The notes below the pieces were generated by a model. The model did no database searches and was not told where the DNA came from. It worked only from the letters and a program-made list of their open reading frames with translations. A stretch of DNA of 64,000 bases from Deltaproteobacteria bacterium (GTDB lineage Bacteria > Myxococcota_A > Polyangia > HGW-17 > SLPX01), in the NCBI GenBank assembly GCA_021162935.1, contig JAGGXR010000060.1:1-64000 (forward strand), written 5' to 3'. The translations under genes were made by a program, and so were the position numbers. Each line of letters opens with the position of its first letter. Within the stretch, counting starts at the first letter, position 1. This document shows, one piece after another, positions 1 to 64,000 of the stretch.

Positions 1-434
1 CAGGTGGGCTTCCAGGTCGAAGCGGGACGGGTCGTCTGCCTTCGGGCAGGACGCGGATTCCAGGTGGACGAGGGCGTCGTTCTGGGTCTGGTCGGTATCG
101 TCCTTTCCATGCCGGTCGCTTGGCGCATCCCTACGATCGCGGGGTGCGATATGGGGGGAGCGAACGGTCTCGCCCGTCAGCCATGCATCCAACCTATCGG
201 AACCGAACGTACCGGAGCCCTGGGTATCGGAGTCCAATGTACCGCAGGCCTGCGTATCGAAGTCCAGGATATCGACGGCCAACCTACCGGGCTGGGTTTC
301 CGTCGGCCGGGGCAAGGTATCAGCGAGGGGGCACCTATCGGAGAGGGAAGAGTCGAACGTCGACCCGATACCGTCGGGGTCGGTCTCGCCGTGGTTCGTC
401 ACGAACGAGGCGCCGCGTCCGTCGTCATCGGTGA
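1..434 (+). CDS. C-terminal part of an Arg/Tyr/Pro/Gly-rich basic protein (5' truncated by window)
   Basis: The frame is open from the left edge (first full codon at base 3) to a TGA at 432-434, so only the C-terminus is visible. It encodes about 143 residues dominated by Arg, Gly, Tyr, Pro and Ser. The middle carries a short degenerate repeat of the form YRxPxYR (YRSPGYRSPMYRRPAYRSP and similar), and the tail is almost pure Arg/Ser/Gly. An in-frame TTG at 120 could be called as a start, but the repeat-rich composition continues upstream of it. The overlapping longer frame 1 lacks such order. I recognise no family. The composition suggests a disordered, nucleic-acid- or surface-binding tail, which is inference only. 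Confidence 0.5.
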   Translation, partial: GGLPGRSGTGRLPSGRTRIPGGRGRRSGSGRYRPFHAGRLAHPYDRGVRYGGSERSRPSAMHPTYRNRTYRSPGYRSPMYRRPAYRSPGYRRPTYRAGFPSAGARYQRGGTYRRGKSRTSTRYRRGRSRRGSSRTRRRVRRHR

Positions 435-520
435 AGTCGAGCCGGGTTGGTCCGCGCGGTATCTGACCTGGCCGGATCGATGGGCTGATATTCCTGGCAG
501 GGCCGTGGCTGCGGGATGCG

Positions 521-1954
521 TCAGGCCTTGAGTCCGTATTTTTTAAGCAGTTCTCTCATGTGGTAGCGGGTCAGACCTGCTTGCTCGGCAGCCCGGGTGA
601 TGTTGCCCGTGTGTGCCTTGATGAGGGCGGTGAGATACGCTTCTTCAAAGGCGTCGATGACTTGCTGCTTTGCTTGCTTGAAGGCCATGCCTTGGCTCAT
701 TGTGGCGGGGTCGAATTGGCCCAAAGGAGATGAGCCTGAACTTGTTGCGTGACGGGATCGGGTACCCGGTCGGTCCCACAGCAGGTCCGATGGCCCAATG
801 ATGGGACCATCGGACAGGGACGCCGCCCGCTCCACGACGTTGCGCAGTTCTCGGACGTTTCCCGGCCAGTCATGGTTTTCCAGGGCCTTGATAGCTTCGT
901 GTGAGAAGGCGCGTTGGACGCCTCTGCGTTTGGACAGGTTGTCCAGGAACTGTTTGGCGAGCAGGTCGATGTCTCCGCGGCGATGCCGCAGGAGAGGTAG
1001 TTCGACATGCATGACGGAGAGGCGGAAGTAGAGGTCTTCACGAAAGCTGCCATCGCTGACCATTTTTCGTAGGTCTCGGTTCGTGGCTGCCAGTACACGG
1101 ACGTCAATGGGCAGTGTTTTCGTGCCTCCTACGCGCTTGATTTCGCGGTTTTCCAGGACCCTGAGCAGTTTTGGCTGGAGTTCGATGTCCAGTTCGCCGA
1201 TTTCATCCAGGAAGATGGTACCGCCGTTTGCCTGTTCGAAAGCGCCGCTCGTTCGTTCTACGGCTCCGGTGAACGCGCCCTTCTCGTGGCCGAAAAGGGT
1301 GGATTCGATCAGATTTTTCGGGATGGCGCCACAGTCGAGCACGACGAAGGGCCCGTCTTTTCGCCGACTCTTGTCGTGGATCGCCCTGGCGATGACTTCC
1401 TTGCCGGTGCCCGTTTCTCCGGAGATCAGCAACGTCAGGTCCGATGGCGCGACTTTTTCGAGGATAGCGAACACTTCTCTCATGGCCACGCTGCGCCCCA
1501 GAGCTTTTCCGAAGCGATCCGTGCTGCTCAGTTCGATGGCCACGACTTCGTTGGTCGGTTGGAATCGGATGACCGAATGGCCGACCTGAAAGGTTGCGCC
1601 GGGTTTGAGGTACACTTCTTTGATGCGCAGCCCACCGGCGAAGGTGCCGTTCGTGCTGCCCATGTCTCGCAGACAGTATCCCTTGTCCGTGCTCTCGATT
1701 TCGAAGTGGGTCCCTGAGACTGCCTTGTCTGACAGAACGAGATTGTTGATGATGCTGCGACCGCCGGTCATGCGCATCTGATCGATCTTGACCTCAAGGC
1801 CTTCGTCGGGACCTTCGATGACCACGAGTTGGCTCTTGCGGAGGTACTTGGCTGTGGCCCGGCCTCCTGCGAAGATGATGGTCAGTGCACCCTCGTCAGC
1901 ATCGGCCGAACTCGGCAGACGCATCCCTGGTTGCGAAGGTGGTTTGGTCGTCAT
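521..1954 (-). CDS. FHA-domain sigma-54-dependent transcriptional activator
   Basis: Protein of 477 aa that should activate RNA polymerase-sigma-54 at promoters of a phospho-signalling regulon. Order: N-terminal FHA domain (about residues 45-131, with LSDKAVSGTHFE and LRDMGSTNGTF), AAA+ domain with Walker A GETGTGKE (179-186), GAFTGA sigma-54-contact loop (226-231) and Walker B TIFLDE (246-251), then a C-terminal Fis-type helix-turn-helix (NITRAAEQAGLTRYHMRELL). FHA domains bind phosphothreonine, so the input is probably a Ser/Thr kinase rather than a histidine kinase; a PEGA kinase is encoded at 12207. I chose the ATG at 1954 because AGAGAGG precedes it; an in-frame ATG at 1999 lacks a site. 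A sigma-70-like promoter lies at 1977-2004. This domain combination is common in Myxococcota. Confidence 0.93.
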   Translation of the reverse strand: MTTKPPSQPGMRLPSSADADEGALTIIFAGGRATAKYLRKSQLVVIEGPDEGLEVKIDQMRMTGGRSIINNLVLSDKAVSGTHFEIESTDKGYCLRDMGSTNGTFAGGLRIKEVYLKPGATFQVGHSVIRFQPTNEVVAIELSSTDRFGKALGRSVAMREVFAILEKVAPSDLTLLISGETGTGKEVIARAIHDKSRRKDGPFVVLDCGAIPKNLIESTLFGHEKGAFTGAVERTSGAFEQANGGTIFLDEIGELDIELQPKLLRVLENREIKRVGGTKTLPIDVRVLAATNRDLRKMVSDGSFREDLYFRLSVMHVELPLLRHRRGDIDLLAKQFLDNLSKRRGVQRAFSHEAIKALENHDWPGNVRELRNVVERAASLSDGPIIGPSDLLWDRPGTRSRHATSSGSSPLGQFDPATMSQGMAFKQAKQQVIDAFEEAYLTALIKAHTGNITRAAEQAGLTRYHMRELLKKYGLKA

Positions 1955-1976
1955 GATTGCCTCTCTTTGGGTTGCT

Positions 1977-2004
1977 ATGATAGCCGGTTTGTACCTCAAC
2001 GCAA
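1977..2004 (-). promoter_or_regulatory. Candidate sigma-70-type promoter of the FHA activator gene
   Basis: On the minus strand, TTGCGT (2004-1999) and TATCAT (1982-1977) are separated by 16 nt. The start codon lies about 25 nt downstream. The -10 matches 5 of 6 consensus bases, the -35 only 3 of 6. Confidence 0.4.
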
Positions 2005-2034
2005 GAGCCGCCTTTTTTGGTCGCCGCGAAGATA

Positions 2035-2073
2035 CTGGAGCCCGCTTTGAGCATGCTGGAGTCCGTTTTGAGC
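2035..2073. repeat. Two 18-nt direct repeats, 21-nt period
   Basis: CTGGAGYCCGYTTTGAGC occurs at 2035-2052 and 2056-2073 (two mismatches between copies). The 21-nt period, two helical turns, and the location just upstream of the candidate promoter at 1977-2004 would suit tandem activator sites. The rest of 1955-2221 shows no gene. Confidence 0.6.
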
Positions 2074-2221
2074 GGTCGTTTCGGGGATGCCGTCACGCGG
2101 AGACCTGGCGTGGTCGGGATGCCCGATATTTTGGCATGCTTTGTTCGGTGTGGGGCAGTTCGGGATGCTTGTGCCGGCGCCGCATCTCCAGGTTGGTGTT
2201 CGCTCTGGGCGGCTTGTCGAA

Positions 2222-4351
2222 CTACTGTCGAACGGCGGTAAAGGTGCCCTGCCAGTTGCCACCGGCAAGGGTACCGTACCAACGGCCGGGATTATCCGGC
2301 GACTTGCCCATGTGGTTGTTGTCGAGGATGTCCACCTGACCGCGCATGGTCAGGACCGAGAACGTCGAGGTGAGCTGATCGAGGTAGTTCACGATAGCCT
2401 GGATCGCCGGGCCCTTGCCGGATTCGCACGCCTGGTGCGCCAGGTCGTAGGCGCCGTCGTAGCCGAAGGCGTCGGAGACGAATCCGTCGATGGCATCTGC
2501 GATGGCATCGCAGTCCACCAAGTCCTGGAGAGCCTCCTGCAGGTCGTCGTAGCAGCCCCAGCCCTGCACCGAACAAGTAACCGCACTGACCAGAGCATCG
2601 ATCACCCATTTGATCAGACCTCCCACCACGTTCTTGATCTCGTGTCGGTCGATCACGAAGACCCGACAGATTTCACGCGACGTGAAGGTGTAGGTGGGGA
2701 CGTGGCCGATTTCAGGGATGTTCTGCGGCTGTCCCGAGATGGTTTGGCCTCGGTACTCGAACTGGATGAGGTCCCACGTGGACGTCCCCACGTATTCGTA
2801 GTTGCCGGCCGCCACGAGTTGGACCGTGTGCAGGATCCGCATGTCGTCCAAGATATCGGACAGGTCTCCAAGTGCGACGATCAGATCCTGCCCCCAGGGT
2901 GGGATGTATTCGTTGATCAGGCTCTTGATGGAATCCTCGATGAGGTCTTCCAACCAGCCCGGCAGACCAAGGTCCAGGTTCCCGAGGATGATGTCGCGGA
3001 AGAACTCCATACCCGATAGAAAGCCACCCAGCCAGCCGGCCACGGCCTCTCGCAGGTGCAGAGTGGAGTCGAAGCTCCAGGTGCCCTGCAGTCGGGTCGG
3101 GTCGGGCTTGGGGGTGCATTGGCTTTGGTCCACGCATTCACCGGCCACGCAGACTTTGTTGCCGGTGCAGTCCTCATTTTCCACGCAATGGAAGGGTTGG
3201 TTTGGATCGGCGACACAGGTTCCCTGCTGGCAGATGAAATCGCCCGGACAGTCATCGTTGTCGACACAGGACGTGTCGCGCGGGTCATCGGTGCAGAAGC
3301 CGCCGATGCAGACCTGGCCGTCGGGACAGGTGGTCATTTCGATTGGGTCGCATCGTTGTCCGTTCGTATTCGGCTTGACGCAGCGTTTGTTGCCGTCGCC
3401 GAAGTCCACACATTCGTAGGGCTCCACGCAGTCTGCATTCGTGGTGCAACTTCCGTCGCTGGTCGGGTTCTGCGTGCAGGTGCCGTCGTCACAGACTGGG
3501 AAGTCGACAGGGCAGTCCGCATTCGTTTGGCAGGGCTCATCGCTGTACTGTTTGATGGTGACCGTGAAGGTAACCGGTTCACTTCCTTGGAGCGTGGCGG
3601 TGATCTGGACGCCGTTCGGGACCGGTTCGGTGCCAGCATTGAACTGGGCCATGACGAGACCATTGGCTCCGCTCTTTACGGTGAGTGTGTTGCCGCTTTG
3701 CGTACCAGCCATGTTCTGAAGGGACGTGCCGCTTCCGCCTGCTCCCAACTCGAAGGTCACGTCTTCGCCGGACAGCGGATATTCGCCTTGGCCGCCCACG
3801 ACCATATAGGCTTTGGCCACGAGGGTGAGGCGGGATCGCGTCCAGGCCGACAGGTTCGTTGGTCCGGTGGGTTTGAGTCCGCGCAGGGCGTCGATCACGT
3901 TGAGCGTGAAGTTGACGGGGCAGGTGCCGTCGGCCGACGCCTGCACCTGGTAGGTGCCTTTCGTATTGCCGGTAAACTGTACGGAGGCGACTCCATCGTC
4001 GCCGGTCTGTACCGTGTCCAAGGAGAGGGAAGCGTCAGCGTTCGGCGTCAGGATTTTGAAATGGACGTCGGCTCCGGATGCGGCACCACCCGAGTTGCAG
4101 TCGCCGTCCGCAATGTGGATGACCATGGCTTTGAGATCCTGACTCGTGCCGGTGGGGATATCATAGTCGTATTTGCCGAACGATTTCAGGAGGACCCCGC
4201 TTGCCTTGGTGGCATCGCAGTCGCCCTTGTACGAGACATCGCAGGACTTGTCGCTTCCGGCACCCTTCTTGGCACACCCCGATTGGGGCCACAGCCCTGC
4301 GGTGAGCACCGAAAAGGCCATCAGGAATATTGTATGCTTTCGGGTCATCAT
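2222..4351 (-). CDS. Large Cys-rich lipoprotein with Ig-like domain
   Basis: Protein of 709 aa, probably anchored in the outer membrane or exposed at the surface. The N-terminal signal sequence ends in QSGC with Cys26, an atypical lipobox. Residues about 60-250 look like invasin-type Ig folds (pattern LTVKSGANGLVMAQF). Residues about 265-410 hold repeated six-Cys modules of the type C-x5-DCP...C-x4-C, as in many myxobacterial lipoproteins. The C-terminal third is rich in Trp, Asp and Ile and matches nothing I know. The ATG at 4351 has GGAGG 7 nt upstream; the longer frame begins at 4429 but would put the signal peptide in the middle. No enzymatic motif is visible, so the function is unknown. 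Confidence 0.85.
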   Translation of the reverse strand: MMTRKHTIFLMAFSVLTAGLWPQSGCAKKGAGSDKSCDVSYKGDCDATKASGVLLKSFGKYDYDIPTGTSQDLKAMVIHIADGDCNSGGAASGADVHFKILTPNADASLSLDTVQTGDDGVASVQFTGNTKGTYQVQASADGTCPVNFTLNVIDALRGLKPTGPTNLSAWTRSRLTLVAKAYMVVGGQGEYPLSGEDVTFELGAGGSGTSLQNMAGTQSGNTLTVKSGANGLVMAQFNAGTEPVPNGVQITATLQGSEPVTFTVTIKQYSDEPCQTNADCPVDFPVCDDGTCTQNPTSDGSCTTNADCVEPYECVDFGDGNKRCVKPNTNGQRCDPIEMTTCPDGQVCIGGFCTDDPRDTSCVDNDDCPGDFICQQGTCVADPNQPFHCVENEDCTGNKVCVAGECVDQSQCTPKPDPTRLQGTWSFDSTLHLREAVAGWLGGFLSGMEFFRDIILGNLDLGLPGWLEDLIEDSIKSLINEYIPPWGQDLIVALGDLSDILDDMRILHTVQLVAAGNYEYVGTSTWDLIQFEYRGQTISGQPQNIPEIGHVPTYTFTSREICRVFVIDRHEIKNVVGGLIKWVIDALVSAVTCSVQGWGCYDDLQEALQDLVDCDAIADAIDGFVSDAFGYDGAYDLAHQACESGKGPAIQAIVNYLDQLTSTFSVLTMRGQVDILDNNHMGKSPDNPGRWYGTLAGGNWQGTFTAVRQ

Positions 4352-4573
4352 GGAATTTCCTCCGGTCGGTACACAGGCGGCAAACCCGTGTTGGTCGAAA
4401 CATTCATCCTGCGTGTGTTCGCCATGCATGTTTCCTTACCCGAGTGACACACTGCGGGTCGTCATGCAAGGAGTGCGCTCGACCTCGGACAGTCGATCTC
4501 CAAGGGACGAACGAGACGCGATCGGCGCCTCAACATGGCGTCCATACTCATCGAACGCAGGACAACCAACCAA

Positions 4574-4602
4574 ATAATACTGCAGAGAGCCTTGTTTTCC
4601 AA
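4574..4602 (-). promoter_or_regulatory. Candidate sigma-70-type promoter of the 2222-4351 lipoprotein
   Basis: TTGGAA (4602-4597) and TATTAT (4579-4574) on the minus strand are spaced 17 nt. Transcription would start near 4567 and give a leader of about 215 nt. The rest of the 410-nt gap 4352-4761 shows short open frames on both strands but none with a convincing ribosome-binding site or protein signature. Confidence 0.4.
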
Positions 4603-4761
4603 GGAGATGATTGGCTTTTCGACCATTTTCGATGCCGATGACGCAGACAGAAGCCGTTGGTCGATGGATGAGATCTACCGATGGCATCAGCGAGACGTTC
4701 ATTGTCTCAAGGTGCTGTTGCAGCGACAGACTGATGGTCCATTGTTTTGATGGGCAGCGGG

Positions 4762-5487
4762 TCAGTTCCAGCGATAGGGATCATGGGTTCGGTTCGACGG
4801 GCGCCGATTCTTTGGAAACTCGATCACGTCGAGGTCCTTGAGTCGACGTGATCGACGGCGTTGCATCAGGACCCAGGGCCGCCAGGATTGGGTCACGAAC
4901 AGAAGGGCGATGGCTGCTCCGACCAGGTCGCTGGCATGACGGATCAACGGCCTTCCCGAAATCACGTCGATCACAGCACTGACGGGGAGGACGATCGCTA
5001 AGAAGATCCCGAGGTGTCGTCCCTTGAGAACCAAGACGCGCCCCATCATGGAGAAGGGCATGCCTCTGGACCAGAAGATGGCCGCTGCCGCCGTGGCCAG
5101 GGCGAATCCTATGGGACCGGGGCCGCCGGCTGGTTGGCCCGGCCACCACAGAGCTGCGGTGACTGCCGCGGCCAGATTGGCCAGGATGCCACTCGTGAAG
5201 ATGAAGATGACGAGTCTTTTTGGACCCCACCAACGTTCCAGTTGTGAACCGAGCAGCCAGATCGCGGCACCCGCCCCCAGGAATTCGATGATGTGGACCT
5301 GATCGGCGGGCCCGAACCAAATGAGGGACGTAACGAGGCGCCACAGTTCGGCGTGCGGCCAAAGGCGATTCCACCACAATGCGGTCAGATTCGAGTAAAC
5401 CGTGCTGGCCGACACCACGAACACGACCATGGCCGTACCCAGCACGGCAAGCACCGTGCTTGTGACCTTTGGCGGGCGGTGAAACAT
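4762..5487 (-). CDS. Rhomboid-superfamily membrane protein lacking the catalytic serine (pseudoprotease or Derlin-like)
   Basis: Integral membrane protein of 241 aa with about six hydrophobic segments. The fold signature reads as rhomboid/Derlin: WRLVTSLIWFGP at 49-60, a helix ending LGSQLERWWGPKR, and a late HASDLVGA helix with His184 where rhomboids carry the catalytic His. The active-site GxSG is GPIG (124-127), so the nucleophilic Ser is replaced by Ile126 and proteolysis is not expected. The WRLVT...FGP segment resembles eukaryotic Derlins, themselves inactive rhomboids. The C-terminus is a basic cytosolic tail. ATG 5487 is preferred; a TTG at 5511 with AAGGA about 10 nt upstream would add eight residues. 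It lies downstream of, and co-directional with, an EF-hand-like membrane protein. Confidence 0.75.
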   Translation of the reverse strand: MFHRPPKVTSTVLAVLGTAMVVFVVSASTVYSNLTALWWNRLWPHAELWRLVTSLIWFGPADQVHIIEFLGAGAAIWLLGSQLERWWGPKRLVIFIFTSGILANLAAAVTAALWWPGQPAGGPGPIGFALATAAAAIFWSRGMPFSMMGRVLVLKGRHLGIFLAIVLPVSAVIDVISGRPLIRHASDLVGAAIALLFVTQSWRPWVLMQRRRSRRLKDLDVIEFPKNRRPSNRTHDPYRWN

Positions 5488-5633
5488 GGTTTTCGTTCGT
5501 CTTCGATACAAGCTGTTATTTCCTTACGGGTTGTCCCGTTTTCTTCGGCTTTTCTTGTTGTTGCCCGGCCTGCATGCTTCCGGATTTCCTTCGTATTCGG
5601 CCGTGCCTCTGCGTTTTTCTTCGCCGGAGCATT

Positions 5634-6470
5634 CTATCCGATCTGTCGGCAGCGTGCCACTGCCAGTCCGACGGAGCCAATTGCCCCGATTGCGCCCAGG
5701 AGCAAAATGAGCCACCATGCGTGTGAGCCACCTCGGCTGGGTCCATCTGGACGGTCCTTTGTGTTCCTTGAATGCATCCCACGCTTGGCCGAAAAGACCA
5801 CGGTGATGCTCCGGTCTTCCACTTTTGATTTCGGTCCTTTGAACGTATAGAGCGTCTCAATGCCCGACGACCAGTTACCTGCATGAGACTCCAGGATACG
5901 GATGGCTGGGCCTGGGCGTAGTTGGACGTGCGTCTCGCCCTGCGCTGCCAGGTACGTGTCGTCTTCGTATCGGAGGGTGTGACGTCCCGGGCAGATGGAC
6001 CACCTGCCTTCGATGGACAATTCGAGGGCTCCTGTCGAGACGCCGCGGTTGCCTCCCAGCAGGATCGATGCGGTGAGTTTCGTGGGAGGCAGGGGGGCCC
6101 CATTGAGGTTCAAGTGGATGCCCGATTCGAGGGCGGCGAGCATTCGGTTCGCCCCTGCGGTTGCTTCTTCGGGGGAGATGAGTCCATCTGTGCTTTGGTC
6201 CAAGTCTCGACGGATTTGTGCCGCCGGGACCCGGCCGTAGAGCACGGAATAGAGCAGGCGAATTTTCGTGTCCTCCAGAACCAAGATTGCGTATCGGTTG
6301 TTCCGGCGCAGACTGAAGGCCCGGTGCCCCGCAAGCTTCGTCGGGAGTACCGTGAACGCGACAGCCGCCAAACCCAGAACCAGAATGAGATGGTTCTGGG
6401 AGCTGGTCATCCACCCGCGTTTGTTGCCACTCGTCCTGTTTTTTTCGGCCCAGTGGCGTTCGGATTTCAT
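5634..6470 (-). CDS. Membrane-anchored protein with an EF-hand-like Ca-binding loop
   Basis: Protein of 278 aa with a hydrophobic N-terminal segment (about residues 28-44, a signal or anchor) and a C-terminal transmembrane helix near residues 249-270 followed by a short basic tail. Between them is an extracytoplasmic domain. The segment DLDQSTDGLISPEEA (about 88-102) follows the EF-hand loop pattern D-x-D-x-S/T-x-G-x-I-x-x-x-E. The following 150 residues look beta-rich. ATG 6470 has AGAGAGG at long spacing; an internal ATG at 6410 is possible. It is upstream of the serine-less rhomboid gene with a gap of about 120 nt. The family is unknown; calcium binding is inferred from a single loop. Confidence 0.7.
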   Translation of the reverse strand: MKSERHWAEKNRTSGNKRGWMTSSQNHLILVLGLAAVAFTVLPTKLAGHRAFSLRRNNRYAILVLEDTKIRLLYSVLYGRVPAAQIRRDLDQSTDGLISPEEATAGANRMLAALESGIHLNLNGAPLPPTKLTASILLGGNRGVSTGALELSIEGRWSICPGRHTLRYEDDTYLAAQGETHVQLRPGPAIRILESHAGNWSSGIETLYTFKGPKSKVEDRSITVVFSAKRGMHSRNTKDRPDGPSRGGSHAWWLILLLGAIGAIGSVGLAVARCRQIG

Positions 6471-6521
6471 TATTCGAATTCGCCTCTCTTATTTTTGAGC
6501 TTGCGCCCACATGATTCACTG

Positions 6522-6560
6522 CCAAATGGGACGTCCAAATGGGACGCCAAAACAGGACGG
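6522..6560. repeat. Three tandem 13-nt repeats
   Basis: CCAAATGGGACGT, CCAAATGGGACGC and a degenerate CAAAACAGGACGG follow each other at 6522-6534, 6535-6547 and 6548-6560. They lie in the divergent gap between the genes at 6470 and 6825, about 40 nt upstream of a candidate promoter, so they could be operator sites. Nothing else stands out in 6471-6824 except that promoter. Confidence 0.6.
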
Positions 6561-6597
6561 TCGACCGCATGGTTTTTTGCCAGATCGACAATCGCCC

Positions 6598-6626
6598 TTG
6601 ACCAACGGATAACTCCCATATATGCT
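6598..6626 (+). promoter_or_regulatory. Candidate sigma-70-type promoter
   Basis: TTGACC (6598-6603) and TATGCT (6621-6626) are spaced exactly 17 nt, pointing at the gene starting at 6825. The leader would be about 190 nt. Confidence 0.45.
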
Positions 6627-6824
6627 AAGCGTCCTAGAAAAGGAAGTGCCCAGACATGGGGCAAGTGGTTCGATAAGGCAAAGCGTGTTGCCTGGACGCT
6701 TGATGCGTTTGTACTTCCAACCAGTCGCTTTGTTGTCGGAAGGAACCTTGCTCGATTGAGTGGTTGAACCAGACACGAACATCGAGTTTTTCGTTGTGGA
6801 TCGCAACATCTGCGGAGGAGACCT

Positions 6825-8018
6825 GTGAGCGACAAGCTGAAGAAGCCACCTGTACGAGATATTTCCGATTTGAAAGCCAAGTTGGGCTTGGCCAAGGGCC
6901 CGTCCAAGCAAGCACCTGGAGGCGCTGTGCCGCCTCCTGCCGGGGTGGTAGCACCGCCTGGAGCCGGAGGGGTAGTTCCGCCTAGTGGCGTGGTTCCGCC
7001 TGCCGGCGGTATCGTGCCCCCTGCCGGGTACCGCCCGCCGGTGCAGCGACAGCCACAGCAGCAGGCGGCTCCGGTGGACGAGGGTCCGATGGAGCCCATC
7101 GCCATGCACGGCAACAAGCAACTCATTTTGAACATTGCGTTTGGGGTGGGTGCCGTGGTGGCGTTTTTTGGTGGATGCCAATGCGGCAAGATGGTCCTGA
7201 TTCGTGGCTGGGTGAACAAGGTCACGACGGACTGTCAGAAGATCACAAAAACCCTCAAGAAGGTGAATCGGGTGGTCCGCAGGATGCAGGCCATCGACAA
7301 CACCTATGGCCTCGTGGATAAGCGTGGTCGGCCGGTGAAGGAGTATTCACCGGAGTTCGGCAACAAGGCCATCAAACTGGTGTCCGATCTGGCCAACATT
7401 AAGGAAGCCGAAGTGTTCGGCATATTCTACAATTTGCTCGAAGCGAAGGACCGACCGGTTGTCGGCCGATTGTTTATTTATTTCGCTGCCTTGAGACGCC
7501 TCCGGTACCAGGTCGTGAGCCTGCGCAAGTTTGAAGCCGCTCAGGCGGAGATGCTTTTGGTCATGACAAAAGAAGGCGGGCAAGCCGTGAGCAAGGAGAT
7601 GGGCAAAGTGGCGTTTGGGGTCTACTCCGCAGGGCCTGGTCAGGTGGCCTTGACGCTGCTCGACCCGAAGAACGCGGTTTGTGGAAAGAAGCTCAATGAG
7701 CCCTGTGGGAAGAAGGCACCTCAGGGGTACAAGATCAACGACGTCTCCTATGCGTTCAAGGGAGGCAAACCCGAACAGCGACTCACTCGGGTCAACGTCG
7801 GTGCCATGGGCGGACTGGCGAAGTGCATGACATCGAATAGCGCCATCCAGCAGCGTATTTGGTTCGGCCATGCCGCCTGGAGCATGTATCGTATGTACCG
7901 CATGGCCATCACCAAGACCCTGCATGACATCCAAGACCAGGCCAAGCCGTCCGAGATCTACAAGGTGTACAACCGTTACGCGAGCCGCAAGAAGGTCAAT
8001 CACTACGTGATCTTCTAG
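6825..8018 (+). CDS. Membrane protein with Pro-rich N-terminus, function unknown
   Basis: Protein of 397 aa. GTG start with GGAGGAGACCT immediately upstream. Residues 1-90 are cytosolic and disordered, with a short DISDLKAKLGL helix (12-22) and then a low-complexity run of GVVPP/GGIVPP repeats (about 40-72) ending in a Gln-rich stretch. A single transmembrane helix follows (about 100-117, ending in CQCGK). The remaining 280 residues form an alpha-rich, Lys/Arg-rich domain with a few Cys (CGKKLNEPCGKK). No catalytic motif or family is recognised. Codon use and the clear ribosome-binding site make the gene itself secure. Neighbours on the left are divergent membrane proteins; the next gene on the right is convergent. 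Confidence 0.85.
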   Translation: MSDKLKKPPVRDISDLKAKLGLAKGPSKQAPGGAVPPPAGVVAPPGAGGVVPPSGVVPPAGGIVPPAGYRPPVQRQPQQQAAPVDEGPMEPIAMHGNKQLILNIAFGVGAVVAFFGGCQCGKMVLIRGWVNKVTTDCQKITKTLKKVNRVVRRMQAIDNTYGLVDKRGRPVKEYSPEFGNKAIKLVSDLANIKEAEVFGIFYNLLEAKDRPVVGRLFIYFAALRRLRYQVVSLRKFEAAQAEMLLVMTKEGGQAVSKEMGKVAFGVYSAGPGQVALTLLDPKNAVCGKKLNEPCGKKAPQGYKINDVSYAFKGGKPEQRLTRVNVGAMGGLAKCMTSNSAIQQRIWFGHAAWSMYRMYRMAITKTLHDIQDQAKPSEIYKVYNRYASRKKVNHYVIF

Positions 8019-8516
8019 GTCTCCTTCCTCCCCATCCCTCCTGTTTTCTGTTGTCTTTTTCCGTCGAACGATTCTCGTCAGCCATCGCTCTCCGTCGGCC
8101 CATCGCGGAAAGATGACGGTGGAACCAAGCGATGAGAGGCGATCCCCTCAGGTACGGAAACGGGAAGAGAGAGGCAGCGACGCGTCCTCGCGTGCCGGGA
8201 ATCACTGCTCGCCGTCAGCTGATTCGTCGAAGTCGAGATGAACAAAGGCCTCGTATGTTGGGGCGACCGAGGCGTCTGAGCGGCGCAGCAGGCTGCTTCG
8301 TCCTTTCTGAAGACGGCTCAGTCGAGGCGTAGACGAACGCTGCCCTGATGACCGGTTCTTACAAGCCGTCCGAGCGGGGCCAATGTGCAGAGCCCCAGTT
8401 TCGACGGAGATGAATCTCGGACAGACCCGAGCCATTGTTCGGAGTCCGAGGGCGAGGAGTCTTTGGAGAGACCTGGTGCCGGATCTGTTGGCTTTGGCCG
8501 AAGGCGTTGGCTTTGG
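8019..8516. other. 498-nt intergenic stretch between convergent genes, no gene recognised
   Basis: Several short open frames exist (for example 8202-8435 minus) but none has a good ribosome-binding site or recognisable sequence. TTGGCTTTG recurs three times near 8485-8535. I see no tRNA or terminator with a T tract. Confidence 0.4.
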
Positions 8517-10028
8517 TCAGAGTTGCTGGCTTTGATCCGCTGCGATCTTTCCGTCAGGAGTGATGACCACCCTGGTCTTGTCCACGATACGCGAGAAGTG
8601 CAGAGAGAAGGGCGCACCCGAAGGGAAGTCGGGCGGGCTCGTGTGTGGCAGGCTCAGACGCCACACAGAGGAGAATCCGCTTGCGTACCCGGCAGGCATG
8701 GCAGGAGTCCGTTCCTCGGAAGTGAATGCAACGCCTGCCATGTTGCAGCTCGGATTGCCTTCTTCGCCCGGAATGTTGCCCACGCCGTCGAGATGGTCCA
8801 CGTCGAAGCCGAACCAGGTGATGCAGTTGCCGCCGGAAAACACGTTACGGGATGCAACACCGGTTCCAATAGGCTGGTTGAAGGTGATGATGACGTCGGG
8901 GTTCGGGATTCCTTGACTCTGTTGGTCCGGGTCCACGGTGAGGGTCATGGTGAGATCCGCGTCGGTTGCCGTGTAGATTGGGGCGTAGAAGTCGCCTTCG
9001 ATCGTTTTGCTGCCGATGGACGAGACCGCGTGGATCTGCATGTGGTACTTGGTGCCCTTGTTCAGACCATTGGGGAAGGAGATGGTCAGCATACGACCGT
9101 CGACGGACGTTTTGGCCTCAACGGTTTCAGTTTGAAGCTCGTTCATGACGCGAACCTGGAGTTGCGAGTCGTCGAGGGGAAGGGAGAAGAGGACGTAGAT
9201 TTTTGCATCGGTGGCAATCGTTCCCGGGACCGGCTGGGATTGGTTTTTGAGGGCTGGCAGGTTCGTGGATGTCACCGTGAGCGTGGTCGCATAGCCGCTG
9301 TTCAACACGACGATTCGTTCGGGACCCTGTGTGCTGCGGGCATCCAATGCATACGTGTTTCCTGGAAACTCATAGATGCCATCGCCGTCGGCATCCAGCG
9401 GGGGCACCGAGAGCCATAGGACGCTGCTGACCGAGTTGCTGACTTTTGAGTAGTCGGGTAGACCGTCGAAGGTGACCATGCCGTCCGAGTCTGTGGTTCC
9501 ATGGAGGGTCACCTGACCGGTTGGCAATGGGCTCCCCGCCTGCCAGACGAGGAAACGGAGTTCCGCCGAGAGGGTCAGGTCTACGGACCCGACGGGCAGG
9601 CCCTTGTCCGTCACCAGTTTCAGAGTCAGCGATCCGGTGGAGGGAATCAAGCCGATGGTGCCAAGCGACAGGATTGCCGTGTCCACTGGGAAGTCGCCGG
9701 CCGAGTTGATAAACTGTCCTTGGACCTGGGCGCTCAGGTAACCGTCCGCTTCGATGAGAACCTGGATGTTGCCTGAAGCCGGAACATCTTGGATGAGGTA
9801 ATAGCCGTTTTCATCGACCGTCCCGGTGAGCACGGCGCCGCCGGCCAGGACCTGGACCCGCACCTCCGTGTCCGTTGGAATGGCTGTTTCCGTCGTGCCG
9901 TCGAGCACCATCCCTCCAACCGACCCCTTTGGATTGGCATTGTTGACCGTGACGTGTTCATTGAGGGTCTGGCTGCCGTCGCTGCAGCCGGCGAGAATGA
10001 GCGCCGCGGTGATGAGCAGTTTTTTCAT
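8517..10028 (-). CDS. Lipoprotein with carboxypeptidase-regulatory-like and Ig-like domains
   Basis: Protein of 503 aa beginning MKKLLITAALILAGC, a textbook lipobox with Cys15. Residues about 30-120 look like a carboxypeptidase-regulatory-type beta sandwich (GGMVLDGTTETAIPTDTEV). Residues about 270-360 resemble an SbsA-type Ig domain (TDAKIYVLFSLPLDD ... LNKGTKYHMQI), and a related segment follows near 380-480. No enzyme motif is present. The ATG at 10028 is preceded by GGAGG 7 nt upstream; the open frame extends to 10214 without a better start. It is probably a cell-surface or periplasmic structural or adhesive lipoprotein. It shares orientation with the PEGA protein gene 139 nt upstream. 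Confidence 0.85.
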   Translation of the reverse strand: MKKLLITAALILAGCSDGSQTLNEHVTVNNANPKGSVGGMVLDGTTETAIPTDTEVRVQVLAGGAVLTGTVDENGYYLIQDVPASGNIQVLIEADGYLSAQVQGQFINSAGDFPVDTAILSLGTIGLIPSTGSLTLKLVTDKGLPVGSVDLTLSAELRFLVWQAGSPLPTGQVTLHGTTDSDGMVTFDGLPDYSKVSNSVSSVLWLSVPPLDADGDGIYEFPGNTYALDARSTQGPERIVVLNSGYATTLTVTSTNLPALKNQSQPVPGTIATDAKIYVLFSLPLDDSQLQVRVMNELQTETVEAKTSVDGRMLTISFPNGLNKGTKYHMQIHAVSSIGSKTIEGDFYAPIYTATDADLTMTLTVDPDQQSQGIPNPDVIITFNQPIGTGVASRNVFSGGNCITWFGFDVDHLDGVGNIPGEEGNPSCNMAGVAFTSEERTPAMPAGYASGFSSVWRLSLPHTSPPDFPSGAPFSLHFSRIVDKTRVVITPDGKIAADQSQQL

Positions 10029-10167
10029 TGGACTACCTCCATATTTGGGCATCGTATCGGTATCGTTTCCAAGGCTGTCAGTCACATGGTTGTCCTTCGT
10101 GTCGTTCCTGTTCCTGAGGTCGCCGTTCGGTTCATGACCGTGCCGATGGCGGAGTTTCGTCGATGCG

Positions 10168-11607
10168 CTACCATGCAATTTGGCCTGGCCCCGGTACATG
10201 AGCCAAGATGACATGTCGGCTGCCTGCTGGGATGAAGGCCCGACGTTGCCTGGTCAGCCCAACTGCCAGGCCTACGGCGACGCCCGCCACCACGAGACCC
10301 GCCGTGCCTCCGATTGTGTACCAGAAGCCTTTCCACCGCCGAAACTTGTGCCATCCGGTCTTGATGGTGACCCAACTCGATACTCGTTTCTTTTTCGGCT
10401 TCTTGGCGGCTGCCTTGCGACTGGGCTTCGGCTTTGGAGCCAAGGGCGCAACCGCCATTTGAGCAATTTTGGCAGGAGCGCCGTTCAGGTCCGTCAGGTT
10501 GACTCTCTGTTTGAAACTGGAGACTTCGATCGCCGCGCCATTTGTGGCTGTGCCGTGGGCGTCTGCGGTCGTCGGTCTGTGCCGTCGGAGGTCATAGGTG
10601 GTGACCGTTACTTGGGCCTCGGTGCCCCGGACCACGATGCGGCCGAGGATGAGCACCTGGACGCCTAGGTTCTTGGCTGCTGCGGCCACTCCGGGCCCAG
10701 CCTGAGTCTTTTCGAATTCTCCGAGAGCGCGTTTGAGTGCCGGAAACAATCCGGACCGTACCGGGCGCATCGTGATGGAGATCGTGCCCTTCGTCGGTGG
10801 CGCGAGGGTGACGGTCTTGGTCATGCTTGCCAGTCCTCGACGTTGCACGGTGACGTAGTGCGACCCTTCTGCCAGGCCTTGGACCGTTACCGGGGATCGG
10901 CCTACCTTCTTGCCGTCCACGTAGACGACGACCCCAGAGGGCTTGGTCTCGATCGCCAAGGGGGCAGTACCCACCTCGCCCTGTTCGAGTTTGTAGTTGA
11001 GCAGACTCTCTTTGAGGTCCTCCGGGCTGTTTTTTGGAAAGTTGAATTTGGGGTTGAGGACGAGCAGTTTGGAGATGGCTTGTCTGGTTAGGTCCTCTTT
11101 TCCGTTCTGGTGGGCGGTGGATGCAAGCAGCCCGAGGGCGTCGACCAAAGGACCGTAGCCGAACGGGCTGTCGATGAATCGATGGAAAGACTGTTCGTAC
11201 GTTTGCACGGCTTCCGCAACGTTCTTTTGGGCAGCATCCAGGTCCAGGTCGAACAAGGCCTTCTTGCCCAGCTTGACCAGGGAGGCTGCGTGGGCAAACG
11301 GTTTGTCCAGAGCGGAGTTTGGTTCTGCGATTGCTTGGACTGTCTGGAAGGCGATGATTCGTTGCTGCGCGAGGTGTTCCTCGACCTGGTCGATCAGGCC
11401 TGCTGTTTTGCCACGCCACGAGGACTTGACGAACCAGTAGACCGTTGTTTTGGGAGGGCTGGATTTGAGATTGGTCTGCGGTTGGTTCGTGGCAGGGCCG
11501 GGACCTCTGGTCGGTGAAGACAGGGCATGTCCTTCCTGCAAGGTCATGGCCACGATTGCCATGCCGATGATGTGCGCGAAAATGGGAAGCTTGCTTGTTC
11601 TGTGCAC
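10168..11607 (-). CDS. PEGA-domain exported/membrane protein
   Basis: Protein of 479 aa with an N-terminal hydrophobic segment (signal peptide, residues about 8-29), an alpha-helical region (about 60-205), a PEGA domain (about 215-270: TKPSGVVVYVDGKKVGRSPVTVQGL), a region ending in Lys/Pro-rich sequence (about 390-410), and one C-terminal transmembrane helix (about 427-451). PEGA domains are small surface beta modules common in myxobacterial signalling and envelope proteins. I chose the GTG at 11607 because AGGA sits 7 nt upstream and it places the signal peptide at the N-terminus; the open frame reaches an ATG at 11673 with no site. It is divergent from the PEGA kinase at 12207, so a functional link is possible but not shown. 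Confidence 0.82.
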   Translation of the reverse strand: MHRTSKLPIFAHIIGMAIVAMTLQEGHALSSPTRGPGPATNQPQTNLKSSPPKTTVYWFVKSSWRGKTAGLIDQVEEHLAQQRIIAFQTVQAIAEPNSALDKPFAHAASLVKLGKKALFDLDLDAAQKNVAEAVQTYEQSFHRFIDSPFGYGPLVDALGLLASTAHQNGKEDLTRQAISKLLVLNPKFNFPKNSPEDLKESLLNYKLEQGEVGTAPLAIETKPSGVVVYVDGKKVGRSPVTVQGLAEGSHYVTVQRRGLASMTKTVTLAPPTKGTISITMRPVRSGLFPALKRALGEFEKTQAGPGVAAAAKNLGVQVLILGRIVVRGTEAQVTVTTYDLRRHRPTTADAHGTATNGAAIEVSSFKQRVNLTDLNGAPAKIAQMAVAPLAPKPKPSRKAAAKKPKKKRVSSWVTIKTGWHKFRRWKGFWYTIGGTAGLVVAGVAVGLAVGLTRQRRAFIPAGSRHVILAHVPGPGQIAW

Positions 11608-12206
11608 GATGCTGTCCTGCAACAAGGAGCCTCTTTCGTTGGTGTCGTATCGACGAATTCCGTATGGGCACATGGGTGATTGCGGTGTTTTGACACCCCT
11701 CCCATTTTTTCACCACATCCCAAGACGGCGACTTCGTATTCTTTTCCACTTAAGTGCATTGAAGCCTGGTTGTCAAATAGAGAGATTTGGTTCCGTGAAT
11801 TGGCCTACGTGCGTTTTTTCTCGTGGAACCGTGGGGTTGGAATCGTGATGACCACTGGGGATGCCGGTGTTTGTGCGTCGACAGTGGGTCTTGACGCAGG
11901 TGGTGTGTTCGTCCACCATGCGAAAAGGGCGATTCGAAGAGTTGATGTCGTGGAAAACTCGACTGCGCCATCTGTGGCGATTGCCGCGATACTCGTATTG
12001 TGACACGAACGCCATGATATGGACGGTGTGATACAAGCGTTTCGTGATCGGAATGTTGCGCGGCGCACTGGTTCCGTGGCACTCGGGTGCTTCATGTGGC
12101 ATGCTGTCCATGTGCAGAGCCGCCCGATGGGCGTGGTCCTGTTCGATGGCTTGGCTCGGCGAAAGTGGTGGATGTCGATGCAGATGATTGGTGGTAGGCG
12201 GATTCG
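11608..12206. other. 599-nt divergent intergenic region
   Basis: The region separates the PEGA protein (minus) from the PEGA kinase (plus). It contains one plausible minus-strand promoter (11748-11776). Short open frames on both strands lack ribosome-binding sites and recognisable sequence. No convincing plus-strand promoter was found for the kinase gene. Confidence 0.5.
11748..11776 (-). promoter_or_regulatory. Candidate promoter of the PEGA protein gene
   Basis: A perfect TTGACA (11776-11771, minus strand) is followed after 17 nt by TTAAGT (11753-11748), a weak -10. Transcription would run toward the start codon at 11607, giving a leader of about 130 nt. Confidence 0.4.
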
Positions 12207-14531
12207 ATGAAACCTGGTGCTCGATACGGAAAGTACGTGCTGCTGGATCGCATTGCCTATGGCGGCATGGCCGAGGTCTTCAAGGCCAAGGCGACAGGGG
12301 CGGCTGGTTTCGAAAAGCCGGTGGCCATCAAGAAACTGCACAGTCGCTACGCGGAAGACCCAGAGGTCATCGCCATGCTTCAGGATGAGGCGAGACTCTG
12401 TTCACTCCTGACGCATTCCAATATCTGTCAGGTGTTCGATCTGGGGCGGGTGCAGGATTCGTACTACATTGCGATGGAGTACATCGATGGCCGCGATCTG
12501 TCCGATGTCTTGCGCGCCGGGGCCAGGTACTTTTCGCGCACTCTGCCATACCCTGCGATTCTGTATGTGATGCGCGAAATTTTGGCAGGTCTGGACTATG
12601 CGCATCGAAAGAAAGATCGGTCCGGAAATCCGCTGAACATCATTCATCGGGACATCAGCCCTCAAAATATCCTGGTTTCCTACGAGGGCGAGGTCAAAAT
12701 TATCGATTTCGGCATTGCCAAGGCCAAGGGCCAGTCCCACAAGACCGAACAGGGTGTCATCAAGGGTAAATTTCGATACATGTCGCCCGAGCAGGCCCGT
12801 GGAGAACCAGTGGACCATCGGGCCGACATCTTTGCGGTGGGTGTGGTCTTCTACGAGATGGTGTTGGGGCGTCCCCACAGCAAGGGCCTGACGGATATGC
12901 AGGTGCTCCTCAAGCTTCAGCGCGGTGAGATGGAACCCCTCGACCAGTTGGTTCCAGACGTGCCTTCTACGATCAACGCGGTGATCGAGCAGGCAGTGGC
13001 GCCTGACCCCAATGCCAGGTGGCAGACGGCTGGCGCCTTTCGACGGGAACTGGAGGCTTATGGACGAGCCGCCGGTTTGGAGTTCGATCGGGATCGCATG
13101 GCGCTTCTGATGCAGGATCTCTTTCCAGAGGCCCGGAGAGCTCGCACGCGTATGGACCCCATCGAGGAATTGAGCCTGGAAAGTGGTCGAGGCGAGTCCT
13201 TGGATGGGATGCCAGCCAGCGGGACCGTCGAGTTGGATCAGGATGATCTTATCCCTTCGGACACGGATCGAACAGGACTGCCTTTGGCGGCAACAGTGCA
13301 GGAAACGCCGGTTGTGCTGGTGTCGAGCCGAGATGGGGTGGCTCGCGTGGAGCGATACGCAGGTGGTGCGCGGCAAGTACATCGTTCCGTTGGACCTGCT
13401 GGGCCTGTCGGACAGGAGGTGCGTGGCATGGGCCAGCCGGGGCAGCGTAGCCCGGCGAGCGTGGGGCCTGCCCCAGTGGATCGGCTCGAATCCATGGTGC
13501 CTCCACCAGTAGACGACTCGATTCCCGATCCGTATGCATCCCTTCCTGTACCAGAGGAAGGTTCTGCTGGCGAAGGCCTGTCGGGGGACGGTGGTCGAGA
13601 GTCGGTCGCCGTGGACGACAGGAAGCGAAGGAAGAAGGAGAAGAAGGAAAAGAAGCGTCGCAAGAGGCAGGAACGGGCGGAGATTTCGTCCAAGGGTCAG
13701 GGGACGCGCGTGGATCGGCCTGCTGGCGCCGGCCAGGAATCCGACGCGACCCAGAAGGTGTCCATCGGACGACGCATTGGATCTGCCGTGGCGCGTTTGG
13801 TGGCCTGGGTCGTGGTGCTCGGGTTGCTTGGGGCCTTGGGATATGTGGGGTACACATACTGGCGGACACTCAAGAAGCAGGAAGTCAAGGCGGAGCAGAA
13901 GAGGAAGGCCGTGTCCGAAACAGTGCGGGTCACCTTGTCCATCACGAGTCGGCCGTCTGGTGCGCTGATCATCATCAATGGCAAGACGACGGGACTGCGG
14001 ACGCCCAATGATTTGTTGGTGGATACTCCGAGCCCTGTGGCCGTGGAGCTTCGCAAGAAGGGGTATCCTCTGTGGGTGGATCACGTTCCCGTTGGTTCGG
14101 GAGAAACGGTGCCCATCGAGGCGGACTTGCGACACCCACCTCGGTCGGGCCTTTCCGGTGCGCAGACGAAAGGCACGTCGGGATCGGTGCGTCACAAGCG
14201 ACAACGACGCCATGGGAGTCGGGGGCGATCCCATAGGAATCATGTCTCCAGGGGCGGCGGTCAGAGGGCGGACGATCGGGACCAAGGCAGGATTATTCGG
14301 CCGGGACAAGATTCACTTGCTGCCCATTTGGCGACCATCGAGATTTCGGCGAATCGTCGGGCGTGGGTGTATATCAACGGTCGTCGTATCGACTACACGA
14401 AGTTAGTCAAGCGGGTCATGCCGGGTACCTATCGAGTGTGGGTGAGCGTGGGTCCCAGGCGGTCCAGGACCAAGGTCGTGCACGTGGCAGCCGGGCAGGT
14501 CCGTCGGCTCCATTTCGACCTGAACGAGTAG
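12207..14531 (+). CDS. Hanks-type Ser/Thr protein kinase with transmembrane helix and two PEGA domains
   Basis: Membrane kinase of 774 aa. The kinase domain (about residues 8-280) has a glycine-rich loop AYGGMAEVF, VAIKK with Lys42, catalytic loop HRDISPQN (147-154), DFG (167-169) and the SPEQARGEP segment, so it should be active. A long Pro/Gly and then Lys/Glu/Arg-rich linker leads to one transmembrane helix (about 530-552). Outside are a PEGA domain (about 573-650: TSRPSGALIIINGKTTG) and a second PEGA-like module at the C-terminus (about 709-774: RRAWVYINGRRIDY). The ATG at 12207 follows AGGCGG. HRDISPQN is typical of myxobacterial kinases. The FHA activator at 521 is a candidate reader of such phosphorylation. 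The pseudouridine synthase gene begins 5 nt after the stop. Confidence 0.95.
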   Translation: MKPGARYGKYVLLDRIAYGGMAEVFKAKATGAAGFEKPVAIKKLHSRYAEDPEVIAMLQDEARLCSLLTHSNICQVFDLGRVQDSYYIAMEYIDGRDLSDVLRAGARYFSRTLPYPAILYVMREILAGLDYAHRKKDRSGNPLNIIHRDISPQNILVSYEGEVKIIDFGIAKAKGQSHKTEQGVIKGKFRYMSPEQARGEPVDHRADIFAVGVVFYEMVLGRPHSKGLTDMQVLLKLQRGEMEPLDQLVPDVPSTINAVIEQAVAPDPNARWQTAGAFRRELEAYGRAAGLEFDRDRMALLMQDLFPEARRARTRMDPIEELSLESGRGESLDGMPASGTVELDQDDLIPSDTDRTGLPLAATVQETPVVLVSSRDGVARVERYAGGARQVHRSVGPAGPVGQEVRGMGQPGQRSPASVGPAPVDRLESMVPPPVDDSIPDPYASLPVPEEGSAGEGLSGDGGRESVAVDDRKRRKKEKKEKKRRKRQERAEISSKGQGTRVDRPAGAGQESDATQKVSIGRRIGSAVARLVAWVVVLGLLGALGYVGYTYWRTLKKQEVKAEQKRKAVSETVRVTLSITSRPSGALIIINGKTTGLRTPNDLLVDTPSPVAVELRKKGYPLWVDHVPVGSGETVPIEADLRHPPRSGLSGAQTKGTSGSVRHKRQRRHGSRGRSHRNHVSRGGGQRADDRDQGRIIRPGQDSLAAHLATIEISANRRAWVYINGRRIDYTKLVKRVMPGTYRVWVSVGPRRSRTKVVHVAAGQVRRLHFDLNE

Positions 14532-14536
14532 CGCCG

Positions 14537-15574
14537 ATGAGCCGCGATCCCCGAATCGAGTGGTCCGAAGACAGGGACGCCAAGGTGGTGGAAATGCGTC
14601 TTGAGACAGAGGGATGGGCCCGATCCATGCGGTTGGATCGGTACCTGTGTCGTCGGTTTCCGAAGCTGTCCAGGACCAGGGTGCAGAAGATTATCCGGAC
14701 GACGTTGACCGTGAACGGTCATCCAGCGCGCAAGGCAGGTACCACCCTCCACGTCGGAGACGTGGTGGTCATCCGACGTCCCCTCAAGGTGGAGCCGGAG
14801 ACGCCCCGTGATGTCAGGGTCCTGGCGGATTTTGGGACGTTCATGGCGATCGACAAGCCCGCCGGACTCCCGGTGCATCCGGCGGGCCGATATTATCGGA
14901 ACACCGTGACCACGATCCTGAAGGAACGATACGGGAGCGACCCGAAGTTTGTGGTGGCTCATCGGATCGATCGGGAGACATCGGGGGTTCTGTTGGTTTG
15001 TCGGGACAAGACGGTCGAGCGGACCTTGAAACAGATGTTTCAGGATCGTCGGGTCCGCAAGACATACCTGGCCATCGTACGTGGGGTTATGGTGGAGCCT
15101 GGACAGATCGATCTGCCCTTGGGACAGGTGGAGGGATCGCGTATCCACGTGAAGATGCACGTGACCGAGGATGGCGCACCGGCTGTGACCGATTTTTTCC
15201 CCATTCGGTCCTGGGACGAGTACAGCTTGGTCGATGTGCGTCCCAGAACCGGGCGTCAGCATCAGATCCGCGCACACATGGCGGCCATCGGTCATCCGAT
15301 CGTGGGAGACAAGATGTACGGCGTGCCCGAGGATTGGTTCTTCGAGTTTTTGGAATCAGGCATGACGGGTCCACTCTTGGAGCGTCTCGACCTGTCCAGG
15401 CAGGCCCTCCATGCTGCGCGGCTGGAGTTGGCGCATCCTGAAACGGGTCGCCCCCTCGTGGTGGAGGCTCCCTTTTGGGATGACATGACCGAGTTCTTGG
15501 ACCGTCTCGGCCCTCCACTTTGGGAGGCGGAAGCCACGGACGGCATCATTGACGCCAGACGAACGGGTCGGTAG
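14537..15574 (+). CDS. RluD-family 23S rRNA pseudouridine synthase
   Basis: Enzyme of 345 aa that isomerises uridine to pseudouridine in RNA. It has an N-terminal S4 RNA-binding domain (about 35-95: MRLDRYLCRRFPKLSRTRVQ) and a catalytic domain with HRIDRETSG, which carries the catalytic Asp of the RluA/RluD family, plus the later RTGRQHQIRAHM motif. Length and architecture fit RluD-type enzymes, although the exact target uridines cannot be read from sequence. The ATG at 14537 lies 5 nt after the kinase stop, so the gene is probably co-transcribed. An upstream open frame into the kinase gene is a shadow. A C-terminal extension beyond the canonical domain (after ARLELAHPETGRP) is short and acidic. 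Confidence 0.93.
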   Translation: MSRDPRIEWSEDRDAKVVEMRLETEGWARSMRLDRYLCRRFPKLSRTRVQKIIRTTLTVNGHPARKAGTTLHVGDVVVIRRPLKVEPETPRDVRVLADFGTFMAIDKPAGLPVHPAGRYYRNTVTTILKERYGSDPKFVVAHRIDRETSGVLLVCRDKTVERTLKQMFQDRRVRKTYLAIVRGVMVEPGQIDLPLGQVEGSRIHVKMHVTEDGAPAVTDFFPIRSWDEYSLVDVRPRTGRQHQIRAHMAAIGHPIVGDKMYGVPEDWFFEFLESGMTGPLLERLDLSRQALHAARLELAHPETGRPLVVEAPFWDDMTEFLDRLGPPLWEAEATDGIIDARRTGR

Positions 15575-15621
15575 CTTGGCGTATGTGGAAGGTGGTGTAT
15601 TCGGAGCAAGGAGTGATGTGC

Positions 15622-18204
15622 ATGACCAGGTCCGGTTTCTTGTTGCTGTCGATAGGAATGGGGCTATGGAGCACCGTGGTTTGGGGCCGTCCTGCGTCGG
15701 AGCCCGTTTCTGCGGCCAAGTTGGTGTCTAGGTTGGCCGTTCGAACCGATGCTGCCGGCAGCCTGATTCTGACAAGTGGGGCGCGGGTCCTGTTCAAAGG
15801 TGTCCTGTCGGTTCCCTTGCCCTCCAGTGGGAAGGGGCGGGTGGAATCGGTGCAGATTGCAGGTAAACCGGCCTATTTGGTTCGGTTCGATCCCATCGTC
15901 CGCTCTTCTGCGGCGGGACGATTGCACCAAGACGGCTCCGCCTCCCGCCGTCGCATCTCGGCCTTGATCGTGTCAGGGCCACGGCACAGGTATCGCGTGG
16001 CCTGGTCGGGAAAAACGGGGCCCATGGGCCCGGACGGAGAGTATGAGCGTCGTCTGACCCGACTGGGGCCCTGGGTGGTCCTGTATCAGGTCCGACCACA
16101 TCTCAAGCGCTGCGATGGTCGTCCGGTTCGGCTGTTCATGCGGGCGTATGACCCGAAGACGGGCAGGATGCGGCCCGTATCTCGGATGCCTGCCTATGAG
16201 AATGTGGTGGACCTGACGGCCCAGCCTATCGACGGTTCTGCCGGTACCCATGCGGTCGGTTTGGCACCCATGCGATTCGATTTTGCATCGACCCACGAAG
16301 GGGACCAGGCGCTGACCTCCAATCTGGTCATGCCCGTGGAACTCCAGGATCGACGAGTCGTCACGAGTTGGCGTGAAGGGGTCGGAGGAGCGGGCCGGGG
16401 CGTGTGGCTCAACGCTCATGGTCCAAGGTGGCCCTATGCATTGACCGGTTTGTGGTTCGTGCCGGGGGATGCAGCAAACGCTCGGGCCTTTGCAACGCAC
16501 AATAGACTTCGATCGTTTCTCGTGACCCTGGGAAGCAAGACGTATCGTGTGTTGATCCCGGCAGATCCTCTGTCTCACGGCGTGGGCGCCCGATATTTGG
16601 TTTCCTTTCCGACGCCCGTTCGGGCCGACTGTGTCACTGTGGTGGTCGAGTCGGTGTATCCTGGCTCCGACCAGCGGGCCGGTGGGAGCACCGCTATTGC
16701 AGAGATGCATTTTCTGAGCGAGTTGGATCGGCGCGGAGGGTTGGTGCGTTTGGCCAGGGACGTGGCAACGGGCCGCGTGGATCGAGACACCGCGCTGGCC
16801 GTCTTGCGATCGGCGGGACGGGCGCTCGTCCCCTCCTTGCAACGTGCTCTCGATGCACGAAGGGCCGTCGGGACGGACCTGTTGGCGCAGGCCCTCCTGT
16901 CCATCGATCCGGCAACCTCCGCTCGACTCGTTTCCCGCTTGGGTCGCCTCTCGGCGGGCACGCAGAAGATGCTGGTGGGGAGCCTGGCGCGATCCAAGGA
17001 CCAAAAGGGGCTGATGTCCGTCATGCAAGACGGGCAGGCGAGTCGGCAGGTCAGGGAACAGGCTCTCAAGTGGGCGGCATCGATGGGCGCTCCCGTTGCG
17101 TCGGTCTTCGTCGATTGGCTCGATCATGCAGTGGGCGGTGACGAGGAGCGGCTCGTGGCTCTCGGCACGCATCTGCCTGGGGTTGCGCTGCATCCCGAGG
17201 ATTTGCTTGTCGTGAAGCCGGCAAGGACGGTCCGTTGGGCGAATCGTTTCTGGCTCGCCGGATTGAGAGTGGAGGTCAACGGCAGCTTGGCGGGGCCCAC
17301 GGCGCGTCTGCTTGTTGCCACCCAGATGCCGGATGGATTTTCGGCCCGCTACCGGTACGTGGAAGCCTTGGGTCGCTGCCTGGCGGCTTTGGATCGTGGA
17401 CCGATGGCCCGGCAGGTGCTGCACCTGTTGGCATCTTGGGCGCGGCAGGGTCGCGATGAGCTGACCAGGTTCGTGGCGGTTCGGATGTTGGGGAAGAAGC
17501 GTTCTGCGGTGGGGTTCGTGCGACGGTTTCTTCGCGACCCGGCACCGAGGGTGCGTCTGGCCGCTTTGGGAGCTGTGGTGCAGTGGCATCCGAGTGAGTC
17601 GGGAAGGCGGCTCATGAGATGCACGATGCAGGACCCATGGCCCTGGGTGCGGCGGCATTGCAGCCTCATGCTGGCTGAGCGCTGTCCCGCCCGAATCGGC
17701 GCCTCTCTTGCCGCCGCGGTGCGAAAGTACGGGGTGGCCAAGACGATCGATTTGCTCGCGGTCCTGGCTCGTTGTCGCTATCCCGAGGCCCATGATGTGT
17801 TCGTGTCCCTTGCACGGAAACGCAAGGCTCTCCTTTCCGGGTCCGTGATTCACCTTTGGGCCTCCACGGGGGACCCCGCGGCGAAAAGGTGGATCGTGGG
17901 CCGAGTGAATCTCGTTTTGGCGGGAGGCAGGCGACTCGACCCGAGGCAGGATGCGAGGGCAGCGGATCTCATCGATGCCCTGGCGATTCAGGCTTCCGGG
18001 AAGGCGGTGGGTTCGACGCTGTCTTTGGTGACCAGGGCCGCGGCCATGCAACAGGCTCCGAGGATACAGATGGCGGCTGCCCGATTTTTGGCTGGTCTCT
18101 GTCCTGTGGGTGTCGATCGAATCGCTCGTATGCTGCTGTCCAGCCGTAACAGTGCCGTTTCACGGGCGGGCGATGACTTGCGGCGTCGGTGTGCACAGCG
18201 CTAG
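15622..18204 (+). CDS. Exported HEAT-repeat protein with N-terminal galactose-binding-like region
   Basis: Protein of 860 aa. It starts with a signal peptide (MTRSGFLLLSIGMGLWSTV..., about 28 residues). The first 370 residues are beta-rich and end with a segment (TVVVESVYPGSDQRAGGST, then AEMHFL) that resembles discoidin/NADase-type glycan-binding modules. From about residue 380 to the end it is made of HEAT-like helical pairs (for example DPAPRVRLAALGAVVQW). The ATG at 15622 has AAGGAG 8 nt upstream; upstream in-frame starts are less well placed. It is followed by a small membrane protein and a second HEAT protein, suggesting a set of envelope scaffold proteins. No enzymatic role is visible. 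Confidence 0.85.
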   Translation: MTRSGFLLLSIGMGLWSTVVWGRPASEPVSAAKLVSRLAVRTDAAGSLILTSGARVLFKGVLSVPLPSSGKGRVESVQIAGKPAYLVRFDPIVRSSAAGRLHQDGSASRRRISALIVSGPRHRYRVAWSGKTGPMGPDGEYERRLTRLGPWVVLYQVRPHLKRCDGRPVRLFMRAYDPKTGRMRPVSRMPAYENVVDLTAQPIDGSAGTHAVGLAPMRFDFASTHEGDQALTSNLVMPVELQDRRVVTSWREGVGGAGRGVWLNAHGPRWPYALTGLWFVPGDAANARAFATHNRLRSFLVTLGSKTYRVLIPADPLSHGVGARYLVSFPTPVRADCVTVVVESVYPGSDQRAGGSTAIAEMHFLSELDRRGGLVRLARDVATGRVDRDTALAVLRSAGRALVPSLQRALDARRAVGTDLLAQALLSIDPATSARLVSRLGRLSAGTQKMLVGSLARSKDQKGLMSVMQDGQASRQVREQALKWAASMGAPVASVFVDWLDHAVGGDEERLVALGTHLPGVALHPEDLLVVKPARTVRWANRFWLAGLRVEVNGSLAGPTARLLVATQMPDGFSARYRYVEALGRCLAALDRGPMARQVLHLLASWARQGRDELTRFVAVRMLGKKRSAVGFVRRFLRDPAPRVRLAALGAVVQWHPSESGRRLMRCTMQDPWPWVRRHCSLMLAERCPARIGASLAAAVRKYGVAKTIDLLAVLARCRYPEAHDVFVSLARKRKALLSGSVIHLWASTGDPAAKRWIVGRVNLVLAGGRRLDPRQDARAADLIDALAIQASGKAVGSTLSLVTRAAAMQQAPRIQMAAARFLAGLCPVGVDRIARMLLSSRNSAVSRAGDDLRRRCAQR

Positions 18205-18277
18205 AAAATCGTCGTGGGTTCATCGGAATCATAACGGACGAACAGAGCCCCCGATCGGGGTGGGAAAGGCAAACCTG

Positions 18278-18571
18278 ATGAGTCGACGCAAGCACGCAAA
18301 GCGAACCCCGTCTTCCGGCATGAAAAAGGCTTCGGTGCGTCTGACTGGTTGGAAGAGGCGTTTGGCAGCAGACAGACCGATGGACGCCGCGGTCGGGGCA
18401 GCGTTCTGTTGGTTGCTCGGGGGCGCCTATGTGTTTTGGGGGTTGGAGTGGCAGGCCGCCGTGTTGTCGTTGGTGGCTGTTCTCGTGTCCGCAAGCGCCT
18501 GGTTCGGCCGCATCCAAGGAGCCAGTGCGTCCGGATCCGTCCGGACTTCCGGAGCTGGCAAGGGATCATGA
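18278..18571 (+). CDS. Small membrane protein (97 aa)
   Basis: Starts with MSRRKHAKR, a strongly basic N-terminus of about 35 residues, then two closely spaced hydrophobic segments (about 39-74: DAAVGAAFCWLLGGAYVFW and AVLSLVAVLVSASAWF) and a short Gly/Ser-rich tail. AAAGG precedes the ATG at 18278. The TGA overlaps the ATG of the next HEAT-repeat gene (ATGA at 18568-18571), which suggests translational coupling. No family recognised; it may help insert or anchor its HEAT-repeat neighbours, which is inference. Confidence 0.65.
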   Translation: MSRRKHAKRTPSSGMKKASVRLTGWKRRLAADRPMDAAVGAAFCWLLGGAYVFWGLEWQAAVLSLVAVLVSASAWFGRIQGASASGSVRTSGAGKGS

Positions 18572-21108
18572 GCCAGCCGAGACAACGAGAGAGGTGTCCC
18601 GATGCAGACAACGGACGACGGGGATCCGGAGACAGCGCCGCGACGACCAGCCGGCATCACGTGGTCGTCAGGGTCGTGGTGACCGTTTTGGGCGTTGCTG
18701 TCGCTTCGTCGGCATTGGCGCAGACGCCTGCACGTCCGGGACGCCGTGGGAACGGTGGGAAGAATCGCCTGGGAAGCATGGGCGGCATGGGGGATCGTGA
18801 TTGGCAGAGCTTCCAACGCAGGCTCCGGCATCGGCCGGGGCCGAGGCGGTCGATCAGGTTGTCGCACGCTCTGAGGAATCGGATCGAAGAGGAACGCCGC
18901 CAGGCGATTGTCAGGCGTCAGCACCGTATCGACGCCATGCTGCACAAGATTGGAGTTCGGGCTCGGTACGGACGGTCGCAGCGTCGTATCGTCATTATAC
19001 GCCGGATGGCAGACCTCAAGTCCGATGATCCGCACGTTCGCGCCCAGGCGGCCTGGTGGCTCGGGTCTCACCATGCGAAGGCGGCTGCAGGAGCGTTGGC
19101 GCGGTTGCTCAAGGATTCCAGTGCGGTGGTTCGGGCAAACGCCATCTATGCCTTGGGGCAGCTTCGTGTTCGACATTTGGGCTCCGCTCTGTTCGACCTG
19201 CTCGATCGAGACAAGTCAGCCGATGTTCGGGGTCGGGCGGCGGAGGCTCTTGGGCGTATCGGGTACCGGCGTGCCATTCCGTTGCTTCTGTCGCTGCTGC
19301 ACGCCAAGGACACGAGGCTCAGGACTGGTGCCATTGAGGGACTGGGATGGATGGCTGACGTTGCAGCCGTTTCTCCGCTCGTGCGATTGACGCGCGCCAA
19401 GGATGCGCAGATTCGGATGCGCGCGGCGAGGGCGCTGGGACGGGCTGGATTCGCCCGGTCGGTTCGGCCGTTGTTGCATCTGCTCGACGATTCGGATTCC
19501 ATCGTGGTGGCGACGGCTGTGGATACGCTTTCCCGGTTGAAGGCAAAGGCCTTGGTGAGTCGTCTGCCGGCTTTGTTGAGGCATGCCCAGCCCAGGGTGC
19601 GGATTGCCGCCGAACAGGCTGCGGTGGTGTTTCGGGCGAGCGCGCTCGTGGGAAAGATTTCGGCCCTGGTGCCCGATCGTTCTCCGCTCGTTGGCTGTCA
19701 GGCGGCCCTGTCGCTTGCGCGACTCGGCGCCAAGATTCCTAGGCAGGGGCTGGCTGGTCTCCTGGGAGACCAGGACAACCGTGTCCGGATCATGGCGGTG
19801 GAGGCTGCTGGTCTGTCCGACGCACGCTGGACCATTCCCATCGTTCTCGGTTTTTTGAAGAAGGGATATGAGGACCTGCGTCGTGTTTCGGCCCGGGCCC
19901 TCGGACTGCTGGAGGCTGGCGAGGCGGAAGGGAAACTCCTCGCACTCCTCAAGGATCCGTCTGCCCCGGTTCGTGCTGCAGCGGTCGAGTCGCTCGGACT
20001 CGTCGGGGGGGCCAGGGCGCTAGCCGCCTGCGAGGTCCTGACCGCGGATCGCGATCCGGACGTGGTGGTGGCCGCGGTCACCTGTGTGGCCAGGCGGGCC
20101 GCTGTTGCTCCCGAACTCGCTACTCGATCGGTGCGCCAGATGCTGCGGTTGCTTCGGTACAAGACTCCTTGCCACCTTTCCGCCCCAGCGGCTCGTGCCC
20201 TGACCGCTTTGAAGGTCAAGGGAAACAGGACGGCTTTCTTGCGGGTCGTTCGACTCACCCTGAATGACGATCCGGTTTGTCGAGCCGCTGCGGCTTGGGC
20301 CCTTGGTTTCGTCGCCGTCGGCCGAGGTGCCGAAGCCGTGTCGGCATTGGATCGCCTTTTGACCCGGGACCACGATATGGATGTTCGGGTGCGTGCTGCG
20401 CTCGCTCTCGGATTGCTGGGTCGCAGGGCGTTTTTGGGCAAGATGTCCGAACTGTTCCATCATCAGGTTTCCAAGGCGTCGAGGGCCCGGCGATTTCTGG
20501 TCGCGTTAGCGATGGCCCTCGTCGAGCCAAGTTGGAGGCCTCGGGTGGCTAGGCTGTTCCAAGAGGCGGTGTGTGGTCCAATTCTGAGCGTGGAGCAGGT
20601 CCGCCTCGTGGAGATGCTGGGCAGGCTTCAGTCGGCTACGAGAGCGAAGTGGATCGAAGCGCTCGTTGAACGGTCCCTTTCCTGTCCGGTGGCGATGGTC
20701 CGAGCCAGGGCGCGGATGGTGCTCCGTCGGGCGCCTCCTGCTTATCGCCCCGGTGCTGCAGGCCTCCTGGTGACGCACGGAAAGGCTGCGGGCGCGACCT
20801 CCAAGAAAAAGGCTCAGGCGTCCATGGCCCCCAGACGCTTGCGCCGGCAGCGCCCGGATGCGGATCTGACAGGGCCCTTTCCGATGCCCCACGGTTCTTC
20901 GGGTTGTGGATGTAGCCTGCTCAGCGCCGACAGGAACGAACGAGTCATCCCTTGGTTGCTGCTTGGTCTGCTGTTTCTCGGTCTTTTCTTGTGTCGAGCC
21001 GATCTCGACATCAAGAAACGAATGGTCGGACGCCCTTGTGGGGCAGACGAGCGGGATGCACGCGAGGGCGCCCCACAGCAGGATGACAAGCACAGGGGAT
21101 GGTCATGA
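18568..21108 (+). CDS. HEAT-repeat (PBS-lyase-like) protein with N- and C-terminal membrane segments
   Basis: Protein of 846 aa. The N-terminus is polar, then a hydrophobic segment (about 30-50, ending SSALAQTPA) that is a late signal peptide or anchor. After a basic linker, residues about 145-780 are tandem HEAT repeats with the PBS-lyase-like pattern DxxVRxxAAxALGxxG (for example SAVVRANAIYALGQL, SADVRGRAAEALGRI, DAQIRMRAARALGRA). Near the C-terminus is a transmembrane helix (VIPWLLLGLLFLGLFLC) and a charged tail. The start overlaps the previous stop (ATGA), with AAGGG upstream; the open frame extends to 18349 without support. The stop overlaps the Nudix gene in the same way. Likely an envelope-anchored protein-interaction scaffold. 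Confidence 0.87.
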   Translation: MSQPRQRERCPDADNGRRGSGDSAATTSRHHVVVRVVVTVLGVAVASSALAQTPARPGRRGNGGKNRLGSMGGMGDRDWQSFQRRLRHRPGPRRSIRLSHALRNRIEEERRQAIVRRQHRIDAMLHKIGVRARYGRSQRRIVIIRRMADLKSDDPHVRAQAAWWLGSHHAKAAAGALARLLKDSSAVVRANAIYALGQLRVRHLGSALFDLLDRDKSADVRGRAAEALGRIGYRRAIPLLLSLLHAKDTRLRTGAIEGLGWMADVAAVSPLVRLTRAKDAQIRMRAARALGRAGFARSVRPLLHLLDDSDSIVVATAVDTLSRLKAKALVSRLPALLRHAQPRVRIAAEQAAVVFRASALVGKISALVPDRSPLVGCQAALSLARLGAKIPRQGLAGLLGDQDNRVRIMAVEAAGLSDARWTIPIVLGFLKKGYEDLRRVSARALGLLEAGEAEGKLLALLKDPSAPVRAAAVESLGLVGGARALAACEVLTADRDPDVVVAAVTCVARRAAVAPELATRSVRQMLRLLRYKTPCHLSAPAARALTALKVKGNRTAFLRVVRLTLNDDPVCRAAAAWALGFVAVGRGAEAVSALDRLLTRDHDMDVRVRAALALGLLGRRAFLGKMSELFHHQVSKASRARRFLVALAMALVEPSWRPRVARLFQEAVCGPILSVEQVRLVEMLGRLQSATRAKWIEALVERSLSCPVAMVRARARMVLRRAPPAYRPGAAGLLVTHGKAAGATSKKKAQASMAPRRLRRQRPDADLTGPFPMPHGSSGCGCSLLSADRNERVIPWLLLGLLFLGLFLCRADLDIKKRMVGRPCGADERDAREGAPQQDDKHRGWS

Positions 21109-21701
21109 CGGACGAGACGAAGAAGGAAGCGAGGCGCACGAGTCCTTCTGCCGACCTGGCGGAAGAGGAACCTGTTCTCGAAGGGGAAGAACACATTTTC
21201 GAGGGTCGGGTGGTGGACCTGTGGGTTCAGGACTATTGCTTTCCGCACGGCGTGCGGTCTCGCCTCGAATTGGTTCGGCATCCAGGTGGAGCGGCGGTGG
21301 TCGCCCTGGACGGACAGGGCCGCGTCGCTTTCGTGAAACAGTATCGGCATGCGACGACAGGCTGGTTGATGGAGATTCCGGCGGGGAAGTTGGAGCGGGG
21401 CGAGAGCCCGGTTGCCTGCGTGACGCGTGAGATCGAAGAGGAAATCGGGTTTCAGGCCGAGACGTTCGATTCTCTTGGTTGGATGTGGAGTGCTCCTGGA
21501 TTCAGCAACGAGAAGATCTGGCTTTTCCTGGCCCGCGATCTCAAGGCAGGTAGCCAGAGCCTCGACCCGGATGAATGGCTGACCGTCACCTGGCGCGATT
21601 TTGGTGAGGCGATAGCCGACGCCCTCGAAGGGCGTATTACCGATGCGAAGAGCGTGGTCGGGTTGCTGCGCGCCAAGAGTGTGCTCGAGGGGGAGACGTG
21701 A
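21105..21701 (+). CDS. Nudix hydrolase, ADP-ribose pyrophosphatase type
   Basis: Cytosolic enzyme of 198 aa expected to cleave ADP-ribose or a related nucleoside diphosphate sugar into AMP and a phosphosugar using Mg2+. The Nudix box is complete: GKLERGESPVACVTREIEEE and the following IGF match G-x5-E-x7-REUxEExGU. Upstream VVALDGQGRVAFVKQYR and downstream SLGWMWSAPGFSNEKIWLF are typical of the ADP-ribose pyrophosphatase (NudF-like) group. The ATG at 21105 overlaps the HEAT-gene stop as ATGA, with AGGGG 6 nt upstream; an ATG at 21099 is the alternative. About 20 acidic/basic residues precede the domain. It is the last gene of this plus-strand run and converges on the metal permease gene 51 nt away. 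Confidence 0.93.
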   Translation: MTDETKKEARRTSPSADLAEEEPVLEGEEHIFEGRVVDLWVQDYCFPHGVRSRLELVRHPGGAAVVALDGQGRVAFVKQYRHATTGWLMEIPAGKLERGESPVACVTREIEEEIGFQAETFDSLGWMWSAPGFSNEKIWLFLARDLKAGSQSLDPDEWLTVTWRDFGEAIADALEGRITDAKSVVGLLRAKSVLEGET

Positions 21702-21752
21702 TGCATCTGCGCTGATACTGGGGGCTGCGGGTGGTCAGAATACGTGATTGTG

Positions 21753-23276
21753 TCAGCGGGGTTCGCCGTGGTGCCCGAGATGATGCAGTCCGCCATGGTG
21801 AGGCACGATGGGACGTGCGGCCGGCCGGGATGACTCAGCGGGCACGGCCATCCCCGGCTGGGCAGCGGCTCCATTTGGATTCGTTGCTCCACCTGGCTGA
21901 GAGGGTGTTCGGGTAGCCGCATTCGACGATGCTGGCAGGGTGGTGAGGCATTGGCGCACCTTGGCAATCATGGCCGCCTGGGCAGCGTGGTCGGCGGTGA
22001 GCAGGTCGATGTCGAACTTCTTGTGACAGATCTTTTTGAGATGCTGGAGAGCCATGTCTCGGAATCCAGAAGGAGCATTGGACGCCAGGACCTGGAACAG
22101 CATTTTGCTGCCGGCTTTCGGGTCGATCTTGACGGCACGTTCGGCCACGGCGATTTTTCCATCCGGAGTTTTGGATGCCTGGAATAGTTTTTGGAGCTTC
22201 AGGATATTCTTGCTGTGCTTGAGCGCTGCTGCTTTGGCATCCATGTCCATGTTGTCATATTCTTGAGTGGCGGACAGCTTTTTGTGATGTGGGCCATGCA
22301 TCCGGACGCCTGAGTACTCTCCGTGGGTCCAGTGATGATTGGACAGGATGACTTTCTTGAGGCCTTCGAAATAGAGAACCACGAGGCCCAGGGCCAGGAT
22401 GCCCAGGGCGAGGTTCCGTAGGGCCTTGATGTGGTTTTTTGCTCGAATGACGTAGAGGCTGAGGGCCACCAGGAGCAGCACGATTCCGTAGAAGGCCACC
22501 ACGGCGGGGCCGGTGGGCAGGTCGAGCCAGTAGCTCAATGTCAGACCTGCCATGCTCACGATGGTCCCCATGATCCAGCCGATGATGAGTTGATTTCTGA
22601 ACTTGTCCGTAATGGCGGCGCCGATGACCGCCGGGACCACGAGGAACACGAAGACCAACAGGAGACCAGCAGTGTTCACTGAGATGGTGATCACGAAGCC
22701 AAAGGACATGTAGAAAAGTAGGTCCCAGAAGGCCACGTTGATGCCTTTGGCCTCCGCCTCTTCGGCGTTGTTCGTGATGGCGAGGAACTTGTCGCGAAAG
22801 ATGTAGTGGAACACTCCGATAGCAGCATAGGCGATCGCTGCTTTGATGACCTCGCTGCCTTTTACCAACAGGATGTTCCCCGTCGTCATCATTTCTTTGA
22901 TGTGTTCGGCCCCGTGAGGCGCCCGGTCTATGACCAGGATGACCAGAGCGGCTGCCAGGGCATAGACCAAACCAATGATGGCTTCTTGGGGCACGTGTCG
23001 CTTCTTGGTTCGAGTCAGGGCAAAAATGGCAGCTCCGATGAATGTGAAGGACAAAGAGAAGAGAAAAGCTCCCGTACTATGGGGATGGATGCCCGCCAGG
23101 AATCCGGCGGTGGTGCCCAGGGCTGCAATCTGCGCCAGACTCAGGTCCACGAAGATGACCTGGCGCCGGATGACGTGAAGCCCCAGGTAGGAATGGATGC
23201 CCACCAGGACGAGACATTCTGCAAAGGGAATGGCCATGAGGCGCCAGGGGCTGATTGTGGCAAGGACGTCAAACAT
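21753..23276 (-). CDS. ABC-3 family metal (Zn/Mn-type) permease with His-rich C-terminal extension
   Basis: Protein of 507 aa. Residues 1 to about 300 form an ABC-3/ZnuB-type permease with eight or nine hydrophobic helices; diagnostic pieces include RRQVIFVDLSLAQIAALG and TAGLLLVFVFLVVPAVIGA. This half should move Zn2+ or Mn2+ across the inner membrane. Known ABC-3 permeases are about 260-300 aa, so the last 190 residues are extra: a His-rich segment just after the membrane domain (NHHWTHGEYSGVRMHGPHHKK), a helical region, a Pro/Ala/Ser linker and a terminal HHGGLHHLGHHG tail, presumably for metal sensing or buffering (inference). The ATG at 23276 has AAAGGAG 8 nt upstream. It is the last gene of the metal locus, and no ATPase gene adjoins it. 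Confidence 0.9.
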   Translation of the reverse strand: MFDVLATISPWRLMAIPFAECLVLVGIHSYLGLHVIRRQVIFVDLSLAQIAALGTTAGFLAGIHPHSTGAFLFSLSFTFIGAAIFALTRTKKRHVPQEAIIGLVYALAAALVILVIDRAPHGAEHIKEMMTTGNILLVKGSEVIKAAIAYAAIGVFHYIFRDKFLAITNNAEEAEAKGINVAFWDLLFYMSFGFVITISVNTAGLLLVFVFLVVPAVIGAAITDKFRNQLIIGWIMGTIVSMAGLTLSYWLDLPTGPAVVAFYGIVLLLVALSLYVIRAKNHIKALRNLALGILALGLVVLYFEGLKKVILSNHHWTHGEYSGVRMHGPHHKKLSATQEYDNMDMDAKAAALKHSKNILKLQKLFQASKTPDGKIAVAERAVKIDPKAGSKMLFQVLASNAPSGFRDMALQHLKKICHKKFDIDLLTADHAAQAAMIAKVRQCLTTLPASSNAATRTPSQPGGATNPNGAAAQPGMAVPAESSRPAARPIVPHHGGLHHLGHHGEPR

Positions 23277-23292
23277 GGGAATCACTCCTTTG

Positions 23293-23331
23293 GTCGATGC
23301 TGTTTGTCGATGTTGTTTGTCGATGTTGTTT
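23293..23331. repeat. Three tandem 13-nt repeats between binding-protein and permease genes
   Basis: GTCGATGCTGTTT, GTCGATGTTGTTT and GTCGATGTTGTTT (plus strand) occupy 23293-23305, 23306-23318 and 23319-23331, followed by a partial TCGACG. They lie in the 96-nt gap of a minus-strand operon, about 17 nt upstream of the permease start, so they would be in its mRNA leader. Confidence 0.7.
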
Positions 23332-23372
23332 TCGACGTGATTCTTGGAGGCGACGGGGTTGCCCCGATGAGT

Positions 23373-24446
23373 CTACTGGATGACGCCTGCTCGCTTGTAG
23401 GCGCGTAGCAGGGTCTTGATCCAGTGGTCCACCAGTTTGAAGTAATTCGTGATGCCGGGTTTGCCCCGCACGGAGTAGGACACGATGGCTTGGACGGCGC
23501 CCACGCGTCGGCAGATCATGCGGACCTTGGATTCATCGTAGAAGTTTGCCGCCAGGATGACCTTGACCCGGTCCTTGCCCATGGTGTTGATGAGGGATCG
23601 GATGCTCTGGGGCGACGGCGGGATGGCCGGTTTGGGTTCCACTTCGCGGATAACTTTCAACCCGAAGGTCGTGGTGAAGTAGATCCAGTTTTTGTGGTAG
23701 GTGACTAGCTCTTGACCCCACAGGGGGAGGGCCTTTTTGCCCCAGCCTCCCAGCAGGGCAATGAGACTTTGGCCACGGTACTTATGACTCCGCAGGAAGG
23801 GGATGAGCCGGCCCTTGACCGTCAGTCTCGTCAAGGTTCCCGAGCCGAAGAGCTTGAGGAGTTTGGGCCCGAACATGGCCACGTCGATGCGGTGGTTGAG
23901 GCGACGTGCACCCTGCTTGAAGCCGCTGCAGTCGTCTGGATCCACCTTGCACAGGCCGATGGCGATGTTGCGTGCAATCATTTTGGTGTTCATGGGACTC
24001 GTGTAGATGTGCGGGTTGCCGAAGAGATGCACACCTCCTTGCGCCCGACTCTTCGACGTTGGGATCTCGAGGAGGTGGATGCCGTCGTAGACCGCGATGT
24101 AGCCGACCTGACCCTGGCGGAGCTTGCTGTTCATGGACCGGTCGATGAGGCTGGGCGCCCACAGTTCCAGGTCCAGACCCGTGCCCACGAAGGCGTCCGC
24201 TTTGGACAGTTTGACCGCGAAACTTGGTTTGGGTCGCACGAAGTGAGGGTCTTCGTCGCCCTTCGTCACGTAATCCACCTTAACAAGGCTGCCGCCCACG
24301 TATTTGACGATGTTGGCGTAGGTTGGGTTCGAGGCTATCACGTAAAGATGTCGAGCTTGGGCACCCCGAGACCAGCCCATGGTGCCGGCCGCAAGGGCTG
24401 CCATGAAGGCAATCGACGTGAGCTTCATTGTTTTGTAGTGACGCAT
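23373..24446 (-). CDS. Zinc/manganese ABC transporter substrate-binding protein (ZnuA-like)
   Basis: Periplasmic protein of 357 aa with a signal peptide (residues about 8-31, ending GAQA). It belongs to the cluster A-I metal-binding proteins. Four ligands can be placed: His68 in EDPHFVRP, His146 in GNPHIYTSP, His251 in TYHKNWIYF, and Asp304/Glu305 in NFYDESK. The His-rich acidic loop of enterobacterial ZnuA is absent, and two to three Cys (CKVDPDDC) sit in the linker region. The ATG at 24446 has GGAGGAA upstream. It lies between the porin and permease genes. The ligand set does not distinguish Zn from Mn with certainty; three His plus an acidic residue is seen for both. Confidence 0.9.
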   Translation of the reverse strand: MRHYKTMKLTSIAFMAALAAGTMGWSRGAQARHLYVIASNPTYANIVKYVGGSLVKVDYVTKGDEDPHFVRPKPSFAVKLSKADAFVGTGLDLELWAPSLIDRSMNSKLRQGQVGYIAVYDGIHLLEIPTSKSRAQGGVHLFGNPHIYTSPMNTKMIARNIAIGLCKVDPDDCSGFKQGARRLNHRIDVAMFGPKLLKLFGSGTLTRLTVKGRLIPFLRSHKYRGQSLIALLGGWGKKALPLWGQELVTYHKNWIYFTTTFGLKVIREVEPKPAIPPSPQSIRSLINTMGKDRVKVILAANFYDESKVRMICRRVGAVQAIVSYSVRGKPGITNYFKLVDHWIKTLLRAYKRAGVIQ

Positions 24447-24493
24447 GATATCTTCCTCCTGTGGCGACCGGGCTGGCCGATCACCGGCATGTT

Positions 24494-25999
24494 CTAGTAG
24501 CGGTCATGTTTGTGCGGACCGGCAGCGAAGACGACCTGCACGATGGCCCGATGCGCGCCCTTGATGAGATCGCCATCCATGTAGTTGTATTCCAGTCTGA
24601 TTTTTGCCCATGGGCTCTGCCACCAGGTTAGGTACGGCGCCACCTCATAAATGTAATGGCGGCTGTTGTTCTGATCGAACGGCTGGACGAGGTCGACCCT
24701 CGTTCCGACGTCGATCTGCCTGCTCAGCTTGGCCTGCAGGTAGCTGTATCCGCCCATCCAATGAATGGTCTGCTTGCCGCCGAACGTATCGTCGGACAAT
24801 TGCTTATATCCATAGAGAAACTCGGTGCGCCAGATGACGTTGTGGTACTTGGCCTGATTGATCGGTTCCCACTGGATCGTCAGGTCCGCACCGCCGAAGG
24901 TCGTCACGCGGATTTTTTCGTCCGTGACAGCGGTCGGGCCCGTCGGCGTCACGGCGAGGTCCACTTGATTGCCGTTTGCATCATAGACGTTGAACGGCGT
25001 CTGTCCGGCTGTGTCGCTGAATAGTTTGGTTTTGCCTAGTTCGCCTCTGTGGTTGTTGAACCCGACAATACCAGTCAGTCCCAGTTCGAGGTACGTGCTT
25101 CGGGTCAGATCCCAGTAGTTTTTGAAGTGGAGTAGGGTCGTGGGCAACGAAAAGTAGTCGCCAGCAAAGGCTTTTTTGTTCATGCCGTTCGTGATCTGGA
25201 GATAGAGTTCATTCGCATCGGCGATGAAATGAGGAATCAGGAATTGGAATGACACCCCAAGCTGATTCAGTCCTCCCCCTCCGAAGGGTTGCTGGAGCAT
25301 GAGGGGATAGTCGTACTGGTCCAGTGCGTGCTTGTGCCACCGGTTGATCACTCCGAGTTGTTGGCGAAATTTTCCCGCCATGATGTTCATGATGCCCGCC
25401 ACGTCGGTCCAAACGACGTAGGCCTCGCCGAACGCGACCCCTTTAGGTGAGACGGACACGGCTGCCTTCATAAAAGAGAAGGGGTCCAAAACGCTTTGGA
25501 AGTGGAATCCCAGACCGCGGAAGCAGAACCCGGACCGTTCGTCACTGCCGTACTCCTTGCCGTTCGACCAGTAGAACACGCCGCCCAGATCGCCCGTGAT
25601 CGAGATTTCCGGGTTGAGGCCCTGTAAGGCTCGTGAGTGCCCAACGAACGTCTTGAGCTTGAACGTCTCTTCTTTTTGTGGTGCAGCAGCAGCCACCTTT
25701 CCTTCCATGACGATCTGTTTGATCTGCAGGTCGTCTTGACCTTGCTGAAATGCCTTGAGTCTACTTTCCAATGCTTTGACGCGCTTTTCCAAGGTCGAAA
25801 TCACAGAATGCGCAGCCGAGGTCGCCGCAGCAGCGACGGTCGATTCGGTCGTCGTCGTCGATGTCGCGTCGGTTGCTGCACTCTGTCGGGGCGCGGGTCG
25901 TGCTTGGGTCGGATGTTGGGCCATGGCTGCATTTTCCCACGCCACACTGAAAAGCAAGGACGCAACCAGTGCAGCGGTTCGAAATCGTAGGGTCACCAT
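24494..25999 (-). CDS. Outer-membrane porin-like beta-barrel protein of the metal locus
   Basis: Protein of 501 aa. Signal peptide MVTLRFRTAALVASLLF... ends at AMAQ. A Thr/Ala-rich stretch is followed by a short coiled coil (about residues 60-95: VISTLEKRVKALESRLKAF), as in phosphate-selective-porin-type or OprO/P-like trimers. The rest alternates amphipathic strands rich in Tyr, Trp and Gly (YLQAKLSRQIDVGTRVDL, KIRLEYNYMDGDL) and ends in an aromatic-near C-terminus, as in outer-membrane barrels. The ATG at 25999 has GAGGAGG upstream; the longer open frame (to 26200) would bury the signal peptide. The position next to the ZnuA-like gene suggests that it admits metal or a metal complex. Confidence 0.8.
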   Translation of the reverse strand: MVTLRFRTAALVASLLFSVAWENAAMAQHPTQARPAPRQSAATDATSTTTTESTVAAAATSAAHSVISTLEKRVKALESRLKAFQQGQDDLQIKQIVMEGKVAAAAPQKEETFKLKTFVGHSRALQGLNPEISITGDLGGVFYWSNGKEYGSDERSGFCFRGLGFHFQSVLDPFSFMKAAVSVSPKGVAFGEAYVVWTDVAGIMNIMAGKFRQQLGVINRWHKHALDQYDYPLMLQQPFGGGGLNQLGVSFQFLIPHFIADANELYLQITNGMNKKAFAGDYFSLPTTLLHFKNYWDLTRSTYLELGLTGIVGFNNHRGELGKTKLFSDTAGQTPFNVYDANGNQVDLAVTPTGPTAVTDEKIRVTTFGGADLTIQWEPINQAKYHNVIWRTEFLYGYKQLSDDTFGGKQTIHWMGGYSYLQAKLSRQIDVGTRVDLVQPFDQNNSRHYIYEVAPYLTWWQSPWAKIRLEYNYMDGDLIKGAHRAIVQVVFAAGPHKHDRY

Positions 26000-26011
26000 T
26001 TGGACCTCCTC

Positions 26012-26025
26012 AATACAATTGTATT
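26012..26025. promoter_or_regulatory. 14-bp perfect palindrome upstream of the porin gene
   Basis: AATACAATTGTATT reads the same on both strands and ends just upstream of the porin ribosome-binding site (GAGGAGG). Such AT-rich palindromes at metal-uptake genes are often operator half-sites of metalloregulators. It does not match a Fur or Zur consensus I know, so the regulator is unassigned. Confidence 0.45.
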
Positions 26026-26124
26026 CAACGTGGATCGGCACTGCGAAGCGCTTACGTCCATATTCCGCCTCGGACTGGCCGGCGTTGCCAGTTGTCGGCT
26101 TCTCCATTGGTGCCGAGAGAATTT

Positions 26125-26493
26125 CTACAGGAAGGAAGGTGGCGGCGACCCTTTTGGGGCCTGCCGCAGGAGGAGATTCCTGGAGGCTGCCGGGTTGCAA
26201 ACGAATTCAGGCTGGATCGTACCGACTTGGGTCAGGACTGTAACCTGCGCCTGGTTCGTTGGCCGGTCGATGCTCGAGCACACCAGAGCCGCCAGCCAGC
26301 ACTGCTCGTGGTCATCGTCTGGCGTGTCCTTGTCGTCTGAATTCCCCAAAGGTCCCTTATGGGGATGGATACGCTCGAACGTGTGGTGGACCTGGCAGTA
26401 TCGGTGCGGCACCGTTGCCAGGTGCAGGTATGGATAGATCGGTCCTTCAAGAAGCAGAGCCAATCCAAAAATCTGTACGAAGATCCGCCGCAT
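26125..26493 (-). CDS. Small exported His/Cys-rich protein upstream of the metal locus
   Basis: Open frame giving 122 aa from the ATG at 26493. The N-terminus (MRRIFVQIFGLALLLEGPI) looks like a signal peptide or anchor. The mature part has ordered His and Cys residues: HLATVPHRYCQVHHTFERIH, then an acidic patch (DDKDTPDDDHEQC) and CNP later. The spacing HRYC-x2-HH and HEQC suggests metal or disulfide chemistry. No convincing ribosome-binding site is seen (CCCCTC precedes the ATG), which lowers confidence. It points the same way as the porin, binding protein and permease and ends 125 nt before the porin start, so it may belong to the same locus. Confidence 0.45.
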   Translation of the reverse strand: MRRIFVQIFGLALLLEGPIYPYLHLATVPHRYCQVHHTFERIHPHKGPLGNSDDKDTPDDDHEQCWLAALVCSSIDRPTNQAQVTVLTQVGTIQPEFVCNPAASRNLLLRQAPKGSPPPSFL

Positions 26494-26815
26494 GAGGGGA
26501 ACGTACCATAAGAAAATCGCATTGCAAGGATGTCGCAGCCGAGGGCAAAACCGCAATAGGGGCGATACTTGACAGGGCCCCGTGCGCGCTTCTGTGATCT
26601 CTGCATGCCGAATTTTGTCCATTGGACGTGAGGCTTTTGTTTGTCGGTGCTGCGTTTGGGCGGACGTGCTCATTGGATAATTCTGGCACAGGTGTTGACC
26701 CCGTGCTGCTGAACAACCTGGCCTGTGCGGGCATGACGGCACAGGATTCAGGCACGAACTGCGTGCAGCAGGGCGACGGGTTCGCAGCAGCCGATCCAGG
26801 AAGCGGGCCGGTGCT
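26494..26815. other. 322-nt intergenic region, no gene recognised
   Basis: Lies between the small His/Cys protein and the addA 3' end, both on the minus strand. One hairpin can be drawn (CCTGTGC at 26722-26728 with GCACAGG at 26739-26745) but without a T tract. No promoter with acceptable spacing was found for the metal locus. Confidence 0.4.
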
Positions 26816-29800
26816 TTACCTGAGCGCTTCGAGGTCGACGATTCGATCCTGGGTGACGAACCACAGTTCCATGCGGACGTGGCGCTCGGGATGCGCCTGG
26901 GCGACGCATTGGGCGTAGAATTCGATTTGGGGGCGATAGGCCTTTATGTGGCGGTTGAGATCGGAGGCGCCTTCGATGCGGTCCGTTTTGTAGTCAGCCA
27001 CGACCCATGTGTTGCCCGTGGGGTCGGCTGGGTCTTCGTAGAACAGGTCGATGGCTCCGGTCACGTGACTGATGGGACCGAGGTGCGTTGGTGCCTCTGA
27101 CCAGGGATGGGCGAGGTCCACCGGACCCAGGACGGGGAACTCACGGCCGATGATGTGGCCCGCCAGGCCAACGAGTCGCTCCATGAGTGGGCTCGGTTTG
27201 CCGAGGTGGCGGAGAATGTGGGTGGCGTCCTGGAGGCAGGCCGTTCGTTGTGCCTCGGAGAGGCTTGGGGTTGAGCCCGTCAGCCGTTCCATCCGTTCGA
27301 GTTGGCGGGCCACTTCTTCATCCAGAGTGCGTTTGAGGTCCCAATGTTCCAATGCGTCGTGGATCAGGGTTCCCACGGCCATGGCGGTGCCTCGGTCCAT
27401 GAGTGGATCCGGCGAGAGACGGTCACGGGCGTCTGATTCCACTTGCAGCTTTTCTGTGTGTCGAAAGAGGACCTCGACTCGGCTGGCGACACGGCTTGAT
27501 GCCGGTGCGGACAGGGGGTGGCGCATTCGCTCATGGGCGCGATTCTGACGTCCGGCCAGGCTGTCGATTCGATCCTTTGCTTGATTCAAGAGGTGGTTCC
27601 ATTCCGACGTATGAGAGCCACTGATCGGCTGGACTTCGGTGCGCGCCGTGGAGCCAGCGAGCCCCTGCCTGCTCTGTTCCAGTTCCCTGACGGTGAAGCG
27701 CCAGCGGATCGCTCCACTGGGTGGCTGGGCCTCGTGGACTTCGGTGCTGGCTTCGCCTTTTGTCGGCCCCGTTCCGAAGAGGGGAGCATCCGGGTCGTTT
27801 TTGAGCCTGGGTTCGAGGAGACCAAGGAGGCTGCCATGACCGGATTTGTGGTCCCACCACGGAATCTTGCCCACCAGGACGAGGCGATTTTTCGCTCTCG
27901 TCATGGCCACGTAGAGCAGGCGGATGGCCTCGGCCTCCTCGACCCGTTCGGCTCGAATCCGCGTCGTTTCGTAGTTCCAGGACCGATGGCCGAACAGACG
28001 GAAATGCCACTGTCCCTCCATTTGGACGAACACAGGAAGGAGGGACTTGTTGTCCGATCCCTTTTTGTGGTGGATGTTGGCAAGGTAGACGTGATCGAAA
28101 CCAAGACCCTTGGCGCCGTGGATCGTGGTGACCACGACGGCGTCACCGGATGTGTCGGCGCGTTCGGCTTCTCGTTCCGGTGCCTGATCCTGAATGGCGC
28201 GTCGTAGGGTCTCGACCAGGGCGCGTGGCCTGCCTGCTTGTTCTTCCATCTGTTCGGTGAGTCTCGTGAAGAATCGGTCCAGGTTCGCCAGACGATGGGG
28301 GCCGGCGAACCGTGCGGCTGCCAGTGGCTCTGTAGGCAGGAGGCGACGCATTCGATCCACAAACTGGTCGGCCGTGGCGCTTCGGGCGATGCGCCGCAGG
28401 TCGGCGATGGCTGCCAGCGTGTGCTGCGCGGCCTGCGGCCATCCAGCGATGCGATCCATGCGTGGGATGTCCCTGTCACGAAGGGTGTGTTCCGTCCGCG
28501 TGATGAGACGTTCCACAAGCCCGAGGATCTGGGCGTCGGCTTGCTCGTCGGGCGACCCGAGGCGGCGGGTCAGGTCCGCGATTCCAGCCTCCCACAGAGG
28601 GAGCAGGGCCGCGTCCGGTACCCCGGCCAAGGGGGAACGGAGTAAGGTGAGCAGCGCAACGTCATCTGTCGGGTCGAAGATCGTCTGACAGGCAGCCGCT
28701 GCTTCGATGACCTCGCGACGTTGGTAGTAGCCGTGGCTTTTGGCCATGGTGTACGGGACGTCTCGGCGCTTGAATGCCTCGAGATACTGATCCGCGGCTG
28801 TGGTGGCTCGCAGGAGGAGCGCCATCTCGTTCCAGGGGACACCGGACCGGTTCAGATCGGCCATGTCTCGCGCGATGACTTCGGCTTCCACGGCCTCGGC
28901 GTCCGCGTTGTTCCATGACGTGATGATCGTTTTTTCGTCTGTGCGCTGCGCATCGACTTCCGATTCCTGTTCGTTTGTGTTCGTTTTTTTATCAGCCTTC
29001 CGTTGCTTGTCGATTCGCCGGTCGCTCGTCCAGTATTCCACTGCTCGACGAGGGGCATCGGGATCCTCGTCGCTTCGGTGGGCCACGAGGGGCTCGAAGG
29101 GCGGCTGGATACCGGATTCCTCGTTCATGATCGGCTCGATGACCCGTTGGACCTCGTTCAGGATGGGTTGAAGGGATCGGAAATTGCGATGGAGCGTGAC
29201 CTTGTGCCCGCCCGATAGAACGATTTTCTGCACGAAGTCATCGTAGGCGGCAAGGTCGGCGCTGCGCCAACTGTAGATGGACTGTTTCGGATCTCCTACC
29301 AGGAAGAGTTTGGGCCGCTTCTTGCTGGGACCGGTCAGGGCGATGCTGCGCAGGATGTCGCATTGTTCGGCACTCGTGTCCTGGAATTCATCCACCAGAA
29401 TTTGATGGATGCCGCCCCGGACCATGGCTGCTACGCGAGGGTGGTCCCTCAGGAGCGTCCCGGTACGGACCAGAAGTTGCTCGAAGGTGATGGAGCCCTG
29501 CGCCTCCATGGCGCTCCGTGCCGCCCACAGCGTGTCTTTGATGACAGGCAACGCCTGTTCGACGAGGATGAGGCCGTTGATCCTGGTGGTATCGAATTTG
29601 TCCAGCAGAGACAGGAACGGTCCTGCCCACTCAGCGATCCAATCCGGGCCATCATTTCGATCGGGTGGAAATAGATTTTTTTCCGTGTTGGTGACCTGAC
29701 GTTTCTTCCATGAATGAAGTTTGCTCATCCCCGAAGCATGTTCCTGAACCGCGTTGTTGATGCGCCTGGCGAACGCGATCAGACCGGCAAGGTCTTCGAA

Positions 29801-30661
29801 GGGACCGGCGCTGATGGACGGAATGGTCCTACAGATGTTGAGTGCGTCGAGGGCGCCCTTGCGACTGCCGGACCCTCCTTCGATGAGGGCACCCATCGTT
29901 TCGACGAATGCTTCGGCCAGCCTCTTGAGTTCGACCTGCGATCGAGTTGCTTCGTCCAGATCCAGGGCCGGCCCTTCCAGGGCTTGGTCAGGAATGGCAT
30001 TCTTGACGAGATGGGTCACCACCTCGACGATGGCGTCTGCTCCGACGCCCTGGATGGCCAGGTGCGCTTCGGTGTCGTCGTCGCTGTATCGTGTGACGAC
30101 GCGGTCGCGTACCACAGTCGTCACGATCCTGTGGACCTCCCGGTCGTCGGGTTGAACCGACACGTCCGGGGGGAGACCGGCTTCGATGGGAAACTGTCGT
30201 AGGAGGGTGAGGCAGAAGGAATGGATGGTGGAGATGCGCAGATGTCCCACCGCGCCGAGCAACGCTCTGGCACGCTGCTGCAGGTCGTGTGCAGGCTCAT
30301 GGAGCGCTTCGGAATCCACGGTGACGGGCAGTTCGCCGTCGCGAGTGATGTGCAACAGGTCGCCCGTGACGCGCGAGAGCATTTCAGTGGCTGCGGCGTC
30401 GGTGAAGGTCAGTGCCACGACCCCGCCTGCCACGGTCCGTGCGATGGCGTCCGGGGACCTTTCGGGGCCGGCTTCCGTCTCGGCCCGAGTCCAGCCCCTA
30501 CCCAGACACCAGACCAGAATGCGCGCCGTCAGGATTGCGGTCTTGCCGGTCCCGGCGCCCGCCTCCACGACCAGCGGATTTTCGAAGTCTGTTTGAGCTG
30601 TTCGTCGCGCCTGCGAATCCTGTTCGAGGAGGATCGTTGCCTGGTTCTTGCTTCCAGTCAC
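26816..30661 (-). CDS. addA: AddA/RecB-like UvrD-type helicase-nuclease
   Basis: Protein of 1281 aa, the motor and one nuclease of a double-strand-break end-processing complex (AddAB/RecBCD type). Superfamily 1A helicase motifs: Walker A EAGAGTGKT (33-41), VALTFTDAAATEM, ILVDEFQDTSAEQ (Walker B), LVGDPKQSIYSWR, TTIHGAKGLGFDHVY and LLYVAMTRAKNRL. The C-terminus has a PD-(D/E)XK nuclease with GAIDLFYEDP and WVVADYKTDR followed by QIEFYAQ. The GTG at 30661 has AAAGGAGGACGCTC before it and overlaps the stop of the upstream AddB-like gene by 4 nt (GTGA), implying coupled translation and a stable complex. The name AddA is preferred to RecB because its partner carries an AddB-type Fe-S nuclease. Confidence 0.92.
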   Translation of the reverse strand: MTGSKNQATILLEQDSQARRTAQTDFENPLVVEAGAGTGKTAILTARILVWCLGRGWTRAETEAGPERSPDAIARTVAGGVVALTFTDAAATEMLSRVTGDLLHITRDGELPVTVDSEALHEPAHDLQQRARALLGAVGHLRISTIHSFCLTLLRQFPIEAGLPPDVSVQPDDREVHRIVTTVVRDRVVTRYSDDDTEAHLAIQGVGADAIVEVVTHLVKNAIPDQALEGPALDLDEATRSQVELKRLAEAFVETMGALIEGGSGSRKGALDALNICRTIPSISAGPFEDLAGLIAFARRINNAVQEHASGMSKLHSWKKRQVTNTEKNLFPPDRNDGPDWIAEWAGPFLSLLDKFDTTRINGLILVEQALPVIKDTLWAARSAMEAQGSITFEQLLVRTGTLLRDHPRVAAMVRGGIHQILVDEFQDTSAEQCDILRSIALTGPSKKRPKLFLVGDPKQSIYSWRSADLAAYDDFVQKIVLSGGHKVTLHRNFRSLQPILNEVQRVIEPIMNEESGIQPPFEPLVAHRSDEDPDAPRRAVEYWTSDRRIDKQRKADKKTNTNEQESEVDAQRTDEKTIITSWNNADAEAVEAEVIARDMADLNRSGVPWNEMALLLRATTAADQYLEAFKRRDVPYTMAKSHGYYQRREVIEAAAACQTIFDPTDDVALLTLLRSPLAGVPDAALLPLWEAGIADLTRRLGSPDEQADAQILGLVERLITRTEHTLRDRDIPRMDRIAGWPQAAQHTLAAIADLRRIARSATADQFVDRMRRLLPTEPLAAARFAGPHRLANLDRFFTRLTEQMEEQAGRPRALVETLRRAIQDQAPEREAERADTSGDAVVVTTIHGAKGLGFDHVYLANIHHKKGSDNKSLLPVFVQMEGQWHFRLFGHRSWNYETTRIRAERVEEAEAIRLLYVAMTRAKNRLVLVGKIPWWDHKSGHGSLLGLLEPRLKNDPDAPLFGTGPTKGEASTEVHEAQPPSGAIRWRFTVRELEQSRQGLAGSTARTEVQPISGSHTSEWNHLLNQAKDRIDSLAGRQNRAHERMRHPLSAPASSRVASRVEVLFRHTEKLQVESDARDRLSPDPLMDRGTAMAVGTLIHDALEHWDLKRTLDEEVARQLERMERLTGSTPSLSEAQRTACLQDATHILRHLGKPSPLMERLVGLAGHIIGREFPVLGPVDLAHPWSEAPTHLGPISHVTGAIDLFYEDPADPTGNTWVVADYKTDRIEGASDLNRHIKAYRPQIEFYAQCVAQAHPERHVRMELWFVTQDRIVDLEALR

Positions 30662-33600
30662 GAGCGTCCTCCTTTCGTTTTCTTGGCCGTCATTCCTGCG
30701 AAGGTTTCCTGCCACCATTTAGGCTTTTGGTTCGTTTCTCCCTTGCGGAGATCGTCGGCCCATCGGTCGAGTCGAGCCGCAAGGCTGGTGTCCAGGCGCA
30801 GACAGACGGGGCGTACGGAGCACGAGTCGCACATGATGCGCGGTTTTATGGGAATCGGAGGAAACAGTCCCCGACTCAGGCCGTCCATGAACGGAACGAC
30901 CCGTTGCTCGAAGGTATCGGCGTGGGCCGCCTTTTCTTCGGGGCCGAAGTCGATACGGCGATCCGCATCGTCCAGGTCGGGGGACAGGTAGAGATAGCGG
31001 CCCGATGCATCGTTTCGGGCCATTGCATACGCCATGGCCTGAAACCGTCCATCGTTGAGCATTTTTTGCGGTTTGCTTTCGTTCTTGTTGGGACGTTTGC
31101 CTGTCTTGTAGTCCACCAGGAGAACCGAGTCTGCGACTCGGTCCACTCGATCCGCTCGGAATCGGAGTGTCCGGCCGTCGACCAGACAACTTCCGCTGAT
31201 TTCGCATCCAAGGACGAGAGGCGGATCCTCAGCCCAATCGGAGGTCCTGGCTGCTTCGAGGAACCTGGCGACCTTGCCGCGGAGCACGACCTCGAGCCGT
31301 TGTGCATCCAGGCCGGCCTTGGCGAGTTGGTCACGGCATGCCTGATCCACGATGCGTTCGAGACGCTCCGGTTCGGGCCAGGATATCGGGGTCGGTGTCA
31401 CTGTGACGATTTCATCGAGATTCCCAGGCCCATGCTGCCCTGTTTTTCTCGCCGCCTGCGGGAGTTGGTCGCTGACCAGCAGTTGGAGCGCCTTGTGGAG
31501 GGCAGCGCCCACCAAGCTTGCCTCCAAGTCCAGGGAGTCTCCTGCCGGAGGCTCGACGCGCAGGACACGATCCAGGAACGTCCGCCATGGACAGTGCGCC
31601 ATGGCTTCCACCTGGGTCACCCAGGACGCTGCCTTTCGGTTGTGGAACACGAGGCCCAGATACGGACCTGGACCGCTGTCCGGATGGGCGTCCTGTTCTG
31701 CCAGGATGTTCAACCTGGCCCGAGCAGGAGTCGGCTCGATGCGTTTGGACGGGTTGGCCTGATGCGTGGGAGATGCGTTCGGCCCGTCCACATGGCGGGT
31801 GTCCTGGATTGCCTCTCGTTCGGCCTGGTCGAGAAGCACGACCAGGTTCGACGAACGGACTTTGGAGCCGGGATTCGCCAGTGCGTCCAGGATAGCCAGG
31901 TCTGCGGCGTCGCGCAGAGCCAGGATGTCGGAGTCGTTTCCGTCGTGGCTCGATTGGATGGCCTGGGCCAGGGCGGTCGGGGCGGGATGCTCGATGGGCA
32001 CTCGGACGACCTGGTCGTCGCCGATATTTTGGACGAGTCGAAGCTGTTCCACCAGAGGCGAGACAAGCAGGTTCGTCTCTTCGTTCGAGGTGAGGTTCCA
32101 GGAGAGATGGACATTGGGCGCAGCGGACAGGAGTTGATCGAACAGGTACTGGTCCTCGGTGATGCCCTCCATTTTGATTGGGAGATCACCGAGGACGGGT
32201 CTGAGGAGGATGCGTATACGATCGGGAAGGAACAGATCTTCTGTGGCCTGTCTGGGAAACAGACCTTTGTTGAGCCCCACTAGGAACAGATGCTCGAACG
32301 TACAGGCTCTGGCCTGGGTCACGGTCATGATCTGGACGCCGCCTCCGTTGCCGCCCAGCGCCGTGCGCCCCACTCCGTCGAAATGCGCCTGGACGGCAGT
32401 GAAGAACTCCTGCTTCGAGATGGGGAGAGCCGGTGGAAGGAGTTTGGAGAGTCGGCGTGGATCGAAGAAGGCTGCGAATTCGGTCTGATCTCTGCATCCC
32501 GAGACCGGACGGTTCTCGCTGGGGGGGCAGTCACTCCACCAATCGAGTTTCTTGGTGGCCAGAGTTTCGAGCAGTTCGACGTGCTCGGCGAACGTCGCTT
32601 GTCTCGGCCAGTTGGCAAGCATGTCGTCGATGGCTGCGAGACGCTCGAGCCATTGGCGGACGGTTGCGACGGGGAGGGTGCGACCGTGGCGGGACGTCTC
32701 ACCGTTTGGGTCTCCGTCTGGGTCCACATAAGGCCGGATGGGCAGATCTAAAGTGTCTCGGTCCATCCAGGTGCGATCCATGAGGGCCATGGCCTCGCTC
32801 AGGTCGCCGAGGTGATGGATGCCCAGGATTTGGCAGGCCTGCCATAGGTCGGACCAAGCAGGTCCTGGTTCGTCTGTTGTCGAGGGTGCGAGAAGGCTCG
32901 GGCCCTGGAGCAGAAGGTCTGTCTGTGCTTGGCTTCCCTGTTGGAGTAGGTCGCACAGCGCCTTGAGTTTCCTGCCCAGCGGAGCGATCGGCCCACTGTT
33001 GGTTCGGGACAGTCCCGGTGCGTCCGAGGGGTTCGAATAGGGGATGCCCATGCGGGAAAAGAGCGTTCGGATCGGCGCCACGTAGGCAGACAGGTCTCTT
33101 GCCACCACAGCGATGGACTCGGGCAGGACGCCTTGGTCCAGGCGCGCTGCAATGGCGAGCCCCACGGCGCGGATTTCGGCTCGAGGGTTGGGCGCCGAGA
33201 CAAAGGAAAATTGGGAATGTGGATCCCGCACGCCTGGGTGCGAGGCATCCTGTTCGCCCACGTCTTCTTCCCCCGGCGGTGGGGACGGAAACGTTTCCAG
33301 CAAGGAGAGTCGTTCCTGGAGACGATTGGTGAAGGACCAGGCAGGGTTGGGGCCGTCGATCGCGGCCGTGTGGCTGACGGGGAGATCGAGGAACAGGGCC
33401 GTGTCCCTGTGCCGGGTCAACGCTTCCATCAGATCCAGGGCCGCTCCGGTTGCGTCGGAGAAGCCGTAGACACAGAAGCTGTGCCCCTTGCGCCAGCCCG
33501 CCGCAATCTGCTCCACCGCTTGGGCCGCTCTTGCATAGAGGTCCGTGCAGGGAGGCAGGATCTGCGCCTGCTTCGACACGGCCTGTGCGATCCGGATCAC

Positions 33601-34134
33601 GGCCTTTGCTCGTTGCAGACACTGGGAGTCGATGTGGGCCTGGACAGCCGCCGGGGCGTCGAGCGCTTCTATGCAGATGTCGGCGATGTGAGGTTCGTTC
33701 GTTTCATGGTGGAGGTCGTTGGCCATCTCTGTTCGTTGCAGGTCGATATCGAGTCCGGCATGGCGCAGGTCGCTGATGCTGCCCGTCAGAGCGAGATGCG
33801 GCTTGTCGGTGGTCGCTCGAAGTTCCGCGTACAGAGCGGGTTCCTCCTTGAGGGCTCGGCCCACGAGCAGCGTTGCGATTTGCTCGTGGCAGGTCCATGG
33901 CGCCCCGGTGGCTTCGAGTATCTCCTCGGCCAGTCGGTGGAGCGTGACCACCTGGACTCCGAGCAGGCCACCGCCTCTGGCCAGGTACCGGCCCACGTGT
34001 CGAACCAGGACCTGGGAAGGAACCACGATGGTGAGGGGGCGCGGTGCGTCCTGTCGGACATAGTAGGCCAGACGTGCCATGAGCCGCATGGGCCCAGCGT
34101 CGGACAGGACGAACCTCGTGTTGATCGATTTCAT
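30658..34134 (-). CDS. addB: AddB-like nuclease subunit with Fe-S cysteine pattern
   Basis: Protein of 1158 aa. The N-terminus (RPLTIVVPSQVLVRHVGRYL) matches the inactive-helicase start of AddB proteins but has no Walker A GxGKT, so this subunit probably does not hydrolyse ATP. The C-terminal PD-(D/E)XK nuclease shows RADRVDRVADSVLLVDYKTGK (about 990-1010). Four Cys in the AddB Fe-S arrangement are visible: one in MAHCPWRTFLD (about 846) and CDSCSVRPVC (about 1101-1110). In the known complexes AddB scans for the Chi-like sequence; whether this one does is unknown. The ATG at 34134 has AAAGG 6 nt upstream. Upstream lie an inverted-repeat cluster and direct repeats (34158-34234). It overlaps addA by 4 nt. 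Confidence 0.88.
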   Translation of the reverse strand: MKSINTRFVLSDAGPMRLMARLAYYVRQDAPRPLTIVVPSQVLVRHVGRYLARGGGLLGVQVVTLHRLAEEILEATGAPWTCHEQIATLLVGRALKEEPALYAELRATTDKPHLALTGSISDLRHAGLDIDLQRTEMANDLHHETNEPHIADICIEALDAPAAVQAHIDSQCLQRAKAVIRIAQAVSKQAQILPPCTDLYARAAQAVEQIAAGWRKGHSFCVYGFSDATGAALDLMEALTRHRDTALFLDLPVSHTAAIDGPNPAWSFTNRLQERLSLLETFPSPPPGEEDVGEQDASHPGVRDPHSQFSFVSAPNPRAEIRAVGLAIAARLDQGVLPESIAVVARDLSAYVAPIRTLFSRMGIPYSNPSDAPGLSRTNSGPIAPLGRKLKALCDLLQQGSQAQTDLLLQGPSLLAPSTTDEPGPAWSDLWQACQILGIHHLGDLSEAMALMDRTWMDRDTLDLPIRPYVDPDGDPNGETSRHGRTLPVATVRQWLERLAAIDDMLANWPRQATFAEHVELLETLATKKLDWWSDCPPSENRPVSGCRDQTEFAAFFDPRRLSKLLPPALPISKQEFFTAVQAHFDGVGRTALGGNGGGVQIMTVTQARACTFEHLFLVGLNKGLFPRQATEDLFLPDRIRILLRPVLGDLPIKMEGITEDQYLFDQLLSAAPNVHLSWNLTSNEETNLLVSPLVEQLRLVQNIGDDQVVRVPIEHPAPTALAQAIQSSHDGNDSDILALRDAADLAILDALANPGSKVRSSNLVVLLDQAEREAIQDTRHVDGPNASPTHQANPSKRIEPTPARARLNILAEQDAHPDSGPGPYLGLVFHNRKAASWVTQVEAMAHCPWRTFLDRVLRVEPPAGDSLDLEASLVGAALHKALQLLVSDQLPQAARKTGQHGPGNLDEIVTVTPTPISWPEPERLERIVDQACRDQLAKAGLDAQRLEVVLRGKVARFLEAARTSDWAEDPPLVLGCEISGSCLVDGRTLRFRADRVDRVADSVLLVDYKTGKRPNKNESKPQKMLNDGRFQAMAYAMARNDASGRYLYLSPDLDDADRRIDFGPEEKAAHADTFEQRVVPFMDGLSRGLFPPIPIKPRIMCDSCSVRPVCLRLDTSLAARLDRWADDLRKGETNQKPKWWQETFAGMTAKKTKGGRS

Positions 34135-34157
34135 GGGCATCCTTTGGCGAAATCAAG

Positions 34158-34183
34158 ATTGCAGATTCGATATATACTGCAAT
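34158..34183. promoter_or_regulatory. Inverted repeat ATTGCAG-N12-CTGCAAT upstream of addB
   Basis: Perfect 7-bp arms at 34158-34164 and 34177-34183 flank an AT-rich core (TATATA) that could be a -10 element for the minus-strand addB gene, whose start is 24 nt away. This arrangement fits an operator. Confidence 0.45.
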
Positions 34184-34200
34184 GAGTCTCGACCTTTCCA

Positions 34201-34214
34201 GAACATATTTGTTC
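34201..34214. promoter_or_regulatory. Inverted repeat GAACA-N4-TGTTC upstream of addB
   Basis: GAACATATTTGTTC at 34201-34214 has perfect 5-bp arms. It recalls LexA boxes of the GAAC-N4-GTTC class, but the spacing between GAAC and GTTC is 6, so LexA control of these recombination genes is only a hypothesis. Confidence 0.4.
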
Positions 34215-34234
34215 ATGACGTCGAATCATGACGT
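34213..34234. repeat. 9-nt direct repeat TCATGACGT, 13-nt period
   Basis: TCATGACGT occurs at 34213-34221 and 34226-34234, overlapping the end of the GAACA/TGTTC inverted repeat. The remaining bases up to 34388 contain no gene. Confidence 0.55.
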
Positions 34235-34388
34235 TGCGTGATAGGACCGCCGTTTCATCCAGACGATGTCCTTGGATCGCTGTGTGAATCCTGTTTGGGA
34301 GATAGATGAGGCACGAGACCCGAATGGGCGTGGCGGTGGTCGATGGTGAATCGGAGGTGGACTGAGAAGACGGGTGGAACCGGAGATT

Positions 34389-35276
34389 CTAGTGGTGCTT
34401 GCGGCGTGCCTTCATTTGTTTGGCAAGGACTGCATCTTCTGGAATCATGAAGGGATCTTCTTCGGCTCGCAGCGTGATCTTGGTATCGGACAGGCCCTTG
34501 CAATAGCAGCCCGTGTCGTACTGCTTCTGGACGCGGCCCTTGCAGACCGATGGCGGCGTTTCCACGTAGAAGTTGAGCTCGTGGACCGTGCCGGGATTCT
34601 GCAGATACAGGTAATAGTGCGTATCCGTGCGTCCGTATGGGCGTAATTTGCACTGGTCCTTTTTGATCTTCTTGCCGTTTTCCACGACTTCGACTTTTTG
34701 GCAGTCGTATTCTTCCCAGTATTGGGCGATGACCCGGCCCTGGAATTTGCGGTTCACTTCGAATTTGACCCAGGCCTTGCACACGTCTTTGTAATGGCCG
34801 GGGCCGGTCCGTTTGGCGAAGTAGGGATCATCGGGAGGCACCCAGGCGCCGGCGATTTTGGAATCTAGGATCTTGAAGGGATTCGACCCTCCAGGTTTGC
34901 TCACGCCCTTGATGGGGGGCGGGCCGCAGATGGTCTTCCAGGTCCAGGGGAGCTGAGTGTCTGGGATGCCCTTTTCTGCAAGTGCTTCACAGTCGGACTT
35001 GAGGGGCAGGGAACGCAACCGCTTGTAGAACTTGAGGGCGCGATCCTGGTCCACGTCTTTGTTGTTCGATTCGGAAAGTTTTCGGAGGCAATCCAAGGAC
35101 CATTTACAGACCGAAGCGTTGCCGGAGATATCCAGGCAGACGTTGTTCACACACTTGAGCGACTTCTTGCACTCGACCTGCTTGCGACAGGAATGCCCTT
35201 CCCCGTACTTTTTCTGGCAACTGGATAGACCGAAGGACAGCAGGACTCCGATCGCAACAAGGATGGCTTTCTTCAT
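34389..35276 (-). CDS. Cys-rich lipoprotein, function unknown
   Basis: Protein of 295 aa. The signal peptide MKKAILVAIGVLLSFGLSSC ends with a good lipobox (LSSC, Cys20). The next 45 residues hold a compact Cys module (GHSCRKQVECKKSLKCVNNVCLD and CKWSLDC) similar to those in myxobacterial surface lipoproteins. The rest contains more paired Cys (CEALAEKG, CGPP, CKAWVKF, CQKVEV, CKGRV, CYCKG) and Lys-rich strands and ends KARRKHH. The ATG at 35276 has GGAGGAAG upstream, and a TATAAA box lies near 35318-35323 on the minus strand, without a good -35. No catalytic motif. Predicted to be a disulfide-rich periplasmic or outer-membrane lipoprotein. Confidence 0.83.
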   Translation of the reverse strand: MKKAILVAIGVLLSFGLSSCQKKYGEGHSCRKQVECKKSLKCVNNVCLDISGNASVCKWSLDCLRKLSESNNKDVDQDRALKFYKRLRSLPLKSDCEALAEKGIPDTQLPWTWKTICGPPPIKGVSKPGGSNPFKILDSKIAGAWVPPDDPYFAKRTGPGHYKDVCKAWVKFEVNRKFQGRVIAQYWEEYDCQKVEVVENGKKIKKDQCKLRPYGRTDTHYYLYLQNPGTVHELNFYVETPPSVCKGRVQKQYDTGCYCKGLSDTKITLRAEEDPFMIPEDAVLAKQMKARRKHH

Positions 35277-35369
35277 GACTTCCTCCCAGACTGTGGTTTT
35301 CGACCGTACCAGGAGGCTTTATACTGCAACAGGGCGGGTTTTTTCCAGTTTTTATTGTGAAAAAGTCGA

Positions 35370-35397
35370 TTGACGGTATCTGCAGAGCTTCTATCAT
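35370..35397 (+). promoter_or_regulatory. Strong candidate promoter of the TPR gene
   Basis: TTGACG (35370-35375) and TATCAT (35392-35397), each matching 5 of 6 consensus bases, are spaced 16 nt and point toward the TPR gene at 35572. Leader about 168 nt. The gap 35277-35571 otherwise carries only the minus-strand TATAAA noted for the neighbouring lipoprotein. Confidence 0.55.
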
Positions 35398-35571
35398 GCG
35401 AGGCGGAAGGCGGATCTGTCCCGGAAGGGACGTTCGGCCCGTCCCGGATCGTGGGCCCCCTTTGGCCGCACTCGGCTGTCCCTGGGCGACGGTTCGGTGA
35501 GGCGTTGGAGTCCAAAGGTTTCGAGGCCTCGGGTGTGGTTCGATGAAGGGCCGCTCGGGGCCGCAGGTGCA

Positions 35572-36420
35572 ATGGATATGGCATCGAAACGTTCCACGTG
35601 GCGCGATTTGTTGGAGCGCGGCGCAGAAAAGCTCAGTGAGGGAAAGTACCAAGAGGCTGTCCGTTGGTTCGAAGCTGCCTATGCCCAGGCACCCCATGAG
35701 CCACTGGTCTGCTACGCTCTTGGTAGGGAGCGCATGCGGCAGCGGCGATACGACGAGTCCGAGGTGTTGCTCCGCCGAGCCTGGGAGGATGACCGTTCCC
35801 TCCTGTCGGCGGGGTTGAGTCTCGTGCGTCTTCTGGGCCTTCACCTCGGCAAGGATGAAGAGGCTCGTCAGATTTTGGACGCCATGCGCGAGGATGCCGA
35901 GTCGGCTGGGGACGAGGAGTTGGTTGCCCTCGTCGAAGGGGAACTCGATCTGCGTCGGGGTGAGCGGGCCGAACACGCCATCGAGGTCTTTCGGTCTCTC
36001 ATGGAGTCGGGGCGCGCGGGAGTCGCGGCTCGTGACGGCCTCGCTCGGGCCTATAATGTCAAGGGCATTCGTTTGGCGCGGTCCGGCAGGGCACACGAGG
36101 CGCTTTTCGTACTGAAACAGGCTACGGATCTGGTCGAGGATTGGGCTCCTCCCATGGTAAACATGGGAGTCGTGTTCCAGACCATGGGGAAGGTGCGCAG
36201 AGCGAAGAAGGAGTACCTTCGCGCACTGGTCGTGGAGCCGGATAGTCCGACCGCTCTGTTCAACCTGGGGAAGTTGGCCATGCGCCAGGAGGAACTGAAT
36301 CAGGCGTCCGCCTATTTTCGGCAGCTCCTGGAACGGCATCCATCCTATCCTGGTGTGCGGTCCGTCCTGGCCGAGTTGACGAGACGCAAGCGGGCCTTAC
36401 TCAACAAGGCGCCCAAGTAG
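35572..36420 (+). CDS. Tetratricopeptide-repeat protein
   Basis: Protein of 282 aa built almost entirely of TPR helix pairs: LSEGKYQEAVRWFEAAYAQ, RRYDESEVLLRRAWEDD, GRAHEALFVLKQATDLVED, GKVRRAKKEYLRALVVEPD and EELNQASAYFRQLLERHP. No signal peptide or membrane segment is evident, so it is probably cytosolic, although the N-terminus is short and basic. The start at ATG 35572 follows AGGTGCA; a second ATG at 35578 and an open frame back to 35497 are alternatives. A Rho-independent terminator follows immediately (36423-36457) and a good promoter precedes it, so it is a single-gene unit. The partner protein is unknown. Confidence 0.82.
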   Translation: MDMASKRSTWRDLLERGAEKLSEGKYQEAVRWFEAAYAQAPHEPLVCYALGRERMRQRRYDESEVLLRRAWEDDRSLLSAGLSLVRLLGLHLGKDEEARQILDAMREDAESAGDEELVALVEGELDLRRGERAEHAIEVFRSLMESGRAGVAARDGLARAYNVKGIRLARSGRAHEALFVLKQATDLVEDWAPPMVNMGVVFQTMGKVRRAKKEYLRALVVEPDSPTALFNLGKLAMRQEELNQASAYFRQLLERHPSYPGVRSVLAELTRRKRALLNKAPK

Positions 36421-36422
36421 GG

Positions 36423-36457
36423 CCATCCACGAGGCACGTCGTTGGTGGTTTTTGTTT
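36423..36457 (+). terminator. Rho-independent terminator of the TPR gene
   Basis: A 10-bp stem (36423-36432 with 36439-36448, one mismatch and one G-U pair) with loop GGCACG is followed by TTTTTGTTT at 36449-36457, three bases after the TPR stop codon. Confidence 0.7.
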
Positions 36458-36467
36458 GGGGGGGGGG
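36458..36467. repeat. Homopolymer of ten G
   Basis: A G10 tract lies between the TPR terminator and the end of the convergent htrA-like gene. It could be a slippage-prone site or a sequencing-sensitive spot; no gene spans it. Confidence 0.7.
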
Positions 36468-36489
36468 ACGGCCTCGCCAGCGGGGCGGC

Positions 36490-37980
36490 TCAGCGGTTCG
36501 GGACCAGAATCCATCGGGTGCCACGAGGGGACGTGACGAGCAGGGGAACGTCCGTGCCTCTGCGGTATCGGTTCAGGGTTCTGACGAAATCGGCCGGCGT
36601 TCCAACGGGGCGATCGCCCACCTGGAGGACGACTTCACCTCTGGCCAGGCCGGCGAGATGAGCTGGACTGTTGCGTTGCACCGATGTGATCACGAGTCCG
36701 ACGCCTGCCGGTACACCGTAGAGTCGGGCCATTTGTGGGGTCATGGGCGTCATGGTGAGCCCCAGGTGCCTGGTTTTGTGGCCCGGTTGGTCCAGTGGAT
36801 TGAGCGCTGCCATGACTGTCCTGACCGTGACTTTTTTTGTGCCTCGTAGGATGACGATAGGTACGGTTTTTCCAATGCCGGCAATGGCTGCCATCCAAGG
36901 CAGATTATCCGCTTTTTCGACAGGTTTTCCGTTGAATTCGATGATCACGTCACCTGGCAGGATACCCGCCCGTGCCGCCGGTGACCCCGAGACAACCTGG
37001 GATACCAGGGCGCCCTTTCGGGACCGAAGGCCGAGGGATGCCTGGAGCGACGGCGTGACCGGTTGGATGGACACCCCAAGATAGCTTCGCGGCGCGCGTC
37101 CGTGTTTTTCGAGCAGCGGCATGATCACTTTGGCCATGTTGATAGGGATGGCGAACCCAATGCCCGCGCCGCGTGAGTCGATGGCGCTGTTGATGCCCAC
37201 GACCTCGCCGTGCATGTTGATCAATGGACCACCCGAGTTTCCCGGGTTGATGGAGGCATCCGTCTGAATGAAGTTCCAGTAGGGACTTCGTTTGCCTCCC
37301 GGCGCGATGTTGTGTCGGCCCTTTGCGCTGACGATGCCGGCGGTGACCGTGTGGTCCAGTCCAAACGGGTTTCCGATGGCCACGACTGGTTCTCCGATTT
37401 GGAGCGCATCCGAGTCGCCGAGTTTTGCAACCGGCAAAGGCTTTTTCGCGTTGATCGTGATGAGGGCGATGTCTGTGCCTGGGTCGGCCCCCACCACTTT
37501 GGCTCGAAATTCTTGGTCATCGGCCAGGCGGACCATGATCACATCGGCGCCGTGAATGACGTGATTGTTCGTCAGGATCAGCCCGTCGGAACGGACAATG
37601 AACCCGGTCCCGAGGCTCGTGGCCCTGTGTCGTCCACGAGGCATCCAATGGTAGAGTGGGCTCGAGGCGAAATCTTTGACCGTGGCGATGTGCACCACGG
37701 TGGGGCCCACTCGATGGACCAACTGCACGAAGTTGTATGGGCGCGTTGCTGTGGCCGCCGTCCGGGATGGCAGCCTATTGGTCCCATGGTCACCGAGCGT
37801 ATGGGCAGCGGGTTGGATGGATGTTTTCGGCGCTGTTTTCTGCTCGGGTGTAGGCCGACTGGATCCAGGGTGCATGATCCGTCCCACCGTGAGGACGAAC
37901 AGACCGTAGGACAGGGCGATGCTTACGACAGCGGTGCCCGCCAGAGCCGGAACGAGATGCTTCGCGGTGGAATCGGACAT
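36490..37980 (-). CDS. HtrA/DegP-type periplasmic serine protease, membrane-anchored
   Basis: Protein of 496 aa. One N-terminal transmembrane helix (about 10-34) anchors it, followed by a Pro/Thr-rich linker. The trypsin-like domain has the full triad: His140 (TNNHVIHG), Asp170 (GTDIALI) and Ser249 (NPGNSGGPL). Two PDZ domains follow (about 290-390 with YLGVSIQP and about 400-490 with HLGLTMTP). It should degrade or hold misfolded envelope proteins, like DegS/HtrA. The membrane anchor and two PDZ domains resemble HtrA of Gram-positive and delta lineages more than soluble DegP. ATG 37980 has GGAGGCC upstream, and a candidate promoter lies at 38026-38053. It is divergent from the WD40 gene. Confidence 0.93.
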   Translation of the reverse strand: MSDSTAKHLVPALAGTAVVSIALSYGLFVLTVGRIMHPGSSRPTPEQKTAPKTSIQPAAHTLGDHGTNRLPSRTAATATRPYNFVQLVHRVGPTVVHIATVKDFASSPLYHWMPRGRHRATSLGTGFIVRSDGLILTNNHVIHGADVIMVRLADDQEFRAKVVGADPGTDIALITINAKKPLPVAKLGDSDALQIGEPVVAIGNPFGLDHTVTAGIVSAKGRHNIAPGGKRSPYWNFIQTDASINPGNSGGPLINMHGEVVGINSAIDSRGAGIGFAIPINMAKVIMPLLEKHGRAPRSYLGVSIQPVTPSLQASLGLRSRKGALVSQVVSGSPAARAGILPGDVIIEFNGKPVEKADNLPWMAAIAGIGKTVPIVILRGTKKVTVRTVMAALNPLDQPGHKTRHLGLTMTPMTPQMARLYGVPAGVGLVITSVQRNSPAHLAGLARGEVVLQVGDRPVGTPADFVRTLNRYRRGTDVPLLVTSPRGTRWILVPNR

Positions 37981-38025
37981 GGTGGCCTCCGGGTCGGCTT
38001 TGCTGCGTCAGTGGATGTGACCGGT

Positions 38026-38053
38026 AGCATAACGATTGTGACCGCTGGGGCAA
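38026..38053 (-). promoter_or_regulatory. Candidate promoter of the HtrA-like gene
   Basis: TTGCCC (38053-38048) and TATGCT (38031-38026) on the minus strand are spaced 16 nt, about 45 nt upstream of the start codon. No heat-shock sigma element was recognised. Confidence 0.4.
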
Positions 38054-38150
38054 GGGCAGAAGTGCGTTGACTCATTTCCGAGACGAGCATAGGTTTGCTG
38101 CTGCGTCTCGTTTCGATCCGCAGTAGGAACCGGCTTGAGGAGGATGGTCG

Positions 38151-39236
38151 ATGACGCATGGCGACGAAATACTGGGCTGTTGGTCCGGGGATTCTGGCTT
38201 CTGGGCGAAGGCACCGTTCGTACATTTTTGGGCGGGGGCTTTTGCCGTCGGGTTCTGCCTCGCCTGCGCGTTTCCTGCCCAGGCGCGGACCAGGAGACGC
38301 CACGGACGACACCACAGGAGAGTGATTCGTCCCAGGGGAGCCTGTCGGCTCGACGGTCCGGTGAAGTCGTTCGTTCTAGTGGCGGGCAAACCTGTTCGCT
38401 CCGTGGCGGTTTCGGCGGATGGCAGGCGCGCCGCCGCGGTCGTGGACGGCAGCGGTGTTTGGGTGTGGAATTTGCCGGCTGGTGGTCTCGCGGCTCGGAT
38501 TGTCCGTCCGGGGAAAATTGGTTCCGTGGCCTTGTCTCCCGACGGGATGACCCTGGCCGTGTCCTGGGATCAGACGGGCATCGGTCTTTGGACTCTTCGC
38601 AACGGTGTGACCTCGTTGGGTTGGTGGAAGGAGACGACAGGGGTGTTGGCCCTTGCCTTCAGCCCGGACGGGCGCTTGCTTGCGTATGGAGGTCGACGTC
38701 GATCGGTAACGATTCGGCCCGTGCGAGGCGGGTCGGCTCCGGTGGTTGGCATGGGTCATACGAGTTGGGTGAGTGCGTTGGTGTTCGGTCGGGCTGGCAA
38801 AACGCTTTACAGCGGAGCATGGGACGACACGGTGCGAGCCTGGCGTGTTTTGGATGGTCATGCTCTGTGGCGGGCGCCGGTCCATTCGTTTGCCGTCAAT
38901 GCAATTGCCCTGGCTGGCAGCTCCGTGATATCCGGCTCCGATGACGGCAGGACCAAAGTGGATCGGACATCCGACGGGGCGCAGATCAAGACGCGGCGTT
39001 GGGGTCAGGTCAAGGGCTTGGCGGTTCTACTCGGGGGTCGGTACCTGGCCGCCGGCACCTGGGGCGGTCGGCTTCTGCTGGTAGATGCCGCCTCCATGGG
39101 AGTGCTTCAAAATCGTCGAGGCGAGGCGGGACCCGTCGAGAGTCTGGCCGGTGGCGGGCGTACGGTGATGGTGGGAGGACCGAAAGGAAGCGTGAAGGTA
39201 TACGAGTTGACCGGTTGCGTGGCGTCCGCGAAGTGA
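38151..39236 (+). CDS. WD40-repeat protein, probably exported
   Basis: Protein of 361 aa. Residues about 20-45 form a late signal peptide (AGAFAVGFCLACAFPAQA) after a polar start. After an Arg/His-rich linker, residues about 65-360 form a WD40-type beta propeller: VRSVAVSADGRRAAAV...GVWVWNL, GSVALSPDGMTLAVSWDQTGIGLWTL, LALAFSPDGRLLAYGG, VSALVFGRAGKTLYSGAWDDTVRAWRV, AIALAGSSVISGSDDG and so on, about seven blades. ATG 38151 has GAGGAGG 7 nt upstream. The propeller presumably binds a protein partner; the partner cannot be read. The M24 peptidase gene follows 39 nt later and may be co-transcribed. Confidence 0.85.
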   Translation: MTHGDEILGCWSGDSGFWAKAPFVHFWAGAFAVGFCLACAFPAQARTRRRHGRHHRRVIRPRGACRLDGPVKSFVLVAGKPVRSVAVSADGRRAAAVVDGSGVWVWNLPAGGLAARIVRPGKIGSVALSPDGMTLAVSWDQTGIGLWTLRNGVTSLGWWKETTGVLALAFSPDGRLLAYGGRRRSVTIRPVRGGSAPVVGMGHTSWVSALVFGRAGKTLYSGAWDDTVRAWRVLDGHALWRAPVHSFAVNAIALAGSSVISGSDDGRTKVDRTSDGAQIKTRRWGQVKGLAVLLGGRYLAAGTWGGRLLLVDAASMGVLQNRRGEAGPVESLAGGGRTVMVGGPKGSVKVYELTGCVASAK

Positions 39237-39275
39237 ACGTTTTGCGGCTGGGCAGGTACGAAGGAGGTTGCGACC

Positions 39276-40496
39276 ATGGACAGTGGACAGAATCGTGAGG
39301 GTCAAGGGGACATTGTGTTCCGCAGGGAAAAGCTGGACCAGGCTTCGGCCATCATGAACGAGTTAGACCTGGATTTGTGGTTGACGTTCGTTCGGGAATC
39401 GGAAACCACAAAAGATCCGAGCCTCGATGTACTCGTGGGGGCGAACGTCACCTGGCAATCCGCCTTCATGGTGACCCGTCAGGGCAGGCGCGTGGCCATC
39501 GTGGGTAGCCTGGACAAGACGAGGATCGAGCGGAGTGGCACGTTTCCCGAAGTGCGCGGCTACGTCGGCGGAATCAGTTCGGAACTCCTGAGCATGCTCG
39601 GTGAATTGGATCCAGCCAGGATCGCCCTCAACTACAGTCTGGACACGGAACTCGCCGATGGTCTGACTCATGGGATGTACCTGCTCCTGCAGAACATCTT
39701 GAAGGGTACGCCCTATGGAGAGAGGTTCGTCAGTTCGGAGCGACTCGTGGCAGCGTTGCGGGGCCGCAAGACGCCTTCGGAAGTGGATCGGATTCGTCGG
39801 GCCTGTCAGGCCACGGTGGCCATCTTCGGTGAGTTGACAGAGCGCTTGAAGGTGGGACTGACCGAGAAGCAGGTGGCGGCCATCATCACCGAGCGCATGG
39901 AGAGCCGAGGGCTGGAGCCCGCCTGGGAGGCGATTCAATGCCCGGCGGTCTTCACCGGGCCCGGTTCGGCCGGCGCCCATGCAGGCCCCACCGATACGCC
40001 CATCGAATCGGGGCACATCATGAACGTGGATTTCGGCGTCAAGGTGGATGGCTACTGTTCCGACCTGCAGCGGACGTGGTACTTCCGCCGCAAAGGCGAG
40101 GACAAGGCCCCCAAGGAGGTGCAGCGGGGGTTCGATACGATTCGAGACGCGGTGCACAAGGCAGCGGACGCTTTGCGGCCGGGAAAGATGGGCTGGGAGA
40201 TCGATGCGATAGCGCGGAGCCATATCGTCGAGGCTGGCTATGAAGAATATCCCCATGCCTTGGGTCACCAGGTGGGGCGGGTGGCGCACGACGGCCGCGC
40301 CCTGCTTTGCCCCCATTGGGAACGATACGGAGACCGCGGCGATCAGCCCATCGAAGAGGGGCAAGTCTATACGATCGAACCTCGTCTGACCGTCCCTGGA
40401 TTCGGTATTGCCACCATCGAAGAGATCGTGTGGGTGCGTTCCGACGGCGTCGAGTTCCTGTCGGATCCGCAGATGGAACTCATCGAGGTCGGGTGA
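39276..40496 (+). CDS. M24-family Xaa-Pro aminopeptidase (creatinase fold)
   Basis: Enzyme of 406 aa that removes N-terminal residues before proline or acts as a related dipeptidase. The N-terminal creatinase-like domain (about 20-165) precedes a pita-bread domain with all five metal ligands: Asp252 (MNVDFGV), Asp263 (CSDLQRTW), His331 (HALGHQVGR), Glu368 (YTIEPRL) and Glu382 or Glu383 (IEEIVWV). Substrate cannot be fixed from sequence; the ligand spacing fits the PepP/PepQ group. ATG 39276 has a near-perfect AAGGAGG upstream. It follows the WD40 gene by 39 nt and converges on the xerD-like gene. Cytosolic, with no signal sequence. Confidence 0.93.
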   Translation: MDSGQNREGQGDIVFRREKLDQASAIMNELDLDLWLTFVRESETTKDPSLDVLVGANVTWQSAFMVTRQGRRVAIVGSLDKTRIERSGTFPEVRGYVGGISSELLSMLGELDPARIALNYSLDTELADGLTHGMYLLLQNILKGTPYGERFVSSERLVAALRGRKTPSEVDRIRRACQATVAIFGELTERLKVGLTEKQVAAIITERMESRGLEPAWEAIQCPAVFTGPGSAGAHAGPTDTPIESGHIMNVDFGVKVDGYCSDLQRTWYFRRKGEDKAPKEVQRGFDTIRDAVHKAADALRPGKMGWEIDAIARSHIVEAGYEEYPHALGHQVGRVAHDGRALLCPHWERYGDRGDQPIEEGQVYTIEPRLTVPGFGIATIEEIVWVRSDGVEFLSDPQMELIEVG

Positions 40497-40624
40497 GGGC
40501 GGCTGACCTCGCGTCCTGCAGAACCATGTGGGAATGCTCGGTTGGATGTTTTGCGTATCAAGTGAGGCCCGCTGACCGGACGTCCTTCGGGCACATTAGC
40601 CCTAAGCCCTAAGCCTTTTTTGCC

Positions 40625-41590
40625 TCATCGCTTCTGTTTGTCGTGTTTCTGTCGATGGCCATGGGAGGGGCCCGGATCATGGCGTGTGCCTGGCGGCGGG
40701 TTTGCCCTGGGATGGTGCTGCTGGTAGACCTGCTGCATGCGCGCCATGGAGATGTGGGTGTAGATCTGGGTGGTGGAGATGTCCGCGTGGCCGAGCATCT
40801 CCTGGACGGCTCGCAGATCCGCCCCGTGTTCCAGGAGGTGGGTGGCGAACGAGTGACGCAGCGTGTGCGGGCTGATGTCACGGGTGATCTCGGCCAGCAG
40901 TGCGTATCGTTTGACGATTTTCCAAAAAGTCTGCCTAGTCATGCCGGATCCTCGCTGTGTGAGAAAGAGGGTGTCGGTGGTCTGTTTGACTAGGGGCGGC
41001 CGAGCCTGTTCCATGTATTCGACGATGACCTGGCGCGCCACGTCTCCCAGGGGGACGAGTCGTTGTTTTGAGCCTTTGCCCATGGTGCGGATCAGGCCGG
41101 TCTCCAGGTCGCAGTCCGGGATTCGGAGTCGGACCAATTCCGTCACGCGCAGTCCGGTCGCATAGAGGGTTTCGAGCATGGCGGCATTGCGCAGACCGAG
41201 CGTCGTCTCTCTGTTCGGCGCTGCGAGGAGGGTGTCTACTTCTTCCTGAGACAGGTATTCGGGGAGGTGGCGACCGATCTTGGGCGCTGTGACCAGTGCG
41301 GTGGGATCCTTGTCCAGGAAACGATCCCTGAGTAGGAAGCGGAACAGATTTCGAACGGCCACCAGGCGTCGTGCCTGGGTGCGCGCGGCGAGTCGTCTTT
41401 TGGCCAGATGCATCATGAAGCCCACCACATCCACCTCGGTGACCTCATCGATGGAGGTTCGTCCCTGCTTCATGCAAAAATTCCTGAATTGGGTGAGGTC
41501 CACCGCGTAGGCCGAGATACTGTTTTGAGCGAGGCCCCGTTCCAGTTTGAGATGGGTCATGAAGAGGTCGATTGCTTCGTCGAGAATCAT
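40625..41590 (-). CDS. XerD/XerC-type tyrosine recombinase
   Basis: Protein of 321 aa. N-terminal SAM-like core-binding domain (about 1-95) and a C-terminal tyrosine-recombinase domain with Arg148 (ATGLRVTEL), Lys172 or Lys175 (GKGSKQRLVP), His242 and Arg245 (HTLRHSF), His268 (GHADIS) and nucleophile Tyr277 (QIYTH). This completeness and the length fit chromosome-dimer resolvases XerC/XerD rather than phage integrases. An unusual Pro/His/Lys-rich tail (about 292-321) extends beyond the usual end. The ATG at 41590 has AAGGCGG upstream; the open frame runs back to 41902 through the zinc-ribbon gene. Which of XerC or XerD it is, and where its dif site lies, cannot be told from this window. Confidence 0.88.
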   Translation of the reverse strand: MILDEAIDLFMTHLKLERGLAQNSISAYAVDLTQFRNFCMKQGRTSIDEVTEVDVVGFMMHLAKRRLAARTQARRLVAVRNLFRFLLRDRFLDKDPTALVTAPKIGRHLPEYLSQEEVDTLLAAPNRETTLGLRNAAMLETLYATGLRVTELVRLRIPDCDLETGLIRTMGKGSKQRLVPLGDVARQVIVEYMEQARPPLVKQTTDTLFLTQRGSGMTRQTFWKIVKRYALLAEITRDISPHTLRHSFATHLLEHGADLRAVQEMLGHADISTTQIYTHISMARMQQVYQQHHPRANPPPGTRHDPGPSHGHRQKHDKQKR

Positions 41591-41648
41591 GCAGCCGCCT
41601 TGTGTTTGTTCGTTTGACGGCCGAACACGGCCCCAGCCGTGGTGCAGG

Positions 41649-41864
41649 TCAACTCCGTACGAAGTAGAAGTAGCCGCAGTCCCGACAGAGAACGACGCCA
41701 TGGTCCGAGCCATCTTTACCTTTTTTTCGCACGCCCACGAGGACACCTCCGCATTGGGGACAGACGCCGACTTCGGTTTCTTCTGCGTCGAGATCCGACA
41801 GGACGAGGTCCATGGCCTTGATGCGATCGAGGGTCTTTCTGCCTGATTGATCCTTGCGATCCAT
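41649..41864 (-). CDS. Small zinc-ribbon protein (71 aa)
   Basis: Starts MDRKDQSGRK, with GGAG 6 nt upstream of the ATG at 41864. Two CxxC knuckles (CPQCGG and CRDCGY), about 22 residues apart, make a zinc ribbon at the C-terminus; the first half is a charged helix (TLDRIKAMDLVLSDLDAEE). It ends 58 nt upstream of the recombinase start on the same strand and could be co-transcribed. Such ribbons often bind nucleic acid or ribosomal or polymerase partners; no specific role is claimed. Confidence 0.7.
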   Translation of the reverse strand: MDRKDQSGRKTLDRIKAMDLVLSDLDAEETEVGVCPQCGGVLVGVRKKGKDGSDHGVVLCRDCGYFYFVRS

Positions 41865-42162
41865 TTTTTCTCCACATTGGTCGAAAGGTTGCGCCTTGCC
41901 ATGTCGGCTTTGGGATATCGACACAGTCCCTTTCATGCTCACGAAAGTGTCTCCATCTTAAGTCACAAGGCTTTGCAGGTCAAACGCGAAGCGACCTTTT
42001 TCGATTGTACAATGAACAGTTCGGGCCGATGGTGATGAGCCGCTTGCCCGGTGAAGGGCTGCATGGTAGGACCCTGGCGGAAACGTTGCGTCGGAGTCGT
42101 TGACGAGATTCGGATACGACGGGCGATTCCGTCTGGAGTTTCGATCTCCACGACGTGGATTC

Positions 42163-43725
42163 ATGGACGAGATGAGCAGGCATTCGAAGGACAGAGACAT
42201 CGGCACGAAGGTAGATGGTGACCTGGACGGTACGGCTTCGACGCTGGTGTCCGGCACCGGAGCCGGTTCTGCTCGGGAACTGTGGCTCCTGAGCTATCCT
42301 ATCGTGGTGAGTATGGTGTCCCAGGCTCTGATGGGCGTGGTGGACACGTTTTTCTTGGGCTGGACCGAGCAGGCGCCGAGGGTGTCGATCTGTCCGTTTT
42401 CCGGGAATGGATTTGTAGGGGTCGAAGCCATCGTGGAACGTCTGCCCATCGTGGGTACCGCCCAGCAGGGCGGTGCCGGAATCGGGGCTGTGCTGTCCTG
42501 GACCCTGATGTCTTTCATGATTGGCACCTTGACGGCCGTGACGCCCTTCGTGGCGCAAAACAACGGGTCGGGCCATAGGCGTGTGTGCGGGTCCTTCGTC
42601 TGGCAGGCGCTCTATCTCGTGGTTCCTTTTGCATTGTTGGCGTTCTTGATGGGATGGCACGTTCATGATTTCTTGATCCTGGTGGGGCCGACCGAGTCGA
42701 TTCGACCCTATGCCATTTTGTACACGAAGATTCGGCTCTTCGGGGCGGCGCCGTTGTTCGTGAGTTTTGCCCTGGTGAGTTTCCTGAGGGGCATCGGTGA
42801 TACGAAGACGCCCATGTGGGTGTCGGTCCTGGCGAATGTGACGAACGTCGTGCTCAATTACCTGCTCATTTTTGGCAAGGCGGGGTTTCCGGCCATGGGG
42901 GTGGCGGGCGCAGCCCTTGCAACGGTTCTGTCGTCGGGGTTCGGGGCTCTTTTGTATCTGACCGTCTCCCTGTCTTCGAGGTTACGGCGGACGTATGGCA
43001 CGCTCGGTGGGTGGCGTTTTGCACCAGCCAGAATGAAGCGCCTCCTGGCAGTGGGTGCGCCCATCGGTGGAAACTGGTTCTTGGAAAACGGATCCTGGGC
43101 GTTTTTTGCCGTGCTCGTCAGCCGACTCGGTCCCAGACAGATGGCTGCTCATACCGTGGTCCTGCAGCTCATGCACCTGTCTTTCTTGCCGTCGGTGGCT
43201 ATGCTGATTGGAACGACCACCTTGGTGGCCCATTACCTGGGGAAAAAGCAGGTTGAGGTCGCTCAGGAGACGGCCAGGACGTCCTTTAAGGTGGTCCTGG
43301 GCTATGCCTTGGTCGTGGGGCTCGTGTTTTTGGTTGCGCGCCATCGTCTCATCGGGCTGTTCAATCGAGATCCCGTGGTCATCGCCGTTGGTTCGCGTCT
43401 GTTGCTGTTCACGGCTCTGTTCGTGTTGCTCGACGGGGTGTATCTCATTGCCGTCGGCACCCTGCGTGGTGCCGGTGACACGACCTGGCCCTTTTGGTTC
43501 ACGGCGATTTCGGCATGGTGCATTTTTGCGCCCCTCGCATATGTGTTGGCCAACGTGGTGGGATGGGGCATTTATGGAGCCTGGACGGCCCTTTTGTTCC
43601 ATGGTGGGTTCCTGGCGACGGCCCTGTTTCTTCGGTACCGCAAGGGTGAATGGAAGCATGCGGATAGTCTCGTCGAGCCTGTGGCTCTTCCGGACATGGA
43701 TCTGGGGACCAGGCCGGTGGAATGA
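42163..43725 (+). CDS. MATE-family multidrug/metabolite efflux transporter
   Basis: Integral membrane protein of 520 aa with 12 predicted helices, expected to export cationic drugs or metabolites using Na+ or H+. MATE hallmarks: PIVVSMVSQALMGVVDTFFLG near the start, the repeat FLRGIGDTKTPMWVSVLANV and its mirror TLRGAGDTTWPFWFTAI. An N-terminal polar extension of about 35 residues precedes helix 1. Between helices 1 and 2 is an extra segment of about 30 residues (EQAPRVSICPFSGNGFVGVE...) compared with typical MATE proteins. The ATG at 42163 is chosen over a TTG at 42100; 42172 is another candidate. It stands alone; the gap 41865-42162 shows nothing certain. Confidence 0.88.
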   Translation: MDEMSRHSKDRDIGTKVDGDLDGTASTLVSGTGAGSARELWLLSYPIVVSMVSQALMGVVDTFFLGWTEQAPRVSICPFSGNGFVGVEAIVERLPIVGTAQQGGAGIGAVLSWTLMSFMIGTLTAVTPFVAQNNGSGHRRVCGSFVWQALYLVVPFALLAFLMGWHVHDFLILVGPTESIRPYAILYTKIRLFGAAPLFVSFALVSFLRGIGDTKTPMWVSVLANVTNVVLNYLLIFGKAGFPAMGVAGAALATVLSSGFGALLYLTVSLSSRLRRTYGTLGGWRFAPARMKRLLAVGAPIGGNWFLENGSWAFFAVLVSRLGPRQMAAHTVVLQLMHLSFLPSVAMLIGTTTLVAHYLGKKQVEVAQETARTSFKVVLGYALVVGLVFLVARHRLIGLFNRDPVVIAVGSRLLLFTALFVLLDGVYLIAVGTLRGAGDTTWPFWFTAISAWCIFAPLAYVLANVVGWGIYGAWTALLFHGGFLATALFLRYRKGEWKHADSLVEPVALPDMDLGTRPVE

Positions 43726-44101
43726 CCAGTGCGGCAGACGGGCGCGACGCGGTGCGTCGTAGCTCGAAGGGCGTTGTGTCGCCGCTCGAAGATTTGGGTA
43801 AAAACAATGGAATCATCGATGGTTACGCCATGGTTTGTCTGGCCGTTTCTAAGTATAGACAGACTAAAATTAGAGGTTGATCGGACCATCACGGTCTGCT
43901 ATGGATCGCAAGACGAAATGCTCTGGACAAGGACCTGTATGGCCCGTCGTCGCGCATCGTATGCGGGCGACGACCATTCAGTTCGGAGAAGGATGCCACG
44001 GTCCTTGTCCTGTGGACGTCGGGTGACAGGAGATACGGGCGCGACCACGCGCTGAATAGTTTGAATCCCACATCGGGAACGGAACAGAAAGGAGTACCAT
44101 C
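43726..44101. other. 376-nt leader/intergenic region upstream of acs
   Basis: Contains a candidate promoter (43877-43905) and then about 190 nt of leader before the acetyl-CoA synthetase start. A GC-rich hairpin (CGACGC/GCGTCG) lies near the end of the MATE gene without a T tract. No open frame with a ribosome-binding site was found. I could not identify a riboswitch fold by eye. Confidence 0.4.
43877..43905 (+). promoter_or_regulatory. Candidate promoter of the acetyl-CoA synthetase gene
   Basis: TTGATC (43877-43882) and TATGGA (43900-43905) are spaced 17 nt upstream of acs. Confidence 0.35.
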
Positions 44102-46063
44102 ATGGCGGAAGAAGTCACTCTCGAAGGAAAAGTTTTCGAGGTTCCAGCAGCGATCAGGGAAAGTGCTCATATCAAGGGGTATGAGGAGTACAAGAAGATG
44201 TACGATCGGTCCATCAGCGACCCCGAAGGATTTTGGGCGGAGATGGCCGAGCAGTTCGTGACCTGGGACAAGAAGTGGGACAAGGTCTGGGACTGGGAGT
44301 TCAAGACTCCGAAGATCAAGTGGTTCGAGGGTGGAAAGCTGAACGTAACAGCGAACTGCTTGGACCGTCACATGGGTACTCCTATCGAGAACAAGGTTGC
44401 CTTGATTTGGGAAGGCAACGAACCCAATGAAACGCGCAAGATCACGTACAAGCAACTGCTCACCGAGGTGAAAAAGTTCGCCAACGTGCTCAAGAGCAAG
44501 GGCATCAAGAAGGGCGATCGCGTGGCTATTTATTTGCCCATGATTCCCGAACTCCCCGTGTCCCTGCTCGCATGTGCCCGCATCGGCGCCATCCACTCGG
44601 TGGTGTTCGGCGGGTTCAGCCCCGACGCGCTGCGCGACCGTATCGAGGATTCCAGATGCAAAATGGTCATCACAGTGGATGGCAACCACCGCGGCAAGAA
44701 GAGCGTTCCGTTGAAGATCAATGCGGACAAGGCCGTCGACGGCCTGTCCTACGTGGAAAACATGGTCGTGGTGAAGCGTTCCGGAATCGATGTCGAGATG
44801 AAGGAAGGCCGCGATTTCTGGTACCACGACCTCATGGAAACGGCATCGGATGAATGTGGCTACGAGGTCATGGACGCTGAGGATCCCCTCTTCATTCTTT
44901 ACACGTCCGGATCGACCGGCAAGCCCAAGGGCGTGGTTCACACTACGGGTGGGTATCTTACCTACGTGGCGGTCACCCACAAGTACGTGTTCGATTATCA
45001 CGACGAGGATGTCTTTTGGTGCACCGCCGACATTGGCTGGGTGACAGGCCACAGCTACATCGTCTACGGCCCGCTGGCGAACGGCGCCACCTCGGTCATG
45101 TTCGAGGGCATCCCGAGCTATCCGGACATGGGCCGGTTCTGGGAGATCGTGGCCAAGCACAAGGTGAACATCTTCTACACCGCGCCGACCGCCATCCGCG
45201 CCATCGCCAAGGAAGGCGACAGCTGGGTCAAGAAGCACGACCTGTCCAGCCTGCGTATCCTTGGGACCGTGGGCGAACCCATCAATCCCGAAGCCTGGCT
45301 GTGGTACTACAACACCGTGGGCGGCGGCCGCTGCCCCATCGTGGACACCTGGTGGCAGACCGAAACGGGCGGCATCCTCATCACACCGCTCCCCGGCGCC
45401 ATCAATATCAAGCCCGGCTCGGCGACCCTGCCCTTCTTCGGCGTGGAGCCCACTTTGGTGGACGACCAGGGCAAGGAACTCGAAGGTCCGGCCCAGGGGA
45501 ACCTCTGCATCAAGCGGCCTTGGCCTGGCATGATGCGGACCCTCTATGGCGACCACGATCGTTTCCGTCAGACCTATTTTTCCATGTACGAAGACAAGTA
45601 CTTCACGGGTGACGGCGCCCGTCGCGACGAGGACGGCTACTACTGGATCACGGGCCGCGTGGACGACGTCATCAACGTGTCGGGCCACCGGATGGGCACC
45701 GCCGAGGTGGAAAGCGCCTTGGTGAGTCACGATGCAGTGGCCGAGGCCGCTGTGGTCGGATATCCGCACGAAATCAAGGGCCAGGGCATCTATGCCTACG
45801 TGACCCTGAACACGGGCGTGGAAAAGAGCGACGAACTCCGCAAGGAGCTGGTCAAGCACGTGCGCAAGGAAATCGGACCCATCGCAACGCCGGACGTCAT
45901 CCAGTGGGCCGACTCCCTGCCCAAGACCCGGTCGGGCAAGATCATGCGCCGCATCCTGCGTAAGGTGGCGGCGAACGAGTACAAGGCTTTGGGCGACATC
46001 AGCACCCTGGCCGACTCGAGCGTGGTCCAGACCCTGATCGATGACCACAAGAAGCTCGTGTAG
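44102..46063 (+). CDS. acs: Acetyl-CoA synthetase (AMP-forming)
   Basis: Cytosolic enzyme of 653 aa that converts acetate, ATP and CoA into acetyl-CoA, AMP and PPi. The ATP-grasping loop [18 protein letters not shown], the acetate-pocket segment [17 protein letters not shown], the aromatic [26 protein letters not shown] and the hinge [13 protein letters not shown] are all intact. The [11 protein letters not shown] segment near the C-terminus holds the Lys that is reversibly acetylated by Pat-type enzymes in other bacteria. Length matches Acs. ATG 44102 has AAAGGAG upstream. The codons look cleaner and more GC-ending than in the neighbours, consistent with high expression. A stem-loop follows at 46105-46133. 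Confidence 0.97.
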
Positions 46064-46104
46064 GTCCCCCTCCTTCGTTTTTCATCGAATCTTCCAACAA
46101 TCGA

Positions 46105-46133
46105 CCCTTGCCGCCTGTGACCGGCGGCAAGGG
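46105..46133 (+). terminator. Terminator-like hairpin downstream of acs
   Basis: CCCTTGCCGCC (46105-46115) pairs perfectly with GGCGGCAAGGG (46123-46133), loop TGTGACC. Only a weak T run follows, so termination may be partial. It lies between the convergent ends of acs and the pilin-like operon. Confidence 0.55.
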
Positions 46134-46205
46134 ATTGCCTTGTCCTCGAAAGCCTTTGAGAGGCTCTCTGCACCCAAAGGCGCCTGATGTTCGCAAGACC
46201 TGGGA

Positions 46206-46451
46206 CTAGGGAAATGGCAGGTTCAGCATCACGTAGAACGAGTCGTAGTAGCGCTGGAAGGCATTGATGAACGAAGGGAAGAACGTATAGAACATGAAAA
46301 TGCCGCCGCCAGTGAGCAGCAGACTGACCAGTGCATATTCCACCACGGCCTGACCGCTGCGGCCTCGTCGACGGCCCATGCCTTGTGCGCGTTTTTCGAG
46401 CCGTTTCCGATGGAAACGCTGCTTGCCGCATTCTCGGTCAGTCGGCTTCAT
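46206..46451 (-). CDS. Flp-like small pilin/pseudopilin
   Basis: Protein of 81 aa. A basic N-terminus of about 32 residues ends in GRSGQAVVEYALVSLLL, a prepilin-like cleavage site (G followed by QAVVE with Glu at +5) and a hydrophobic helix, then a short Phe/Tyr-rich tail ending MLNLPFP. This is the layout of Flp/TadE-type type IVb pilins, but the basic leader is longer than in classical Flp. The ATG at 46451 overlaps the stop of the preceding gene by 4 nt, so it is translationally coupled. It is the last gene of the pseudopilin operon (51357 to 46206). Confidence 0.72.
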   Translation of the reverse strand: MKPTDRECGKQRFHRKRLEKRAQGMGRRRGRSGQAVVEYALVSLLLTGGGIFMFYTFFPSFINAFQRYYDSFYVMLNLPFP

Positions 46452-47272
46452 GGGGTCGTCACCTGGGTGATATGGACCCGAATCTGTTTGCTGCCTGGGA
46501 CCGGCATGAAGTTGATGGTGCACTCGGCGTTGGCCCTGCGAAAGATGAGGGTGTGATAGTTTTTGGGCATCTGCGGCACCTTGGAGGCATTCTCCTTGAG
46601 CGTCCAGCCCGAAGAGCCCATCTTCGATTTGTAGAACGAGAGGTTTTCGTCCATCTTGGCAAAGTCTACGAAGGTAACGATGGTGCTGCCCGTGCCAGGG
46701 TCCTTTGCGCCCACGGACGTGACGCCTTCGGCTCCTGGGAAGACGGGCACTTCCGGTTTGACCGGTTTGGTGAGAACCGACGGGTTGATGGTCACCGAGA
46801 CCTGCACCATGGCATCGTTGCCCCGCTTCGTGATCAGCACCTGGCGCACCACATTTGAGCGGATGTCCAGTGCCGAGACGTGTCCGCCTCGGAGCGTGAT
46901 GTCCGACGTCACATGGTAGCCCGCCGCCCGCCACCGGTTCTCATAGAAATGCTCCACGACGAGGGGTTCATCCCTGGTGACGAAGTAGGACATATAGAGC
47001 TTGGCGGCTCCTGATTTCATGGCATGGGTGAGGGGGTACTCCTTGACCCCTGGGTACCTCGGCATGGACACCGGGTAGAAACCGATCATGGGATCTCGAT
47101 GCACGCGGGCGACGGCCTTGGGACCGAGTCCGGTCATCATCAAGGCGAAGGTGGCCAGGGCCGCACTGGCCACGGCCACTGCCAACAGTCTTGTCCAGGA
47201 GGCGTCCGAAGATCGATGCTCCCGACGCGGCGGTGTCTTGTTCGTCTCGTGTCTGTGCTGGCGGCTGGACAT
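46448..47272 (-). CDS. Membrane-anchored protein with duplicated YPG-type module, pilin operon
   Basis: Protein of 274 aa with a polar, His/Arg-rich N-terminus, one transmembrane helix (about 28-48) and two related extracytoplasmic modules. Module 1 (about 65-165) has MPRYPGVKEYPL, FVTRDEPLVVEHFYENRWRAAGYH; module 2 (about 173-270) has VPVFPGAEG, TFVDFAKMDENLSFYKSKMGSSGW. The shared pattern is P-[YF]-PG ... F-V-x ... V/L-x-x-FY ... [AS]-x-GW/Y. ATG 47272 has AGGAG 7 nt upstream, and the stop overlaps the pilin gene start. Function unknown; its place between TadE-like and Flp-like genes suggests a part in pilus or pseudopilus assembly. Confidence 0.72.
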   Translation of the reverse strand: MSSRQHRHETNKTPPRREHRSSDASWTRLLAVAVASAALATFALMMTGLGPKAVARVHRDPMIGFYPVSMPRYPGVKEYPLTHAMKSGAAKLYMSYFVTRDEPLVVEHFYENRWRAAGYHVTSDITLRGGHVSALDIRSNVVRQVLITKRGNDAMVQVSVTINPSVLTKPVKPEVPVFPGAEGVTSVGAKDPGTGSTIVTFVDFAKMDENLSFYKSKMGSSGWTLKENASKVPQMPKNYHTLIFRRANAECTINFMPVPGSKQIRVHITQVTTP

Positions 47273-47285
47273 GCCTTTTCTCCTG

Positions 47286-48503
47286 TCAATTCGGCGGCGG
47301 CACGACGTAGTCGCCGAATGGATTGTCCGACGACAAGGTGGATCCGCAGGTGAGTCGCTCTGGTTCGCTGCAGCCCATGAAGTTGTTGCCCCGATCCTTG
47401 AAGGTCTTTCGGTACTCGGATCCTTCCTTGTCGGGGGCCGTGTCATAGGCATGACTCCCCTTGTCCTCGTTGAGCGTGATCTGGCCCGACGCCGGATTGC
47501 CGTTTTTGTAGGCGTGGGAGACCACCGTGGTGGCCATGGGGTCAGCCGTGGGAGGCGGCGCATACCCAAAGGTGGCGATGGCGGTCAGCCATGTCAGGGT
47601 CTGGATGGGAATGACAAGCAGCGTTCGGACGCCGTTTCGAATGGCGGGTGATACGAAGGCCATCCGGTCCACCGCTTTCCAGTACGCCGTGTCTTTGCCC
47701 GCGTTGTTGTCCACGTTGTCGCCATAATGGAGTCTCCAGGAGTCGGCCACGAGAGCGGTTCGTTCGCGGAGCGTGAATCGTTTGGCCATCACATGGCGCT
47801 TCGAAAAGAGCTGCCCGGCTCCGTCCATGAATTTGTTGGGAATGAACTTGTTCCTGAACCTCAGCCGGACCGTGACTGCGGGATAGCCTTTGGTGTTGAA
47901 GCCCCATCGGGAGGGCGGGTTGAACCGGTTGAATCGACCTCCGAAGAATTTGACCTGTTCCGACCAGTATCCGGCCATCATGGCCACCAGGACCGGATTC
48001 TTGTGTTTGAAGCTCATGGCGCTCCAGACATCGGCCAGAAATCCGACGAAGTTGAAGACCATGTTCAGGTCGAACCCCACCAGATCCCGACCGGAAGGGA
48101 TCTTGGGCTCCATCTGGTCGTGCATGGTGATGATGGGAGGCGTCCAACCAATGGTGACGTAGGAGTTTCCTGGGAGTTTGTCTGTGGAGCGCAGATTCAG
48201 GTACCGGGGCATGGCGTCGAGCAGTACGCTGTTTCGCGCTTTCGTGTAGTACTGACCCTGGCTCGTCTTCGAGTAGTCGTGCAGGGGATAGGCGGTCATT
48301 TCCCAAGCGGCGTACCTGGCTGCCTCCTGGACCTTGAGCTTGACCTGGTTCAGTTCGTAGAAGTACATGGCGAACAGCAATATGGTGACCATGATGGGGA
48401 CCACGAGCGCGAATTCCACGATGGCCTGTCCTTTGCGCCTGCGTGGGCGCAGCGAGGATCGGATGCGTATCAGGAATGGGGTCGTGTGCTGTCTGTTCCT
48501 CAT
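47286..48503 (-). CDS. TadE-like pseudopilin (405 aa)
   Basis: A short basic leader is followed by RRRKGQAIVEFALVVPIMVTILLFAMYF, the TadE hallmark: G|QAIVE cleavage site with Glu at +5 and a hydrophobic helix. The large extracytoplasmic part (about 50-405) is rich in Trp, Phe and Asn, ends in a Pro-rich GDYVVPPPN and has two late Cys. Most TadE proteins are under 200 aa, so this is a long variant. Start ATG 48503 chosen because GAGG lies 6 nt upstream; 48509 is in frame. It begins 9 nt after the TadG-like stop, an operon-type spacing. Role inferred as a minor pseudopilin. Confidence 0.78.
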   Translation of the reverse strand: MRNRQHTTPFLIRIRSSLRPRRRKGQAIVEFALVVPIMVTILLFAMYFYELNQVKLKVQEAARYAAWEMTAYPLHDYSKTSQGQYYTKARNSVLLDAMPRYLNLRSTDKLPGNSYVTIGWTPPIITMHDQMEPKIPSGRDLVGFDLNMVFNFVGFLADVWSAMSFKHKNPVLVAMMAGYWSEQVKFFGGRFNRFNPPSRWGFNTKGYPAVTVRLRFRNKFIPNKFMDGAGQLFSKRHVMAKRFTLRERTALVADSWRLHYGDNVDNNAGKDTAYWKAVDRMAFVSPAIRNGVRTLLVIPIQTLTWLTAIATFGYAPPPTADPMATTVVSHAYKNGNPASGQITLNEDKGSHAYDTAPDKEGSEYRKTFKDRGNNFMGCSEPERLTCGSTLSSDNPFGDYVVPPPN

Positions 48504-48511
48504 GGCCATCC

Positions 48512-50299
48512 TCAATGCGTCATCACGGCGGTCACCGTCCGGAAGAAGAAGTCGGACAGGAGATTTCGGAGCATGTTGACGAGGCCGCGAACCACCTGGC
48601 TGCTCGACGAACTTGTGATGTGCGATGCGACGTACTTGTCCCAAACGTTCATGAGTTTCGAACCGATCGGGGCGAGACGAGCCCGCCAGAACGGGTTGAA
48701 GAAGTTGGGATGTTCGCTCCAGTCGCCTGGCCTATGGTAATAGGCCATGCCTCGGGCGATCACGTTGATGCCTTCGGGGAGCACCGTGGTGACCCGGTCG
48801 CCGCCGATGGTCGTGTCCAAGGAGGCGGAGGGGAGTGTTCCCATGTGGAACGTAAAGTCGTAATGCCAGGGCTTCTTGTTGCTGCCCGTCTGGAAGTTTT
48901 CGTGGTGCTTGTTCAAAAAGATCCAAGTGCTCGGTTGGTTGTAGTCCGCGTTTCGATCGCTACGAGCGTTGAATTTGAAGTATGGCGCTGGGCTCCAGTC
49001 GTGCTTGCCCGTCTTGGTCTGTGTGGTGTTGCGCAGACCCATGGGTGGGAAGGGAGCGAAGGCGATGCTGCTCCATCCTCCAGGAGCACCAGGCGTGGTG
49101 CCGCCCGGCGCGCGGTATTTGAAGTGCTTGCCGCCGTCTTCATCGGCATAGATGCCATCGCCGAGTTTTTTGACCCCAACCTGGGGCAGCAGGATGACGA
49201 AGGACGGTGCCGGTGGGGAGAAGAACACGCCACCTGCGTTTCCTGACAGGTAGTCATCCGAGGCAAGGGTGTCGCCCACCGGGTAGTTGAAGGGCTTTCG
49301 ATGCATCTGCGGCACTTCTGGGCCTAGGCTGCCAGATGCGACGATCTTGGTTTGACCCATTTTGATGCCGGCGATCATGCCCAGGCCCAGTGTGCTCGCC
49401 ACCATCCCGGATCGATTGTACACGTCGCGGTGGCTCCTGCTCGCGTTGACCATTTCGGCCATGACGCCCATGGCATCTTGGATTTCGGGCTTACTCGGAT
49501 CCTTTTTATACTCCTTGAGGTTTTTCCAACCCATGACCGCATCGAGCACGAAAGGATTGATGCCCGCCCCTGCATCGAAGGTCATCCGGAACTCAAGGGA
49601 GTTGAGGAGGGAGTTTACCAGTACATTGAGCCATTGGTTCTTGGCGGACGCACCCATCTGGTCGTCGTTCGCCTCTACGAACTCGTACATGCCCGTCAGG
49701 AGATGGCTGTTGATGAGCGCAAGCCGGATGAATTGCATCTGCCAGATGGCGTACTTGTTGAAGAGGCTCATGGCCTCGATTGTGGGTACGGCGATGCGGT
49801 GGAGGATGTCGTAGATCTGAGCCGCGATCCGGGCGAAGATGTTTGCTATCTGGGCCATGGCGGTGGCCACGCCCTTGCCCGCGCAGAACAAAGGGCCTAC
49901 TGGTGGCGGTAGGTCGCATCCGATGTCGTCGATGGCCCGGACTGCGTTGAACATGTCCCGCATGGTGCCGGACAGGGACACGACGAAGCCTGCGTAGCTC
50001 AGGTAGCTTTGCAGGACCATGGCCGTGTTGTAATGCACGATCTGCGTTCGATTCGTCAGGGCGATGAAGTTGAAGGCTCTGGCCTCCATGGCGGCCAGGG
50101 AATAGGCCGCCGCATCAGCTGCGTTTTGGAGGCGGATTCTCTGGTAGACGGCTTGGCCCAGGTTCATGGTGGCGATGACGGCCATCACCATGATGAAGAG
50201 GCCCAGGACGCCAAGGGGCAGCACCTGGCCTTTGCGGCCGCGTCGGGTCAGCCACTTCGATCGTTGGGATCTTTTCTTTTTGGTCGCTGTTTGCGACAT
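48512..50299 (-). CDS. TadG-like pilus-assembly protein
   Basis: Protein of 595 aa. The N-terminus has RRGRKGQVLPLGVLGLFIMVMAVIATMNLGQAVYQRIRLQNAADAAAYS (described in two motifs: a GQVLPL cleavage-like site, then the helix and the LQNAADAAA motif). LQNAADAAAYSLA is characteristic of TadG/putative Flp-assembly proteins. No Glu at +5. Residues about 130-595 are a long extracytoplasmic region with Gly/Pro-rich and His/Trp-rich parts and no recognisable VWA domain. ATG 50299 has AGGAC immediately upstream and GGAG further off. It lies between two TadE-like genes with gaps of 14 and 8 nt, supporting one operon. Confidence 0.75.
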   Translation of the reverse strand: MSQTATKKKRSQRSKWLTRRGRKGQVLPLGVLGLFIMVMAVIATMNLGQAVYQRIRLQNAADAAAYSLAAMEARAFNFIALTNRTQIVHYNTAMVLQSYLSYAGFVVSLSGTMRDMFNAVRAIDDIGCDLPPPVGPLFCAGKGVATAMAQIANIFARIAAQIYDILHRIAVPTIEAMSLFNKYAIWQMQFIRLALINSHLLTGMYEFVEANDDQMGASAKNQWLNVLVNSLLNSLEFRMTFDAGAGINPFVLDAVMGWKNLKEYKKDPSKPEIQDAMGVMAEMVNASRSHRDVYNRSGMVASTLGLGMIAGIKMGQTKIVASGSLGPEVPQMHRKPFNYPVGDTLASDDYLSGNAGGVFFSPPAPSFVILLPQVGVKKLGDGIYADEDGGKHFKYRAPGGTTPGAPGGWSSIAFAPFPPMGLRNTTQTKTGKHDWSPAPYFKFNARSDRNADYNQPSTWIFLNKHHENFQTGSNKKPWHYDFTFHMGTLPSASLDTTIGGDRVTTVLPEGINVIARGMAYYHRPGDWSEHPNFFNPFWRARLAPIGSKLMNVWDKYVASHITSSSSSQVVRGLVNMLRNLLSDFFFRTVTAVMTH

Positions 50300-50313
50300 G
50301 GTCCTGCGTTCTC

Positions 50314-51357
50314 CTAGTAGCTTTCCATGATGCTGACACGGTATGGATTCGACTGCATCCGCATGGTGTACGTCCCTTCGAGGGGAATCATGTAGACCGG
50401 ATGGGCGGCGTTGTTCGCCAGGGCCGCCAGATCCTTGGTCAGGGAGTCGCCACCAGATAGCTTCACCGCTTTTCCGTAGAGCACTGCACTGTTTCCGTTT
50501 GGATTCCGACTCGGAGACGCCACCGCTCCGTACAATTTCACTCCGAGGCGTTGGGCGAGCCACGCCTCGTGGACGAGCCAATTCGCAAAGGGAATCCGCA
50601 TTACGTACAAATACTGGACCCGAATGGACAGCCTGGTGGCCCGGCGCCAGCTTGCGCCCTTTCGGACATCGTCGAAGTCGGTCTCCGTATGGTTGAGACT
50701 GAAGCTGGATGGGCTCGGGCTGATGATGTCCACGGTCACCATCTGTCGGTTCTTGTTGCCCAACGCGCCGTTGATGGCGTCGGTGAGTTCGTGGTGGGCG
50801 TAGTTGGCTGCAATGGCCACGATCTTGTCTCTCAGCCCACTGGCCGGGCCCTGGAACGATTGCGGAAATTGCTGGATGATCTGATCCGTGCCGTGGGTGA
50901 TGGCGTCCACGGCATCCGGGATGCGACGGTTCACCTGGTAAAGGAGCGCGCGCTGTACGATGCGTGTGACCATCTGCATCGGGTTGCCGAGATCGTTTTC
51001 TTTGATGAGTCCTTCGTAGGTGGGAAGCAGGGCGATGATGGCCGCATTTTCCATCATCCAGCGATCGGCGTTCCACACGATGCCGGCCCTGGCGGCGCAG
51101 AAGGCCGCGTATTCCGTCATGATTTTCGCGTGTTGGATCATGGCGAGTTGGAGCACGCCCAGGATCAGAAACATCATGATGGGAACTACGATGGCGGTTT
51201 CCACCATGGCCTGGCCACGTCGGGCAGCCCGGCGGATTCGCCGAAACGCCCATCTGGGGGGCTCGGGGCAGGATGCTGCCGGTAGGGCGCCCCACGGGCG
51301 CCGTGGTGCCCGTTCGGTATTGCCTTCGACCGGTTTTTGTACATCGCAGTCTTGCAT
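50314..51357 (-). CDS. TadE-like pseudopilin (347 aa), first gene of the operon
   Basis: Basic leader of about 48 residues, then RRGQAMVETAIVVPIMMFLILG with G|QAMVE and Glu at +5, the TadE signature, and an alpha helix running into AKIMTEYAAFCAARAG. The remaining 250 residues are extracytoplasmic with mixed alpha/beta character. I chose the ATG at 51357 because AAAGGTGGCGCAG precedes it; an upstream ATG at 51417 has no site, and a TATATT near 51390 (minus strand) sits where a promoter would be expected. The divergent GNAT gene starts at 51460. First of five co-directional genes; no ATPase (TadA) or outer-membrane secretin is in the window. Confidence 0.76.
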   Translation of the reverse strand: MQDCDVQKPVEGNTERAPRRPWGALPAASCPEPPRWAFRRIRRAARRGQAMVETAIVVPIMMFLILGVLQLAMIQHAKIMTEYAAFCAARAGIVWNADRWMMENAAIIALLPTYEGLIKENDLGNPMQMVTRIVQRALLYQVNRRIPDAVDAITHGTDQIIQQFPQSFQGPASGLRDKIVAIAANYAHHELTDAINGALGNKNRQMVTVDIISPSPSSFSLNHTETDFDDVRKGASWRRATRLSIRVQYLYVMRIPFANWLVHEAWLAQRLGVKLYGAVASPSRNPNGNSAVLYGKAVKLSGGDSLTKDLAALANNAAHPVYMIPLEGTYTMRMQSNPYRVSIMESY

Positions 51358-51459
51358 CTGCGCCACCTTTTCGAGTATGACATCTAGAATATACCGTTTT
51401 TCTTCGTGCATTGCCATCGGTCAACTGGCCGCCTGCAAGGGTGTTTTCGAGAGGCATTC

Positions 51460-51975
51460 GTGGTTCAGGAATCCAAAGCGAAGCAGTCGTGCCGCATCCG
51501 TGCGGCCCACTTCGGTGACTACGAAACCGTTTCCGATATCGCCGGCGACGTGTTTGCGGCCTATGGGGACTATTCCGAGGTGCTGCCCGGGTACATGTTT
51601 TTCGACAACGTCCAGACCTTCGTCTGCGAGGTCGAGGATCGGATTGTTGGGTTCATTCAGCTTGGTTTCGTGCCCGACGCGGCCCAGGGCGGCCGGGTTG
51701 TGGCGGACGTGCTCGCCGTGGGACTGCTCGATGGGTATCGCCACATGGGTCTGGGCAGGGCCCTGTTTCAAAGGGTGTTCGACGAGATGGAGCAGGTGGG
51801 TCCGGCCCGGGGACTGTTCGACCTGTGGCTCACGGTGGCGCACACGAATCGGCCGGCCATCGAGGCGTTTACACGATTGGGGTTCACGTTTCATGGAGAA
51901 GCCGTCGGGATCTATGAAGGCGGCCAGCGGGCGCTCAGGATGCGGCGTCCCATCGAACAGGGAGGTGACAGTTGA
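51460..51975 (+). CDS. GNAT-family N-acetyltransferase
   Basis: Protein of 171 aa with the GNAT core: VLAVGLLDGYRHMGLGRALFQRVFDE contains the acetyl-CoA pyrophosphate loop R-x-x-G-x-G (RHMGLG), followed by AHTNRPAIEAFTRLGF, the usual closing helix and strand. Substrate unknown. GTG 51460 has GAGAGG 5 nt upstream; an open frame back to 51406 is a shadow. It overlaps the purB start by 4 nt (TTGA at 51972-51975), so it may be coupled to purine synthesis expression; no purine link for the enzyme itself can be read. Confidence 0.85.
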   Translation: MVQESKAKQSCRIRAAHFGDYETVSDIAGDVFAAYGDYSEVLPGYMFFDNVQTFVCEVEDRIVGFIQLGFVPDAAQGGRVVADVLAVGLLDGYRHMGLGRALFQRVFDEMEQVGPARGLFDLWLTVAHTNRPAIEAFTRLGFTFHGEAVGIYEGGQRALRMRRPIEQGGDS

Positions 51976-53282
51976 TCGCACGCTACACGCACGAGGCGAT
52001 GACGGCCCTTTGGTCCGATCAATCGAGGTATCGGGCCTGGTTCGACGTGGAATTGGCCGCCTGCCGGGCCATGGAGGAAGAAGATGTGGTCCCCGCCGGC
52101 ACCGCCGATGTGGTTGCGCCCGTCCGGGACCGGATCGACGCGCATCGAATCGATACAATCGAGGCGACCACCAGGCACGACGTGATCGCGTTTCTGACCC
52201 ATATCGAGGAACTGGCCGGTCCGTCAGCCAGGTGGCTCCACCTCGGGCTGACCTCCTCCGACATTCTAGACACATCCATGGCGTTGCTCGTGACGCACGC
52301 CTGTAATCTGATCCTCGGCGAAGCAGAGGAGTTTGCCTTGGTGTTGCGTCGTCGTGCCGACGAACTTCGAGATGTGGCCATGGTGGGGCGCACCCATGGT
52401 ATCCACGCCGAGCCCACGTCCTGTGGTGTGACCTTTGCCCTCTGGTACGCGGAACTCCAGCGGAACATGGTGCGGATGCGGCGGGCCAGGGACGCAATGT
52501 CGGTGGGCAAGCTCGCCGGAGCCGTGGGAACCTACGCGAACGTGTCCCCCCAGGTCGAGGCCCGGGCGCTGGCTGCGCTGGGTCTTCGGCCCGAAACCGT
52601 GGCGACCCAGGTCGTGCAGCGGGACCGTTACGCGGAGTTGGTGTTCGCCGTGGCCCAGATGGCTTCTGGTATCGAGAAGATGGCGGTCACCATCAGGGGG
52701 TGGCAACGCACCGAGGTGGGCGAGGCTCATGAGCCCTTTGGTCGCGGTCAGAAGGGGTCCTCGGCGATGCCCCACAAGAAGAATCCGATCCTGAGTGAAA
52801 ATCTGTGCGGGCTGGCTCGGGTGACCCGTGGGTACGTGACCACGGCCATCGAAAACAATGCCTTGTGGCACGAACGGGACATCAGCCACTCGTCAGCGGA
52901 GCGGATGATGATACCGGACGTGACGTCCGTGCTCCATTTCATGCTCCGACGGGCCAAGTCGTTGGCCGATGGTCTGGTCATCCATCGGGACCGCATGGCT
53001 CAGAATCTGGACCTGACCGGAGGCCTCATCTACAGCCAATCGGTTTTGTTGGAGTTGGTTCGGCGTGGCCTGCCCAGACAGAAGGCCTACGAAGCGGTCC
53101 AGCGTTGTGCCTTGTCCGATGGTTCCGATGTCACGTTTCGTCAGAGGCTCAGCGAAGATCCTTTGGTGAGTGCTCACCTCAGCGGCGAGGAACTCGAGCG
53201 GCTCTTCGATGTCGGGTACCACCTGCGACACGTGGGCCGAATCATCGATCGAGCCATCGGTGCCGCCGAGAGCCGGTCATAG
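51972..53282 (+). CDS. purB: Adenylosuccinate lyase
   Basis: Enzyme of 436 aa catalysing two steps of purine synthesis: SAICAR to AICAR plus fumarate, and adenylosuccinate to AMP plus fumarate. The fumarase/aspartase signature is intact as KGSSAMPHKKNP, and HLGLTSSDILDT and GRTHGIHAEP carry the conserved His/Ser region. Length matches bacterial PurB. The TTG start at 51972 is supported by GGAGG 6 nt upstream and by overlap with the GNAT stop. purC begins about 240 nt later on the same strand, and purF follows, giving a purine cluster. Confidence 0.95.
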   Translation: MIARYTHEAMTALWSDQSRYRAWFDVELAACRAMEEEDVVPAGTADVVAPVRDRIDAHRIDTIEATTRHDVIAFLTHIEELAGPSARWLHLGLTSSDILDTSMALLVTHACNLILGEAEEFALVLRRRADELRDVAMVGRTHGIHAEPTSCGVTFALWYAELQRNMVRMRRARDAMSVGKLAGAVGTYANVSPQVEARALAALGLRPETVATQVVQRDRYAELVFAVAQMASGIEKMAVTIRGWQRTEVGEAHEPFGRGQKGSSAMPHKKNPILSENLCGLARVTRGYVTTAIENNALWHERDISHSSAERMMIPDVTSVLHFMLRRAKSLADGLVIHRDRMAQNLDLTGGLIYSQSVLLELVRRGLPRQKAYEAVQRCALSDGSDVTFRQRLSEDPLVSAHLSGEELERLFDVGYHLRHVGRIIDRAIGAAESRS

Positions 53283-53524
53283 GGTGGCCTCCCCGGCGGG
53301 TCCATGGAGGTGCAGCGAAGGGGCGCATAATTGTCTTGGCGTCGGATCCAAGGTGTGGCAAGGCGAAGGCATCTGGAGCGGCAATACGCAGGACGCCGTG
53401 CATCTCGAAGCACGCTCGGCGGGATCGAACGAGAGGAAATGGAACGACACCCTGTTCGCCATCGGACCTGGAAGGTGATCGAGGACCGATGGGCAAGGGA
53501 ACAGAGCGGCGAGGGAGGTGGACG
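53283..53524. other. 242-nt gap between purB and purC
   Basis: No convincing gene. The 3' end of the gap holds only the purC ribosome-binding site (GGGAGGTGGACG before 53525). Short open frames here are shadows of the reading frames of neighbours. Confidence 0.45.
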
Positions 53525-54493
53525 ATGATGGGGCCGGACGTGGTCAGGAGCATGATTTCGAAAACCCTTCGAGCGACTGATTTTCCCCAACTCGGGACCA
53601 TGCAAAAGGGCAAGGTTCGAGACAGCTATGTGCAGGGGAACCGGAGATACATCGTGGCCACGGATCGGATTTCCGCCTTCGACGTGGTTCTGGGAACGGT
53701 TCCGTTCAAGGGACAGATCCTCAATCAGATGGCGTCCTATTGGTTCGAACAGACGAAAGACATCGCTCCGAACCACGTGCTGGACGTGCCCGACCCGGCG
53801 GTGACCGTTGCAAAGGACTGTCGTCCCCTTCCGTTGGAGATGGTGGTCCGTGCCTATTTGACCGGGTCGAGTTCCACGTCCATCTGGCGTGCATACGAGC
53901 GGGGCGACCGGGTGTTCTGCGGCCATGATCTGCCCGATGGCATGAGCCGTCACCAGCGGCTGGATCGGCCGCTCGTGACCCCATCCACCAAGGCCGAGAT
54001 TGGCGAGCACGATCGGTCCGTATCCCGCGCCGAGGTGCTGGCCATGGGGTTGGTGACCGAGCAGCAGTTCGACGAGATGGCCGATTACGCCATGGCGCTG
54101 TTTGCTTTGGGCCAGCGGATCGCTGCGGAACGCGGTCTCATTTTGGTGGATACCAAGTACGAGTTCGGCCTGGAGGGGTCGGGCAGAATCCTCCTCATCG
54201 ACGAGATCCACACACCGGATTCGTCCCGGTACTGGTACTTGGATTCGTACGAGGGCGATTTTTCCGCTGGTCGCAATCCTCGGGCCCTGGACAAAGAGTT
54301 CGTCAGGCGGTATCTGCGCGACGAACTTGGTTATTCGGGACAGGGCGAACCTCCGGTCCTGCCCGATGATTTGGTGGTCGAGGCCGCCATGCGGTATGCG
54401 GGCCTGTTCGAAGAGGTGACGGGCAGGCCTTTCGATCCGAACAAGGAGGACCCGGAGACGAGGATCCGGCGGAATCTCGGGCTGACCGCCTGA
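53525..54493 (+). CDS. purC: Phosphoribosylaminoimidazole-succinocarboxamide (SAICAR) synthase
   Basis: Enzyme of 322 aa that ligates CAIR and aspartate with ATP to give SAICAR, the substrate of PurB. Hallmarks: MQKGKVRDSY at the N-terminus, ATDRISAFDVVLGTVPFKG, LPLEMVVRAYLTGSS and the LVDTKYEFGLE...LIDEIHTPDSSRYW segment. The length (322 versus about 240 for enterobacterial PurC) fits the long form found in many bacteria and yeast. ATG 53525 has GGAGG upstream; 53528 is also ATG. The upstream open frame to 52805 overlaps purB and is not used. purF starts 86 nt later. Confidence 0.95.
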   Translation: MMGPDVVRSMISKTLRATDFPQLGTMQKGKVRDSYVQGNRRYIVATDRISAFDVVLGTVPFKGQILNQMASYWFEQTKDIAPNHVLDVPDPAVTVAKDCRPLPLEMVVRAYLTGSSSTSIWRAYERGDRVFCGHDLPDGMSRHQRLDRPLVTPSTKAEIGEHDRSVSRAEVLAMGLVTEQQFDEMADYAMALFALGQRIAAERGLILVDTKYEFGLEGSGRILLIDEIHTPDSSRYWYLDSYEGDFSAGRNPRALDKEFVRRYLRDELGYSGQGEPPVLPDDLVVEAAMRYAGLFEEVTGRPFDPNKEDPETRIRRNLGLTA

Positions 54494-54578
54494 GGCGATT
54501 CTTCACAAGGAGCCCTGGTTGATAGGTGGGCCGAACGCGATCATCAGGCCCTGGCATCTTGGAGCAGGAGACGTTTGT

Positions 54579-55961
54579 ATGTGTGGTATTTTTGGGATCT
54601 ACGGACATCCAGAGGCGGCAAAGATGGCATACCTCGGGCTGCACGCCCTGCAGCATCGAGGCCAGGAGTCGGCTGGTATCGTGACCTCGGATGGGACGCG
54701 GCTCTATACGTCGCGCAAGATGGGCCTCGTGGCCGATGCCTTTCCTCCATGTGAACTGGAGCGGCTCGTGGGGAGCGCGGCCATCGGCCACGTGCGGTAC
54801 TCGACGGCCGGCGAGTCCCGGATCCAGGAGGCCCAGCCCTTTGCCGTGGGCTGTCGCCACGGGTCCGTCGCCGTGGCCCACAATGGAAACTTCGTCAACG
54901 TGGAAGCGGTTCGAACGAACCTCGAAACCAAGGGATCCATCTTCCAGTCCAGTGCCGACACAGAGGTGATCGTGCATCTGATGGCGCGCAGTCAGGCGGA
55001 CGACCTGGCTGCGCGGCTCACCGACGCCCTCCGTCAGGTGCGTGGAGCCTACAGTCTGCTCGTGCTTACCGCCGAGAGCATGGTGGCCTGCAGAGATCCG
55101 TTTGGCGTACGCCCCTTGGTGCTTGGACGATTGCGCGGCGGATTCGTCCTGGCCTCGGAAACGAGCGCCTTTCGGCTCCTGGATGCGACCTACATCCGCG
55201 AGGTGGAGCCAGGCGAGTTGCTCGTCGTGGATGGGAACGGCCTGACCAGTCATTTTCCGTGGGGGCGCCAGGAACGGCGGTTCTGCGTTTTCGAGCAGGT
55301 CTACTTTGCCAGACCGGATACGATCATAGACGACCGGACCATCTATCAGGACCGTGTCCGTATGGGGCAGCGGCTTGCCGACGAGCATCCAGTGGAGGCG
55401 GACGTGGTGGTCGGGGTGCCGGACAGCGGCCTGCCAGCCGCCATTGGCTATTCTCAAAAGAGCGGCATCCCCCTCGAACTCGGCCTCATTCGGAGCCATT
55501 ACGTGGGGCGGACGTTTATCGAACCCCAGCAGTCGATCCGGCACTTCGGTGTGAAGCTGAAGCTGTCCGCCGTGGAGACGGTCCTGGTGGGGAAGCGGGT
55601 CGTGGTGGTGGACGACTCCATCGTGCGGGGCACGACCTGTCGGAAAATCATCAAGATGATCAGGGCGGCCGGAGCGAAGGAGGTGCACTTCCGCGTGTCA
55701 TCGCCTCCAACCAAGTTTCCCTGCTACTACGGAATCGACACGCCCCATCGTCGTGAGTTGATTGCCGCGAGTCACTCCGTCGAGGAGATCACCCAGTTTC
55801 TGGATTGCGACACGATCGGATACTTGAGCGTCGAGGGCCTGCGCTGGTCCGTGGGTGACCAGGATGGGGCGCATCATTGTGAGGCCTGCTTCACAGGCGA
55901 TTACCCCATCGAGGTATCCGATCATGTCCGAGAGCGTCAGCTTAAGTTGGTGGGGACATGA
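54579..55961 (+). CDS. purF: Amidophosphoribosyltransferase
   Basis: Enzyme of 460 aa catalysing the first committed purine step: PRPP plus glutamine to phosphoribosylamine. After Met removal, Cys2 (MCGIFGIYG) is the glutaminase nucleophile, so no propeptide is needed. The Ntn glutaminase domain contains LHALQHRGQESAGI; the PRTase domain has the PRPP loop VVVVDDSIVRGTT. Cys residues in RRFCVFEQV, KFPCYYGID and HCEACFTGD match the 4Fe-4S ligands of Bacillus-type PurF. ATG 54579 has AGGAG 8 nt upstream. The stop overlaps the next membrane-protein gene by 4 nt (ATGA at 55958-55961). Confidence 0.95.
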   Translation: MCGIFGIYGHPEAAKMAYLGLHALQHRGQESAGIVTSDGTRLYTSRKMGLVADAFPPCELERLVGSAAIGHVRYSTAGESRIQEAQPFAVGCRHGSVAVAHNGNFVNVEAVRTNLETKGSIFQSSADTEVIVHLMARSQADDLAARLTDALRQVRGAYSLLVLTAESMVACRDPFGVRPLVLGRLRGGFVLASETSAFRLLDATYIREVEPGELLVVDGNGLTSHFPWGRQERRFCVFEQVYFARPDTIIDDRTIYQDRVRMGQRLADEHPVEADVVVGVPDSGLPAAIGYSQKSGIPLELGLIRSHYVGRTFIEPQQSIRHFGVKLKLSAVETVLVGKRVVVVDDSIVRGTTCRKIIKMIRAAGAKEVHFRVSSPPTKFPCYYGIDTPHRRELIAASHSVEEITQFLDCDTIGYLSVEGLRWSVGDQDGAHHCEACFTGDYPIEVSDHVRERQLKLVGT

Positions 55962-58165
55962 TGCGCCTTCGTTTTTCCGCCCGGATGGCGGCGGCCCTGG
56001 CAGGACTTTGGGTGGTGGCTGCCTTGGCGCTCGGGTACTATGTGGCCGCGGACGTGTCTTACAACAAAGTCGCCGCGCCTCCTTTGGACGACACGTTCAT
56101 TCATTTTCAGTATGCGAAGCAGATCGCTCGGGGCCGGTTCTTTCGCTATCAGGACGGCGATTCCGTGTCCACCGGGGCCACGAGTTTTTTGTATCCCATC
56201 CTGCTCGCCCCGTTTTGGGCCGTCGGTTTCAAAGGGTTGTCTTTGATCTGGGCGGCCCATTTCCTGAATCTGATCGGTTTGGCCGCCGCCATGAGCTTTG
56301 TGTTCCTGATCCTGCGTCGGTTGATTCCCGATGACCCGGTTTTGGCCTATATGGGAGGCCTGGCCGTGGCCTTGAACGGCTGGTTCATGTGGGGCGTCGC
56401 CTCGGGTATGGCCATCGCCGTCAGTGCCGGTCTGCTGGCGGCTGTCCTCTATTTCGTACTCGTCCATCTCCAGGAGAATCGGCCCTGGCCGGCAGCGGTA
56501 TCCTTGTGCTTGTTGGCCATGGTGCGGCCCGAGGGGCTGGTGCTGGCCTATGCCACGATGTTTGCATTCGTCCTCCATCGAATCCTGCGCAGCGGGTCGG
56601 TCTCGAAGGATGACGAGTCGGCAGGCGACCAGGCGGCCAGTGACGACGTGAGCGCAGATGAGACGAGTGGCGACGATGGCGTGGGCTCTGTGGAACCGAC
56701 CTCGGCGATCGATCGCTTGCGTCGTTTGTCCGGGCGCGCCTGGTCTGGAGTCCGCCACATCGGTTGGCTCCTGTGGGTCGGACTCGGACTCGGCACCATT
56801 CCTACGATCGTGCTCGCCGTCGCGTCGGGCCACTTGACCACGAACGGCATGCTGGTCAAGTCGCACTTTGCCCATGACATGGATTGGGTTCGGTACCTGT
56901 GGGAAACGGGCAGGACCATTGCCGCGGTCCCGGGGCGGCTGCTGTGGTCTGCATCTGGATTACTTCCTCCGGTGATGTTCTTGGCGGTTCTGGCTGCGTT
57001 GGCGAATCTGCTTCGAAAGACGACAGATGAGTCGAAACGACGTCAAGCCCTCGCGGGCTTCGGCATCGTCCTGGCCGGGGCGTTTTTGGCCATCATTACA
57101 TTTTACGGATTCTTGATCGAGCACATCGAGCACCACGAACGGTACTACATGCCCTACGTGCCGCTGGTGGTCGTGTCCGTGGTGGTCGGCCTTTCCGTGG
57201 TCGCCCAGGCGGTTTCGCATGCAGGACGATCCGCCTTCCGCCGGACGGCGATGGTGGCAATCCTCGTGATTGGCATAGGAGGCCTGGGCAAGTGGGCCAG
57301 GGTCTATGCCCATAATTGTGGCGACATTGCGGGCCATTACCTGCCCATGACCAAGTGGATGCGGAGCCACCTGCCCAAGGACGCCAAGGTGGCGGTCCAC
57401 GATGCGGGCGCGCTTTTTTATCTCAGTGGCCGGCGGTGCTACGATATGATCGGTTTGGTGACCAACGATTTTCGACCGCCCGGAGGCGCCAGGGCCGGTG
57501 GGTTCATCTGGGAGATGTTGGAACGAATCCACCCAGGCTACATGGTCATCTATCCCAACTTCCTGCCGAGTATTTCGCGGTTACCCATCCTGCGGAAAAT
57601 CCACGAGGTGCGCCTCGCTCGCATCACCATTGCCGGCGGTCACGTGAAGACGGCCTATCGGATTGAATGGAACCGGTTGATGCCCCCAGACAGGCCGGCC
57701 CACCTGCCTGGTCCGTATGCCGATTGGACCATGGTGGATGCGTTGGACGAGGCGGATCTGGTGAGCGAACGGGCCCATGCCTATGTCGTGGATCACGGTC
57801 GGTTCCACGGTGCGTCGCGTTTCCGGCTCGTGCCGTTCCATGAGGGGGCGGGTCTGCTCATCGATGGAGGCCGCGCCTATTCGGGCCATGAAACCTTTAC
57901 CCTGCACGGTGTGAAACCAGGTCAACCGCTTCTGATCGGGCTACGCTCCGATTTCGGCAGGAGCCTCGATTTGGAGGTTCGTATCGACGGACACGTGGTG
58001 GGAACCTGGAGGATCGGTACGAGCGAGCATCGACGCAATCACGAGGCGTTTCTGCCCATTGCGGCCAAGGCGATCACAAAGGCGTCTCCGCGTGTGAAGT
58101 TGCGGCCTATCGGAGGAACCGACCTCGCCACGTTCCATATTTTTGCCCTGCAACCAAAGGGATGA
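55958..58165 (+). CDS. GT-C-type membrane glycosyltransferase-like protein with C-terminal beta domain
   Basis: Protein of 735 aa with about 11-12 hydrophobic helices. The first extracytoplasmic loop has DDTFIHFQYAKQIARGRF (about residues 44-61), the acidic DD motif typical of GT-C enzymes that use lipid-linked sugars. A Ser/Asp-rich cytoplasmic segment (about 210-255) lies between helices. After the last helix, residues about 455-735 form a soluble region ending in a beta-sandwich-like part (GQPLLIGLRSDFGRSLDLEVRIDG). Expected role: transfer of a sugar or lipid-linked sugar at the envelope; substrate unknown. The ATG overlaps the purF stop, and the stop overlaps the next gene. Confidence 0.72.
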   Translation: MMRLRFSARMAAALAGLWVVAALALGYYVAADVSYNKVAAPPLDDTFIHFQYAKQIARGRFFRYQDGDSVSTGATSFLYPILLAPFWAVGFKGLSLIWAAHFLNLIGLAAAMSFVFLILRRLIPDDPVLAYMGGLAVALNGWFMWGVASGMAIAVSAGLLAAVLYFVLVHLQENRPWPAAVSLCLLAMVRPEGLVLAYATMFAFVLHRILRSGSVSKDDESAGDQAASDDVSADETSGDDGVGSVEPTSAIDRLRRLSGRAWSGVRHIGWLLWVGLGLGTIPTIVLAVASGHLTTNGMLVKSHFAHDMDWVRYLWETGRTIAAVPGRLLWSASGLLPPVMFLAVLAALANLLRKTTDESKRRQALAGFGIVLAGAFLAIITFYGFLIEHIEHHERYYMPYVPLVVVSVVVGLSVVAQAVSHAGRSAFRRTAMVAILVIGIGGLGKWARVYAHNCGDIAGHYLPMTKWMRSHLPKDAKVAVHDAGALFYLSGRRCYDMIGLVTNDFRPPGGARAGGFIWEMLERIHPGYMVIYPNFLPSISRLPILRKIHEVRLARITIAGGHVKTAYRIEWNRLMPPDRPAHLPGPYADWTMVDALDEADLVSERAHAYVVDHGRFHGASRFRLVPFHEGAGLLIDGGRAYSGHETFTLHGVKPGQPLLIGLRSDFGRSLDLEVRIDGHVVGTWRIGTSEHRRNHEAFLPIAAKAITKASPRVKLRPIGGTDLATFHIFALQPKG

Positions 58166-60477
58166 TGACCGTGGACCGAAGGCTCACGTTTCGTTGGCTC
58201 AAGGCCCATTGGATCGACCTGGCGGCCGCCCTGTTTCTCGTGGCGTCCTGGTGGGCCATTCTGACCTGGCGCAGCCAATCGTATCATAGAGCAGGAGGGC
58301 TCGCGGCAACCTGGAAGGATCAGTCGGGGGCAGTGCGTCGATCCGGGATCGCTCCCACGGCCGAGTTGCACGATGCGCCGGTCTGGCTCCACGAGGTCAG
58401 ATGGCAAGGCTGGATCTGGGTCCCGTTCGACGGAAAATTCGTGCTCGGTGCAGAGGCGCTCGGAAGAGCCCAGGTGACTGTGGACGGAACCAGGGTGGTC
58501 CTGGCCGCGGTCCATCCAGGTCATGGTGCAGGCTTTCGCCACCAGGTCGTCCGTGCATGGAGGGTCATCAAGAATCAGGCGACCCTGCGTCGGGGCTGGC
58601 ACCGCCTTGTGGTGGTCTGTGAGCCCGACCGTGGCGGAGGATGCCGGTTGTTGTGGCAGCCACCCGGCAGGAGGGGCAGTTCCGAGTACGTGGACCCTGC
58701 GTTTCTGCGGCCGACAACGAACCGACCCGACGAATCAGGCCCATCTGGTCCGCCGCGTCGGGATGCCGTTGCTGCCTTGGCATTGCTCCTTGCCTTCCTG
58801 GTAACCGTCTTGCTGTGGCTGCGACGCCGTCTTGCCGTCTGGTGGGCCCAGATCCGTGGTTCGGCCCAGGCGCGGATCGATCTGGGCGCCGCCGTCGCCC
58901 TGTTCCTGTTCGCCCTGGCGATCGAACTGCTTGTGCTCAACAGCTTCGGGCAGACCTGGGACGAGGATGCCTACTTCGGCGTGGGCCGCAACTACTGGCA
59001 GAACCTGCTGGCGCTCGATTTTCGGCCCGAGAGTTGGCTCTTCAATTTCGAACATCCTCCCGTGACCAAGTATCTCGTCGGGTTCGGCTCCCTGTGGACT
59101 GAAGGTTTCTTGGGGGCCAGGTTGGTCAGCGCCTTCCTGTCGGCCCTGACGGCGGCGCTTGTCTACGTTGGAGGCCGCAGGCTCGTGGGGCGGGGCGCTG
59201 CAATCGTGGGCGCCGTGCTGGTGGCCCTGTCGCCCCACTTGGTGGCCCACGGCGTCATTGCCGGACACGAGACGCCGACCGTCTTTTTCATGACCCTGGC
59301 GGTGGTTGCCTTCATCTTGGCTGAGGAACGATGGAGCGCGTTCGTCGGCGAAGGGTTCGACGTCGATCGCAGCCCCCGCGATCCCGGTCGTGTCATCGAT
59401 GGGGACGACGCCCGACCAGATCGCGCCTTCGGTCCGTGGATCTGGTACATGACCGCGGGGTTCGCCTCGGGGCTGGCCCTATCCACTCGATGGCTCAATG
59501 GCGCTGTTTTGTTGATTTTGGGCTTCTGGTGGTTCGTTGGCCTGTGGCCGCAGATGCAGCGGCGAGGTGGCCGGGTGCGGATCCACCTTGCCGCGCTGCT
59601 CGTTCCCCTGCTGGCATTGGCCACGCCCTTTTTGATTTGGCCGCGTCTGTGGCATGCCCCCTTCTATCATGTCGGCCAGGGGCTTTCCTACTATGCTCCT
59701 GGGCTAACGACGCAGGAGATGTTTTTGGGACGGTATCGTTCCGCTCCCTGGTTCTATTTTTTCGTGTACTTCACGGCGGCGGTTCCCACGATCCTATTTG
59801 TGGGGCTGCTCGCGGATGCGGTGCGTCTATGGTGGGTCCGGACCAAGAATGAACTGCTGCTCATCGTGTGGTGGCTCGTGCCCATGGTCGCGGCCATGGC
59901 GGCGCCCCTCAAGCAGGACGGCCTGCGCTACGTGATTGCATCGCTCGTCCCAGCCGGTCTGTTGGCTGGTCAAGGATTCGATTGGTTGGGTTCGACATTC
60001 GGATCTTGGATGGCGCGGCGCACATCGCGCTTGACCGAGCATCGTGGCAAGCGTCTGGGCGTCGTCCTGGCGGTCGTGGTTGCCATGATCCCAAGTGCCT
60101 GGTCCTGTTGGACGGTGCGTCCGTATTTTCTCGACTACTACAATGCTTTGTGGGGCGGACCCAGGGCCGCCTGCCATCAGAAACGCTTCGAATGGAGCTG
60201 GTGGGGTGAGGGATTGACCCGAGCCGCTGCCTGGCTGAACGAACACGCGCCGTCAGGGGCCTCGGTGGACATCCAGGCCGCAGCGAGGCATTTGGTCGTT
60301 TTGAGGCTCGACCTTCCCGTGGTTGCGGGAGCGGGACGGGCCGACTATCTGCTGCGGGCCGATTCAGCACTGAACAGACCCGTGCCGACCGGGTTTCGAC
60401 TCGTGCATGCGGAACGGGCCGATGGCTGCCCCGTGGTGGCGATCTATGCCCGTGTTGGTCATCAAAAGGGTTCTTGA
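58162..60477 (+). CDS. PMT-type GT-C glycosyltransferase with N-terminal PA14-like domain
   Basis: Protein of 771 aa. After one N-terminal helix, residues about 50-195 look like a PA14 sugar-binding module (RWQGWIWVPFDGKFVLG ... GRAQVTVDGTRVV ... GWHRLVVVCEPD ... LLWQPPG). Then about 11 membrane helices follow. The first large loop has WDEDAYFGVG (about 266-275) and FNFEHPPVTKYLVG, the DE and HPP motifs of PMT/ArnT-type enzymes. A charged insert (about 395-425) and a C-terminal soluble part end the protein. It overlaps the preceding GT-C gene by 4 nt, so both are probably co-translated and act on the same glycan. Substrate unknown. Confidence 0.78.
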   Translation: MMTVDRRLTFRWLKAHWIDLAAALFLVASWWAILTWRSQSYHRAGGLAATWKDQSGAVRRSGIAPTAELHDAPVWLHEVRWQGWIWVPFDGKFVLGAEALGRAQVTVDGTRVVLAAVHPGHGAGFRHQVVRAWRVIKNQATLRRGWHRLVVVCEPDRGGGCRLLWQPPGRRGSSEYVDPAFLRPTTNRPDESGPSGPPRRDAVAALALLLAFLVTVLLWLRRRLAVWWAQIRGSAQARIDLGAAVALFLFALAIELLVLNSFGQTWDEDAYFGVGRNYWQNLLALDFRPESWLFNFEHPPVTKYLVGFGSLWTEGFLGARLVSAFLSALTAALVYVGGRRLVGRGAAIVGAVLVALSPHLVAHGVIAGHETPTVFFMTLAVVAFILAEERWSAFVGEGFDVDRSPRDPGRVIDGDDARPDRAFGPWIWYMTAGFASGLALSTRWLNGAVLLILGFWWFVGLWPQMQRRGGRVRIHLAALLVPLLALATPFLIWPRLWHAPFYHVGQGLSYYAPGLTTQEMFLGRYRSAPWFYFFVYFTAAVPTILFVGLLADAVRLWWVRTKNELLLIVWWLVPMVAAMAAPLKQDGLRYVIASLVPAGLLAGQGFDWLGSTFGSWMARRTSRLTEHRGKRLGVVLAVVVAMIPSAWSCWTVRPYFLDYYNALWGGPRAACHQKRFEWSWWGEGLTRAAAWLNEHAPSGASVDIQAAARHLVVLRLDLPVVAGAGRADYLLRADSALNRPVPTGFRLVHAERADGCPVVAIYARVGHQKGS

Positions 60478-60509
60478 TACGCCGGGCTCACCATCGTAGT
60501 GTTTCTTTC

Positions 60510-61076
60510 ATGTCGAAGGATGTGACACGAACAATGGTGTTTCCTGAGCGACGGGCTGGTCGCTGGGCCCTGTTGGGCCTTTGGGTCGTGACCATGTCCA
60601 TCGGGTCGGTCGCCTCGTTTGATGCGTCCGCTCGGCCGGTGAGCCGGAAGTGGACCGTCTATCGGAACAAGCATCTGGGCATCCAGTTTCTCGTGGCCCG
60701 GGGCTGGCGGGTCAATGATTTCAGAACACACCCTTCACTGATCATGGGGGCCCATCATTCGAGCGGCGCGGAAATTCGCCTATCGATGAAGGTTTTCAAG
60801 GTCCGTGAGTCCCTCCTCTCCTTTGCTCGCGACGAGGTGCGGGCCGTCCGGGCGATCGGGTTTCCGGTGAGTGCTTTCATGCCAGCGAAGGTGGGATCCA
60901 GCAAGGCGCTGATGGTGCGGGGGACGGACCCGAAGAAGCCCATGAGTTTTCGACTCTACTTTTTCAGCAAGGGCCACATGTACTACGTTTTGACCTTCAC
61001 GTATCCGACCAAGGCCTACCCAAGGCTGTGGCATGCCTACAAGCTTCTGCTGGTGAGTTTCGTGTTCAAGAAGTAG
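60510..61076 (+). CDS. Small exported protein (PsbP/DUF1795-like appearance)
   Basis: Open frame encoding 188 aa from ATG 60510. N-terminal hydrophobic segment (about 22-38: WALLGLWVVTMSIGSVA) looks like a signal peptide. The mature part begins with YRNKHLGIQFLVARGWRVND, similar to the PsbP/DUF1795 pattern (GIxFxVPxGWxV), followed by a mixed alpha/beta domain ending in Lys-rich FVFKK. The start is uncertain: ATG 60510 has no good ribosome-binding site, ATG 60534 has a distant AAGGA and TTG 60474 overlaps the previous stop. It lies directly behind the GT-C gene and may be co-transcribed. Confidence 0.6.
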   Translation: MSKDVTRTMVFPERRAGRWALLGLWVVTMSIGSVASFDASARPVSRKWTVYRNKHLGIQFLVARGWRVNDFRTHPSLIMGAHHSSGAEIRLSMKVFKVRESLLSFARDEVRAVRAIGFPVSAFMPAKVGSSKALMVRGTDPKKPMSFRLYFFSKGHMYYVLTFTYPTKAYPRLWHAYKLLLVSFVFKK

Positions 61077-61082
61077 TGATTC

Positions 61083-61100
61083 GTACGAGGATTCTCGTAC
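61083..61100. terminator. Short hairpin between convergent genes
   Basis: GTACGAG (61083-61089) pairs with CTCGTAC (61094-61100), loop GATT. No T tract follows, so terminator function is uncertain. Confidence 0.3.
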
Positions 61101-61134
61101 CAAGGCAAGGGCAACCTCAGTTTGACCAGCTTCT

Positions 61135-62658
61135 TTACATGTGGGTCGGGTCTCCGCCGCCCGTGTACTGGGACAGGTCTCCACCGCCGATTTCATAGAT
61201 GCAGTTCGTGGCGTGGATGTTTTGTGGATCGACCACCGCGGACATCCAAAAGTGGGACAAGGCTCCGAATCCCATGCCCTCGATGTAGTCGCCTTCGCCT
61301 CGGTTGTACTGGAACAGGTTCACCTGGGTCCAGGAACCGTCTTTGTTTTTGAGGTACTGACCGAGAAAGTCGGATGTCATGTCGGAAACGTAGACGTAAG
61401 GTATCTCCGTGGCCGGGTCGGTGACCACCTCCAGGCCGTCGGCATGACCGCCCACGAGGTTTGGGTACATGAATTCGAGGGCCCACTCCTGTGCGTCCGG
61501 ATCCCACGAAAAGACCTGGCGTCCGTAGTTGAGGGTGTACCAAACTTGGTGGACGTCGTCGTAGCCCAGGGTCTGATTCAGGCCCAAGGTGTTGTCCCAG
61601 GGTACGATGAGGGTCCGGTTGCCCGAGGCGATGTTGTATTGGTTCAGGCCCACCTCTCCGCTCATCTGGGCCATGAAGTAGATGTCGGTCTGCGTCGGAT
61701 AGATCTCGTTGGACATCCAGGGCCAGTTAGGGTCGTTCGAGATGGGGACGTTGTACGTTTGGGTCAGGGCGAGGACTCGATTTTCGATAGGCCCCGTATT
61801 GTCTGGGTTGTCCGGATGCTGGTTCGGTTCGAGCAGACCGTCTCCGTCGGTGTCTTGGAGAGTCACTGAGTAAACGTCCACGTGTTGGCCGTCTCGATTG
61901 ATGAAGAGCAAGTCGTCCATGGACCCCACGTCGAAGCCTCCCTGGAAGGGGCTGTTCGACGTGCAGAATTCGGCGTACTGGTAGTAGACGCCGGTTGGGT
62001 TGTCCGGACCATTTCCAATGGGTTGGGCCGGTGAGCATGTGTGGGCCACGGCGTCACAGACCTGGTTCGAATGGGGATCGCAATGCTGCACGTCCTGCCA
62101 CGATGACTCGTCGTTGGCGCATTGCCGCAGCCAGTTACCGAAACAATGGAATGTGGCTGGATGGCATAAGACGCACACATTGTTCGTGCAGGCGTCGCTT
62201 GCGCAGTCGTCGTCGCCGGTGCAGGCAAGGCCCACATCGCATGGCGGACAGGAACCGCCGCAGTCCACGTCGGTTTCATCCTGATTCAAGATGCCGTCGT
62301 CACAGCTCGGTGGAGAGACGCAAGCCGGGTCGCCATTCGAGTCGTCGCACATCTTTTCTTGATCCGCGCAGTCCTGGTCGGCCTGCCAAGACAGACAGCC
62401 ATTCGTTCCAAGGGCGCAGACCTCGATGGTCGTGCCGGCGCATCGGTGGGAGTTTTCTTCTGTGCAGGTGTTGCTGCAGCCCGAACCGCTGTCTTCGGTT
62501 GAACCTGCGTCCGACTTGGAGCCGCCGTCTCCGACCTGATTTCCTCCGTCGGATCCGTTGTTCGATGGCCCTCCCGAATCAGGACCGCAGCCGACCTGCA
62601 GACCGAACCATGGACTGGTGAAGATGATGGCGACGAAAATGGCACCGATGCGTGTCAT
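61135..62658 (-). CDS. Cys-rich lipoprotein with DETDVDCGG module
   Basis: Protein of 507 aa. Signal peptide ends at LQVGC with Cys24 (atypical lipobox). A Gly/Ser/Asp linker precedes disulfide-rich modules: CSNTCTEENSHRCAGTT, CDDGILNQDETDVDCGGSC and PPCDVGLACTGDDDCASDAC. The DETDVDCGG element is widespread in myxobacterial lipoproteins. From about residue 215 to the end is a beta-propeller-like region with repeated blade-like stretches (YDDVHQVWYTLNYGRQVFSWD, VSDMTSDFLGQYLK). ATG 62658 has AAGGAGG upstream; a TATAAT -10 lies at 62710-62715 on the minus strand. Surface-exposed role inferred. Confidence 0.85.
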   Translation of the reverse strand: MTRIGAIFVAIIFTSPWFGLQVGCGPDSGGPSNNGSDGGNQVGDGGSKSDAGSTEDSGSGCSNTCTEENSHRCAGTTIEVCALGTNGCLSWQADQDCADQEKMCDDSNGDPACVSPPSCDDGILNQDETDVDCGGSCPPCDVGLACTGDDDCASDACTNNVCVLCHPATFHCFGNWLRQCANDESSWQDVQHCDPHSNQVCDAVAHTCSPAQPIGNGPDNPTGVYYQYAEFCTSNSPFQGGFDVGSMDDLLFINRDGQHVDVYSVTLQDTDGDGLLEPNQHPDNPDNTGPIENRVLALTQTYNVPISNDPNWPWMSNEIYPTQTDIYFMAQMSGEVGLNQYNIASGNRTLIVPWDNTLGLNQTLGYDDVHQVWYTLNYGRQVFSWDPDAQEWALEFMYPNLVGGHADGLEVVTDPATEIPYVYVSDMTSDFLGQYLKNKDGSWTQVNLFQYNRGEGDYIEGMGFGALSHFWMSAVVDPQNIHATNCIYEIGGGDLSQYTGGGDPTHM

Positions 62659-62709
62659 GACAGCCTCCTTCGTGGAACCTGGTTCGCATTGTGGCGGTCC
62701 CGCGGGCGT

Positions 62710-62715
62710 ATTATA
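62710..62715 (-). promoter_or_regulatory. Perfect TATAAT -10 upstream of the Cys-rich lipoprotein
   Basis: TATAAT on the minus strand (62715-62710), about 50 nt before the start codon. No good -35 is present at 16-18 nt. Confidence 0.35.
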
Positions 62716-62762
62716 CAACGGCTTTGCAGCGAAGGGGGCTTAAAAATGCGGCGTTTGGAAAC

Positions 62763-64000
62763 CTAGTTCGTTTCCTCGAACTCTGCGTCGATGACACCGT
62801 CCTTGTCGGATGGGCCCTGACCACCAGGGGCTTGGGTCGTCGACGGATCTGGGGCCGGTCCACCTTCGGCCGTGGCCTTGTACAGGATCTCCGCGATCTT
62901 GTGCGACGCCTGGGTCAGGTCCTCGGTGGCCTTGTTGATCGTGTCCAGGTCATCCGTTTCGAGGGCTTTTTCTGCTGCCTTGAGTGCGTTTTCGAGGGTG
63001 GTGCGTTCGCCTTCGGGCAGCTTGTCCTTGTGTTCGTCGACCATCTTCTTCAAGTTGTAGACCAGGGAGTCCAGCTTGTTGCGGGCCTCGATGGTGTCCT
63101 TCTTGTGCTGGTCTTCTTCGGCATGTTTTTCCGCTTCCTGACGCATCTTGTCGATCTCTTCGTCGTTCAGGCCGGACGATGCCGTGATGGTGATGTGCTG
63201 TTTTTTCTGAGTGGCCTTGTCGATGGCCGACACGTTCAGGATGCCGTTGGCGTCGATGTCGAACGTCACCTCGACCTGCGGAACGCCTCTGGGTGCCGGT
63301 GGAATGCCGTCCAGATGGAACTTGCCCAGGGTCCGATTGCCCGAGGCCATGGGACGTTCACCTTGCAGGACATGGACCTCGACCGAGGTCTGGTTGTCCG
63401 ACGCCGTGGAGAACGTCTCCGCCTTTCGCGTCGGGATCGTGGTGTTCCTCGGGATGAGCGTGGTCATGACACCGCCAAGGGTCTCGATGCCGAGGCTCAA
63501 GGGGGTCACGTCCAGGAGCAGGATGTCCTTCACGTCGCCCGAGAGCACGCCGGCTTGGACGGCGGCGCCCAGAGCCACCACTTCGTCTGGGTTTACGCCT
63601 TTATGGGGCTCACGCTTGAAGAATTCCTTGACCTTCTCCTGGACGATGGGGATTCGGGTCGATCCGCCGACCAAGATAATTTCACCGATGTCTGATGGAC
63701 TTTTCCCCGAATCCTTGAGCGCCTGCCTCGATGGGGCGATGGTACGTTCTACGATGTCTTCGATCATCTGTTCGAGCTTGGAACGGGAAAGTTTCGTCTG
63801 CAGGTGCTTTGGACCACCCGCATCCGCTGTCAAGAACGGCAGGTTGATTTCGGTTTCCTGGAGCGTCGACAGTTCGATTTTGGCCTTTTCGCCTGCGTCC
63901 TTGAGTCGTTGGAGCACCATTTTGTCGTTGGACACGTCGATTCCGGTGTCCTTTTTGAAGGTATCGATGAGCCACTCGATGATGCGCTGATCGATGTCGT
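62763..64000 (-). CDS. dnaK: DnaK chaperone, C-terminal part (5' end beyond window)
   Basis: About 412 codons are visible; the N-terminal ATPase part lies past the right edge. Visible pieces: [15 protein letters not shown] (nucleotide-binding domain), the interdomain linker region [18 protein letters not shown], the substrate-binding beta domain ([34 protein letters not shown]) and the helical lid, followed by a Gly/Pro/Ala linker and an acidic end ([11 protein letters not shown]), similar to the usual DVVDAEFEE tail. The frame continues without stop to base 64000; a nominal in-frame ATG at 63935 is internal. It should refold proteins with DnaJ and GrpE, which are not in the window. Confidence 0.96.

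Follow-up and report, generated by a model that had tools for sequence, protein, structure and literature searches.

The ATPase is the defining part of ABC importers, and those closest to the system described here include ZnuABC, MntABC and PsaABC of the MZT family, with which it shares an ABC-3 permease and a ZnuA-family solute-binding protein (SBP). In the accessible part of one report, znuABC is present in all the delta-proteobacteria studied there and porins are proposed for iron, not for zinc (PMC545781); the accessible part of another has one Mn/Zn/Fe permease on record for Myxococcus xanthus (PMC3924187). The locus analyzed here lies in a stretch of 64,000 nucleotides (the window) of a Deltaproteobacteria contig of 84,171 bases, and differs from ZnuABC, MntABC and PsaABC in that it has no ATPase and includes a porin in the operon. 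Together, its porin, ZnuA-type SBP and ABC-3 permease make up a three-gene module with phylum-wide conservation and no ZnuC.

A first-pass annotation of this DNA had described a metal-uptake set of four co-directional genes. That description holds, since the ORF list, the sequence and the Pfam matches place genes for a small His/Cys protein, a porin-like protein, a ZnuA-family SBP and an ABC-3 permease all on the minus strand (Table 1). The two Pfam assignments exceed their cut-offs (105.8 bits versus 20.1 for the permease in PF00950, and 134.5 versus 29 for the SBP in PF01297), the solved structures matched by the permease profile include PsaC-type and ZnuB permeases, and the alignment of this profile with Escherichia coli ZnuB by hhalign had a probability of 96.9. 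The permease reaches 507-510 amino acids because of a C-terminal HEAT-like extension beyond the ABC-3 domain, consisting of one further hydrophobic segment followed by HEAT/alphaRep-like helices (alphaRep matches at profile positions ~329-428), which is missing in short members such as that of locus L227. AlphaFold2, supplied with one relative, modeled the permease with a mean pLDDT of 44. A search for a shared operator returned a 14-bp palindrome, AATACAATTGTATT, upstream of the window porin, which showed no recurrence in the relatives.

Table 1. Position of the genes of the locus and of the permease regions discussed in the text.
Feature	Coordinates	Strand	Evidence
Small His/Cys protein	26125..26493	-	ORF, sequence
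Porin-like outer-membrane protein	24494..25999	-	ORF, sequence; partner conserved in 66/69 loci
ZnuA-family SBP	23373..24446	-	PF01297, 6.1e-39
ABC-3 permease, whole gene	21753..23276, or GTG start at 23285	-	
ABC-3 permease domain	22461..23276	-	Residues ~4-275 counted from GTG 23285; PF00950, 3.7e-30
Permease segment aligned with the ATPase coupling helix	22731..22778	-	Residues 170-185; AxxxG = A177/G181
C-terminal extension of the permease	21753..22433	-	alphaRep matches; HEAT_2 in the relative L071

The small His/Cys protein has an N-terminal transmembrane (TM) segment or signal anchor, an HRYCxxHH motif, a His-rich middle part and a C-terminal APKGSPP tag, and an upstream small protein with an N-terminal TM segment and a C-terminal APKxSPP was found in 28 of the 58 related loci in which the upstream region is long enough. 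A Pfam search with this protein and with the porin gave no family above cut-off, and sub-threshold matches to DUF2946 were obtained with two of the four small His/Cys members tested. The porin-like protein combines a signal peptide, a coiled-coil-like N-terminal part and the C-terminus ...GPHKHDRY; outer-membrane porins are beta-barrels with a C-terminal aromatic residue, and in this putative porin the last residue is Y or F in 43 of the 65 relatives. The dedicated porin, which had been pointed out as uncommon for these systems, is present but not unusual here: it belongs to the family and is also found in ATPase-containing relatives, namely six loci (L072-L077) in which ATPase, permease, porin and SBP occur together, so that it is not peculiar to the ATPase-less form.

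At E<=1e-40 the permease was present in 23 of the 317 genomes of the class and in 48 of the 377 genomes sampled from the phylum. With 68 fetched loci plus that of the window, a set of 69 loci from 67 genomes was compiled. Synteny, whose loss in all relatives had been set beforehand as one ground for rejecting the proposal, is kept: the order porin-SBP-permease includes the porin in 66 of the 69 loci and the SBP in 68, and the loci short of one or the other (L068, L222 and L257) all lie at contig ends. The same unit recurred after a separate gene call and clustering (porin in 65, SBP in 63 and permease in 64 loci), while clustering of the flanks of the 69 loci revealed no constant extra partner and no recurring ATPase family. 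Three non-module families recur in 6-10 loci, corresponding to response-regulator-like and PAS-sensor-like proteins (named by eye) and to the small His/Cys protein. No relative was detected in plasmid records at E<=1e-20. A permease fragment was observed in a contig of a Thermoanaerobaculaceae (Acidobacteriota) metagenome-assembled genome, without porin, SBP or an in-frame 5' part, and may reflect decay or misassembly.

The absence of an ATPase from the locus, as initially proposed, was confirmed and extended. None was found in any frame of the window or of the next 20 kb of the contig, and a ZnuC-type ATPase adjoins the module in none of the 69 loci, 44 of which have both flanks visible (at least 1.2 kb on each side). 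Generic ABC ATPases are present within the stretches of L232, L234 and L258, every one of them on the opposite strand and with 92-120 bits against the ATPase profile A1, the one in L258 (120 bits) being located ~150 bp downstream of the permease. As a positive control, ABC-3 loci of other kinds from the same genome set were analyzed, and an adjoining ATPase was identified in 19 of 20 (177-440 bits against A1), or in 13 of 14 (177-363 bits) when the six loci used to build A1 were left out; control locus L059 had no ATPase in its short stretch. For reference, E. coli ZnuC gives 163 bits against A1. Since nearly all control loci have an adjoining ATPase, a normal partner of the module would usually have been seen.

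A search for ZnuC-like ATPases was then extended to the full genome from which the window derives, which is 97.1% complete, has a single ABC-3 permease gene in all and shows 37 PF00005 matches. The closest to ZnuC is the C81 ATPase, with 160.8 bits (the next one has 116), and its gene is flanked by one for a binding-protein-like product and one for an 8-TM FecCD permease, indicating that it has its own partner. The dedicated ABC ATPase that characterizes ZnuABC-type importers was found neither at the locus nor on the contig.

The ATPase-less permeases form one clade (SH-aLRT 100, stem 1.24), whose monophyly is partly built in because its members were gathered by similarity to the window permease at E<=1e-40. 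Both SBP and permease show strongly conserved residues. His68, His140, His146, His251 and Glu270 of the SBP are invariant in the 12 sequences aligned, and we take His68, His146 and His251 to be metal ligands; this protein also carries an insertion of ~50 amino acids relative to its ATPase-coupled relatives. In the permease, H37, D47, Q52 and E101 are invariant in all 69 clade members, H37 and D47 being clade-specific. According to the accessible parts of the reports on these proteins, MntC requires Asp47, His51 and Asp94, and PsaC uses Asp46 and His50 (PMC8487065, PMC11779740); compared with this Asp-His pair, the 69 members of the clade have Gln52 at the His position, and their acidic residue, Asp47, is one place earlier than the usual Asp. 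The position of E101, which is Glu or Asp in 28 of the 31 ATPase-coupled relatives, is taken from the alignment to be that of MntC Asp94. The likely His ligands of the SBP and the metal-path residues of the permease suggest that the metal is probably a divalent transition metal, with zinc as a guess based on homology.

We consider it slightly more probable than an even chance that the module is an ATPase-less derivative of ABC-3 (Zn/Mn-type) importers, in which SBP-dependent metal uptake is driven by the membrane potential together with cytosolic metal buffering; import itself, its direction, the metal and the driving force are what we infer. Metal would enter the periplasm through the porin and be captured by the His-rich small protein and the SBP, and the permease, presumably as a dimer, would hand it to the cytosol without ATP hydrolysis. 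The membrane potential and a tightly buffered cytosolic metal pool, perhaps helped by a coupled ion, would provide the driving force, and the system would act like an SBP-dependent secondary transporter built on an ABC importer fold. Where free zinc in the cytosol is buffered to a very low level and the membrane potential is negative inside, a divalent cation can enter the cell downhill. The chances seem to us evenly balanced that the clade arose by a single loss of the ATPase and rebuilt its metal path (H37, D47, Q52, E101), giving rise to a potential-driven SBP-dependent class beside ABC, TRAP and TTT transporters, with a metal route that crosses the whole envelope from porin to cytosol.

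The alternative that survives best, already raised in the first-pass annotation, is that an ATPase is recruited in trans: the permease would draw on the one that serves some other type II importer, just as IsdF, HtsBC and SirBC are energized by FhuC in Staphylococcus aureus (PMC10147376). The window genome, with its one FecCD-type cassette, would allow this, and at least one FecCD permease is present in 32 of the 48 module genomes examined (out of 67, picked mainly for completeness). In the other 16, however, the module is kept with its permease as the sole ABC-3 protein, and there is neither a FecCD permease at E<=1e-25 nor an A1 match at 1e-36, their best ATPases reaching 105-127 bits against A1. 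These 16 genomes have a listed completeness of 90-97%, and among the 37 examined genomes with a completeness of 90% or more and a contamination of 5% or less, 14 are FecCD-less. Family f50 accounts for 12 of the 16, and the remaining four come from four families, which means that they do not represent 16 independent cases. Given that 7 of the 32 FecCD-bearing genomes also lack an A1 match at 1e-36, A1 alone cannot exclude FecE-type ATPases, and the argument against these rests on the missing FecCD permeases. In five genomes (G035, G027, G039, G037 and G036) where the module is not accompanied by a second ABC-3 system that includes a ZnuC-scoring ATPase, the top ATPases adjoin permeases with 8-9 TM segments in FecCD-type cassettes. 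A shared ATPase would imply a type II ATPase elsewhere in every module genome and, with neither a FecCD permease nor a ZnuC-scoring ATPase in 16 of 48, recruitment in trans cannot be the general answer.

The permease segment where such an ATPase would dock bears on the same question. In the report cited above, a double substitution showed that the AxxxG of the IsdF coupling helix is needed to bind FhuC (PMC10147376). Residues 170-185 of the permease were matched to the coupling helix by alignment, and A/G177 plus G181 are kept in 30 of the 31 ATPase-coupled permeases versus 52 of the 69 clade members, the window permease (A177/G181) among them, a retention that speaks for a shared ATPase. Against it, the segment contains gaps in 8 of 69 clade members versus none of the 31 ATPase-coupled permeases and its mean entropy is higher in the clade (2.34 bits versus 1.80), while the rest of the permease domain is more conserved in the clade (1.52 versus 2.14). 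When relative conservation loss was calculated with sequence weighting, alignment windows starting at positions 168-172 held ranks 1-5 of 234. Three rows had been removed before conservation was counted, C_L095 and C_L053 as near-copies and B_L076 because of its gaps at this place. AxxxG is kept in 11 of the 16 loci without FecCD and in 27 of the 33 with it (Fisher p 0.47); no link between its loss and the absence of FecCD was found, and nothing suggests that a FecCD partner is what preserves it. Judging from these alignments the docking segment is relaxed in the clade, though not everywhere, and the window permease keeps AxxxG. In the window genome, where a FecCD-type ATPase is at hand, the permease may share it in trans, and as an account of the module in general such sharing is rather unlikely.

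We regard as improbable that the permease takes its energy from a different class of ATPase (ABC-2 type exporter, LolD, MlaF or Opp-like) or from an unrecognized energizer. Each genome has many ABC ATPases, as the PF00005 matches of the window genome illustrate, and a new coupling interface would account for the altered segment; on the other hand, this segment varies among clade members and shows no new motif common to them, the loci have no recurrent ATPase family, and most of the top ATPases in the 16 genomes, if not all, adjoin their own multi-TM protein (by TM counts and by eye). Still less probable is that the SBP-permease pair does not import at all and works as a metal sensor, scaffold or efflux valve. 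The lack of an energizer would fit this, as would the HEAT-like C-terminal domain of many members, which could bind partners; but the extension is absent from short members, conservation is strong in the His residues of the SBP and in the core of the permease, and linkage to the porin is seen wherever the contig extends far enough, all of which fits transport better than signaling. An artifact of assembly or search, with the ATPase simply missing from incomplete genomes, is close to negligible: all are draft genomes with many contigs, yet both flanks are visible in 44 loci and the window genome and the 16 FecCD-less genomes have the high completeness given above. An ABC-3 importer able to function with no ATPase seems to us the most economical reading.

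Transport without the ATPase has been reported for the ATPase-free CbiMN and NikMN (ECF S components), and solitary BioY, an ABC-type subunit (ECF S component), reportedly also transports without it; unlike the module described here, these have a different fold and neither an SBP nor a porin. A literature search, done mostly without subscription papers, yielded no description of an ATPase-less ABC-3 system, which is weak evidence of novelty. IsdEF, HtsABC and SirABC are likewise type II importer operons without an ATPase and depend on FhuC, as stated in the accessible part of the report (PMC10147376), but their partner ATPase is known, whereas here a third of the genomes tested offer no type II candidate. 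SBP-dependent transport without ATP, as proposed here, is the mode of TRAP and TTT transporters (PMC9352664); their membrane proteins are unrelated, the permease here being of the ABC-3 type. If our reading is true, the module, motor-less and with its SBP and permease under strong selection, would represent a natural test of an ABC transmembrane domain as a secondary transporter, and would change the annotation of 'incomplete' ABC operons without an ATPase. Further close counterparts are the ATPase-permease-porin-SBP operons of the same phylum (L072, L073, L074 and L077, and L075 and L076 with the same four genes in other orders), which have a homologous porin and SBP and a related permease and differ in the presence of a ZnuC-like ATPase (415-440 bits), so that related bacteria offer one fold both with and without ATPase for direct comparison.

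At L223, a locus from a related genome, one SBP gene and one porin gene are followed by two tandem permeases of the clade akin to the window permease (collected at E<=1e-40), and it is possible that this pair constitutes a heterodimer. Stops were found inside the reading frames of some other clade permeases (L201, L215 and L216, also from related genomes), which are perhaps pseudogenes or the result of assembly errors.

Features in the window and at related loci
Feature	Position	Strand	Remarks
Two long ORFs (873 aa; about 900 aa)	window 15583-21108		adjoin the locus; HEAT-like repeat-rich look (by eye)
Perfect 14-bp palindrome AATACAATTGTATT	window ~26010-26030		directly upstream of porin start
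Small His/Cys protein	window 26125-26493		N-terminal TM, C-terminal APKxSPP tag; similar proteins at related loci
Two very long genes	window 26816-34140	minus	resemble RecB/AddAB-type helicase-nuclease pair (by eye)
Tandem clade permeases (n=2)	L223:984-3298		ORF lengths 715 aa and 325 aa
Apparent CbiM-type ECF cassette for metal transport	L123:4862-9151		own ATPase (by eye)

The small His/Cys proteins, with their N-terminal TM and APKxSPP C-terminus, make up an unnamed family adjoining operons of the ATPase-less module, and a weak DUF2946 signal was present in two of the four members scanned. HEAT-like character is common to the C-terminal extension of the window permease (21753-22433, minus strand) and both long frames next to the locus, the latter judged by eye. 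The palindrome preceding the porin did not recur at the other loci of the module.

By eye, the two very long genes look like a helicase-nuclease of the RecB/AddAB type, and the L123 genome, another relative, appears to carry the CbiM-type ECF cassette, ATPase included, alongside the ATPase-less module.
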